This document shows, piece after piece, positions 1 to 64,000 of a DNA stretch of 64,000 nucleotides. Both the position numbers and the translations under genes were made by a program. The stretch spans positions 56,861,146 through 56,925,145 of the forward strand of contig CM048852.1 of NCBI GenBank assembly GCA_026545225.1, in the 5' to 3' direction. This DNA comes from Cornus controversa (taxonomy: Eukaryota; Streptophyta; Magnoliopsida; Cornales; Cornaceae). The notes under the pieces are model-generated. The model was not told the DNA's origin. It saw only the letters and a list, made by a program, of their open reading frames with translations, and ran no database searches. How positions within the stretch are numbered: position 1 is the first letter of the stretch; every line of letters begins with the position of its first letter.

Positions 1-220
1 GAAACTTCCGCGCTCATCTGCTAAGTCGAACCGGTCCTAAAAATTGGGGACCGGTGGGACTTTTGCAGACACTTAAAAATTCTAAAGTCCTAAGAAAAGT
101 TGGACCAGTCCTAAATTTTGGGGACCGGTGGGACTTTTTGGACATATTGAAAATTTGAAAGTCCCGAGAAAAGTTGGACCGATCCTCATATATGGGGACC
201 GGTGGGACTTAGCAAAAATT
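1..220. repeat. 74-bp tandem repeat, about 2.7 copies
   Basis: The core GGGGACCGGTGGGAC occurs at 46-60, 120-134 and 194-208, exactly 74 bp apart each time. The intervening sequence is also similar: each unit carries AAAGTCC, GAGAAAAGTTGGACC and a TCCT block. The array may continue to the left of the window. No coding potential is seen. Its origin is unknown; it could be a satellite fragment or part of a transposon. Confidence 0.8.
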
Positions 221-628
221 CAAAATTTTCATTTAAAGTATATTTTCTAAGTTCTAAGCCCACCAAACTTTAAAACACAGTGTCATCACTCACATACCTG
301 TACTAAGTGATGTCTTCATTAAATCCACGGTATCGAGACACCTTCCGTTTAGTTCTGAAGATCGAGACACAAAATTTAAACAAAAATTATAACTCGATCA
401 ACAAGTTTTGACACTGAAATTTGCCAATTACAATTATATATCTCACACTCATGTCTCTTGTGATTGTTTATTTTTTTTATTTTCTTATTCTCGTCATATT
501 TATTTGTGTTTCTCGTTTGGTTTGATTTGTTCTTGTTTCTCAAATCGCTTTCGCACATAACACCCCACATCTCCACGAGAGTTTTGCCTTGAAACTTTCA
601 TACTATTCAATCATATATATATATATAG
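221..628. other. AT-rich intergenic stretch
   Basis: No gene, RNA or convincing repeat is seen. The short open frames here are AT-rich and resemble no known protein. A short AT microsatellite ends the stretch at about 627. Confidence 0.5.
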
Positions 629-800
629 AGGTCGCACCTTGGTACGATTACAAGTGTCCTCACCCAAAGCGGTATGTATTGGGTTCGAGACTTGGGAGTA
701 ACCTTTCTAAAAATGGGAGTAAGGCTTGTCAACACCCACCTCTCCTAGACCCTATGGGAGCCTTGTGCATTGGGTACAACCTTTATGTGTGTGTGTGTGC
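629..800 (+). mobile_element. tRNA-derived SINE (Au-like type)
   Basis: The stretch has an RNA polymerase III B-box match, GGTTCGAGACT, at 682-692. It is followed by the body typical of this plant SINE group: TGGGAGTAACC, then ATGGGAGTAAGGCT, CACCTCTCC-AGACCCT, and GGGAGCCTTGTGCATTGGGTA before a T/TG-rich tail (781-800). An A-box-like stretch lies near 640-655. I recognise the body from memory of plant Au-type SINEs, so the family assignment is knowledge-based. Flanking target duplications were not found with confidence because both sides are low complexity. Confidence 0.75.
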
Positions 801-1494
801 GGGCCCCTACCTTGTCCCGCCTTGATTAATAATAAATATTATTTTTTAGCTATAATTTTTATTTTTCCTTTATTTCCTATAATAATTTTAAATTTTAATA
901 ACATTTTTGTTATTATGATTGTTAAATACTTGACTATACTAAAAAGAATTACAAATTTTATCTTAAAATTTTTAAATTTGAATTATTTTTCTTTAAAAAT
1001 ATGTATATTGGGGTGCCCCGAACCTCATTGGCTCCGATGTGGGGCAGGACGGATTTGGAACAATATTTTTATTCGTGGACAAGTTTAGGAAAGAGGTGTC
1101 ATGTCCCGAACCCAACCCATTGACATCTCTAAGAATATAATCGGAGAATGTTACTGATGTATGTGAGATGCACCAAAATCATTAATTGATTTATCGATCT
1201 AAACTTAATTAATATAGAAAAGCCAACGATATTGATTGATTATTCAACTTAATATCCATTTTTCATATTTTAATTGATTCTTAGTTTTCACATGTCTAAT
1301 TGAATTAGTATGATTAAGTTTCTTTTATGCATCTCACTTAAAATATTTTCAGGTTAATCTCACTTATAAATTTTATTTTATTTTCTTTTAATTAATTATC
1401 TCATTTAAATTTAGTTGTTTCAGAACGATTTATCAAGGTTAGATATAGCCTTCATTATTGATATAAAGGTTACAACTTAAAAAGTAGGGGCAAT
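801..1494. other. AT-rich intergenic stretch with degenerate repeat traces
   Basis: No gene is seen. GC-rich islands at about 810-830 and 1010-1060 contain TGCCCCGAACC and GGGGCAGGAC. These resemble eroded transposon ends but cannot be assigned. The rest is AT-rich. Confidence 0.35.
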
Positions 1495-1790
1495 TCATTT
1501 AAAGGTGTTGTAGTAACCCTTGTGGACGGGTGTGAGTGGGCGGGTGCGAAGACAGACACTGGGCTGAGCTACCACACTGACAGGGTACAGGGTGCTCAAT
1601 CCCACATCGCCTAGTTGTGGAAAAGGGGATGTGTTTATATGTAGTATGTTCTTTTCAAATGGTATAAGACCTTTTGAGGTAAAACCCAATAGTAAAACCA
1701 TGCGAGCTCAGGCCCAAAGCGGACAATATCATACCATGTGTTGGAGCGGGGTATACAGGTGTCGTGGCAGTGTCAGACACTAGGACACTC
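1495..1790 (+). mobile_element. fragment of a dispersed plant LTR-type repeat
   Basis: It contains TCCCACATCG at 1600-1609, then GGGGATGTGTTTATATG, ACCTTTTGAGGTAAAACCC, and CAAAGCGGACAATATC at 1715-1730. This order of motifs is a widespread plant repeat body, commonly seen in LTRs and non-autonomous retroelements. No coding sequence and no second copy are seen in the window, so this is probably a solo or broken copy. The following 1755-1860 holds GTGTC/GACAC-rich sequence that may be a separate eroded element. Confidence 0.5.
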
Positions 1791-4700
1791 CTTAGAAATG
1801 CGTCCTGAAATTTATTAATTTTGGACACATGGGAGACACGGAGAGGACATGGATAGGACATGGTGGGGTATATTTTGTAATTTTTAGAAGTGCAAAAAAA
1901 ACTACTGAACTTTTTTAAAGTTGCAAAAAGACTCCCTAAACTATTTTTTTTGAGCATTTCAGTCTCTCATCTTCTAAAAGTTGACAATTTGACTCCCTGG
2001 AAGAACTATAATGACATATATACCCTTTAATATGACCATTATACAATTTTCTCTATACATATAGTGTTTTCTCTAAATAAAAATTCAGAAAAATAAAAAA
2101 ATAGTTAGATTGCAAAAAAATAAAAGGCCAATAGAACTTTATTTAATATAAAGCCATGCTGTTTTGTTTGGTATTTTGTATTTAATTTATTTGTTTGTTA
2201 TTAGGAAAATGAGTAACGTGTAAGGTTCTAGTAGTGAGTTTGAATCTAATGACAATACCTCTTTTTGGAAATATGTTAATTGCTTGATAATGAATTGAAG
2301 TATTGTAATTTAGTTTTTTTTTTATTGTTGAATTTATGGTATTGTAAATATTGGTTAACTTGATGGATATATATTAATATATTATATTATTATTTCGTAG
2401 TCGAATTTCTAACGTGTCTGTGCCTTATATTTTTTTGGAATTTATCACGTCATTATACCTATGTCCTTCATCCTAGGATGCAACCTAATGGTACTTTTTC
2501 ACCTTTCAAAGTAAAAAGGTTCAAATTCTCGTACAAAAGAATTGTATGAGTGTATTTCTTGGAAGGTAAAAAAAAATTTCATTAGTTAATGATTACTTTT
2601 TTTTCCCTAAAAAAAGGAGGCCTTTCCTGCATAAAGGGTGTTTTGTTAGGCTGATCTTTCAATTGCCCTTTTCCTCTCCACTGGGATAATTGGAAAGGTG
2701 GTACGCCTGCCCTCTAGAAAGAATCCTTAACTGGAAAATCATGGTTTGAACATCTAACTTCATGTCAGAAGAATAAGGATTATAATTTATATCATTTAGG
2801 CAAGATTTGGTTTTGGCTAACTCTTCAATGTGTTAAATGTAGTTGTCATTTGGGTAATCTGTCGGGTTCAGCTCTCGTGGTTACTACACTTGGTAATGGC
2901 CTCATTATGTTTTGGGAATGCTGAAGGAGGTATGGCTTTTGAATGCTTGGATTCAACGAATTCCCTTTAGGCTAATCCACATTACTGCTTTACCGTTGGG
3001 ACACAATTTTACTGATTGGTTGTTTGAATATTTTCCTATGCAAATGAAATCATACTTTTGCCTTGTATGCAGTATTTTTTTAACATGTCTCTGCTTTGTA
3101 AAATTGAGTCATACTATAATAATCAAAATGAAATGGAACTTTATAGTAGGAGCTATTTGTTAAAAAACTTTAGAATGGCCTTAACTTTACAATTGTAAAA
3201 AAGGAGAAAAAGAATCATTCTATATATATATAGCACAATATATACATCCAATTTCTGTAAGACTTCCAAATGGCCTTGGGACTAGTAGTTGATTTCATTG
3301 AGTGAAACAAACTATTTTGAGCTGAAGACAAAACTCAAAACTGATCTTAGTTTCCCCTTTTCTCCATTTCCAAGAGACCTTGCAATGTTTCTTTATAAAT
3401 ACGAAAGTTAATTGAAGCCATAATGCTGTAAAAGCTTGTGCAAGAAGATCTAAACCTTTTGATTATACTGCAAGGACATGTACTTCGAATGTCATAGTTT
3501 TGGCTATAATAAGGGGACATTGTTTGTCTCTTTGTCATCGAATGTCTAAGAAATGCATATCGAATAGGCTTGAGAGCAGAGAGTGGACCTTTAAGATCAT
3601 CCAACCAGCTGGTTGTTACTTGTTAGTATCTGGTGTGATGATTCTGGTACAGATTCTATAGATAATTCTGGTAGAGATCATGGTTAGATGGAGGGTCACA
3701 TCTCATAAATTGTGGTGCATATATATATATATATACACATATTTATGCCTCGTGTTGAAATTTAATGAGACAGTGGTGATTTTCAGGTTGTAAATGATAC
3801 TGTAGCATTTCTTTTATATGGAAATATATATGACATCAGTTAACTAGGTCTTCCTGAATTTGATTAAGTTTTTATCTATTTATCTTTGGTGATTATGACT
3901 TCTCCAATTGAGACTACCAACTCGCGTGTTAATTGTACTGCATGTCAAACATGTCGAATGAGTCAATTTGCAGGATTCTCCATTCCTTCTGAATTGTTCG
4001 TGTGCTTTATATATACAAGGATATAATAGAATTTAGTTACCTTTTTCATGTGGTGATTTTGTTCAGAACACATAATGCTCCGAGTCTACGGACAATTACA
4101 TTTCTGATTATGACCCATAGTATGCATGTTCTGTGGTGAGCAGCGATCCGGGAATATAGACATCAAGAAAAAGAAGTATTGGCAACATTGTGACGAAGGA
4201 CAGCTCCAACACCATAGTATAATGTCATGTCAATTTCTTGTTCTTTCTTTTTATTTTAATTTTAATTTTATTTTTGGTCTCCTGTTCTGGTTCGTTCTAC
4301 TTCTACTCAAATTGAATGAAACAGCTACCTTATCCTCCTTCAGAGTATTCCATGAAAATTAGGTCTCTCCAATGTGGTTTTAGTTATAATGTTTAGTTCA
4401 GTACTAATTCAAAATCCCTAGACTAGATCTCCTCTTGTTGGCTTTACCATAGTATAGTGAGAGGATTAAGCTTTTCATCAGATTTAATTAATATGCAAAA
4501 AAAAATTACTAGATCGATAACCTTTTTGCTAATTACAGGAAGATGCATGTGGTGACTGGAGACCTGAGACCATATACACAAAGTGCTTATTGCCTGGATC
4601 CACTAATGACTGTTTGGAAAGGCTGAAAATGAACTGCTGTCAGTGACTAGTTTATATGTCCATGTTTGGTGGACAAAATTAAATTACGAAAATTAGCTGC

Positions 4701-5023
4701 CCCAACTTGTAGGAAGTTGCTTTTTGTCGAATAACAATGCTATGGTGTATAATCATTAATCACTAGAAGAGTAAGAGTGGCTTGATGCTAAATATAACAA
4801 GTAAGATGATAGTGATATATACTGAAATCTTACCAAAGTTGGATTGTTACAAGGCAATCTCCATTGCAGAGACAGAGAGATGACCTAATAAAGATGGCAG
4901 ATAGTGCTAATAAAGGAGTCGGATATATAGTTTCAATCCTTTACCTACTTTTATTATTGAAATGGAATCAATGACGAGTAATGTTTTTCAGATCGATTTT
5001 CATTTAAAATGAAAAAAGAGGGA

Positions 5024-5073
<50 letters not shown>

Positions 5074-5446
5074 ATAATATATTATTGTCAGGAAATGTAA
5101 ACAATAGTTGAGATGTTCACTCTTTTTTCCCTGTTTTCTTGAGTGTTCAATATTGTGCTCTTGAAAAGTAGGTAATCCATGGTCCAGATTGTCATATGCC
5201 AAGTCTAACAATCAAGCAGTGGACTTTTCAAGTGGCATCAACATAAACTAGGTCAAAAGTATTTTTAAGAAAAATGTAAGGGTAACTTTGTAACACCATT
5301 TGCATAGTGACAAGGGTGTGGTCCTATGCTAATTTCTGAGTAGCTGCTTAGACTGCTAATTCATGCGGTCCCACTCCAACTAAGCCTTTCACTTCCTCTC
5401 ATGCACTCACCCCACTCCAAACACAGTCCACTTTTGCCTCTTTTGT
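1791..5446. other. intergenic region, no protein gene seen
   Basis: The only structured items are a possible SINE head near 2475-2540 (B-box-like GGTTCAAATTC at 2519-2529, weak), short AT microsatellites, and a 43-bp AT run at about 5029-5071. No open frame here resembles a known protein. The right end (roughly 5280-5446) is the likely promoter region of the MIR164 gene. Confidence 0.45.
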
Positions 5447-5453
5447 TATAAAT
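5447..5453 (+). promoter_or_regulatory. TATA-like box of the MIR164 transcription unit
   Basis: TATAAAT lies about 160 bp before the base of the MIR164 hairpin, on the same strand, in an otherwise CT-rich stretch. Plant MIR genes are RNA polymerase II transcripts that usually carry a TATA box 100-300 bp upstream of the stem-loop. A start site near 5478-5485 would put the CT/CA microsatellite inside the primary transcript. This is inference from position and motif only. Confidence 0.4.
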
Positions 5454-5500
5454 TAGGATGAAAGGAGAGCACAACTGCATATGGGTGTCCAAAGTCCCCA

Positions 5501-5567
5501 ATTTCTCTCTCTCTCTCTCTCTCTTTCACACACACACACACACACACACATATATGTATATATATAG
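5501..5567. repeat. compound CT/CA/TA microsatellite
   Basis: About 24 bases of CT dinucleotides are followed by about 24 bases of CA, then a TA/TG run. It lies between the TATA-like box and the MIR164 hairpin, so it is probably transcribed in the pri-miRNA. CT-rich leaders are common in plant transcripts. Length variation between individuals is likely. Confidence 0.9.
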
Positions 5568-5605
5568 TTTATATTGTATTGGGCAGGTGCTGGTTGTGAC
5601 ATGAG

Positions 5606-5767
5606 AAGGTGGGTGTTGAGCAAGATGGAGAAGCAGGGCACGTGCATTACTAACTCATGCATACAAACATGATTTCATCACTTCCTGGAGATGACTGCTG
5701 TGCTTTTGTTTGATCAGTGAGTTAGTGCTTCATGTGCCCCTCTTCCCCATCATGACCACTCCACCTT
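5606..5767 (+). ncRNA. MIR164: MIR164 microRNA precursor hairpin
   Basis: The 21-nt mature miR164 lies on the 5' arm at 5626-5646 and begins TGGAGAAGCAGG. The star strand is at 5731-5751 and begins CATGTGCCCC. Paired with a 2-nt 3' overhang, they match at 16 of 19 positions, counting one G-U pair. The only mismatches are at mature positions 4, 9 and 10. The stem continues below the duplex (AAGGTGG at 5606-5612 with CCACCTT at 5761-5767) and above it (ACTAACTCA with TGAGTTAGT). In plants miR164 guides cleavage of NAC-domain mRNAs such as CUC1, CUC2, NAC1 and ORE1, acting in organ boundaries, lateral roots and leaf ageing. The mature form ending in GCA is the a/b type. A TATA-like box is at 5447. 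No protein gene overlaps it. Confidence 0.95.
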
Positions 5768-8556
5768 ATTATCATTAAATTTCAGGATCAAGAAAACAAG
5801 TCTTGGTGGTAATTGCGATTAAATCCTGCAAGCAATTCACATCAGCAAAGCTTCATTTTCTCTGGTGAGTCTTTTGAACATCGTCGTCTTGAAGAAAAAA
5901 TGATTAGCATTTTCTTATGGTACACAATAAGAATTCATATGTTATGATGATAGCAACAAAGAAGAAAACGTGTGCATTCATCTTAGTGGTCACAGTTATT
6001 ATCATTGTGATTTTTCAACAAAGCTGCGGTAGAGACCTCTTGACTAAATACCAGATTAGCATCTTAATTGGACCGTGTAACATATAAGAAGATAAGGTGC
6101 AGCCTACTAAGGTAAAGCTGTACAGTCACTATCCTTCTAGTTAAGTTTGATTCAACATCACTTATTGCCCATTTCTTTCTCTCTCATCACTTAGTTTATC
6201 TAAGTACTGGAATTGTTTCAATGCATTAACCACACTATACTGCATAATCAACACTGAATATTCGATTGGATTATTCTAACTCAAGATGGTTAAACAAAAC
6301 TCAACTTTGAGAGATGGGTAAAAGGTGAAGGCTTTGAAGCCTGTGGCTGAATTCTTAGCCAAATTGTACAGACAGCTCTTATATATGGTCCACACTAGGA
6401 GGAGTGGAGACACACTCTAGCTTGAGCAAAGAATGTCAAGAAATTTGATATGTAGCGTGGAGTGCAATAGAACAGATTGGAGAGAGAGAGTTCATGTGGC
6501 CGACCCCATTCATATCGAATTAAGGCAAGGAGGAGGAGGAGGAGGATGATGGGGAGGAGGAGGAGCTGATTATACATACTTATTAAGCAGCTGATGCATT
6601 AGGCTTAAAGCCAATTGATCGAGTCCACCTGCCATTAATGTCCAATCGCAACTGTTGAGACTCCTTCCTAACTAATTAATTAGGAAATTCACTCTCTTGC
6701 TAATAGTCTTTGCCTATATAGTTTTTATGCAGTGCCAGCTAAACTTCTAAAGGGTATACTTATGTTCCAAGGAAGTTGCTGGCATAGGAAATTTGGTGTC
6801 GCTGTCCAGGGATAGTACACCTAGCGTGTCCCTATTCCATCTTCGGTTCTTCCCCCTTGCTCATGTTGAGTGCACTGATATACCATTGTATCAAAAAGCT
6901 TTCTTTCCAACCCCATTATGAACTTTCAGTTATCTACTACAGGAGAGTCCTTTTGTAAGGTATGTTTGGAAGCTACTTAGTGGATGAATGATTCTGCACT
7001 GACAGTCCTTTTTCATTTTCTGGTCTTTTGGTTGTGTTGTTAGATAAAAAGGAGAAAAATGGACCCCAAAAAGGGTTTTTCTTTTTTTTTTTTGGAAAAT
7101 AAAATCCTCCGATATAAATGGAACCTCAAGTAAACTAATTCTATTCATATCCAATGATTCATAAATCAAACAGTGGCAGATACTGTTTATTTTGTGCATC
7201 CATGTTCCTCTTGTTTTGACATAACCATGCTTTCTGGGATTACATGGTGAAGTAGAGATATTACATTTCTGATATAGCTAGTAAGGATCTGGTTATTGAA
7301 TGTCTCCACCTGGGATTCCCTCCAATAAAAATGGGGTGAAGCGAGCACCACAAGTAGGTGACTCCAAGTAGTTTAAATTTAAGACATTATTGAGCTGTGT
7401 TGTTCCATTATGCTATGTTTGGCTGTGGGAGATTTGATGCAAATCAAAGGCGTGATTCAATTATTTATTTGGTAAATGCTATAAGAAGTATATACAGTGG
7501 AATAGATTGAATCTATATGCTGAAATTTGATAAGGCTGTGTGACACATTCAGTAGCAAGGCGGGGTTAAGAACAATTTATGAGTCTACAAGTCTTCTTTA
7601 CCTGATGATTTTGGAACCCTCTCATGTATTTGGGGCTGAAGGATCAATTATTGCTGGTTTTAGACAATGGCTCTCTCATTTGCATCTGTGTAAAGCTAAG
7701 ATATGATAAATTTTCAGTGTCACTTCCTACTGTGTTCATTGACTTTCGTGGCTCGATGGACAGAGGTCCAGTTTGGTCTGTTTCCTAGGATCAGAATCAC
7801 AGCCAAAGTTGAAATCATCTAAGTGATAACTTCAAAAGATTAATTATGATGAGACATTTGACTCATGTTCTGTCAAATCTCGTATAGTAATAACTCCACA
7901 TAATTACCCTCGAACTCTAGTAAATGGGTAATTTCAATTTGATGCTCGTTTAGTTTAGAAAGTTTGCCATGGTATCTAAATGGTAGATTGGGTGGGTAGC
8001 AAATGCAGTTCAGACAGGAAGTTTCCTACATTCAGAGAAGGGACTCAATATTGGTCTGTTTCGAAGAATGAATCCTTTGAAAACATCCCAAATGATAAAA
8101 TGATGCTCCTGGTCCCAGCCGAGCTCAACTAATCTAGCTGATTAAATCAGAAGATTAATTAGGAGGGGGACATTAGTCGACATATTAGCAAAGGCTTCAA
8201 AGCTGACATTGATAACTATGAATGACCATACAAGAACTTAATGAATGGTTGGATGATAAAGATTAGGAGTAATATCAATTTGATCCTGAAGTTAGTGCTG
8301 TGCCATTTGAAAGGCAGATTGGCAGCTCAAACAGTCAAACATTATGCCCCGGCGTATCTGGTGAGAATCCTTCAGTTGATCATGCCAGCCCTAATGGTTG
8401 TCATAGGTCAGTGTTCCCGTCATGACCCGCAATCAAGAAACAATCTTGCACAACAGTATAAGAACTATCAAAGTTTAGTTCACATTTTAGGCAAAATTAA
8501 GTACCCTCCCATGGTTTCCTAGAGCAGAATGCTTTCCAATTTAATGGATTGTCAGC
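5768..8556. other. intergenic region, no gene seen
   Basis: No coding sequence resembling a known protein, no RNA gene and no clear transposon is visible. A GGA-rich patch lies at 6529-6563. The start of this stretch is presumably the 3' part of the MIR164 primary transcript. Confidence 0.45.
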
Positions 8557-8605
8557 ATTTGGATCACCTAATATGCATGCGGTGGTCATACTAGGTGATC
8601 CAAAT
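8557..8605. repeat. 14-bp perfect inverted repeat (hairpin)
   Basis: ATTTGGATCACCTA at 8557-8570 is exactly reversed as TAGGTGATCCAAAT at 8592-8605, leaving a 21-nt loop that contains the palindrome ATGCAT. It sits directly in front of a short tandem array that reuses the CATACTAGGT(A/G)ATC motif. Confidence 0.85.
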
Positions 8606-8745
8606 GTACTGCACTCATTGACACTCATACATACTATTGCTAGGTCATACTAGGTAATCAAGATTTAAGCACTCATTGACACTCATAGACTATTACTAGG
8701 TCATACTAAGTAATCAAGATTTAAGCACTCATTGACACCACTAAG
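8586..8745. repeat. tandem repeat of about 57 bp, 2.8 copies
   Basis: GCACTCATTGACAC recurs at about 8611, 8669 and 8725 (spacing 58 and 56 bp). Each copy is preceded by GGTCATACTAGGTAATC or a close variant. No coding capacity. Confidence 0.85.
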
Positions 8746-10829
8746 CAAAATGCACTGCTTTTAAAGTTGACAAAAGCATCTTTAGAGCCATTACATAACA
8801 TATAATACAGCAAAGGTCAAGTCTGTTATGATATCAACTAGTGAACAATATATCATGAAATGATATAATAGCTTGTGGGGACTTCACAAGAAGAAACTAA
8901 ATGTTCATGAAGGTGTTGATTCACAATTTTTTGAGGGGTCACAACTCACAACCTCATCATAAAGATGGAATGACATCCACCAAAACCTGTATCTTAACTC
9001 TACAAACTTCAAAAAGTATACAAGACAAAAGTAACTTGAAGAAGCAATCTATGCAAAACAAAGTTCCTTTCCTAAACTTTGAACCTAGAAGATGATTGAT
9101 TACACAATTGTCAATGGATGTGTATCACTGAATAAGAATTATCAGTTCAAATTATTTGTCACGTAGGAGACAAGCGCTGTATCTTTCACAGTTAGAAATT
9201 TCAGCTGGACATGTATGATTGAAACTCTATTAAAAATGAAAGCTTTGAAAGAGACTTAAGCAGAGAATCAAACAGTAAAAATTGGGTTGATTAATGAGCA
9301 GGTACAACTCGATCAAGTTTACAAGTTAGAAGGGCGAAAAAAGAAGAATCCATGAGACGGTAAAAATCCCAAGCAGAATGAAAGCCAACAAATTGTTGTG
9401 CAGATTACAAAGCATATACATACTATGATATGTATAACTGAATGGAATTAGGCGCAAATGACACGAAAAATTACAGAAGAGGCTGCAACATTGCCTCTTC
9501 TATACCAGAATAGATTGAATATATTGTTCTCTGAATCTAGAATTTTTTTCTGAACATGTTGTTCTCTGAATCTAGAATTTCAAGCTTAAATTTTCAAATT
9601 GAAATTGAGCTATATTTTTTAAAATATGAACTACAGAAATGTAAGAAGGGGCTTGTATGTATGCCTTCTCATAAATGTGTACAAACTCTAAATTAAGTTA
9701 GTTTTCAGCTTATTGTAATTGTTATCTTTGTAAATTCAAGAACAATAATACATTGTATTCCTGAAATGTTACTAAATTCTAATTACTAGTAAAATGATAA
9801 ACCAGACAACTCAGCTAATCCGGTTTTTTTAGTGCAATGATTAACCAGATCGATTCGATTCTAGCAACACCAAAAATCTACCATAATGGAATAGAGTGAA
9901 CCTATTATAAGTTATAATTGGTAGGGCGAAAAAAAAAAGGGAAAAAAGAACAAGGCCTTGTTATGCAATATTAATGACTCAAATTTTAGGCCAGCCTCTT
10001 AACTTTAGACTTGCAGGTATAAAACCTTGGGTTGATGTTCTCCGAGACGAAAAGCTCAGGCCAAGCCTCTTGGCAATGGGCTTCCACTTTCCAGCCTTGG
10101 AACTTCAAAAAGAGCTTCCACTGCTACTATAAGCCAACTCATTTTTAAGTTTCAATCTTGGACTGAAGTTCCCCGAATTGTAAAGGGATGACTATTCCAA
10201 TAAAAAGATTTGGTTTAAACATGTAGTTAGAGGTGATTGAAAAAGAAAATTATTTAAAGATTCATGGGTGGTTCGAACGAATTTGTAGACATTTTTTTTT
10301 AGTAGTACAAGAGAGGATTATGATGGAACGGAAGCTATAGAAGTTTAATAATAAACAAGGAATAACTTTAAATTCACAAAATTAAAAGAAAATTGTAGAA
10401 AAATTTAATATATCATTGATAATTGAATGAGTAATTTACTCAGTGCAGTACATTTATTTATAAGAAAGAAATCTAGTCTCTAAAAAAATTTAATATGAAA
10501 TCTATTCAAGTCGGTTTAAATGTACGTCTAATAAAATTCTCAAAATATGCCAAAAATGAAAAAAGTGCAATTTTGGGATCTTTAATAAATGAATTTAGCT
10601 GAAAAACAACATGTTTAAGCAGCAAAGCTGCTAACTTATGCAAGTTGAGCTCTTTTCAATTGAAAATGGGTCTTTCTGAGTCAAAATGGACTCATCAAAA
10701 TTGTACCAAAAAATTGTGTCAACTCGTCTGTAAGACTTTCTGGTGATCCAAATAGGCTATATAGGCATCGGCAATCGGTTTTACATGCTAGAAAAATTGA
10801 ATTAAATGAGAATTGCAATGATTTATTAA

Positions 10830-10830
<1 letters not shown>
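8746..10830. other. AT-rich intergenic region
   Basis: No supported gene or transposon. A 23-bp direct repeat, TTGTTCTCTGAATCTAGAAT plus three more bases, occurs at about 9520 and again at 9559. The right end is an AT microsatellite (about 10829-10866). Confidence 0.4.
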
Positions 10831-10871
<41 letters not shown>

Positions 10872-10876
10872 GTGTT

Positions 10877-11180
10877 GGGAAAATTAGATTTTGGTGACAA
10901 AAATTAAAAAAAAAATTCTTTATAGTGATCTTAAACTCAAAAAAAGATAAATAATCACCAAATTTAAAAAATTAATTGCTAATTAGTGACCAATTAAGGG
11001 TAATTTTGTCAAAAATATTTATTTATTAAACATTGTAAAAGATAATTTGTAAATTACGGAATTGTCATCCAATATTAAAGATAACTCCCTGAAGTCATTC
11101 TCTTTTCTATCTTTCCTCATCAGTCATTTTCTTTTTTCTTTTTAGTTTGTTGTCTACTCATTAAAAAAATGACTTTCTAC
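10877..11180 (+). mobile_element. partial copy of the 21903-23090 MULE-like family
   Basis: From GGGAAAATTAGATTTTGGTGAC onward the sequence is diverged but collinear with 21903-22200. Both share the AATCACCAAA, AATTAATTGCT, GTGACCA, TTATTAAACATT and AATTGTCAT(C/T)CAATAT blocks in the same order. The opposite terminal repeat was not found downstream, so this copy appears truncated. Confidence 0.55.
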
Positions 11181-13840
11181 ACCGAAAATCTTAAAATTTA
11201 CTATGTATTCAATTGATTAGGTAATCTATCTGAAACCTAAATTAATGTAGATTTGGATCAGACAGTAAAAAAGGAGCAAAACAAAACGCTCAAACCAATA
11301 TAGAAACTTATAAACTATATTTGAAAAATAAAACCTTATATTTTAAATTGTTAATTTAATGAAGAAGTCTTTGGAGAATGGTGTGACTTTTACAGTTTGC
11401 AAAGAAGAGGTTAAAAAGCCTGATGTTAAGGCCATTGAAATATCCGGCTTAGTTTTCACATGATCGGTAGTATCTTACACTCACAAAATTTGAAGTTTCT
11501 TGATGTATTATGTATATAAAAATTAGTATATATATGAGTGAAGTTTTTTTTTTTTTTTTTTGAAAGACTATATATGAATGAAGATGATTTGAGTGTGTTG
11601 ATGAGTATCAGTTTGAGTTATTTTATTTTGTTTTATTGAAGATTTAGGAATATTTCTAATGGTCATTTTCTGTACATGATTACAACTCGTATTGTTTTCT
11701 TTTACTCCCTTTTCTATCTCTTTAATTTGTAAGTTTCTAAGTTGATTGGATAATAGTTACTTATTGGTGAGTAGAAATTCTCTATTGGCCACTGGGGCGA
11801 ACCTAGCATGTGACCAGGAGGAGCACATGCACATGCCCCACTTGAATTTTTTTTCTTTACCTATATATGTATATATTTTTTTGAAATTTCAAAAATGCCC
11901 TCCCTCAATTTATTTTTTACCCTGCAAATTAGATGAATTGTTTCATTTATTGGATTAATACACTTCTTTTAGAATAGAAAGACCCAATTCTATTGGAGTC
12001 CAATACATTTTCTCTATTGGGTTAATACACTTTTTTTAAACAAAAAGCTCAATTCTCTTGGGACTCAATACGTTTTAGAAAATCGGAAAAAAACGGGGGC
12101 AAGATGTAACCCAACAAGTCATTGCTCTGTTGCAGTGACACAAACGTTCTTCTTTCACAGAGGGGTGTATCAAGTCCTCTCCTCTCTCTTATCTCCTAAC
12201 CCAAAGTTTCTATCTTTTGATCTTTTCTTTTCTTCTCTCTTAACCCAAATCTGAACCTCATGCGATTGTAAATTTCTTTATTTTTTTTTATTTTCTTCTT
12301 TCTTTGGGTCAAATGTAATGATATTTTAATATTGATATCTTATTCTGCTTTTGACTTAAAAAGTTAATCAGTAATGAATTTTAATTTTCAAGTTTCAATT
12401 GGGTATTTATTAAATATTCTTAATGTTTGAGAAGTACATCTCAAACTTTAATTTACTGAATTTGATAAAACTCTAATTATTTAGAAAATTAGGTCATTCA
12501 TAAATAATTAATTTCAATTTTGAATTGTCTCATTACAAAACCAAATATGGTGTTTTACATAAATTCATTCGTTAATTATTGAATTGTTTCACCCACTTTG
12601 ATGTGGGTTGAAGTGTTGGATGTTAAACCAGACATCAAATTAGATAGCAAGTATCAATATAAATGTCTCTATTAGTTAAGCATTTGGAGAGGGAGTATGA
12701 TTGCTTTGGCATGACTCATGGTTTAACTAGTATTTAAATAGTTTTTGTTCCACTTTAAATAAGTATTGATATGGAATTAGATTAAAAATACTACACCAAC
12801 CATTGAAAGATAGTGATTTTGCAATTTTTTTTGTTTCTTGTTTGCATTTTTATGTAAAAAAATTATATTTATTACGCTATTTTTTTTTTTTTCCTCACCA
12901 AATACACTGAACTCCACCTGAACTAAGATACTAATCCGCCCCTGGCTGACGCTGTCCACTCGTATATGGACGGACACATATAAATAAATAAATAAAAATT
13001 AAAAGATGAAGATAATGAAGTCTGGTCAGGACACATATTTTACGGGTCGTGGATGTGTATGAGTTTCACAGTTGTGTTCATGGAGACAGTGTCCACAGCC
13101 ACGCCGAAAAAATCCAAACCAATTTAAATCGCAACTATCTCAAATGACTCTGCAAATGCAATTCAACCTATAATCATATAACCATTAAATTGGATTCAAA
13201 AGTTTTGCAGAAAACATGTTCATCATGATTTTCAAAGTTATGTGATTTACTAGCACAACCACAAGATGAAGGAAAAGAGATTGAGAAGGAAGAAACCAAG
13301 GACAAAAGAAAGAAAATAGCAGCAATGAGAGATTTGGAGAAGCGGCTGGAGGAGGACTCGTAGGAGTGGTGGCCCGCGGAGAAGTGATGTGGGTGGGGGA
13401 TTTCATGAGGTTGAGCACGAAGTACACCGGTCATCACAGTGATGACCTCGTCGGCGACGACGCATCACCTTCCAATTCTTATGCTTCCGTCGGAACTGAT
13501 ACGTCTCTATCCAATCTCTATGCGCATGATCCGTGAAAAATGGGTAGACCTCACTTCATTCTTTTTTAATTTATTATTTATTATTATGTGTTCATATATA
13601 ATTAGATCACATCCGTAATGATCAACAGAGATTATTTATTTATCGTAGGTAAATATTGCCCATTTACTTTGTATATATACTATGACAAGTGTAAATTTGT
13701 CCAATTTTAAAATAATTTATTATCAAAAAAAAATTCACCTAACAAATTCTCAAAGGATTACTTACTAACATTTAAGTTTTAAATTTGATAACTAATTATC
13801 TTTCCTTGACTTTGAGATCGCTTTAAGCAATTTTAATTAA
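11181..13840. other. intergenic region, no supported gene
   Basis: Mostly AT-rich. GGGGCGAACCTAG near 11785 and CTAATCCGCCCCTG near 12930 look like opposed transposon ends but lack a matching target duplication. A GC-richer block at 13320-13540 has open frames on the - strand (for example about 13174-13437, with a hydrophobic run). They match no protein I know and have no clear gene structure. Confidence 0.35.
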
Positions 13841-14366
13841 GATAAAATATTCTACTATTTTATCAGGTTTGTATTTATTGTTTACAAATTAAACTTGTGT
13901 CAAAAAAATTATAACACCTTCATCAAATTTGGTTAAACTAGTCCTAACACCCCTGCTATCAAAAATACTTTCAAATTTTTTCTTTTTATTTTTTACTTTT
14001 TCTTTTTTCTTCTCTTTGTTCTCACAACACTAGGTATTAACAAAAAATATCTGTGGACAATAAGTAATATTTTTTCAAAAAAATCTAAATATCATATGTA
14101 TATTTGTTATATCTCTCAAGAATCAAATTGATTTAAATTTCAGAATTGATTAAACATTTTTTTCTCATAAAATAATTTGTAATAAAAAAAAGAAAGTCAC
14201 AACAGGTTACAAGAAAAGTGAAAAAAAGAGGACTACGAAAATTGGACAAATGATAATGAATAAACTATAGAGCATAAAGGTATATAAATCTATAAATTCG
14301 TGTGATGAGATATACTTATTTAACAACGTAAAAAATTTTATTGGTTGAATTAAAAAGAAAAAGAAA

Positions 14367-14409
<43 letters not shown>

Positions 14410-14593
14410 ATAAAATGCTCAAACATCACCCTCATGTAAAAAAAAAAAAAAAAAATTGAGAGTATTTTTGATAACAGATAATGTTAAGACTAGTTTAACC
14501 AAACTCGAAGAAGGGGTTATAACTTTTTTTATACAAATTTAATCTATAAACAATAAATCTAAACTTGAAAAAATGTAAGAGCGTTTTACCCTT
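13841..14593. mobile_element. inverted-repeat DNA element (MULE-like MITE)
   Basis: The left arm (about 13841-13990) and right arm (about 14443-14593) are reverse complements over more than 100 bp with mismatches. For example ATTTATTGTTTA, GTTATAAC-CCTTC, TTTGGTTAAACTAGT and TTATCAAAAATACT all pair with the other arm. The outer ends read AGATAAAATATTCTAC on the left and, reversed, GGGTAAAACGCTCTTAC on the right. Flanks share TTTTAAT, a possible degraded target duplication. There is no transposase, so the element is non-autonomous. The interior carries an AT microsatellite (14372-14407). Confidence 0.7.
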
Positions 14594-14675
14594 TTTAATC
14601 AAGTTTCGTGACTAAAATTCTTTTTCATTTGTAAAAGTTACTTTCCTTCCCCTTCGTTGCTTAAATCCTCAATAC

Positions 14676-15354
14676 TAGGGGTGCACAAAGAACCGTCGGA
14701 ACCGGAACCGAGGGGAACCGTACCGAACCGTGGCTACGGTTCCGGTTCCTAAAATTAGGAACCGTTACCAACGGTTCCGGTTCCAGGACCAGTAGAACCG
14801 TACCGGAACCGGAACCGTTGGGAGTAACGGTTCCTTGGAACCGGAATCGGAACCGTTTTATATTAAATATGTGTATATATATATAATATAATAACTATAT
14901 ATAATATATATATATATACACATTACATATAATAATTATATATAATGTATATATATTATGTATAATAATTATATTATCATATATTATATATAATAATTAT
15001 ATTATAATATAATTACTATACATAATATATATACATTATATGTAATGTATATATATCTATAATATAATATAATAATTATATATATATAGGGTGCCATTTT
15101 TAGATTGTAGGTCTCACATTTATTTAATGAATATATATATATATATTTTTGTATTTTCAAGCTTCATTAAAAAAAAAAAATTCCTAAGGAACCGCGGTTC
15201 GGAACCGGAACCGTACCGAGAACCGCGGTACGGTTCCTCACGGTTCCAACCCTTAACGGTTCCGGTTCCGGTTCCAAAAATCAGGAATCGTTGGTAACGG
15301 TTCCGGTTCCGATTTCACCAAGAACCGTGAGGAACCGTACCGTGTGCACCCCTA
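14676..15354. mobile_element. hAT-type MITE with 8-bp target duplication
   Basis: The ends are perfect 12-bp inverted repeats: TAGGGGTGCACA at 14676-14687 and its reverse at 15343-15354. They are flanked by a perfect 8-bp direct repeat, CTCAATAC, at 14668-14675 and 15355-15362. An 8-bp duplication with TAGGGGTG ends is the hAT signature. Both arms are packed with GGTTCC/GGAACC and ACCGTACCG units pointing both ways. The middle is almost pure TA-rich sequence. There is no transposase, so it depends on another element. At 679 bp it appears nearly intact. Confidence 0.92.
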
Positions 15355-15362
15355 CTCAATAC

Positions 15363-16640
15363 AATACGTGTTGCAGCCAACCAATGAATGTGCACCACGC
15401 CAGTACCCCAAGGTTTCCTTATCCCTGCCACCTCGGCACAAAAAAATCTATCCACGTGAAACGTCCACAAGAGGTGGTAACAAAATGGTAGGTCAACTCA
15501 AGCATCCCACAGTTCCCACTAACCAACCTAACCCCACCACTTCTGCAGAATAATGCTATCTCGATAGCAGACAGAGACATGCACACACACACGCGGCCGA
15601 CACTAAGGCGTCTGATTGAATTGATTTTTGTAAAGTGTTCTTTCATTTTTCAAACTCAAAAATTATTTTAAAAAGTATTTGAATTGATAAAACAGAAGAG
15701 TTTTAGAGTCTAAAAAAAATATTTAAAGAAAGTTAGTGGGTATCAACTTTCTCATTTAAGCTCTGCTTCTCTTTTCTTCTATGTAAAAGATGAATTAAAA
15801 CTCTGCCAAGCAGGACCTAAGGCCTTTGTAAATAATAATAATAATAAATAAATAAATCCGATCCTATATTTAAAATATTAATATCAAATAATAGTTAATA
15901 ATTTTTATTTAAAAATCATTCTTCTTACTTTTTAGATGCATAGTTACTAAATAGATGACTTAATTATTTATTGTTAAATTTTTATTTAATTTTTTTTGTT
16001 AAATTTTGATTATTAATTATAACAAAGTTATCTGGAGCTCTTTTTATAGATTTCATTATTTTATCTATTTCTCTTTTTTTTTTAAGTTTTTCATATGGTG
16101 ATTCATATTTTCTATTAGACATAATCAATAATATAAATAAAAATGGCCACAAACTTAATATACAATTTCTATGATAAAAAATAATAATAAAAGCATAAAA
16201 ATTGTCTAATGTTCTAACAAAATTTTCACTTTTACTACTATTTTATAACTCTCCATCAAATTATTAAACCCAAATAAAAAATCAGTACTTTCTTGTTTGT
16301 AAGGAAACAGTTAAAGAGTCTAAAAATAACAAAATATGTAAGAAAATAAAATATATAATATATATAAAAGATGAAGTGAGATAGATTGGTTCAAGATACA
16401 CCTCTATTAGCTTAAATGAGAAGAAGAGAGAAAAAAATATATGTAAAAATGGTAAGAAAAAAAAAATGTAACAGATAATAATAAAAAATTAAAAATAAGT
16501 GTTTAATAGAAAAAAATTTAAGAGTATATGAAAAGTTTTACTAAGATCCCTACTTTAATTGGTTGGGACGTAGACAGAAGAAAATGAAATTTTTTAAGGG
16601 CTAATAAATGAATGGGTCGGCTAAGCGGCTCCAGCCGCAA
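15363..16640. other. intergenic region upstream of the LOR gene
   Basis: No gene is seen. Short AAT and AAAT repeats lie near 15832-15858. The right end presumably holds the LOR promoter. Confidence 0.45.
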
Positions 16641-16642
16641 CT

Positions 16643-16650
16643 GTATATAT
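16643..16650 (+). promoter_or_regulatory. TATA-like box of the LOR gene
   Basis: TATATATA lies about 70 bp before the LOR start codon, embedded in GC-richer sequence (CTG-TATATATA-GCGG). This distance fits a short 5' leader. A longer TA microsatellite at about 16661-16681 is the alternative, so the choice is uncertain. Confidence 0.4.
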
Positions 16651-16718
16651 AGCGGCCCTCTTATATATATATATATATATAACAGTCTGAGTTTGTTTGT
16701 GTGAGGCAAGGGTTGAAT

Positions 16719-17878
16719 ATGATGGCACAACCGAGCTACCCGCCACAAACGAGCTACCCGACGGGGAATAGTCCGGTGGCCGTTGTGGGCCCACAGTTCT
16801 GTGCTCCATATCCGGTGGATCTGACAATTGTGAGGAAGCTGTTGAACTTAAGTGAAGGCAACTTTGCAGTGACTGATGTTAATGGCAATTTGATGTTCAA
16901 AGTGAAGGGTAAGCTCTTGAGCCTTCGGGATCGCCGGATCTTGCTCGACACCTCCGGCAACGCCGTCATCTCTCTCCAACAAAAGGTTATTCAACCCGGC
17001 CACTTAATTTCCCTTTAATTCTTAAAATATATGCACTTTTTAGATCGAGTAGTTTATTCTATTAATTGTTCAAAAATAACAAGAACCATGGATTCATTAT
17101 ATATATATATATATGGTTGTACCTAATTAACTTTTTAAATACTGAATTGATGATCAGATATTGTCTGCACATAGGAGATGGCAAGTTTACAAGGGAGACA
17201 GCTCAGACGCAAAAGATCTGCTTTTCAGTGTGAAGAAGGCTTCTTTGATCCAATTTAAGACAGAGTTAGATGTATTCCTAGCCACCAACACAAAAGAAGA
17301 TGTTTGTGATTTCAAGATCAAAGGCAGTTGGTTTGAGAGATCATGTGTCATCTCTGCCGGAGAGTCTTCAACTATCATTGCCCAGGTAATTAAAAATTTA
17401 ACATTAATTAATATATAAATTAAGGAAAATGCTAAATTTTATAAAATTATATCATGAATTTTTATTATGAATGATATGGTAGGTGATAATATTATTGCAA
17501 CTCTATATTATTAACTCACCATTTAATTATCACATCAGTGATAAAAATTTATGAAATAATTTGATGATGTATAACATTGCTCATAAATTAAACACATTTA
17601 ATTAATTAGCTTCAACGAACAAAGTGATGCATGTGAAACCCGGCCATTAAGTAGACGTACTATTTTTGTGAGATTAATTTAATTTGTATGTTTGAATTCA
17701 TCTTTTATATATATCTATATATAATATGCAGATGCACAGGAAGCACAGTGCTCAGAGCGTTGTGCTTGGAAAAGACACATTCGCGGTGACTGTGTATCCG
17801 AATGTGGATTATGCCTTCATAGTTGCTCTTGTGGTCATTCTTGAAGAGATCAACGAGGACAAAAAAGACGAAGACTGA
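16719..17878 (+). CDS. LURP-one-related (LOR) protein, three exons
   Basis: Exons are 16719-16985, 17158-17385 and 17732-17878. All introns are GT-AG, and joining them gives 213 residues, close to the usual 210-220 of plant LOR15-type proteins. The start is the first of two adjacent ATG codons (16719, 16722); the family usually begins MAQP. Recognisable parts are a proline-rich N-terminus (residues 3-25), then VDLTIVRKLL, a segment containing FAVTDVNGNLMFKVKG, then LLDTSGNAV (all exon 1). WQVYKGDSSD and SWFERSCVI follow in exon 2. The C-terminal strand and helix contain FAVTVYPNVDYAF. LOR proteins adopt a tubby C-terminal-like fold. Arabidopsis LURP1 is needed for full basal defence against an oomycete, but the role of this member is unknown. 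A broken paralogue lies 4 kb downstream. Confidence 0.95.
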
Positions 17879-18171
17879 AATTCCAATTTAAATATAAAAT
17901 CCTCCTATATAATCATATAATATATGTAATTAATGTATGCTGATCAGTTTCGAATTAATGCCCTTGCATGGACTTTATTATTATCTTAATTTAGAGTGCG
18001 ATGGAGATGATCGATCTCCTATTTCCTATCAGAAATGTGGTTAATTATGTGCCTTTTTGATCACTCTGTACTTTATATGATCCCTGCAACTTTTAGTGGG
18101 CTCTAAAGAAATAAATAAGTCTGTCTTTGTGTCTGAAATCGTTTGGTTTGCGCATATGGGAATGCTTCTTG

Positions 18172-18203
<32 letters not shown>

Positions 18204-18628
18204 TTTGTGAATACAAAACATTGGTTGTTTAATGCGAAGTTGAGATTGGCCATTTTCTTCTGAACATTATACTTTTGAGGTGTGAAAACTGAAAACTATG
18301 AATGGTTTGATCTGGTCACACCAGTGGGAGAAGAAAAGAAAAGACTGGAACAATGTCGGAGTCGAGCAATTTGGGCAGGAGAAAACTATGCCAGTTATTT
18401 AGTCACGATAAACCTTTCAAAATATATAAAAAGAAAATTGAAGCTTGACTTTATAAGATATGAACACCGGATAAACTTATTGTTTCCTATTGACGAAATC
18501 AAATACTTATCAAGATTGGGAAAATTAAGATTAGGAAAATGATTTGAGTAGTCGAAGCTACTCAATAAAACAAGCTTATTCTTTGGGGCCTCTCTCTCTC
18601 TCACAGTAGCTTCAGTTACTCTAGCATG

Positions 18629-18663
<35 letters not shown>

Positions 18664-18685
18664 GTAGCTTCAGTTCCATAGTATA
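17879..18685. other. 3' flank of LOR; CA and CT microsatellites
   Basis: It contains the LOR 3' untranslated region, TA/CA repeats at about 18172-18202 and a 31-base CT run at about 18630-18660. A 19-bp GCAGTAGCTTCAGTT-type sequence occurs on both sides of the CT run (about 18604 and 18661). No gene is seen; the small open frames are low complexity. Confidence 0.45.
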
Positions 18686-19513
18686 TTACTCTACCTTCTT
18701 GCTAGGTTTGCCTTTATTACTCATAAATTAAGCTTTATAAAAAATTTAGTCAACATCTTTGTAAGTTTTATTGACTTAACTCTGACCACTGATACCATTA
18801 ATTCAAAAATTAAAAATTCTAAAATTACTTTTTTTTATAATAAACATTACTTATTTTGCACAATTTATTAATATTTAATTAAAACTAACCAGATATTTAA
18901 ACATATACATATAACTTTCATATATATACAATCCGTATTTATACAATTATTATTACATATATACATGTACAACCCTAACTCTCCCCGTCGCCGCCGACAC
19001 CACTATCTCTTCCACCGCCAACAATACCTCTTTTTCCTACTGTTGGCACCGAAACCCCTCATCACACCACCGACACTGAAACCCACCCCTCATCCCACCA
19101 CTGGCACAAAAATATTATTTTATTTTAAAAAAAAAATAAAAATTATTATTATTAACACTTGAGAGCATATAATAGATAGGAAATTGCTTTTCTTTTATTG
19201 TCGTCTTAATTTTTTTATTTTTAATTCATTTACTTGTATAAAAAGAATTTAATTTATGTAATTCAATAATTTCGCAAATCTTAAGATATTAAAATACTAT
19301 ATTAAAAATACAACATTCAATTAATAAACTGTGCGAAATGAGTAATGTTTATTATAGGAAGTGTAATTTTATAATTTTAATTTATGAATTAATGGTCTGA
19401 GTAGTCAGAATTAAATCAATGAAAATTCAAAGGAGATTGACTGAATTTTTTTAAAAAGTTTAATTTATAGATAATAAAAACAAACCTTTGTTAAAGGTTA
19501 GAGCAATTTGCCC
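18686..19513. mobile_element. inverted-repeat DNA element (MULE-like MITE)
   Basis: The left arm (18686-18900) and right arm (about 19300-19513) are imperfect reverse complements over about 190 bp. Paired blocks include CATAAATTAAGC, TTAGTCAA, TTAATTCTGAC-ACT, ACCATTAATTCA, AAAATTAC and ATAATAAACATTACT. The outer right end, reversed, reads GGGCAAATTGCTCTAACC. This resembles the right end of the 13841-14593 element (GGGTAAAACGCTC), so they may belong to one superfamily. No clean target duplication and no coding sequence. The interior has a short CCGCCG-rich patch at about 18985-19080. Confidence 0.65.
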
Positions 19514-19619
19514 TTAATAATGTGGATGAGGCGAAATCCACCAATTAACCAATGATGACTTCAATGTTGTATGGTTTAGACTCGCGTGTACTTTTATGAA
19601 CATCCATTGACTTACTTGA

Positions 19620-20727
19620 GGAGTGCTAGCGGCAGTTGCTCAAGCGAGTGTCTACTGTGTCTTTACTCAGTCTCAGTCGCTCCACTGATTGGTGAAAATC
19701 AATTCCAAAAATTAAATGATTTCCTGCAATAAATGTCCTACTTTTTCATCAATCAATATACCCTTACAGTTCTAAAGTATTTACACTAGTGTCATCAACA
19801 AACACATAAAATTATAAACATAAAGTATTAAAATATTTTAATTAATATTCTTTTTATATTGTCCTACTTTTAAATATTTTTAATAATCTATATACTTATT
19901 ATAATCATTTCCTATATAATTTTTAAAATTTTGTAATTATGGTTAATTGAATAAGTATATAGATTATTAAAAATATTAATAAAAATAAAATTATAAACAT
20001 AAAGTATATAGATTAATTGAATAAGTATATAGATTATTAAAATATTAATAAAAATAAAATTATAAACATAAAGTATATAGATTAAATGAATAAGTATATA
20101 GATTATTAAAAACATTAATAAAAATAAAATTATAAACATAAAGTATATAGAAGAATTGAATAAGTATATAGATTATTATTAAAAATATTAATAAAAATAA
20201 AATTATAAACATAAAGTATATAGATGAATTGAATAAGTATATAGATTATTTAAAAAATTAATAAAAATAAAATTATAAACATAAAGTATATAGATGAATT
20301 GAATAACTATATAGATTATTATTGTTAATTGAATAAGTATATAGATTATTAAAAATATTTAAAAGTAGGAAAATATAAAAAAAATATTAATAAAAATATT
20401 TTAATACTTTAAAAATATGTATTTAATTCAATTAACCATAATTATAAAATTTTAAAAATTATATAGGAAATGATTATAATAAGTATATAGATTATTAAAA
20501 ATATTGAAAAGTAGTGAAAATAAAAAAAATATTTTAATACTTTATGTTTATAATTTTATTTATTTGTTGATGACACCAATGTAAATACTTTAGAACTAAA
20601 ATGATATATTGATTGATGAAAAAGTAGAACATTTATTGCAGAGAATCATTTAATTTTTAAGATTGATTTTCACCAATCAGTGGAGCGACTATGCAAGGAC
20701 TCTCGCTTAAGCTGCCGCTAGCACTCC
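19620..20727. mobile_element. long-TIR DNA element with internal 70-bp tandem array
   Basis: The ends are a perfect 16-bp inverted repeat, GGAGTGCTAGCGGCAG. After a diverged stretch, pairing resumes with CGCTCCACTGATTGGTGAAA and runs, with mismatches, for about 300 bp per arm. The arms meet near 19960 and 20420. No transposase is present. TACTT occurs next to both ends, but a clean 8-9 bp duplication is not visible. The GGAGTGCTAGC end type suggests a Mutator-like MITE; this is inference. Confidence 0.8.
19945..20342. repeat. 70-bp tandem array, five units plus a partial one
   Basis: Units begin AATTGAATAAGTATATAG at about 19945, 20015, 20084, 20154, 20227 and 20297, with spacings of 69-73 bp. 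A 30-bp partial unit starts near 20327. Each unit carries AATAAAAATAAAATTATAAA and CATAAAGTATATAG. The unit sequence is also present in the arms of the surrounding inverted repeat, so the array probably grew from an arm. Confidence 0.9.
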
Positions 20728-20790
20728 TACTTTGGTCCATAACAACCATTAACTTGCTTTGGTCCGAAGCGAAATCCACCAATTAACTAA

Positions 20791-21380
20791 GGGCTCGTTT
20801 GGTAACCGTTTATGTTTTGTGTTTATTGTTTAAGTGTTTCTATAAACAGTGTTTATGTTATGATTTTGTTTATACATAAATATGAGTGTTGTTTGATAAC
20901 GAAAAAACGTTTGACTTATTTTAATTTTTGTTTTTTTAGCATGGGTGCCCCTAAGTAACTATTTCTTATTATCAAGTATATTAGTAATTATTCATATTGT
21001 ATCCAATATTTTTTTCTTAAGGCAATTGATGCTCTTTAATTCTGTCCACACTTGATAATTCTAATATTTTGATCGATGTATCAAATAATAGTCTTTTATA
21101 ATTTTTTTTCTTTTCATTTTCTCACTTTTAGTTTTAATTTTTAATTAAAATAATATAATCACCATTTTAGATAAAAAAGAAAAAAAAAGTTTTTTTTTTT
21201 TCATAAACATAAACAATAAACATTATTTTGGTGTTTAGGATTTGAAGGCTTATGAACAGTGTTGTTTTAAAAACATTTATACAATTTATAAACAAAACAA
21301 AAATTATCAAACATGTTTATTTTAAAATTTTGTTTTTATAAACAATAAACACTAAACATAAACGGTTACCAAACGGTCCC
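20791..21380. mobile_element. Tourist-like (PIF/Harbinger) MITE
   Basis: The ends are inverted repeats of about 40 bp: GGGCTCGTTTGGTAACCGTT on the left and, reversed, GGGACCGTTTGGTAACCGTT on the right. Both continue as TATGTTT(T/A)GTGTTTATTGTTT. The element is flanked by the 3-bp duplication TAA (20788-20790 and 21381-21383). GGG(C/A)...GTTTGG ends with a TAA duplication are the Tourist hallmark. There is no coding sequence. It sits 56 bp upstream of the broken LOR copy. Confidence 0.9.
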
Positions 21381-21436
21381 TAAGACTAAAAATAGAAGTC
21401 CTATAGCTCACTTTTTCTCTGTTTCTGTGATATCTC

Positions 21437-21526
21437 ATGGCACAACCAAGCTATGCACCATTAGCCAATCGGCCCAATCCTGTATCGAATTCGATCATAG
21501 GCCCTCAGTTGTTGCTTGTTGGTGGA

Positions 21527-21575
<49 letters not shown>

Positions 21576-21871
21576 AATGGAACCTCAGATAAACAAAGTA
21601 TACACACACTTTGTTTTTACACAGTTGTTGCTTGTTGGTGGACAAATTATTTTGGCCTATATATGCAGATAAGGAGTTCACACAGCAGATGCCAGATGGC
21701 AAATTTTTAGGGGAGATAGCAAAAATCATATATGCAGATCTGTTGTTTAGTGCTAAGACATCTTCAATGATTCAACTTAAAACCAAATTGAATGTAGACT
21801 TAGCTAATGACACAACAGAGGAGGTATGTGATTTGAGGGTTGAGGGTACTTGGTTTGAGAGATCGATCTTG
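21437..21871 (+). pseudogene. broken second LOR gene copy
   Basis: It opens with ATG and MAQPSYAPLANRPNPVSN-like coding sequence (21437-21511), matching the start of the LOR gene at 16719. The bulk of exon 1 is missing and replaced by an AT microsatellite (21533-21572), itself flanked by a 28-bp direct repeat (21506-21533 and 21622-21649). Exon 2 sequence resumes after an AG near 21667, with RWQIFRGDS matching RWQVYKGDS. It then needs a frame change to reach DLLFSAKTSSMIQLKTKL and EGTWFERS (to about 21871). Exon 3 is absent, and a MULE-like element starts 32 bp later. It cannot make a LOR protein. Confidence 0.85.
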
Positions 21872-21902
21872 TGTTATTTATTCACAAGTCATATTTAATT
21901 TT

Positions 21903-23090
21903 GGAAAAATTAGGTTTTGGTTATTAATCATAAACAAAATTATTCTAAAGTGACTATAAAGTATGGAAAAGATGAGTAATCACCAAAATTAAAAATTAAT
22001 TGCTGATAGGTGACCATTTGAGGATAATTTGATAAAAAAATAATTCTATGTTTATTAAACATTCTAAAAATAATTTTTAGATAACAAAATTGTCATTCAA
22101 TATAAAAATAACTCATTAAATTCATCCTTCTCTCTCTTCATCCATCACTCTCTTTTTCCTTTTTAGTTTACTTGTTAGTTTATCAATTAAAAAGATATGG
22201 TTTATTTATCATCCTTAATCTATTTTTCCCATTTTCTCTGTCATGGCCTCAAAACATACTACATAACCAAGAGAATAATAAGTTACATAATAAATTTGGG
22301 ATGTATTAAGAGTTACTTAGATTTGCTTACGAATTGTTTGAGAGAACGAAAAATGAGAATTCTTTTTTTCTTTTTGGCGGGCAAAGAGATCAAAATTTTT
22401 ATTAGACTAACAAGACAAATATCATGAACACCATTTGCATTCAATTCACACTAACGCTGTGTAAAAATCTATGACACTCCAAGTTTGTTAAAAAACATTT
22501 CATGTTTGTTGAATTTTTTATATTTCACCTTTTTTAGGCATTGTGGATTATTATTGAAGTGTTTATACATCTGGTTTGGATTTGCACATCCCCTTCCATT
22601 TCATGTCGATCATTTTCAAAATTCTCATTGCCTTAAAATTATATATGCTCTTCATATTGTTCTTAAATCTAATTTAGCAATTCATGTTTCTTTGGGCATA
22701 AAATTTTTATGTTCCACCTTTTTTGGACTTTGTGAATTATTATTGAATTTTTTATGCATCTGGTTTGGATCTTCACAACCCTTTCCGTTTCATGTCCTTT
22801 TCAAAACTCTCATAGCCTGAAAATTATACATGCCCTTGATGTTGTTCTTAAATCTAATTTAGCAGTTCATGTTTCTTTCTAATTGATAGTCATAAGTGAT
22901 GAATTCAATTTCGGAACCCCAGAGCACCCACCCTGATTTGGTAGAATGAGCCGTTGCTTATTAGGCAACTTGAAGTAAAATATTTAATTGAGATTAATGT
23001 AAAGGGTAAATTTGTCCAATCATAAAATAATTTATCTGAGAATTTTAAATTAATTTTGTTTATGATTGGTCACCAAAATCTAATTTTTCC
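21903..23090. mobile_element. MULE-like element with 9-bp target duplication
   Basis: Terminal inverted repeats of about 40 bp read GGAAAAATTAG(G/A)TTTTGGT on both ends. They are flanked by TTTAATTTT (21894-21902) and TTTAACTTT (23091-23099), a 9-bp duplication with one mismatch, as expected for Mutator-like elements. Inside is a two-copy direct repeat (22502-22867). No transposase is recognised in its short open frames, so it appears non-autonomous. A related truncated copy lies at 10877. Confidence 0.85.
22502..22867. repeat. internal tandem duplication of about 183 bp
   Basis: Copies at 22502-22682 and 22683-22867 share CATGTTT, CACCTTTTTT-GG, GGTTTGGAT-T-CACA and GTTCTTAAATCTAATTTAGC in order. 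A third copy begins at 22868 but breaks off after CATGTTTCTTTC. Open frames cross both copies but look like chance. Confidence 0.85.
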
Positions 23091-23099
23091 TTTAACTTT

Positions 23100-23426
23100 G
23101 AACTATTGTCGTTAAAAAGTGAATTTTAATGTTTTATAACATAATTTAAATACCACTTAAAAAAATAAATTCAAACAAGTATCGATGATATTCTCAATTA
23201 GCATTTAAAACTTCACCGATTAGAATCAGATTCTTACAATTTCCTATTTTTCAGTTCTCAGTTTTATCAATCAGCATTAATTAATTACTAAAATAATAAA
23301 ATTACAACAATCAAACATATCTAAACCTTCTTTTAATTATTCGTAATAACCTTGGATGCCCTTCAAAACTATTATGATTTATGAATGATAGTTTCATACA
23401 GCCACGGACCTACTTTGGTCCCCGTG

Positions 23427-23487
<61 letters not shown>

Positions 23488-24520
23488 CTCATTATATTGT
23501 TATAGTTTTTTTTTAAAAACAAAATCTTATTTAAACAAATAAAAGTTACTGTGTTAATCGTAGAGCCACGTTTTACTCCACTTAACTTTTTTGTTATTTC
23601 AGTTTTGTATGTCTATCTTTTGATAGTTGCGGAAATGCCCCTACAAAATAATAAAAATACACTTTATCTTAAAACTCAACACAAAGATAAAGAAAGAAAA
23701 ACAAGAAAGGAAGAAATATGTTTATGCAACTTGTATTTTCAAAAGATGAAATATAAATGTATTGAATACAAATATTATCAATCAACATCTATATTTTTGT
23801 ATTTATTATCTTGGTTGAAAATTTTTATAATCTTATTATTATTTAAGGTTGCCTCCATTAAAAAATTTGAGTTGGTCAGTGTTATCATACTTGTCAAAAC
23901 TGTTATTCCAACTATTTCAAATGGACTACTACATGAATTCAGTTTTTTCAAAATTCAAGTTTTGTTTGGTTAGATGAAAAGTTACCAAAAGTGTAGGAAA
24001 TGGAAAAAATTTCAACTTTATAAGACTTTTGAAATTAAAATAGATAAATGGAGCTTTTTGGAAAAGTAAATTTATGATAACTACTTAATTTTCTCTAAAA
24101 GTTTTCATGTCCTGCAAAAAGCATTGCAAAGCTTTTTTCTTTTCTTTTTTTTTTGGGTAAAATTTCATGTTTTCCAAATTCCAAGTCATAAAATACTAGT
24201 CTTACAACTTTCCTTCAATTGTAATTTTTTCATAATAATCAAATATATATATAAAAAATTCAACCAAATCACTTCACTTTCATTTACTATTTAATTTTTT
24301 TTTTCTTGTGTTAAATGCAGTCTGATTATTTTAAATGTAACTTCAATTGACGATCAAGCAACCATATCTTTTTTACGAAATTACTATACATAGAAAAAAG
24401 ATACTCTCTCCAGTCCCATTTGATGCACTTGCAACAGGGAGCCTTGTTTGGCTCCCCTCCCCCCCCCCCCCCCCCCCCCCCCCCCATTGGATACTCTCTC
24501 CTTCACAGAGAATACCATTT

Positions 24521-24557
<37 letters not shown>

Positions 24558-25330
24558 AAAGTTTGGATGGTTATGTAAATGGTTTGGTGGTCATGAGCTG
24601 TATGAAAGCAGCTTTGTAATTACTGATATTCCTTGGGGTCACAGCCTTGGCTTCGGCCAGTGGCAGTGTGATGTGATAAAAAAAGAAGTCAAAAGGGTTC
24701 GTAAAAGCCCAATACTTAAAGTTATAGCTTTTACAGTTTAATGGACACTGATAGTATGTCCACTTAACATCACTCCTTAAAGTAGTAGTGTTTGTCGAAT
24801 CAGGGACGATAAAGACCGGCCTTTGTTTCTCTACCTCACAAAATAGCAAACCAATCAAGCTCTTCTTGAACACTTCGAACTCGTTAATTTTATAGTTAAT
24901 TTTTTTCTTAATAATTTTGATCTCAAACTTTAGTTTGAGGTTGAGATTGAAATCGAGATTAAATATTAAACAAATCAAGCTCAAATGTGATCACTAATAA
25001 TTCAGCTGAGTTCAAACATTCTTATATGAGCTCAAACTCAACCACGAGTTACAGCTCAAATAGCTAAGAATTTAGCTAAACTCTACTCATTGGTTGCCTT
25101 GTATATATACATATACAAGTAAGTATGTGCATTATCCATGTGTTTATATACACTATTTTTTATTTATGATAGATTGCTAAAACATATTTAACAAAAGGAC
25201 TTCGTTTAAATAAGGTAATTTTTGTAATTTTCATAAAATTGTGCTGCATAATAGTGACATAACAATTTGGTTTGATTTGGAAACATTTTTCAGTTCAAGG
25301 GGCTTAATTGATTCATCACGACACTTATAT
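23100..25330. other. AT-rich intergenic region with microsatellites and a 27-base C run
   Basis: It contains CT (23430-23462) and TA (23463-23487) microsatellites, a run of 27 C at 24459-24485, and a TA repeat at 24526-24552. ATACTCTCTCCAGTCCCA at about 24400 resembles a Stowaway MITE end, but no partner end is seen. 24860-25080 has the CAAGCTC/GAGCTCAA words of a degenerate repeat also seen at 61040-61500. Open frames of 137-140 codons here are AT-driven and match nothing known. Confidence 0.4.
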
Positions 25331-25552
25331 TGTTATGAGAGAGAAAAGATAGAGAAGAAATTGTATGTATTCATCAACTATGATATGTTCATTTGACAGT
25401 ACAATGGGACCTATATATAGGCAATATTGAGAGTGAGTCAAGGAGAGAATCATGCGATAGAGAGAGAATCAAGAAAGAGATTATGGGGGAGAGATTATGA
25501 GAGAGATTATAGTGACACATGCTACATATATTACATATGTATTATTCTAACA
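25331..25552 (-). mobile_element. 3' LTR of the Copia element
   Basis: On the - strand the stretch begins TGTTAGAATAATAC at 25552 and ends CTCATAACA at 25331, giving TG...CA borders and 222 bp. The purine-rich tract preceding it on the - strand, AAGTTTGAGGAGTGA (about 25553-25567), is the usual Copia polypurine tract. A TATATAGG core inside fits the LTR promoter. No matching 5' LTR is found, so the insertion cannot be dated by comparing LTRs. Confidence 0.8.
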
Positions 25553-25607
25553 TCACTCCTCAAACTTAAGTAAGTAAAGAAAAAATAACTTAAGTTTGGA
25601 AACCAAA

Positions 25608-26700
25608 TCATAAAAACGTCTTTGGCGGATGAGTTTTGGTAAAAATGTCGACTGTCTGATCAGCAAAAGTGACAGAAAACAAACTAATTATGTCTCGAAG
25701 TACATGTTGACAGACAAAATAACAATCAATTTCAATATGTTTGGTACGTTCATGAAAGACGTCATTATGAGCAATCTGGATGACACTTTGATTATCATAA
25801 CAGAATATTGTAGCAGTGGAATGTGAAATACCCATGTCCTCAAGTAACCATCGAAGCCAAAGAAGTTCTTAAGTGGTATTAGCAAGAGCATGATATTCAG
25901 CCTCTGTATTAGAGCGTGAAGTGATAAATTGTTTCTTACTGCGCCAAGAAATAAGAGAATCGCCCAAGAAGAAGCAATATTCGGTAATGGAATGATGATC
26001 AGTGGGATCTCGAGCCCAGTTAGTATCAGAGTAGGCAAGGAAAACAAGATAATAGTGAGTGGAAAAGTGAAGCTCTTAAAACATAGTACCTTTGATGAAT
26101 CAAAAAATGCGAAGAATGCCATCATAATGGGTAGATCTTGGAGCTGATAGGAATTGACTGACAATGTGAATTGCATAAGCAATGTCAAGGCGAGTAACTG
26201 TAAGATAGACAAGATTGCCGACCAAATATTGATACAATGTTGTATCACTAAACAGAGTACCATCTAGAGGAGTGAGACGCATGCTAGTTTTCAAAGGAGT
26301 AGAAGATATTTTAAAATCAGTGAAAGCAGCTCGAGCAAGAATGTCGGAGACATACTTGGCTTGTGAGATATAATAACCATTGGAATCAGAATGAATCTCA
26401 AGACCCAAGAAATAGCTCAGGTATCCAAGATCCTTCATCTCAAAATGATGACTAAGAGATTGTTTGAGAATAAAAATGTCATCAATATCATCTCCGGTAA
26501 TTATCATATCATCAACATAGAGAAGTAGAAGAGTAATACTAGATGCAACCTTGCGAATGAATAGGCCAGAATCATAAGAGCTTGGTGTAAAGCCGAAATT
26601 GCCAATAACAGAGCTACATTTTGCAAACTAAGCCCGAAAAGCTTATTTAAGACTATATAGAGCACGACGAAGTTTGCAGACTTGATGAGCAGAGTGATTA
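25608..26700 (-). pseudogene. Copia reverse transcriptase and RNase H remnant
   Basis: The polymerase motif YVDD is intact at 26508-26519, followed by MIITGDD and a long conserved stretch (MKDLGYLSYFLGLEI, SQAKYVSDIL). The RNase H part is readable at 25608-25835 with YDNQSVIQIAHNDVFHERTKHIEID. Between them the frame is lost around 25835-26100. Upstream of YVDD, stops appear near 26630. The protein would be non-functional. Confidence 0.88.
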
Positions 26701-26827
26701 TATCTAGGAGGAGGTTTTATATAAACCTCTTCTGTAAGATCCTCATTGAGAAATACATTTTTGACATCCATTTGGAAAATATCCCACTTACGAACAATAA
26801 CAATTGTAAGTAAACTGTGAACAGAAG

Positions 26828-28090
26828 TTAATCAGGCGACAGGAGCAAAAGTCTCATCATAATCAATACTATATTCATGTGTATAACTTTTAGCAACCAG
26901 ACGAGCTTTGTATCATTCCACAGAGCTATCAAAATGAGTCTTAATTTTGTAGACCCATTTACAACAAACAATAGTTTCCCAGAAGATAGATCAACCATGT
27001 CCCATATATGAGTTTGGTCAAGAGCATATAATTCATCTGTCATAACTTGTTGCCAGTGAAGATTAGAACTAGCTTCTCGATAAGATTGAGGTTCATGATG
27101 AGATAAAATAGTGAAGAAGCAATGATAGTCACGAAGATAACCTGGTGTGGTTCTTACCCGATTTGAATGATGAGTACCATCAAATGGCTCAGTGGGAAAT
27201 ATATCAGATTTAGAGGATTCAGCAAATAGGATCATCAATAGAAGTGTAAGGTCTAGAGAGATAGGAAGGGTATGTGGTGAAGCTAATAGTTGACCTACGG
27301 CTAGTGGTTGGTCTGTGTATGTGTTAGAAGGAAAGAGATCAACAATGGGATTACTAAAGAAGAACGATGTAGACGGAGAAGAGATGCGAAACTTAGAGAA
27401 AGATGAGAACATCTTATGTTCCCAAAAAATGGGATCCCAACAATAATAACCCTTGTGCTCAATCTCATAACCTAAGAAACAGCAAAGATGAACATGCAGT
27501 TCTAACTTGGTGTGTTCATGAAGTTGAATGAGGTGAAAACAAACATAACCAAAAACCTTGAGAATATTGTAAGAAGGAGTAACACCATATAGACGCTCAT
27601 AAGGAGATTGATTTTGAAGAAAAGACATGGGAACACGATTGATGGTATAAATAACAATAAGAGCTGCTTCCCCCCAGAATTTTTTAGAATATGAATTGAA
27701 AATAAGAAGAGTGTGAACAGTATCTAAGATATGTCTATGTTTACGTCCGGTTATCCCATTTTGTTGAAAAGTGATAGGACAAGAATAATGAGAGATAGTG
27801 CCATTTTGGCAAAGAAACTTGAGAAAATTGATTTTTTTGTATTCCATGGCATTATCAGCATGAAATTTTTTGATAGATCTTGAAAATTCAGTTTTGACCA
27901 TGTTGGTAAAATCATAGTAAAGTTGAGGTAACTTAGAACGATTATTCATTAAAAAAAGCTAGATAAATCGAGAATAATCATCTATAAAAATGACAAATTA
28001 TTTTGACCCCCCAATAGGGAGAAGGTCCCCAAACATCAGAATAGACTAAGTCGAAAGGAGCAGTTGAAATCGAGTCACTTTTATTAAAGG
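26828..28090 (-). pseudogene. Copia integrase remnant with lost catalytic Glu
   Basis: The DVWGP segment carrying the first catalytic Asp is readable near 28040. Stops then replace conserved aromatic residues: TAA at 27998-28000 within SK-FVIF and TAG at 27959-27961 after SRFI. From 27949 a 373-codon frame is open, with DNA-EY, then QQNG, and RKHRHILDTVHTLL. In the normally invariant QNGxxER block the Glu codon reads GGA (Gly) at 27746-27748, so the D-D-E triad is broken. The frame continues through the FWGEA and YERLYG signatures into the start of reverse transcriptase (WDMVDLSSGK) before slipping. Confidence 0.9.
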
Positions 28091-28321
28091 ATAAAGCTGG
28101 TTAATATTTAAGTTGACAAGGCAAACAAATGATATCATCATTTTTAACTAACCCTAGAAGACCAGTGGTCACTAAAGAGCGAAAGAGCCTAATAGAAACA
28201 TACCCTAGTTTTGAGTGCTAAAGATTAAAAGAAGTAGTTGTAGAGGTGGATGCAACAATAGAAGAATGATGAGAAGGAATATGAAGATTGATGAGCTCAA
28301 ATAGTCTTCCAACTTTACGAC

Positions 28322-28770
28322 CTATTCTAATGATCTGTCCTGTCTGAGGATTCTGTACAGAAAAACTAGAAGAAGAAAAATAACATTAAGTCCAAGTTCA
28401 CATATTTGAGCAACTGAGATAAGGTTAAGAGTAAGTTTAGGTATGTGAAATGTCTCAGATAACGTGACACTTGGGGTGGACACTTGTCCTATATGATTTA
28501 TTTTCATGTGACATCCATCAACAGTGGTAATAAGAATGGTGTGAGTAGTGAAATTTTGAGAGGTGAAGATAGTGGAGTCATAAGTCATGTGATTACAACA
28601 GGCAAAATCAAAAAATCAAGAACGGATACTTGAAGTAACATACATAGTAGTAAAGTGAGTACTCGAAGTGGAGAGAAGTTGTTGGAGCAGATCCCTTAGA
28701 TCATTGGTAGAGACAGATGATGTGGAATCTGACAAAGAAGATCCTTCAGCTGTAACAACTGTGACAGATA
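28322..28770 (-). pseudogene. Copia protease / GAG-pre-integrase remnant
   Basis: FDFACCNHMTYDS (about 28574-28615) corresponds to the end of the protease active-site region, normally D-S-G/A then NHMT. It is followed by a stretch with VTLSETFHIPKLTLNLISVAQ, the typical GAG-pre-integrase lead-in. Upstream, a serine-rich linker with LRDLLQQLL is readable to about 28770. The zinc knuckle and gag are missing. The protease Asp-Ser-Gly context is degraded. Confidence 0.8.
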
Positions 28771-29060
28771 AGTGTGATGTTGTTTTAAAAGTGTAAAATT
28801 ACTCGTAAATGTACGAATCTATTGAAATATAAATCAGCAAGAACGAGGTCCAACCCAAGAAAATATTTTTAGAAGAAAAACTAATATAAATTCAAATTAA
28901 TTTACAACTAATCTAGCGTGATGTTGTTTTAAAAGTGTAAAATAACTCGTAAATGTACGAATCTATTGAAGTATAAATTGATAAGAACGAGGTCGAACCC
29001 AAGGGAATGTTTTTAGAAGAAAACTAATACAAATTTAAATTAATTTAAAACTAATCTACT
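28771..29060. repeat. tandem duplication of about 148 bp at the broken Copia end
   Basis: GTGATGTTGTTTTAAAAGTG begins both copies (about 28771 and 28919). Each continues with CTCGTAAATGTACGAATCTA, TTGAA-TATAAAT, AAGAACGAGGTC-AACCCAAG and AACTAATCTA. The word series CGTAAATGTACGAATC...GAGGTCGAACCCAAGGGA is a dispersed plant repeat motif often met in LTR-related elements. The first copy abuts the truncated Copia element. Confidence 0.85.
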
Positions 29061-31700
29061 TTAAACAAAAGTTAGTTGATTTGAGAGTTATTAAGCTAAC
29101 ATGCAAATAAAATAACACAATTGAAATCAAGTAGAGAAAATAACTAATGTGTCGGATTCCACCACCATCAAATCTATGAAACTTCTAATATTCATTTATT
29201 AATTCCCATATTTAGAGTAGCAATCAAGAAATCAATCTATTGCTTACACAAGATTTAACAATAAAGCACTATGAAAAATATATTAAAAAGGTAAATTTTT
29301 CTTCGCTTCACTAGTGTAAAATTTTAAGCATTTTATGAATCTAATTTAATGAAAAGCATAAGATCAAAGATTATCACTTTTAAGAAATACAAACCCAAGC
29401 TTAGATTAATTATAATACTTTCTAACTACCACATAAACATGATATAAATGGTGAAAGAACTATAAAATAATTAATCACAAGTAGCAAAAATCATAAACAT
29501 TTAAATCATACACATAAGAATCAATTAATGAACAAAATAACTTCACTTCATTAATGGAGGTTTGCTCTTCAACCCTAGTTCAGGAGTTTAGTTACACATG
29601 GTAGAAGAAGATAACAAATAAATAAGAAACATAATAAAATAAACAAATAAATAAAACCCGGATTGTCTCTGTCTTCTCTGTCCTGGCCTCCACTTGTTTT
29701 TCTTCTCCCCAACCCTACTCATCTATTTCTCTTAGATAGAGGTCCTCTAGGGTGTTCTCCAAGTCAAAGAAAATAGGAAAGTGTTTAGGAGAAAATCTGC
29801 TAGAATATTTTCTTTGAATTGAAATCCCATTTTGACCTTGAATTAGTGTGATTCACGAAATTTTTGTGAAATACAAATATGTTCAGAATCGAATTTCGTT
29901 TAACCTTTAACAAGAATTGAGTCAATTTGATGCTCAGAAATAAGAGTTTCAGGCCGTTTTTCAAAACGGGATTAAAACTGGATTACACGTATAATTAAAC
30001 TTCAACCCGGAATCTCCTTAAACAGTTATAATTCTTTTGGGCCATTTCCTTGGGTTGTTTTGAGTTAAAGTATGGAGTTGAATGGATTCATTTGATGTAG
30101 GCTTCATATAACCCTCTTGAATGTCTTCTTTAAAAGCCCAAAAATCATGATTTTAATAGAAATAATCATTAAGATCCTGAAAATACAGAAAACACAAAAA
30201 TAGAGTAAAATCACAAATAAATTATTACTAAGAGAATAAAATATACAAATTCAAAGACTAGAATGCATAACATTCAATGCCGATCACAACCCCAAACTTA
30301 CATATTGCTAGTTCCTTAGCAATAGAAAAAAAAAATTAGAACAAAGGAAACTAACTAAACACAAATTAAACTACCCAACTTCTTTTTCATGAGAGAAACG
30401 ATTACATTTAGCATATGCAACAAACCTTTGAACCCCTAGGTTCCACATAATGGAGGAGTTATAGTCTCATAATGGTTTTCAAAAATGTTACCCACAAACA
30501 TTCAAAATTCTTGTTTTAACATTAATCAAGAAGAAGACTACAATATATAATTACAAAATTGCATTCAAGAATAATTTCAAATCTTTAAATTTCATAATTC
30601 AAAGTAATGGTCATCGCACATAATTCACATCAACACATCTCAAAACAACTAACTCTAGCTCCCTCGTGAAAAGTGAACTAACAGTCATCTTATGAAGCAT
30701 AACCCAGCTTCGAATATATTAAGTCACATACCTCTTCAACTCACTAGATCCCCTTATTGAACTCATATTTTCAAACATGAATACATGAATTTTTTTCTTT
30801 TTCATTAATTTATTAGTTATGCAATGTCTTGGTCTATTAAGCTCTCTGAAAGATCCATATAGCAAGCTTCAGTCAGTGACTCCCAAACTAGATGTCTTTA
30901 GGGTACTAGGTGTAAAGACACCCCAAAGAACCTAACAACTCAAATCAACTAGGTTACAAATCAAGATAACCAATGCTCATCTTTTCTCACCCCTTCACTT
31001 TTGATACAAACACTCAATTCTTACTGAGGCAAGAGACCCGGTTACTCATGAAAAATGATCAAATTGATTTTCTATTCATCACATATATTTTTTTTTCACT
31101 TTTTCTTTACAGTCAAGTAAAACACATCATCGGTACTCATTCTCAAGAGATACCAATTAATATCAAGCATATGTAACCCAACAACTCAGAGTCAAAGTTT
31201 ATACCCCACAAGATTATGCTAATGTGTCTGTGCATGTGAGGAAACTAAAACCAATCACTCTAAGACATGTCAATGCAAACAATGATTAAAATTATTAATT
31301 CAAACCACAAATTTTAAAAATTTAAAACATACTCAAAAATTGCAAATTGAGCACTTACATAAAGTATTAATTCCTTGAATAATGTAAAAACATCCTATCT
31401 ACAAAACAAAACAAAAGAAAATAAAAAAAAAACTACAAAAAGAAAATTAACAAAAAGTCCTAAAACAAGAAAACTTCATAAAACTTTCCCCCATTGCAAT
31501 AAAGCACATAAAAAGGCATCGCCTTATCCTCAAACTTAAATTATACATTGTCCGCAATGTACACCCAATAAAAACATAGAGAAAGGTTATAACGATATTA
31601 CCATGAACCCGAAATAGTGGCAAAAAAAAAAAAGCAAACCAGTAGCATGAAGGCAATACAAGCACTCCCCCAAACTTGGATGCGACAATCTGTCAAAACA
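29061..31700. mobile_element. non-coding LTR-related repeat remnant
   Basis: No retroelement proteins are visible. AACCCCAAACTTACA (about 30289), TACATTGTCCGCAATGTACA (about 31543) and CTCCCCCAAACTTGGA (about 31666) are word types I associate with large non-autonomous plant LTR elements. The region follows directly on the 28771 repeat. Borders, LTRs and target duplication were not identified, so this is a tentative assignment. Confidence 0.35.
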
Positions 31701-33676
31701 AACCACTATACTACAACGACCAAGTGAAATAACATGGGTGAAAATAAATATGAAACAAAAAATAAAATTTTTTTTTTTTTGTTTTTGTTTTCGGAAGTAG
31801 ATGCTCGTCGTTGCTTGTGACGAATGAGCTTGGAGACGATGAGTTCGGGTGTGTTTGTTGAAAACAGATGCTCATTGTTGCTCATGATGGATGAGCCTGG
31901 AGACAACGAGTTCGAGCAGAGACATATGCTCTCTGAAATCTTGAAGAAGAACGATGGTTTGATTTGTTGATTTGCGGCGGTAGTGGGCTTGAGATGGTGG
32001 TTCCTATTGGTGGCTTGGGTTTGCAGAAACTTAGGATGGTGGTTTCTGTTGCAAATGATGGATATGGTGGAGATAATGGATATGAGTTTGTTGCAAATGG
32101 TGGATTTTGGGTTGGCTAGAGTTTGGGTCTTGTTTGGTCGCTGTAGATGATGGATATAGCTGTGAACAGTTGATGTTGCGGATGATAGATATAGTTGTGA
32201 ATAGTTGATATGGTGGAGATGGGTATGGTGTGACGAGGTGATGGGTTTTGTGTGGTTACAGATGGGTCTAGATAGGTGGAACATTGACGATAGTTTTTTA
32301 TGGATTGGCTAGTGTTTGCGGCGGCTATGGTAGAAGTTGTAGATAGCGATGGGTCTATATTGGTTGAACAATATATTTTTTGAACAGTGGCCGGTTGATT
32401 GGGTCTGTATGATTTGTTGAGAGAATGGTAGTCGAGATAGAGATGATGAACAGTTGATTAATAAAGTAAAATAAAGAAAATAATAGTTAACATGTTTGAG
32501 AAAAAAAAAAGAAAGAAAATATTTTAATAAATTTAGACCTTTTTATATTTAAAAAACAAATTATCTTTTTATCAAAATAAGGACAACTTTGATATTAACA
32601 AAATTTCATTAAAGAAAAAAAAGTCTTTCTTTCCATTTCCTTTTTATTTTTGGGAGTATACCAAAACTTGCTCACATGTTTCATACTATTCTTTCAAATC
32701 CATCCATTTTTTTTTTTTTCAAAAAATTTATATAAAACACAAAAAAAAATCATATTCCTCCACTGTCTTTCTTTTCTTTAGTTCTCTTTTTCTTTTATTT
32801 CTTTCCACCAAACTGGCCTATCGGTCACAGTGAAGCATCTATTATTGTCAAAGGGAATGTACATTAGGCATGGGCAATGGATTAAGCAGCGGAGACAGAC
32901 TTCAGATATTTAATTATTATGAATATGATGGTGTTGTTTAGTCAAAGGTCTACATTTCCAACCACCAATTCAGGTTCCATATCTGTCCATTACTGGTCGA
33001 TATGTATATGTATATATATATATATATAACACTTTGATCTTTCCGGACCACTATTTTATTATTATTATTATATATTAGTCATTATCCGCTATTGTTATTT
33101 TTATCCAAATTTTAACTCTATTATCAAATAAAAAAGTAGAGGTAAGATAAGCTGGTTCAGACTTCTTTTATAAAAGATAGTAATCACTTAACCGGCGCGT
33201 GACCTATGTCATTGGCATTTATCCCCTGCGTTTGTTTTGTTGCAGTATATAAAAAAATCATGGCAGAGTATGAAAAATAATATATATGGTACAGCTTGAC
33301 CAGTTGAATATATATATATATTTAGATATATAGATATAGATATATCACGGGTAACATATCCATGAGTCAGGACTCCAGAAAACATGACCTAATCATCCTC
33401 TCTTCCCTACGGAACAAAAACTATTCAGACCCTAAGGGAAGTTTTTAGTCAATTTTGGATGAACGAAAAAATGTCAAAGAAAGTTAATAGTTATTTTTAA
33501 TTTATTTTACAGAAATTGAACCATACATTAGTCAATAAACTAATAATATGAAAGTTTAAGGCACCAATTACTTAACTTTTAAGAGTAGATAATGATTTTG
33601 AGTCCAAAATAGAGCAATTAGACGCATAGCAGAGATGTGTTGAAAGCTCTTAAAGCTAAATTATTATATTTACGGA

Positions 33677-33726
<50 letters not shown>

Positions 33727-35865
33727 ACTTATAAAAACAAAATATGATAAAAACTATACATGAAATCAATAGCACACACACATATATATATATATATGTA
33801 TGTATGTATAGGTGTCCTAGCAATAAGAATCTTATGAAACTATGAATTATATAGAATTCATTCTTTCACGCATGCTTTTTTTCTAAGTTTGTAAAATCGC
33901 TTAAAGCGGTTGCGTTTTAATATTGGTAATTTCATGCAAAACTGGTGCTAAATGTGAATGGACCAGTTCATATAGCCATACAGAGATAGAGAGCTGGCCA
34001 AAAGAGAAGTAATTCTATAATATTTCGACATTTTTTAAATGTAAGAATTTTAATGGAAATAAAACTCTACTTTTTATAATAATAAATTATAAAAATTAAA
34101 ATTATATTAGTGATGAGATTTTTCCATACACGATATTTTTGTCATGTATAATAATTTTTCCTGAAAGAGACAGATTTTATAATTTATTTCTACAACCTCG
34201 CAACCCCAACCAAACACTCTCTCTCTCTCTGACTTTTTATTACTCTGCCCTCTGTTCTCTCTGCTAAATTTAGCCAAATACTGTTTTAAAAACTAGCAAA
34301 AGTCGCAAGAATTAAAGCAAAAGATTATCTACAAATCATCCTCACTCTCGGGTGCGTGTTTATCCATTTATACTCGCTTTTTTACAACACAACCTTCCTA
34401 AATTACTAAAATCTCCCTTGTAAATAGGACCTTTTATGAACAGAGTTGTTTATGAATTGGGTCAAACTCAACTCATATTTATTAAGTGTGAAAAAGAAGA
34501 AAAAAAACTCATATTCATCAAGTAAGTCGTCGTCATCATCATATATGATTGTATCTCTATCCTCAACACCTGTTATTAAATGAGTTCAGCTTGAATAATA
34601 CGAGTAGCAGGTATTATGCACATAGCTCATAGTTTGGAGTATAATTTTAATATGTTTTGTGCTGATGTAGAAGAGGTCTACTAGAAAGATATCGTTTGAG
34701 ATTGTCAATGGCAAGCCACTGAAACATGCCTTAGGTTTGGTTTCATTGTCCAAGCTTCCGGAATTCAACATTACAGCAAAAATACATAGCCGAGAGGGCC
34801 TAGAGTATTTAAGTTGTGGTCAAACAAACAAAATTTGTAGCCAAGTATAAGGCGGCTGCATGTGACAAGCATATACAGAGCCAAAATATTCAAAGAAAGT
34901 GATTTGATGATGGTGTAGTTGTGCAAGACTAGGTTTTCAATTAGGACTCATGTAAATTTCTAATATTTTTAATATGGCTGGCTTCTTCGAGTATCATCCT
35001 CCATATGAGTTATTTTATTTGCAATCGAACTAAAAGATAAGTTTTTTCGAAGTTGAGAGAGATTAATGTAAAATAGGTTCTTGATAATTATGGAGACTGT
35101 TGCAAGGTCAAATGGGCGGATTAACATATTGAATGGTCAGAAGGCAATGGATGGGTTGACATATTTTTTTATAACAATTTTGATCCGAAAATACCTATTT
35201 CTCATTGAAAATTGGTCAATTCGTAGAAATCAAAGTTTCACTTCACTAGTTGAGTTACACTGCCTTTGAGTCGAATTCTATCATTTATAGGGTCCAAAAT
35301 CGTGTCTTAGCATTGTTGAATATTTAAAATTTTTTGTTAAATGTCTAAATAAACTCGAATTCTTTTGATTTTTGGTATTTAGTATTTTTTAGTGATTATT
35401 TCATAATTTTTTTTTTAAAAGTTCATTTTGGACTTATTTTTTTAGCTTTCCTTTCACTATCAGGATTTCTACATTATATATACATGTATTGAAGGCATTA
35501 TTCATTCATTCAACAATAATATATATAAAATTTCTACAACTTGTATTTTTCTTTTGCTTTAAGCAATTAATTTAGCTTCCACTCCGTCACATACTTATTT
35601 GTTAATATCAGAAATGATGATATATAATATGACATCAATTTAATATATATTTTAAAAACAATAGAAAAGTTTAGATGACAAGTAGAAACATACATATAAC
35701 ATTTTCAATCTTTATAATAGTAGGTTAGACCATAACATTTGATAATAACGGTTTAAATTACAAAAATCAAAGTATAATTAACCCGTAAACATACCCGAGT
35801 CAACTTCAACTTAGTCCTCTAAATATATTTGGATTCCATATAAAATGAACAGGTTGAGATAAATT

Positions 35866-35907
<42 letters not shown>

Positions 35908-35940
35908 TCAGTCCAAACAGAATCGATAATTGAATTAATC
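31701..35940. other. intergenic region, no supported gene
   Basis: A long open frame on the - strand at 31706-32284 is a translation of simple GGTGGTTG/ATGGATAT-like repeats and is not a convincing gene. The rest is AT-rich with microsatellites (33007-33027, 33680-33724 and 35872-35905). No RNA gene is seen. Confidence 0.45.
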
Positions 35941-36343
35941 GAGCTGTTTGGTTCATTTGCATTCCTTCTTCCAACCAAACAGCCCATATAACAAACGCGT
36001 GGCTTCCGGATTGATTGAGCGCGTGAGTAAATTACTGAAAAGCATTCCAAACTTAGAAGTTGATAATTCAGAACAAAAGAAAGAGAGAAAGAAAACGAAA
36101 TTTCCGGAAAGGAAAGTGCCGAGAAAGTTAAAAAACACCAAATTGAGAACAAAGAACAAGAAGTCGCACTTTCTCTTGGGTTTTCTCGGAAAATATGTCT
36201 CCAAGTGTTTTCTCGGAAAACTAACAAGTTTTATACGCCCTTTCTTGTTGTTTCCTTCTATAATTCTTGACTATCTATACAACCAAGGCCTCTGTTATTT
36301 TTCTGTTTCTCAGAGGGGAAATTGATTGTGAGGAATTTAGTTA

Positions 36344-36362
36344 GAGAGAGAGAGAGAGAGAA
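36344..36362 (+). repeat. GA microsatellite in the TOL 5' leader
   Basis: A run of GA dinucleotides ends directly before the TOL start codon at 36364. GA/CT-rich leaders are common in plant housekeeping transcripts and can bind GAGA-binding BPC factors. No function is shown here. Confidence 0.8.
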
Positions 36363-36363
36363 G

Positions 36364-39300
36364 ATGATGATATCGTCCTCCTCCTCTTCTTCTTCAGCTA
36401 CTGTTCGAGTCCTGAAGGCGACGAGCGATCTTCTAAATGGACCTGATTGGACTATGAACATCGATATTTGTGATTCCATTAATTCCAATAATTGGTACGA
36501 GTTTAGAAACTATAGCCTTTCGTGTTTGTTGAGTTGACTTTTTTGGCTTAATTTAGGGTTTCTGTTTTACATGTTTCGGTATTTGATTAAACAAACATAC
36601 GAATATACAAGTGTGTGTGTGTGTGTGTAGAGATATATATGTGCGTTGTATTTGGATAATGGGTGGTTGGTTTTGAATAGTTGAATAACGAAAGGTTTTA
36701 AATTTCTTAAATTAAAGTTTCTCTGGGGCTAATGAAGCAAAAGGGCTATGATTGTTTTCTTTTGCTTTCCTCTGGTTGCTGAGAAATCGAGTTAAAGAAA
36801 TTTATTTCAAAATTCAATACTATAACATTTGTTCTCACAGAATAATATACTCGTTTTATGGGAATATTTTTGGTCCTTGATAATGAAAGTTTGGAACTTG
36901 AATCTTGATTTATATATTTTTCCTTCCTTTTCATTTTTTTTTTCCTCAGAAGCTAATCTGTTGTTTGCTAGAAATTGGAAAATTCCCGTCTTTATGTTTT
37001 ATTTTCGTGTTAAGAGATAAGGAGGCCTGGGTATAATATGTCCTTTGAAAATTTCTTGTCTTTATGCTTTGTTATATTACTGAAATTTCTACTTTTAGTT
37101 TGTTTTTTATTATTGGAATTTGATCTATTTTCATTCGTTTTTATTATGCTAAATTGTAAAAACAAATAATCGTTTAAAATAAAATTTTGATAATTTACTG
37201 ATGTTATATTTGTTAAACGGTGCAGGAATGCGAAAGATGTTGTTAAAGCTGTGAAGAAAAGGTTGCAGCATAAGAACCCTAGAGTTCAATTACTTGCCTT
37301 GACGGTATTCTCATAGGAACCTATAACATACACAATTTACCTTACATTCATTTAGTTTAATTATATGAATTCTGTGAAAGGCAGGGCAAAATTGGTAGTC
37401 TCCTGCCACTTGCCTTGAAACATAACTTCATAATTCGAATTTATCAGTTGGGAAATTTATGAAACTGTTTCTCAAGAACGTGTCTTTCTAATCCACTAGT
37501 TACGTTGCATATCTACTTTGCAGCTTCTGGAGACCATGGTGAAGAACTGTGGTGATTCTGTGCATTTTCAAATCGCTGAAAGGAATATACTACAGGAGAT
37601 GATCAAAATTGTAAAGAAAAGGGTAAGTTTTGCTTTTGTATCTGTTTGGGATTTTAGTTCAACATGAAGTGCCTGGTGATTTTTCTCCACTTGTTTCAAG
37701 GTTTTAATTCATGATTCCGTTGGACTATCCTTTTTAAATTCCATCTGTTGCAATCTTATTTCCATTTCTACCATATTTCTTTTATTGGACTTCTTAAGTT
37801 TTGGTACGGGTAATGGGGTAAGTATTCAGCACCAAAATAGTTGTTGAATACATGTTAGCACTCAGCACAGCAGGTGGCTCCTAGAGTCTATGCAATTAGT
37901 GACTTATATTTACTTGGTTTAAAGTTGTAATTCTGTAGTAGCATAAATATGATTACCAATCTATAGTTTTCTTTTCTAACCACAGAAATGAGAAACATGT
38001 GGTCTTGAACTTCCGAGTGTCTGTTATTGCTTTTATTATGTGTCATGTTTCTTTCTTTTTTGTGTCCTTGTTTGTGAGTAAAAAGTAATGTGAATGGAGG
38101 GGCATTGCTAGAATTAAACACAAGACCTCTTGCACCTTACATGAATCAAACCACTACATGAAATGTCCGCATGAAAAGGTTTAATAGAGAAGTGGTAAGT
38201 TATGTATGTAATTGTTATGAATTAAGTTTGAGTGCTTATGTTTCAAAGATATGTCTGCAAGATGTACTAATGCTGTTTCATTTGTTCTTTTTATAGTGGC
38301 CCCATTAACTTGTGGACCTTAAGGTTATTTGTCTGATACATGAATTTGAGGTTTTCCTCATTTTACTTATTATTTGTTTATAAATTACTGTCAGGTCCTT
38401 TTTCATTTATCCTCTATTCAACAGTTTTTGTCATCTTAACTTTATTTATGCAATCATCCATCTTCTTTCTAAGTTTGTTTTGTTATAGAGTGCTGTCTTA
38501 AGTAGTTGTTATGATCATTTGGCCTTGCTACTCTAATTAGTTATTTCAATGTTATTTTTTTTCATTACTTGACATTTTGAATTTCACGTGAGTACTTATT
38601 ATTATACTTTTCCTTGCATCCCTGAAGCTAAAAAGTGTTTGGATTACTTTTGCAGACAGATATGCACGTAAGGGATAAAATCTTGGTACTGCTAGACTCT
38701 TGGCAAGAAGCATTTGGTGGCCCAGGAGGAAAATATCCTCTATATTACTGGGCATACGAGGAACTGAGGGTAAGCATATATCTGACATGGTTCAGTTATT
38801 TTGCTATTTGATTTTTTGTTGCTTGGTTCTATGTTGGCAATCGACAGTGTCATCACAATTTGTTTTGATGGACTTGACTACTTTCCATCGTACTATAACA
38901 TTATATAATGAGCTCTCCAGATACTAGATATGAACATCATAAAGTGTCCAAGTTGTTGCCTAAATTATAATGTTGCAGTGGACTGCAATCCATTGTCTGT
39001 TTTCGGTTAGCCATGCCTAAAAGATCCTATAAACAAAATCAACTTTTTATTACTCTGTTATGTTACAAATCTATTATTATTATTATTTTGGTGGGATTTA
39101 CTGACTCTCCCATATGGTACAGTTGTTCATGTTTTACTATTAAGTTAAAAAATTGTGCACAAAATTATTGATGGTTAACAAGGCACAGCATGTATAATAG
39201 TTGACCAATACAATATTATTTTGCAGCGTTCTGGAGAAGTATTTCCCCAGCGTTCTTCAGATACAGCTCCAATATTTACACCACCTGTTACCCATCCAAC

Positions 39301-41572
39301 TCTAGGAGCTGCTCAAGCAGGTTATGGAATGCCTAGCAATTCTTCAACAAGGCTTGATGAAGCCATGGCAGCTGATGTGGAAAATTTAAGGTAAAGAGTC
39401 GACTTTGGTTGCACACTCTGGTGGTCTCATCTTTCTGTTGTATGCCATATTCCACTTTATCATCTGATTCATTTTCTTGTATATCATCCTTTAGTTTATC
39501 AAGCATAAATTCTATGATGAATGTTCTGGATCTCTTAATTGACATGCTGCAAGCAGTGAATCCAAGTGACCGTGAGGTATGTGCAGATATGGCTTCTACT
39601 TTGCCCTAACACCAAGTTACTACTGATGTTCTCACATTTTCTTTTGCTTAGGGGAGAGAAAACTTAATGCTCTTTTGTGTTTGTAGGCTGTTAAAGATGA
39701 AGTAATAGTTGATCTTGTCGACCAGTGTCGTGCCAACCAAAAGAAGCTGATGCAGATGTTGACTCTAACTAGGTGAGTTCTCTTTCATCTCTTTTAATTT
39801 TCGTCTAATTTGGATATCTTTAACAATTTATGCTTGATTATTTTTTGTTATGATTGTTGGCATTAACTGCTACCACTAATATTTTTTGTGGATGGGCTTG
39901 TCAAGCCAATGCTTGTCCTGTGGATTTCTCAAAACACCTGTGGTTGTGCAGGGATGAAGTACTTCTAGGTCAGGGTCTTGAGTTAAATGATAGCCTGCAA
40001 AATGTGCTGGCAAAACATGATGCTATAGCTTCTGGTTCTCCCATGCCAACTCAAGGGACAAGTATCAACCCCCAATTGACTGAAGTGCAAGACTCCCGCC
40101 TTAAAGCTACAGAACGTAGAGAATCCAACCCAATTCCAAACGCTAAACCCACTGCGCCAGTTGTTGCTTTACCGAGGGACCTGCTTGAAGAAGAGGAAGA
40201 AGAGGAAGATGACTTTGCACAGCTGGCACGAAGGTTGTTTTCAACTGACAAGTCATTTTTATATAAACATATAGAGACAGAGAAATTGCATTTTAATGTC
40301 AGTCCACATATCACATGCAGAACAAGATCTGATGTTCATGATCATATAGTTCATATGCCATTCTTTTGGCTGGTTATTTATAATAAAGGTTTACGCATTC
40401 TAATTATAGGTTAGCTCAATTCTCGTTTGGTGGATCTTTATCTAGGATCCACCAATTTTCTTCATGGAAGCATTAAGAACTTAAAAGACATTTTATCTAG
40501 AATTGATTTGCTGCAATCTGTATTGTATTTAGTGAACTCTCTGGTTTATAACTTAGTGTAATTCATGTTCTATATGTGCAGGCATTCCAAAACACTGTCC
40601 ATTGCCTCTCAAAGCTCATCTACCGGAATCAGTGAAGGTACCTCAGTGAACACTAGCATCAGTACAACTTCATCCACCCCAGCAGCATCAGTCCCCATTC
40701 CGAACAATGCATTAGCTTTGCCTGATCCACCCGCACCAGTTAGGACCACCAAAGAGCAAGATATGATAGACCTTTTGAGCATCACCTTGTCAACAACCAC
40801 CACCTCTCCTAACACCCCTCACACTCCAGCAAGATCCACACAGAACATTCATCAGGCATCTCTTTCCCCAACCACACCAGGCTATCCCTATGCCTCCCAT
40901 ACTTACCATGGAAGCCAGGGGCAGATGCCTCAATCCCAACCCCAACCCCAACCCCATACTTACCATAGAAGCCAGGGGCAGATACCCCAACCCCAACCCC
41001 AACCCCAGAATTACCGTGGAAACCAGGGGCAGATACCCCTTAATAGTTATGTTGTTCCATGGGCTCAGCCCCAACCCCAACCCCAACCCCAACCCCAGCA
41101 CCAGCAACAGGTCCAACATCAATTTCAATATCCCCAGCACCAACAACAGCTCCAACATCAACCTCAATATCCCCAGTACTCGTCTGCTTACCCTCCACCA
41201 CCATGGGCACCAACTCCGGGTTATTTCAACAGCCAAAATCATTTGTCTTCGACGACTTACGCTTTCTCGACTCCACGAGCTAACACTACATCTTATACAC
41301 CCATGCAAGGGGCCAGACCCTTGCAGCACTTAAACTCGTTCCCTGCAATAGGAGGCAACAATAGGCCAGCTATGAATGGAGAGGCACAGGTGAGCTCTAG
41401 CCCTAGGACCACTGCTCCTACCTCAGGACAGAAGCCCTTTATCCCTTCATACAGATTATTTGAAGATCTTAATGTTCTTGGCAATGCTGATGGAAGATTT
41501 AAGATGACGAGCAATGCGTCTCCACCCTTAGCAGGAACTTCCAGCCAGAGTATGGTCGGTGGAGGGAAGTAA
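36364..41572 (+). CDS. TOM1-like (TOL) ubiquitin-cargo sorting protein, TOL6/TOL9 type
   Basis: Nine exons: 36364-36494, 37226-37304, 37524-37622, 38656-38769, 39227-39390, 39495-39576, 39687-39772, 39952-40233, 40582-41572. All introns are GT-AG; the sum is 2028 nt, 675 residues. The VHS domain spans about residues 10-145 ([51 protein letters not shown]). The GAT domain spans about 185-275 ([38 protein letters not shown]). An acidic [15 protein letters not shown] stretch, the [10 protein letters not shown] motif and a Q/P-rich tail ending in [13 protein letters not shown] follow. TOL proteins act like ESCRT-0, binding ubiquitinated plasma-membrane cargo (PIN2 in Arabidopsis) and passing it to endosomes. 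Length and tail match TOL6/TOL9 best. The tail has three imperfect Y-G/R-SQGQ-P repeats (about residues 452-498). A GA-rich leader precedes the ATG. Confidence 0.96.
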
Positions 41573-43383
41573 GATCCTTCACGTGTATGATACTCTCATA
41601 AATTTAATTCCGACAGGATTGATACATGTCAATATGGTATATATGAGTGTCTCTTAGATTGTTATAGTGGCAGCCTTGCATCACAGCACCACTGTCTGCA
41701 GTGTGTATCAGCACTTGCAATATGAATGAATATATCTGGTCTTCTAATTGATGATATCTGCTGCAACTCGACCACATTCTGGAAATCAATTTTGTTTGCT
41801 TAATGATTCTGTTTGCTTGATTATAGTTCGACCAATGGCAAACCTGATCTTTAACTGCGGACTCTATATTACATGAAATCTCTCTTCTTTTTGTATGGCC
41901 ATCTACTGCACCAGTTGGACTTCATCTTCTCAATATAGGTTTCTTTTGAAGAGAAGATCCCATCAATCTTGCAAACATTATTATTATTCATACATGGGTT
42001 GGAAACGACTGATTTTAGGGAACTTTTGTTGCTTGTTTTTGACCCTGGATTGTGATCTCTCTCCTCAGAGGCATGCAAACCATGATTAATTGTTGTCAGT
42101 TGATTCGCCACTTTTTCCCCACTCTTGTGCAAAGGACAAACCTTGCAAAATGTTGCAAGTACCAACATTTTCAGTCTCATCCAAGTATCTGATGCACTTC
42201 ATTTAAAACACCACATTTGCAAGTGAATAAACGTTTTTGCAAAATATGCAAACCATGATTGTCCTCTTTATATGAGTGATATGATCGTACATCCTAATCC
42301 TTATTCGTCGTTTCTTGTTCCGCGCTCATACCACTACTGTTTTTTTAGTATAAAACCCTAAAGTTCACAGGAAGAGACACCTTAGCTCTACCTGTCCTCT
42401 CAGGCAAAAATATAGCGTGTCAAATAACTGCACTACACATTCAACGGTCTACTTTAATGGCAGATCACATGGCTTCTCGAGAGGTTCTCTTCTCTTTCTC
42501 AAGGTAAGGAGTACGTTTAATGGATTTATTGTACAACAAAAAAAAAAATGCAAGCAAAACCAAATAGTAAATTAGAAAATGCTCATGGCTAAAACCAACT
42601 AGGGCATTTTACTACTACAGCAAATAGTCGAATTTTAATTGCAATTACATTCGGTTCAAAATTTTGTTCGTGGGACACAAGGCTGCCAATGAACCACTAC
42701 GATTTATGATGAAAATGTTCAAAATTAAGATTCTGAGTCAATTCTAGGCACATCCCATTTGAACATAGTAGCCAGGACCCACTGGAGCTTGATGAACACG
42801 ACTTAAAGCAACCTTAGTGACACTCGACCAAAATCAATGATGTCTTGTTACAAGTTCCAAGATGTTTTACAGAGGCAGGGTTGTGCAGCTCTAATTAATC
42901 ACAATGAGTTCAGGAACCTGGAGATCTAATTTCATTTCTGGGGATGAATCACAACACTGCCTGTCAGCAATACTTATTATAATAACAATAGATTTGATGC
43001 TTTTACAAATTGGAGGGACGGGGTAAAAAAGAAGCAAAGAAAAGAAAAAGGGCACGCCAAAACCAAGAGGGAAGATAAAAGGAGCATAATATTTACACCA
43101 TATTCACCTATATACCACAGATTATTTGCCGAAGCCTCCCAAGGAATTTGCTGGATTTCCAAATTGAGCGACTTTCTATGCTGGAGGCTAATGAATATAT
43201 AGCTTACAATTTCAACAGTGGCTCAACCTATATATCTTCAGAAACATCGACTGCAAAGAGGAATGCGGGCAGCAGAATGATTAAAACCGATGATCCATTA
43301 GTATCCACAATGCCACATTGATGGCATGGATAAAAGCACTCATAACGAGATGGCCTTCAGAGGAAGGTATGAATGATCTGTAT
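41573..43383. other. intergenic space between convergent TOL and RAPTOR1 genes
   Basis: The two 3' untranslated regions face each other here. No other gene, RNA or transposon is recognised. Poly(A) sites cannot be placed from sequence alone. Confidence 0.5.
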
Positions 43384-46300
43384 TCATCTTGCTGGAGAGA
43401 TTTCATCAGCATAAATAGAGACGCAAGCATCTTCAGCACCAGCAGCAAGCAGTACTTGATAGGGATGGAAGGTGAGGCAGCTTACAGGTCCTATCTTCTG
43501 GGCCATGAAGGTGGGGTAGTATCGTATAGAGCCCAATTGTTCACCCTCCAAATTGAAGACTTTGATGAGCTGTTTGGCTGAGCCACTAGCAATAATGGGC
43601 GCATGCCGGTGAACAGCTAAAGCCGTAAGAGAGCCCCTGTGAGCCTCAATTGTGAGGTAGGTATCCTTGTGGTGTCTGATGTCAAGGAACTGAATGTCAC
43701 CAGCCTGAGAAGCACTGACGATCTGAAAAGAAACAAGTGAAATAAATTAATTGAGCATGAAAAACTTCTCCTTGTCCCAAACCTTCATGTATAGTTAGTT
43801 TTATAATATGATTTTCAAGAGGAGAAAGGATAACCTAAAACAACAGCATTTGAAAGAATTCAGAGAATAATGCATCCAACTACTCTCCTAAATGGGAAGT
43901 AATAATAAGGTGCTCTGCTCTGTTTACCTTTGCTGGATCAAGTCCAGGTTGAAAGCCAATCCCCACAACTCTTTCTACTCTCTGGGTGTGCGGCCGTGTT
44001 GCACAAACAAGCCTAAATTTCAAAGATTATTATAAAAATAAATATAACAAAAAATGGATACATATTAACACACATTTGGTCAGAGAGACAGACACACCAG
44101 AGAGAGAGAGAGAGAGAGAGTAATGGTAGAGAAATTTTGGCTGTGGATTTTAAAGTAAGCTTTATGTTAATACCAACAGTGAGATGAGATGATGTCACTA
44201 GACATAAGAAAATTCACCAGCCAAAAACACCATCTCTCACATAACCAGTAGCATTGCATTATAAAAGACTGGAAAACATTACCGATGATGGAAATACTAT
44301 CATAGAGGACCATTATAGGTTCTTACATTTCAGGTGTTCGAATGTCAAATAGTCGGACGGAACCATCCTCAAAACCAGCAGCAAACTGACCCCCATGAAC
44401 TTGAGAAGCAGACTACACAAGACATGAATAATACCCACTATTTTAGTACAAACTTGAATTAATATAGTGCCACTAACAAAGAGAAATATGCATGTACACA
44501 AACAAATATATATAACGTTATTCATAAACTACGATGACAACAGCATAATATCCTTAAAAGAGAACAAGCAAAATCATTGAGAGTGACCACACCATTTGAA
44601 TAGCTAATGCTTTGCTATGGCTTATTCAAGCATGGGGATTTGTTACATTGACAACAGTATGCTATGTTATACTCGATTTATGCCCAAAAGCATGCCAGAA
44701 AACAGTACGACAAACACTGCCAGCACATAACATGAATAAAACCTAAATCCCATACCAAATGAACAAGAAAAAAGAAAAAAAGCAAAAAGAAGAAAAGATC
44801 ACAAAAAGTCTGAAACACTATATACCATCTAGCGCTCCAGAAATTTATAATAGTTGCTATATTAAACCAAAATGGAACCAAATGTAGCTGATCCTAGGAG
44901 TCCCAATGATAATATACATTTGAGATAGTGCAATGGCAGACAACTAATTATGGCTGCTCAAACCAAACAAAGAAAAATGAACATACAGTGACAAGCTGAA
45001 TCAATTTACTTAAACTAATAAGCAATTCCCAAGAAAATTGAATTTGATACATTTTCATTTTACCACTGTCAAACAAATTTATATTTACTTTACACAGACT
45101 GTACATTATGTACAAATGAGATCTGCCAAAAAGAAAAGAGACTTAAAAACCTTAATAAAATAACAAAAAGAAAAAAATCAAAGCTTGTCAAATACTGTAA
45201 TAGAGTAACTTCATAAAGATTTTTAAAACTGAGTAGGATGGCGAGGCAAAACCAACCAATGCTGAGATGCTGCAATCTGATGACTGAATAGAATTGACAA
45301 GCTGCTCTTTATCCAGATCCCAAGCCATAATGGAAGATATTTCACCAGAAGCATACTGGTTGTAGCAGCATTATAGCAATATATCAAAACAACATATAAA
45401 ATACTTAAGCTAGAAATCGAGATTCATAATCTATAATGTATACCATATATCCAGACTGCTGCTGCCAATCCACAACTGCATTCACACTTCGCACACCAGG
45501 TTTATGACCTTGAATTGAAGAGAAAGCAGTTACAAGTTTCTGTTTACCCTTTATGGAGTAATCTTTCCAAATCCGGATATTTCCATCACCTACATAGAAT
45601 AAGCATTACACAAGTTATATTCGACTTAAAATCAAAATTTTAACAAAGGATTTTTATAACCACCGTGCAACGAACAAACAAGGCTGTACAGAAATTTACT
45701 TGAAGCAACAAGAAGCAAGCTATCATCAAGTTCATTCACGAGGCAGAGCTTTGATATTCCTTTGTCAGGATAATCATGATTGTCAAAACTGTTGAGCAGG
45801 GAAGGCTCCCCATAATTCCATATCCTGAAAAGATAACAAACAATAAGCAAATAATGGATACACAAATACAAAAAAAAGAAATAGAAGTGACAAGAAAGAA
45901 CCAATCCAACAAAACTTATTTAAAAGAAAATGAAAAATTTATCCCAAGTTTCCATCCACTGGAGCACCCTAGTTCATCTAGACCATGCAACCACATTTGA
46001 GTCGCACCCATGATAAGGAATCACTTAACTATTTCAAAAAAAATTGCAAGGTAAAGTTAAATAATCAACCACCAAAAAATATATATATACCAAAACCTGA
46101 GAATATGATCAGCCAGCTAATATCTACAGTGAAAATCTATGCAAGTCCTTAATAGCAGAATTCTAATGATACTGGCAGTATGATTCCACTCTATGTTACA
46201 GAAACTCTTCTAAATGTTAGAGATATACACTCGACACGTCAAATATGAAACAAATCCATCTAACACGTGTTCTCCAACGTGAAAATCTCTTGACCTGACA

Positions 46301-49300
46301 TAACTCAGGGCTATAAATAGTTGTTAAAGGCGCACCTAGGCTCCAAAAAAGCCCCAGGCTCGTCAAGGCTCAACTAGAGCGCCTCAACCTAGTACAGGCC
46401 AGGCCCCTTCTGTGACGCTCACATAAAGCCCTCAGGCACGTGCTTTTTAGTAGGCTCCAGGCTCAAAAAAAGCACGCCTATTACTTTTTAATCATTTGTT
46501 TCATATTATTTTCTTTTTTATTTAATAATTATTAAATTAAAACGTTCTATATCTTATCATGATCATATTATTCAACTTTATGAAATAATTAACAAAGTTC
46601 ATAAATTTATGGTTCACTTCTTCCAGAAGTTGCATTTAATACTTGATTTTGAATATTTATGATAAATATGTTTAAGGTTTGCATGATTAAAGTTTTTAAT
46701 TATTTAATTTGGTTAATGTATATGCATATGAAAATATTTATGAGCTTTAATCTACCTGGTCTTTTAGTTGATATATAAAAAATTCCATTATTATTTGTGT
46801 CATGTATATCTTGAATTGTTCTGATTGTACATTAATTTTATTGAATACATTTTCCAATAGACGATATGTGTGTTGATTTGATTAATCCACTGAACTGATA
46901 TCTTGAAAAATTCTTTATTTTGATATCGACAAGTTTTTGTTGCATAGTTTAATTATTCTTTATAATACTTATAAGTTATAATTTACACACGCCTTACTTT
47001 GATCAGGCTCACGCCTTATATTGCACCTTGAGCCTTTAACAACCGGCTATTGGTTCCATTCTGTTCTATCTTTCCACCTCTTCTTCTTGACCTAACTTCA
47101 AAATCTTTTATGCCCAGCCATGAATATGTCATAAATCCAGATCAGAGATCACAAATAGCAAACCTATTGCCCAGCATGGCATTACTAATACTGAAACTTA
47201 TCCTTAACACATATTTGCAATCATGCAAGCATACCACATTGCATTTCTCAGGACGCAGTTAATGCCTACTACAAAATTCTCTGGTTGAGGGAGGCAGAAA
47301 AAAGAGAGAGAGAGAGAGAGAGATTAGTGTACCTTATCCGTTCACTCTCATCCGCAGCAATTACAACTGGAGAGAAAGGTAGCAGCAACGCTGTTTTGGT
47401 AGCTGTCTCAAATTTTGTATAACAACTAGCAATTTGATTATGTAGCTTGTTAACAGCTGATAAAGAAAATGAACCAAAATCAAATTAGATCCTCAAACAA
47501 AAATGTCACCCAAGAAGAGAGAAATGGAGTCCAATAAGTTAAGAGAACCCACAAAAATGCTGGCATTTTGCTATATGGTCCAGGGCAACATTTTCCCTCT
47601 CTTCTTTTCTAGCTATTATTTCTTCACTATCGTCTGCTGGAGTAAGAAGTGGCTTTGAGAAGTGACCATAACTCCAATTGTAGATAATTGATTGTGGAAG
47701 AAAACTGCGCTCTGAGACCACAGAAGATCCACCACAAGCAATTAACGGATCGGCTAATCCCGTGTCAGGAGAATTCATTATATGCGGCCTAAATTCTAAA
47801 GAACAGACTCTCCGCATTCCTGTTAAGTAACTTGATCGAGGAGGACTAACAGGAGGGGTTCTAAATGTCAAGGGCAAATGTCCTGTAAAATAGCTCAAAA
47901 AAATCTAACATAAGTAAAACAAGAATACAATGACACAAGAAATAAACACACATTATTTGAAAGCTGAAAATAAGATGTATGACTGGAACTTTGATTACTC
48001 AATGAAGTCAACTGCAAATAAAAAGATTAGTAGATGACCAATCAATGTGTTCCAATATAATAGAGAACCACATAGACAACATAATAGAGAACTGCCAAAA
48101 TAATAACCTGAATTCATGTCAAACCATGAAGATGAACGAGCTAGTCCAGCAAGGCTAGGGGTTGCAGTTGCTGCGGGTTCACCTGCCCGAACACTGCTGC
48201 CAATGGACTTGACAGACTTCGTCACCACTTGTTCAATCCCAATGATGGAGAGTACTCGCCGGCCAAGGCTTGCAACGCGTGGTGATGGATCCTTGGCTAG
48301 TGTACACATAGCCAATACACATTGTGAATACAATGCATTGTCCAAGGGTCTTGGCCTTATATGGTTAACATCCCCATTACTCACAGAGTCATTCAATATG
48401 CCAGAATCGGAATGTTGAGAAGAATCATCGGACAATGGAGATCCATGCATTACTCCAGAAGTAGCAAGGGGGCTGCTGGTGGAGGCCTTCCCATCGCGAA
48501 TTTGGGGAGGAATAATACTTGCATGCGGCATGTAATGGTTCGGAGTAGAATAACCACTACTTGTACCCTTGATAGCCAGAGAAGGGAAGGGACTCAGCAT
48601 AGAGTTAGACTGAGGTTTCCAACATGCAGCAGCAATTGACTTCAGGTGCTTATTGTGGCCAAAGGCAAAGCGAGCAAGAGCTGGAAAGAAAAAGAAAAAA
48701 ACTAAATAATAATAATAATAATAAAAATAATAATGATGATGACGATGACGATGACGATGATAAAGTAAAATGTAAAACTCAACTCATTAACAATTCACAT
48801 TTGATGTCAACCCAACCCAGAAGTGTAACAGATATCACTTATATATAGATTATGACAGCAGATATAGAAAACGGTTTGTATCTAATAAGCTGATTTGATA
48901 GGCTTATTTTTGTAAACTTCACTGCATAACTAAGGATGGCATTCATAGTACCACGCAAAGTTAAACTGAAGGCAGCCAAAGAACAATATAGACCCCTAGT
49001 GTATTACACTATTACCCATCAGCTTAAGGGCGACTAGGTTCCAATTATCAATTCCAGCGCATACAGTTTCCACATTTAACTCTCACACAATTTTGAAATT
49101 ATGACCATGCAAAGTATAACTGAATGCAACCAGATGAACATTCAACCCCCTTTCTGTCAGCCATTAGCTTAGTTGCATCTGGGTGTCCATTTTCAAGTAT
49201 GTTCAGATTTCACAAATTATTTACACATTTAACCTAAGTTGAAATCCCAACCAGATCTTACAATCCCACAATTTTGCAACTCAAAAATAACAAATCAATC

Positions 49301-52300
49301 TGGATTGCACCAGAATCTCACTAGAGTAGAATCCTAATAAAAAACCATGTACGATCACTAGAATCATGCAATCTAAAATTGGCTCCCGATTCTATCGATC
49401 CAACTATTCAGCCATATAAGTTATTCTAGCATGCCTTCTTAAGTAAAGGCTCAGACACAAATAATATTATAAAATGAAGAACAAGACCCACTTATATATC
49501 CTACATAAAGACAATTCCTGTCCATAATTTTGACTGCAACAACTATTATACTATGCTTTATACTAGCCGATTGCTCTAGGTAGGCCACTGGACTCCTCAT
49601 TTTGACTAGTATAATTTAAGCCACTTGACTCCTCATAGAATCCCTGTAGGATCCTTGAAATCACCAAACACCATATTGGCACCCAATTATACTGATCCTA
49701 CTATTCAGCCATATAATGTTATTCTTTCGTGCCTTTTTATGCTAAGCCATCATTTGACTCTGCAACAACTCTTCCATTCCGCTTTACACTAAACTGCCCT
49801 GCTGACTAATTTAGGCTATGCAAATCCTTATTTTTGACTAGTTTGACTCCTTATTTGACAAGCATTGTCCTACATTAGTTCCTGTTCTTTTCTTTTTCTT
49901 TTTTTCAGGCCAATCAACTTTTCGTTCGGTTAGAACTCAGTAAGTATATTTCAAACCAATTGATCTCTCATCCAAAAGATCCTAATGCTCAATATATTCT
50001 CTCCCCTATTTCATAGGCTCTAATATAGAGCATTTCATGGCTGTGTGGCCCAATGATCTTAAGAAAGAAACCTTTTTTTTTTTAAACTGAATATTTCTAT
50101 ACTATGCCCAATCATCAATAAATAGTGGCTGATGACTCATGAACTCCATTCATCTTACAAGTTACATCTATCAAACATTGTAATATGCTCTTATAGTTAG
50201 TTCTATACAAAATGGAAGTCATTGTGCTAATAATTTTTGTTTATGTGAGAATGAATGTCCTCCAAAATTATTAGAAAAAACTTGCAACAATTGAAAGCTC
50301 ATGTTTTAAATAATTGTCTTGATTTCTTAATATCTATGATAAACTTGTTCATCGTGGATTTTTAAAAATACTTGTGATACACAAATAATGTTAGGCACTA
50401 GCTTTCTCATTTTGCAGAATATTACAGTTCTCCATCAGGTCTTTTGGGACTCCACGTCTATCTAATGTAGAATCCCAATCACAACCACCTTGCAACCAAC
50501 AAATATAAAATCATGACAAATGTTTCTGAATTAACAATAAAATCCACTAAACAATACCAGAAAGGGGATTGATCCACCCTTTTCAAATTTTTTAAGAATG
50601 TAAAGGTAAACAGCTAACTGAAGCTCCCATAAATACTCAACCATTTGCTAATTTAGGCATTTAATTTAAGTTGCTTCATGGTAAGACAGTCACCAGAACA
50701 CCATAAATCGTGCACTAAATATCAGGACTACAATAATATGTACAGCATTATGAAGGGAAAGGTATTATTCTTCTTCAGTTGATATAACCAAACGTGCTGG
50801 TGTAGCATATATCTATTATTCAGAATTCATATTTTCTGCCTCTTAAATCACTTCATGGCAATGCAAATATAGTACATATACAGTTGGACCCAGCTCTCCC
50901 CGAAGACAAAGTGGTTTGGATGCCCTCTAATGATTCTCTCAATTAAATCTGCTTGGGAGCCTTTCAGGCCTAGAGGGTTGGTGGTGGAGTGGAAGAAGTT
51001 GATTTGGTTTCCTCTCCATATTCCCAGATGCTCTATTTTGGTGCGGTTTGCTATTAATGGAGGGATGAAGACCCAAGATAAGCTTCTTTCTCATGGCATC
51101 ATTAATCGAGTCAACTGTCTTTTTTGCAGAGCCCAAGTGGAATCTATTGATCATCTTTTTTTCAATTGCAATTTCAAAGCCAGAGCGTGGAACTTTATTT
51201 CTGGTATGTGCTCAGGATTGTGGGTTGGGTTGCCGCCAATTTGAAGGGGAAATCATTGTGTGTTTCTATTAGTAAGCTAGCTTTATCTATGTCAGCGTAT
51301 ATGCTATGGAGAGAGAAACAATAGACATTATGCTAATGAATATAGAGATGTTGTGTCTATCCAAAAGGATATTGCCTTTGTGATTCGAAGCAGAGTGTGT
51401 TCTGCTACTAGACAGAGGAAATCTAACTCTAATAGATGGCTGCACAGATAGTGGAGTCTTCCAGATTCCATATTAAAAAAGGGCAGATGGCAATCCTTTC
51501 TCTTTTGAATGTGCTATGCATTTTCTGAATTTTGTCTCGATAGTTTCTGAGGTGATGAAGTTAAGTGGGAATTTCCTCACTTTCACATTATTGCCTAGTC
51601 TTTTGTCTTGGTTATTTTTCTCTCTGGGATGGGGTATAGCTGATAGGGATTGCCCTTTATTTCTTGTTAGGCAGGCTAGGCAGCTCAAGTTTTTGAGATG
51701 GCTGCCTTTGTATAGCCAGTTGTGGATTTCTGTTAGCTACTGGGCTGTTTTTTGGGTTCTTCTTTGGTGCTAGGGTTTTATTGATTCTCTCCTTTTGTAT
51801 CTTCCGGCGGTATGCCCCTGTATAGTAGATTTTTGCCTTTCTTTTGTATAAAATTCAGTTATCAAAAAAAAAGAAAAGATTTTAGGGCTAACAAAATATC
51901 CAGTTCACTTTTCGAAATCAAACAGAAACCTAACTGCAATTGTTAATTGTTTTTCAAGAAACAAATAACTAACTATTTTGGAAACACCAAACAATTCTAT
52001 CACACGACATGTCATCTGAGGGGCAACACGAATTGTTACATACCTACAGCAACCTCTGCACGAACCAGAGGACTTCCATCCGAAACAACAATTAAAAGGC
52101 TCTTGACAATACTAATTTCAGCCCTAACTTTTTCATCATCATCACATTCAACATCTCCTCCAACACCATCTCTAGATGAGTCAAACCCAACGTCAAGCAG
52201 GGTGCCCAGTGCAAAAACAGCAGAAGCTCTAACCTGAAATGAAGTGCCTTCTACATCATGGAAGCTGAAGATTAACTGAACAACTTTAAGAACTTATTAG

Positions 52301-55300
52301 AAGGTTAACATAATTACAAAGAAACAACGCAAACCTCAGGTTGATGCTCAGAAAGAAGAGGTGCATATATTTTAGGGGCATCTGCCTGCAAACCTATTAT
52401 TTGCGCATCTGTGAAATCCTCCCACAGCTTTCCAAGACAGAGGCAAAGCCACTGAAGAAATAGTGGTTCAGTTTGTGCATCATTTGAAGTTGAACCCTGA
52501 AGCTGCTTCAAGCACACATGAATCAAACCAGCTTCAATACAGGCTTCTTGACCCCGTCTATGTCCATCTACGATCACTGCCAAAACAAATGCAGCCATTG
52601 CACGCTGTTCTGGGTATGCTTCCACACTATCAAGAAACCTAATAAAATATGTGTGCCCACCATCCTTTACCAGATCCACCTGGCATGACTATCATCCCAC
52701 AAGGGAAAACTTGAATAAATACAACAGTTGGTAAAAAGAAGGATGAATAACATAAAGAGAAATAAGGAAAAATCCAGAACACAAATTATTGCAAGATTGT
52801 CAGATTGGTGAAACAAAATAATAGTATAGTAATAATAATAACAATAACGAAGTATTGTCTTCAGACAGTAGTGCAAAGTTCATTAAAACATAGACAGTAA
52901 ATCAAAAAAATCTCTCCAAGAAATACCTTATCAAGTGCGAGGATTTTTGTCCATATAAATACAAGAATTTGGCGTAGTTCTGGAGTAGTGGTCTGCAACA
53001 GCTTTAGAACATATGGAAATATTCCTACAGACAATGCCTGCAAGAACATAAAATCCGTTTAAAAATCCATTTTCAAAATGAGACTGCCATAAACTAGTAA
53101 TAAGGATCAAGAAGAGGAAAAAGAACAATGATTGTAAAACCACAAATTATTACCAGATCTACAGCCCAAGGGCCCATATCAAGGAATCTTCCAAGAAGCA
53201 CCAGAGCACGAAACCGATGGCATTGACTAAGTAAAACCTAAAACAAGGGAACTTTTGATTCTTCATCATTATTCTCTAAAGGGAAAGTAAAAAATTACAG
53301 AAGCCACTCAAAATGAAAAGCAAAGTGAGCATATAGATAGAGATGGTGAGACAGAACACTACCCCCTTTCTCCCCAATAAAAAAAAAAGAAAAAAGAATG
53401 ATCATGTTCATCAATATCAGAATATACAATTAAGAGAAAACAAAATTGTATAGTACAGATGTATTTTATTTAAGAAACAAAATTAGAGTGAACTTCAACA
53501 GCAGGAATTAGGAGTGGAGAATTGGGGCTCCCAATCTTCTCTTTCTATTTACAGGAGCAATATGCTTAAGGTGAAAATGGTTTTAAGTATTACTCGGCAG
53601 ATCCAGGAAGGAATTCAGCGGCCTATGTCCTTACTTTAGATTCCAACAGGAACATTTTTTTTGTCAACCCAACCTGAGAGAAATTAGTGCATCAGTGACC
53701 GTAGCATCACCGACATACCACCTGCTAGTCAATCAGCATCATCACTATGGAAGCTTCCAAAAATCTGTCAGAACAAATATATTAAACTTGCTGATGTAAT
53801 GGGATTCTCCTCCATGGACAATCAAATCCTCTGATTAATTTATTCCGAATACCTCATTCAAGAGCATCTCACATTTGAAGAGCAAAAATAAATGTTTTAA
53901 AAGGAACAAATAGATGTATCACAAAAGTATGACTAGCATTGCACACAATGAAACTTCATCTAATTTACTAATTAAGATGCTAACCTAAAATCTACCATGA
54001 AGTAACTGCTATGCCTAGACGCAGCTCCTTCACCTATGCCATTCAAGTTCACCGCCAACCAAAAAGGTAATTCTCACTGAACACTGGCATTCAAGGCAAA
54101 TTTCATCATAAACACTCTCTGTAGTGCCATTTATTTCTACTTTTCATAGTAAACACTAGTAACTCCATATTTTTCACAAGTGTATTTTGAACTTGGAGAG
54201 ACTAAGATAAGGACTCTCCTACAAACAACTGCTGATCAAGTCAAATTCCTCCTAAATGACTTCAATAAGTTAGTGAGTCATTGACCAAATGATTAAAAGA
54301 TTGGTCAATCTATAGCAATAAAGAGCGAATATCTTCACCCAACCTTACCCAATCAAAACTAAAGAAACAGGACTTGACAGGAGAAGCGGAAATCATGAGA
54401 CCTACATCCCAGAAAATTTATTTCAAGTCACCATATTAGAAAAAAATAATAATAACAAATATATGGCCCCACAGTTAACAAGGACCACCAAAAGAACCAC
54501 ACCTGAAGAACAATAGGCAATTGCTCTGGTGGTTTCTTATTCTCAGAGCCATGATCAAGCCACACCTCAAAAGCGGTCAATTGTTCTGTGAAAAAAGGAC
54601 TTGGCTGAAACAGAGCAAACACATTATCAATCAGAAGGATAGAAACACCAAATCAGCAAAAAAAAATATATCAAAATATAAGAACTTAAGGAAACGCACC
54701 TGGAATTCTGCATTAGGATCCTCGACCAGTGTTGGAAGTTGAGAAAGGCAGATTTCAGCAGCCATATCCCATGCATCCCTATATTGCAAATAGTGACACA
54801 AAATGAGAAACAAGTCAATAAATACAAAACTGAATAATTTTCAAAAGGATCTCCAGTAGCTACCACATATGATGTTGATGGGTAGGCGGCAACAGAGGAT
54901 ATGAAATTGGGGAACAATTTGCAGAACGCATAATTCTCTCAGCAAGTAAAAAATTGCGGAAAAGACTTGCAACTAATAGATCTTGTCTGAACAATCTCTG
55001 AAAAAGATCTGCGGGATGCAAAATTGAGTCAAGGCTACACAAATTAACAAAAACAGAAATACACGAAAATGCAAAACACAGAAAACTGTATGATGCCACA
55101 TAAATCAGTAAATTTCTTTCATTACCGTGTGGGAGAACATTCCAGGCAATTGTGTCAGTCACCGCAGTAAAAATCCAGTTAAGTTCCCCTAAAAGTGTTT
55201 TCCGGTCATTTTGGCGGCCAGGAATTCTGTCTATAAGTGAATAATCAAACGTTTCACGCAGTAATGAACGAGTGCAGAACCTAGGAAACAGGGCATGACA

Positions 55301-58300
55301 AATAGAAGGTCAGCAAGCCCGATAAATACAAGCAAAGTCAATAATCCAAAACAACCATTACTTGCAAGTTCAGCACAAATGAAATGAAGCACCAAAATGG
55401 TAACAACTGAGTCTGGTATCTCATGGACAGGACAAACACTCAAATTTGCATGTAGATGATTGACATTGACATAACAGAAGCCGCCAAAGCTTAAACTAAA
55501 TCTTAAAAGATTCTTTTATGGGAAATACGTCCAAAAAGGAGAAATAATCAAATCAACTCATCAACACCTGTCCTAAACCACTTGCAGGGCATGAGCCCAA
55601 GAAAAATTAAATTATCACTCAGAAAGTCTTAAAAGATCACATCATTTTTAAAGAATTTTATAACACAATTTTGTATTATACAAGAGGATTGGTAAGGTGC
55701 TGGAAACATAATTAATCGTCCTCCAGAACAGAAGAATGCAGCTTCCTTTGTCTCTAGGATTCCATGCTCATAAGATATGTGACTGTAAGTCTATTAGTTT
55801 TACACTGTCCATCTACCGACCATCAAGTTTCCTCTTTTCTACGGGCTTTGGCCCGACAGCAGAAGATATGACACTAATTACAACTGAAGGGGAGCTTATT
55901 TCTACCAGATGCCATTTTAAAATGTATATATATATATAGGCTGGTCAATGACCATGGAAGTCAAATTTATGAAAATATTTCAATCATAAAGCATGAAAAA
56001 TTCAAATCATAATGACCAAGCTGCCCATTTTACAGCAGTGATATGAAGCCAAATAATGTTGTTCATCTCAGAAGAATATAAATTATGAAAATAAAGAAAT
56101 CAAGATAATATAAATAATTACAAAGATGATCGTGAGGAAAAAGTTGTGATAATATGAAGATGGATAACCACAAGGAATATGGTTAGCAATCTTGCCAGAA
56201 GTTGGCAGATACTCCAAAAAAAAGAACCACATAAAGAATGATAATCAAAACAAAAAAGACAAAGAGAATGCATTACCATCTCAATGCCATCTTGATGGGT
56301 GTGGTAAGGCAGGACGTAAACACATCAGCAGGAAATTCTTCACTCTGAGGAAGAGTTTCATGTGCTTCACAAGCTGCAAGCAGAATACAATCCCTTAAGG
56401 AGGGTCCAGAGGAGCTCGATGTACTCAATTCCTGGAGCTATACAAACATGGAAAATAAAGTCAGCATTTAAGAGAGAGAGAAGAAGGGGAAGAAGAAGAA
56501 GAAGAGAGAGAGGAGGAGGAGAAGCAGAAATAACAGACCCATTTTATTAAATAAATGCAGTGCAGACAATCTTGAGTACCTCTATGAAGGCATTGACAAT
56601 CATCCCAGCAGCAGAGCAGTCAAAAACATATATTGAGGGTGTTTTCAACCAGGAATCAAGTTCGCTGATCGGCAAAGGGATATATTGTGTATAACTCTAC
56701 ACCAAATGTTTCAGTCAGAACAAGACAAATAACTAGCAGATGATGATCATAAATGTCATAGAAAAAGCCAGAGCAGTAATGGAACCTTATTAAACAGCCA
56801 AATTTCACCGTTAGGAGTTGGCTTTGGCACACCATGTCCATTGTAGTGAAACAGAACTCTCTCAGACTTAGCATATTTGCGACATGTGGTGCAAAGTTTC
56901 TTCACTTCTTCCACAGTAGGATCTAACTGGATCTTGTAGCGAGCCTACTCAAACTCTAAAATTTAGATCAAATCTGAACCTGATAAAATGATGACGTGAT
57001 AAGAAAGTAAAATCTTCTTACCTTTGGTTGCCACCTCTCATACTGAAGACTCAAGGTTTTCCCAATTGTTTCAAGAGCTTTTTGAGGTGCCATAGAGAAT
57101 GGATCTGCAAAAACAGAGAATATAAGAAAAAAACAAAAGGGAAGGAACCTTTTCTTTTATCTTAGGGAGAAGTACCAACTTACTTTCCCTAATGCTTCAT
57201 TTAATTGCAAAAGGAGACAAATGAAGGGGCTAAATATTGGAACCCGAAAACTAGAGTTGAATACACACATAAACATGCGTATGTGCATGTTAATAGCAAT
57301 AACAATAAGCACAATCAATTCCCGCAAAATCACACAGAACAAAACATATTTTTGAAGCAAATGGATACGGCAGAAGGAAACAAAGAAGTTCACATACAGG
57401 GGCCCAAACCTAAGCACTTTGAAGTTGATTTATTCAGCATATCAGCCCATAAGGGAGTGCAAATTAATCAAAGATCCAAACGGAATCATCAGATACATAA
57501 TTATAGTTACGGTTGCAAAATGAACCAAACAGTACATGAAGCACTCAGACTCAGCTCATTAAAGGCTTAACTCATGTTTATCCATTAAATGAGCATGCTG
57601 AGCTCATACAGTCACTAAGAGCCTGTTTACTAAACATGCCAAACTTGAGAAACGACAACAGGTTCGGCTCCATTGGCTCGTGAACACATGCCTAATAAGA
57701 GATGCTGTGATTTAAAAAGTTTAATACCCATTTATTCATACAGAAAATAATAAATTGTAATGAATATATAAAAAGTAATAAATTTATAATAAAAAATCTT
57801 ATAACAAAATATTCCACGAACTCATGAACCAAGCTGAGCTGAAACAATCCCAAACTCAGCTTGGCTCAGTTAATTTGCAGCCCTAATTAAAGTTATGAAA
57901 ACTGGAAGTTGATTTGAAACAATCCCAATCGCTGATTCTACGTAGCATTCAGAGGATGACACAGCAAATTAGACAATTAACTTGTAAAGTTCTTTGTCTA
58001 CAAGTAATGCCTGAAACAGGATTAAATGAGTATCACACCCTCATTCTCAGCAAAGCCATCACCTATGCCAGAAGAAATTGACAATGATGCCAAAATATGA
58101 TGCAAAGCTTTTCATAGCATGACATAGCACTCCTATGGAAACAAAATGAGCTGCACTGCCATGGTGCTCAATTCCTTCCCGCAATTAGTTGTGCGCCCGA
58201 AGTATTCTTCAAAAACAATGGCAAATAAATGATAGATAACAGATGCAGCCCAATTTATTGATTGCATCTGTATTTTGCAACCACGTGTATTTTCTATCTT

Positions 58301-61300
58301 GCTAAATTTGATTTTTCACGATTTAAACTAATGCAGTTAAAGACTTATTGATTGCATCTATTTGCAGGTTCCATGTGGAGATGGGAGTCCCTTGTGAGGT
58401 TGTGGGATTTGGCCGAGGAGCCTGTCAAGTATGCATAGACATGTTTTGAGTCCCACAACAAGTGTGAATTGGGAAGTCATAGGCCTTTTAAGTGGGTGCT
58501 AGAACACTCACGAGTGACAAGTCCTTTCAAGTGTCGAACCAGCCCTATGATAGTTGTACCAGAACAGGCCAAAGGGCACCACCATGTGGCTTGAGAAAAC
58601 AGTTGTGCAGAGTCCCACAATCAAGTGTGGATCCTCCTTGCGAGAGAACAACCATATGGATGGGGGGTTGTATAATGAGTCCCAAATTCTTAAGTGGGTG
58701 CAGGGATTCTCACAAGTGAGTAGTCCTTTAGAGTGTGGAGCAGCCTTGTGAGAGTGGTATCAGCCAGCCCAGTAAAACTACCATGTGGCTTGGGGAACTG
58801 TTAAGATGGTCTCAGATGGGAGTACAGGGCCCCCGTGCGAGGGTGCAAAGGTCTGAGAGACGGAACCCGTCACATACGTGTCCTGAGTCCCACATTGGGT
58901 GTGTACTGGGTGGTTCTCACTTTTTTAAGTGGGGAACATTATAAGAGACTAACTTTTGGGTGTTGAACCAGCACTCTGACAAATAGCTGACAAACCCATT
59001 GACCACAAACCAAAAAGTGGATCCAATAAGTTAATGGCAGTATCTGCAATTACAATCACAAAAAGCAGCATAAAAAGACAATAAATGATAGCAATTGTAA
59101 GACTACCAAGAGATTATACATCAAAAGCAGATTATGGTATCCATCAGTTTATGCTAGTCAAACTTATTTTTGTTCAGAGATCGATTTCCTTGATGATAAT
59201 TATAATAACTTTATATGGGATCATGTAGAAGTCACTAACTCATCAAAAAGGCTATGAGTCAATCAAAACTCCAAAACTATTAGTGTGCGGGATAGATTGA
59301 GAGGAATGTTACCCAAAGAAATGAACCTAGATCGACAAAGTGAATATATGCTCCTAGCATGCTGATTCATTCGCTTATAAGAAGCAAAAAAGTACATAGG
59401 AAAGCTACAGAACCAACTACTCTATATAGCACAAGTTAATGAGGAAGACGAGGAACATATTCACTGAATGAGTAGTTGAGGATTTTCAGAATTCAGATGT
59501 ATGAGTACCAACATTGGAAAAGTAGTATAAATGAGTGGGTAAGAGAATCTTGTTACAAAAAACCTTTTATGTAAAGGCTGTTAAATAGAACATGATTCTA
59601 ACATATTAACAAAGCTCTGGAGTGTGAATCTAAGACCAACTGTAACATATAACCACCAAACAAATATATTTGTTTCAGCAAATCAAAAGAAACAGTCACA
59701 ATAAATCAGTCCAGGGATATAACTGGAAACTTCCAGTAGCAGCAGATAAATCAAAAAAGAAGAATACAGCAATACATTTTCCATGACAAACATACAAAAG
59801 CAACAGGAAAGAACAAGCTGTGTGATAATTGTACCTATCCAGCACTCCATTCTGGCACAAGGAGATATCTTAATCACATCGGGTGGATCAACGCTAATGT
59901 TTAAACATAAAACCAGAGCAACACATCCTGTCTTCATCTGCAATAACAGGGGGAAATTAAAACAGAAAAGACATATATATATATAATACCAACTACTTAA
60001 CTATTAAGAAGAATGAACTACAAAATGAAACTTCTAAGAAAGACAACTCCAAGTCAAGAGAGAGAGAGAGCATATGAAACTGTCCACCCCACCAAGCAAA
60101 TTGTGCTAGAACTGAGCAAAAGAAATCTTTAACACATTATTATTTTAGTCAAATTCTGAAGGAAAGATATATCTCAGCCCACCAGGAAAATAAGGTTCAT
60201 ATCATATCAGTACATAGAGAGATTGGAAATGCGTTGTTATGGATTAAGAAAAATCATCATTAGCAATTCAAAACAAATGTTTGAGAGGTTTTCCTTAAAT
60301 TTAGTATGCTTATGACAATTCAACCATAGTCTAGAGGCATTTCTCCATTAATCAGCCAACCCTAATTTAGTGATTTTTATTCAGTGTTTCCAGAAAAAGA
60401 ATCTAACTAGTGAGAGGGATTATTTTGGATCAATCTGTGGAATCAAAGAAAGTATCATGTGATTTGTTTTATGGTGTTCCTATAACAGGAAAGAGGATTA
60501 TTTGATGATGAAAGCAATCAGTACTCAATTCTTGGAGGCACTAGTCTGTCACATATTGAACAACAAAGGGGCTTCTAGATTCCCGTGATAATGAACACTG
60601 AGGTACAAAACTCCCTCAAAGGTGGCTATTTTTGGTTGAATGGCTGTCAGAAAAGATTACAACAAAATATTATTAGCTGTGAATGTAAAATTAGCCTAAT
60701 TGGTGCTGAATACATAAAAAGTGAAGGAACATTGAACCATCTTTGGTTACATTGTCTGGTGGCAACTGGCACGTAATTTGTGGAATTTGTTCTGGATTCC
60801 TTTGATGATTCACATGGTTATTAGGTATACAATTTCTGAGGTGCTCGGTGAGGCAAGCAGACTGTTCTGTTAGTAGTTTGAGGACAGTGTGACAAGTATC
60901 CAAATTCCATATTTGTATCCATGTTGAACATTATGAACATAATCCATTTCCAACCCATTTAAGCCTACATACATAATCCAAAGAAATCCTAACTTGGTAA
61001 AATGTAACTCAATTTTGATTAGGTCATAGTTTTAACTTGATCCCGTATTAATCAAACAGCTATTAAAACCCAGTTCAACCTCGAGTCAAGCCAGATATTA
61101 GTGTTCGAGCTTGGCTTAACCACTATTTGCCACTCAAGCTCAACTCGTTTGACAAATCTTAAGCTCAACTCTAATTCGTTCTCGAGCTCAAACTGGAGCT
61201 CGAAATCAAGATTGATAAGGAAAAAAATTAGTTATAGACCCAACCAATCCCAGATAAAAGAGTTGTTCTCAAGAGTCATAACAAACCTATTCATCAGCAC

Positions 61301-62812
61301 CTATCCATGAACATATTTGCATGCGTAACAAGTTGAGCAAAAAGTTATTGGTAATCGGCCGGATTACTTAACAAGCTTGAAAATTTTGATCGAACCCAAC
61401 TCGTTTACAAAGCAAACACAAACACAAACTGAACACTTGCTAAGTCAAACCAAAGCTGTTACTGAATGTCTTAGTTCATTTGCAGTCCCACCATCATTTA
61501 ATTTTGTCTAACCAAAAACTGAAACGGGAATGACCATTTCATTCCTGCATTATCCATATTTGCCACCATGGGTCAAATAAGAATGACAATTCTGGTCCTC
61601 TGTCGTTTTTATTCCATTCCATAATGCAAAATCTTCTTATTTTTTCCTACTCGTACAAGCCAAATGTAGCCAAAAAGTAGTTGACAAAGTTGCACGAGAT
61701 GAATTTTATACAATCATCATAATTCTTTGCAGTGCAGATGTCCTAGATCTTCAGTCAACTTGCTTTGCCCTGGATATCTACTACCTACTTACGAGAAAAC
61801 AGAATAAATACTGCACTAGTAGTGCAGATGTCCTAGATCTTCGTCCAACTTGCTTTGGCCTGGAACTCTTCTATATACTTGCAGGAAAACAGAATAAACG
61901 CTGGCCTAGCCAATTGGACTCATTGAGCAGAAAAACACACTCCATATTGTAACTACTACAAACACTCCAATCTACCATTTCAATAGCAGTGTATCGTAGT
62001 TGAAATGGTCAACGAAGCCATCAATCATATCAATAACCCACAGGCTTTTGAGTTTTGATAATGATGATCCTACATCAACTTTGATTTGCAAGTGAAGCAT
62101 AATTTGCTAGACACCATGTTAAGAACAATGGTTCTCTTCACAATTTGCTTAGGGCTAGCATAAACACCTCCTTTACAGGTTAAATCCATGTTGGTCTTCC
62201 ACCAACTCATGAACTGCCACACTCAATAAACTAATAATGATAACAGATAGGTCTGAAAATCATGTCCAGTTCACATACTTCATATAATTTCCAATAATCA
62301 GGTGAAATGGGTTTAATCTAGTTTATATATTTTCTCAAAGCTTGAAAAAATGAAGCCAATGCAGCAATCACATAAAACAGGAAAACAACATGTTCTGAAC
62401 TAAGAATAAACTTAATAAAAACTGTAAATTCGCAAAGAAACGACAATGAGGATAAATCCTGAATCGAGGAAAAAAACGAGGATAAATGGGATGCAACAAA
62501 GCCTGAGCTTACTCGGTCCTTAGGCCGCCATTTTGAGACCAAGCCACTATCAGACGGGCCAGAAGGTACACAAGCCTCGAATGCCTCATGTCGAAACTCA
62601 CACAATACAATAGTCTGCGGCAAATATGCCATGCTCGTCGTTGTTGTTGTTGTGGTGACATTGCCATAACTACTGCTCGCCGTCTCAGAGTCCCTATCCC
62701 TTCTGTGGCCAACAAAATCCCCGTCTTCGTGGTTCGAACACTCGTCCAAGTGGTTCGAAACCGCAACTGACGATTGAGAAAATCGAGACGCCATCAAATC
62801 TCCCAATGCCAT
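43384..62812 (-). CDS. RAPTOR1: RAPTOR1, regulatory-associated protein of TOR, 23 exons
   Basis: Exons 1 to 23 (- strand): 62812-62513, 59937-59835, 57104-57022, 56944-56786, 56696-56580, 56437-56277, 55280-55126, 55008-54864, 54778-54700, 54604-54503, 53237-53154, 53037-52927, 52688-52335, 52233-52044, 48680-48108, 47882-47553, 47456-47333, 45824-45700, 45589-45444, 45355-45257, 44412-44327, 44012-43928, 43722-43384. All 22 introns are GT-AG; the sum is 4050 nt, 1349 residues (Arabidopsis RAPTOR1B is about 1344). The start [15 protein letters not shown] matches the family. The raptor N-terminal caspase-like domain carries the HYNGHG histidine (exon 4) and FDCSAA cysteine (exon 5). HEAT-like helices fill exons 9-15. 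Exons 17-23 encode the C-terminal WD40 propeller. RAPTOR recruits substrates such as S6K to TOR kinase in the cytoplasm. No stop or frameshift is seen. A GA/CT-rich leader lies near 63000-63030. Introns 14 and 17, and probably introns 1 and 2, hold transposon fragments. Confidence 0.97.
46320..47043. mobile_element. TIR MITE in RAPTOR1 intron 17
   Basis: GTTGTTAAAGGC at 46320-46331 is exactly reversed at 47032-47043. Just inside each end are GCGCACCTAGGCTC-like and AGGCTCACGCC-like GC-rich words. The middle is AT-rich. GGCTAT occurs near both outer borders (46309 region and 47045 region), a possible imperfect target duplication. There is no coding sequence. It lies between RAPTOR1 exons 17 and 18 and makes up about half of that intron. 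Confidence 0.7.
48701..48766. repeat. AAT and GATGAC microsatellite in RAPTOR1 intron 14
   Basis: A run of AATAAT trinucleotides passes into GATGATGACGATGACGATGA. It lies close to the 3' splice site of intron 14, just upstream (on the - strand) of exon 15. Simple sequence, no gene. Confidence 0.85.
50895..51872 (+). mobile_element. LINE (L1-type) 3' fragment in RAPTOR1 intron 14, antisense to the gene
   Basis: The + strand carries a reverse-transcriptase zinc-binding (zf-RVT) domain: [13 protein letters not shown], then [39 protein letters not shown] and [10 protein letters not shown], with the C-x2-C and H-x4-C ligands intact (about 50938-51190). Stops interrupt the frame before and after. 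Downstream is a non-coding tail with an A-rich end at 51864-51872, as expected of a 5'-truncated LINE. Only the last part of ORF2 remains, so it is inactive. Confidence 0.85.
57560..57893. repeat. degenerate GAGCTC/GGCTCG-rich repeat in RAPTOR1 intron 2
   Basis: It contains TTCGGCTCCATTGGCTCGTG, GAACCAAGCTGAGCTGAA and an end GTTAATTTGCAGCCCTA. The last, reversed, is TAGGGCTGCAAATTAAC, a hAT-like terminus. The opposite end is not recognisable. Tentative. Confidence 0.4.
58360..58990. repeat. degenerate three-copy array in RAPTOR1 intron 2
   Basis: Three diverged units of about 180-200 bp share an ordered set of words: GAGTCCCA-A, TTAAGTGGGTGC (or GTGG), CTCAC-AGTG, AGTCCTTT-AGTGT, A(G/C)CAGCC-T and CCATGTGGCTTG. 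They are best seen at 58452-58610, 58615-58800 and 58880-58985. The GAGTCCCACATTGGGTG word is common in plant LTR or TRIM elements. No coding sequence. It is probably a retroelement fragment that expanded internally. Confidence 0.6.
60560..60860 (+). mobile_element. possible LINE zf-RVT fragment in RAPTOR1 intron 1
   Basis: A frame around 60585-60776 reads [13 protein letters not shown]. After a frame change it continues [10 protein letters not shown], which resembles the DHLFLHCPVA...LWNLFW block of LINE zinc-binding domains. Only this short piece is recognisable, and the frame is broken. Medium-low confidence. Confidence 0.4.
61040..61500. repeat. degenerate CTCGAGCTC-rich repeat in RAPTOR1 intron 1
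   Basis: Words such as TCGAGCTTGGCTTAA, CACTCAAGCTCAACTCGTTT and TTCTCGAGCTCAAACTGGAG recur in both orientations. The vocabulary resembles 57560-57893 and 24860-25080. Ends are not definable. Probably an eroded MITE-like family with several copies in the window. Confidence 0.35.
61731..61910. repeat. 90-bp tandem duplication in RAPTOR1 intron 1
   Basis: Copies begin AGTGCAGATGTCCTAGATCT at 61731 and 61821. They continue in parallel with AACTTGCTTTG-CCTGGA, TACTT-C-(A/G)GAAAACAGAATAAA. The two differ at several positions, so the duplication is not very recent. Confidence 0.85.
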
Positions 62813-62999
62813 TCAAATCCAATCCCCACCCACCCAAAAATACCAGAAATGAAGTCCAATAATAATCAACCTTGCCCTAATCGAGTCTTATTGGGATACG
62901 ATATACACCGAAAACTCATACCAGAAATCGAGAAATGAAACCCTAGCCCTAGCTTCTCTGCCTTGGTGATGCAAAATCAGAGCTTGTTGTGGCCCAGTG

Positions 63000-63300
63000 C
63001 AGAGAGAGAGAGAGGGAGAGAGAGAGAGACCTTCGCTAATCAACGAAGCCACTGAACCAGCGGCGCATGGAAATTCTTCTGAGGTACAGCAGAGAATCCA
63101 GCTCCGCAAACCCTAAAAAGGCTTGAAAGAACCGTGTATAAAGGCTCTGAAAACCCTAGAAACCCTATGTGACGAAGAAGAGGACGATGGAGGCGCTTAT
63201 AGAGCAGTGCGGCTAAACCGAAAAAAGGGAGTCGAAAAATAGATGATTTTTGTGAAATATAGTGAGAGAGAGAGAGAGAGAGAGAGAGTACGTTGTTATG
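63000..63300 (-). promoter_or_regulatory. RAPTOR1 5' leader and promoter-proximal region
   Basis: Upstream of the RAPTOR1 ATG (62812) are two GA/CT microsatellites, at 63001-63030 and about 63263-63288. Between them, AAACCCTA words (63109-63115, 63150-63172 in the + sense) resemble telo-box elements of plant housekeeping promoters. The transcription start is not determinable. A split leader is possible. Inference from position and composition. Confidence 0.35.
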
Positions 63301-64000
63301 TACAAAATTATACTAGTATTGTAAATCTATACACACACAGTTAATTTCTTTTTTATTTTTTTTAACTTTTTACTTTGCATGAAATCATAAAATAAAAATA
63401 AGGCAAAAGGGTCAAAAACTCTCATGTGCTATTAAAAAGGTGTAAAAAACTTCTGTACTTTTTTCTTTTCGACCATATCACACTCTTACATTTGCAAAAG
63501 TGAAAAATTTACCCCCTCTTGCACATATTATATTTTTTTATGATCATTTTACCCTTCTATTATTAAAAAAAAAGAAGATTTTTTTCCCAAAAAAAAATTT
63601 AAGAAAAAAAACTAAACATGCACAATTACTTGATAAAAAGTTTTAAGGAAAGAGAGTTTTTTTATATTAAATTAAATCAATTTACGAAAAAAAATAAAAA
63701 TGCACAATTACATAATAAAAAATTTCGGATTTTTTTTGTTTTTCCAAAAAAAATTCATTAGAAAAAGAGAGATTTATGAAAATAAAATAATTTTTGAAAA
63801 AAAATCTGGAAATTATTATTATTATTATTATTATGCATATTTAGTTTTTTTTTCCCGGAAACAATTTTTGAATTTTTTTTTTTGTTAAAAAACTCCTCTT
63901 TTTTTATTAAGGTAAAGAAAAACTTAATATAAAAAAATAAAAATAAAAATAAAAACCTCTCTTTCTAATGGAAAATTTTCAGGTAAAAAAATCTAAAATA
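63301..64000. other. AT-rich flank upstream of RAPTOR1
   Basis: Almost entirely A/T runs. AAAAGGGTCAAAAACTCTCATG (read in parts) at about 63405 and CATTTTACCC near 63545 look like an eroded MULE-type MITE, but the ends cannot be paired reliably. An ATT trinucleotide run lies at 63814-63833. No gene. Confidence 0.4.

Follow-up and report, generated by a model that had tools for sequence, protein, structure and literature searches.

Within a 64,000-nucleotide stretch of the Cornus controversa genome (hereafter the window; C8:56861146-56925145), a MIR164b-type hairpin at positions 5606-5767 of the plus strand is read here, with a probability of roughly 0.96, as a working MIR164 gene and the ortholog of Arabidopsis MIR164B. 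MicroRNA164 is a plant small RNA whose targets are NAC genes of development. The locus presents an exact mature sequence, a star strand of the appropriate geometry and a hairpin recovered by RNA folding and flank alignment, it shows kinship to MIR164b in both its precursor flanks and its gene neighbourhood, and the same genome encodes NAC-like genes with target sites.

The 21-nt mature miR164, TGGAGAAGCAGGGCACGTGCA, lies on the 5' arm at 5626-5646 (+) and is the window's sole match when as many as three mismatches are allowed, with none in 100 shuffles. It is identical to UGGAGAAGCAGGGCACGUGCA, and the same letters appear in published tables as vvi-miR164 (PMC5050227) and as ame-miR164-1/ath-miR164a (PMC6572118). 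The 21-nt star, or 3p strand, occupies 5731-5751 (+) at a distance of 84 nt from the mature strand, and when the mature is set in register against 5731-5749, 16 of 19 positions pair (15 Watson-Crick and one G-U), the mismatches being A5629/C5746, C5634/U5741 and A5635/C5740. Set beside the criteria that PMC12594335 tabulates for plant MIRNA loci, the duplex has 2-nt 3' overhangs on each strand (5645-5646 and 5750-5751), is free of bulges with three mismatches (up to five mismatches and no asymmetric bulge larger than 3 are allowed), and comprises two strands of 21 nt (20-24 nt allowed), with ends taken from the family. The hairpin is about 162 nt long, and a length above 300 nt would draw only a warning. 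The duplex register was unchanged when 60, 100, 200 or 300 nt of flank were added to the fold. Folding of 5590-5780 (191 nt), the check proposed in the initial annotation, returned the stem at -68.6 kcal/mol (z -4.22), a value that none of 200 shuffles equalled or bettered. It should be added that the antisense strand of the same segment folds equally well (-68.9 kcal/mol, z -5.47), and the strand was therefore assigned from the mature sequence and not from the fold. Pattern matching and folding together reproduced the mature and star positions given in the initial annotation, as well as its description of a near-ideal duplex with 2-nt overhangs, three mismatches and a stem continuing above and below.

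In-register pairing by itself is not rare in DNA as AT-rich as this window, where 198 of 3000 random positions reach at least 16/19 pairs within 300 nt. Similarly, among 3192 sliding windows of 191 nt, 15 equal or exceed the MIR164 hairpin in fold stability, each with its start within 14601-15201, and 24 show a lower energy when G+C is taken into account. Exact miR164 21-mers, on the other hand, were found three times in the 771.7 Mb searched (61 contigs) versus about 0.00035 expected by chance, an expectation that assumes uniform base composition and would be smaller at the G+C content of the genome itself. The case for the locus rests on the exact mature sequence and the hairpin together, pairing alone being weak evidence.

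Genome-wide, 17 places match miR164 with at most three mismatches, and the reversed pattern yields one. The three exact matches lie on C3 (L001), at the window locus (L002, on C8) and on C9 (L003), with in-register star pairing of 17/19, 16/19 and 17/19, respectively, and a fourth hairpin on C1 (L005) carries a variant mature sequence with two changes and 16/19 star pairs. All four of the remaining places with two mismatches (L004, L006, L007 and L008) fall inside open frames on the opposite strand, where the sites spell THVPCFSN, EQVPCFSN, EHVPCFST and EQVPCFSN, respectively. An exon matching Pfam NAM stands next to three of these sites (L004, L007 and L008) in the 3 kb fetched for each. Inspection of the L006 3 kb by eye revealed no NAM-like frame; the target frame there begins QEDWVLCRVF, a start typical of NAC proteins and much like that of the other target frames. 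Among the nine places with three mismatches (L009-L017), L012 and L017 fall on the star arms of the L001 and L003 hairpins, and the other seven have no NAC-like frame of at least 60 aa across the site. The NAC targets anticipated by the initial annotation were thus recovered as four NAC-like genes carrying predicted two-mismatch miR164 sites.

Kinship to MIR164b was assessed against a printed backbone that, from its label 'MIR164b [62]', we take to be the Arabidopsis gene. PMC3046250 prints it as the carrier of an artificial-miRNA construct; miRNA and star were masked before the flanks were aligned, the 21-nt masks being placed from the flanking letters. The flanks of the window locus align with this printed sequence at a score of 84 (500 shuffles: mean 21.9, sd 3.9, maximum 43), and those of L001, L003 and L005 score 22, 23 and 22, within their own shuffles. 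Identity to the backbone extends along both sides of the stem, with 19/22 positions in the 5' side of the lower stem (5604-5625), 11/14 in the 5' side of the upper stem (5647-5660), 10/14 in the 3' side of the upper stem (5717-5730) and 18/22 in the 3' side of the lower stem and slightly beyond (5752-5773), where the first 16 of 16 positions, next to the star, are identical. Both loops are long, 109 nt in the printed backbone and 84 nt at the window locus, but the loop sequence of the latter has diverged. A stem conserved above and below the duplex, together with a diverged loop, is what a precursor that undergoes processing should show. With an exact 21-mer, an in-register star and MIR164b-like flanks, the assignment to MIR164 is borne out, and the flanks and gene neighbourhood make Arabidopsis MIR164B (AT5G01747) its most likely ortholog.

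Three genes of the window serve as synteny anchors. A LOR (LURP-one-related) gene is matched in three pieces at 16779-17839 (+), the first of which has At5g01750 as its sole PDB match, a match that does not separate it from other LOR genes. A gene with VHS and GAT pieces (TOM1-like) spans 36271-40411 (+), with three of its four matching pieces below the Pfam cut-off; in Arabidopsis, AT5G01760 is a TOM1-like VHS/GAT gene. Since a genome-wide GAT search gave three matches, none of which is the GAT piece of the window, the VHS/GAT gene rests on Pfam scans of the window frames. The third anchor is a RAPTOR exon at 52317-52679 (-), whose best PDB match is 5wbi (Regulatory-associated protein of TOR 1), presumably the Arabidopsis protein. 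NCBIfam gave no match for five neighbour frames, and Pfam gave none for five of ten neighbour frames in a first set and two of five in a second. For Arabidopsis, the published lists name the NTF2-family gene AT5G01740, AT5G01730, miR164b (AT5G01747) and RAPTOR1A (AT5G01770) under one GWAS peak (PMC12018779) and describe At5g01750 as a DUF567/LOR-template protein (PMC10264818). LOR, VHS/GAT and RAPTOR genes all accompany the hairpin, as in the MIR164b neighbourhood, but a comparison covering 84 kb of C8 did not find the NTF2-family neighbour beside it.

Part of this neighbourhood recurs on C1. A second RAPTOR copy at C1:105566051 is 83% identical across the exon, and blastn of the window against the 60 kb around it gave 21 shared pieces, of which 17 are colinear and four are not. 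The colinear pieces comprise the LOR gene and window positions ~43121-58283, which match C1:105.547-105.584 Mb at 69-87% identity; the window stretch ~43121-58283 is provisionally taken to belong to the same gene as the RAPTOR exon. The C1 block (C1:105536106-105584231, L032-L036) also contains a WI12 (NTF2-like) gene at 105536106, for which the 84-kb C8 segment gave no match. Neither a MIR164 hairpin nor a VHS/GAT gene was detected in the C1 block, and no MIR164 relic was found there, the best mature-like site reaching 15/21 and a single match of 16 nt having E 0.38. An in-frame TGA interrupts the first of the C1 LOR pieces, and this LOR copy may be damaged. The simplest reading of these data, we infer, is an old duplication followed by complementary gene losses from an Arabidopsis-like order.

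Other features of the region were also recorded. About 4 kb past the LOR gene, window positions 21682-21877 resemble, in translation, LOR piece two of the C1 block (60-64%, tblastx) and are perhaps a partial LOR copy. Copia-type retroelement fragments (RVT_2, SH3_retrovirus) lie at 26103-27949 (-), a non-LTR element fragment (zf-RVT) lies at 50930-51241 (+) inside the RAPTOR-colinear stretch, and a SNAP-family (alpha-SNAP-like) exon is located about 8 kb upstream of the window start (L019 1506-1886, -).

It is very unlikely that the locus is a silenced or decaying MIR164 copy, its sequence kept and its gene unexpressed while other loci supply miR164. The same mature sequence is indeed supplied by two other loci, and the paralogous C1 block, in which no MIR164 was found, illustrates that the region can lack or lose the gene. 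However, both stem extensions are conserved relative to the printed MIR164b backbone while the loop has diverged, and the star is identical to one listed with reads in grapevine. We regard it as extremely unlikely that the hairpin, although a MIR164 gene, is a recent copy of another locus rather than the MIR164b ortholog: the mature sequence is identical at three loci, but only the window locus has flanks scoring 84 against the printed MIR164b sequence, with those of the other three at shuffle level, its mature-to-star spacing is 84 nt versus 35, 35 and 31 nt at the others, and its neighbourhood resembles that published for Arabidopsis MIR164B. The probability that the hairpin only resembles MIR164, being an inverted repeat that arose by chance or a NAC target gene fragment in inverted form, is negligible, because the ease of finding some pairing in AT-rich DNA, the better folding of other inverted repeats and the peptide HVPCFS spelled by the complement of the mature (frame 5453-5674, -), as in any miR164 gene, are set against an exact 21-mer with the correct star, the failure to see by eye any NAC-like frame near the hairpin besides HVPCFS, and flanks shared with the printed MIR164b, a feature that this explanation does not accommodate.

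The 3p strand of the window locus recurs in other plants. Its exact 21 nt are printed in the tables of five small-RNA papers covering two grape species, bean and Astragalus. PMC5050227 lists it for vvi-miR164c, a locus on grape chromosome 8, as the strand opposite the mature, so that the window locus and this grapevine locus have identical mature and identical 3p strands in a comparison that covers the two 21-mers; the grapevine precursor is 192 nt, as read from a misprinted coordinate. The counts tabulated for grapevine berry in that paper are 976 reads for the star versus 198 for the mature, the latter figure being repeated for all three loci. In the Astragalus table it is ame-miR164-2, with 41 reads versus 1584 for the mature (PMC6572118), and in the Amur grape table it is va-miR071, with 5 reads, under non-conserved miRNAs (PMC3353164). 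It is further listed as novel_mir_70 (PMC6366190) and as miR_6, which we take for one of the new miRNAs of PMC7804330. The grape and bean tables thus file as new or non-conserved a strand that is the miR164 star. A lime paper lists a one-letter variant, altered at a position that is mismatched at the window locus. Two spellings of the presumed Arabidopsis star had no match in the papers searched, and that sequence was not used.

These counts bear on two further points. The initial annotation forecast fewer reads for the star than for the mature strand; as the ratio varies among other plants, this forecast may hold or fail without harming the interpretation. We also consider it unlikely that MIR164b yields a second functional small RNA in the form of its 3p strand. 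All 21 letters of that strand, including the three mismatched positions, are the same here and in the grape, bean and Astragalus tables, and it exceeds the mature in the grapevine berry counts (976 versus 198 reads), but the 41 versus 1584 reads tabulated for Astragalus, the 5 reads for Amur grape and the variant listed for lime argue against such a role.

In the established route, a Pol II transcript folds into a hairpin that is cut by DCL1, and the miRNA is loaded into AGO1 and directs cleavage of NAC mRNA. By analogy with this pathway, RNA polymerase II in C. controversa would produce a primary transcript folding into the hairpin at 5606-5767, DCL1 would probably cut it from base to loop, the 21-nt 5p strand would enter AGO1, and the loaded miR164 would guide cleavage of NAC mRNAs within the codons for VPCFS. 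Base-to-loop cutting is listed for Arabidopsis mir164b (PMC5322449), and PMC9023350 reports that pri-miR164b shows neither an R-loop nor detectable co-transcriptional processing. Both the Arabidopsis MIR164 genes and CUC1/CUC2 are described as having roles in organ separation (PMC5608315). PMC2945783, searched for further phased small RNAs, does not mention miR164. A candidate TATA box, TATAAAT, is located at 5447-5453 (+), 179 nt upstream of the mature sequence, but its placement is suggestive only: the motif occurs 22 times on the plus strand of the window (~0.1 per 300 nt), and the locus has other TATATA stretches at -69 to -65. L001 and L003 carry TATAAATA at -128 and -136, L005 carries TATAAA at -194, and L001, like the window locus, also holds other TATATA stretches. 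Five short frames upstream of the mature sequence, the two longest being 48 aa at 5458 and 28 aa at 5481, were considered as a possible miPEP, but none is proposed, the longer frames running through microsatellites.

The initial annotation had also held that the first 16 kb contain no strong functional signal other than the hairpin. This is a fair description, as none of the 45 stop-to-stop frames of at least 60 aa over 1-16500 was recognised and the LOR gene starts at ~16.7 kb, but it is not proven, those frames having been judged by eye only and a stronger inverted repeat being present at 14.6-15.4 kb. The latter consists of inverted-repeat DNA at 14601-15391 flanking an AT-rich repeat; it reaches -95.5 kcal/mol per 191 nt, exceeding the stability of the MIR164 hairpin, and is perhaps a mobile-element remnant.

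Rfam reported nothing at the gathering score across the whole window. At lax settings, the MIR164 model RF00647 matches the window locus across all of its 68 positions, with 21.2 bits in the sense and 30.4 bits in the antisense orientation versus a gathering score of 64; unlike the window locus, however, it is a short-loop model. All four MIR164 loci (L001, L002, L003 and L005) fall below the gathering score and all four score higher on the antisense strand, and 20 letters of the 3' arm consensus of RF00647 correspond to the mature sequence in reverse complement. Because the other three loci are missed as well, the failure is taken as a limit of the Rfam model. It is consequently plausible that the MIR164 gene of the window bears no label in annotation, as the initial annotation had held. 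The locus is a genuine, ordinary new member of a known family and settles no open question of biology. The general lesson is one of bookkeeping, in that the RF00647 cut-off fails on all four MIR164 loci found in this genome and the 3p strand is elsewhere filed as a new or non-conserved miRNA. For C. controversa, the finding annotates a conserved developmental regulator that is invisible to protein-based annotation and lies under the Rfam cut-off.
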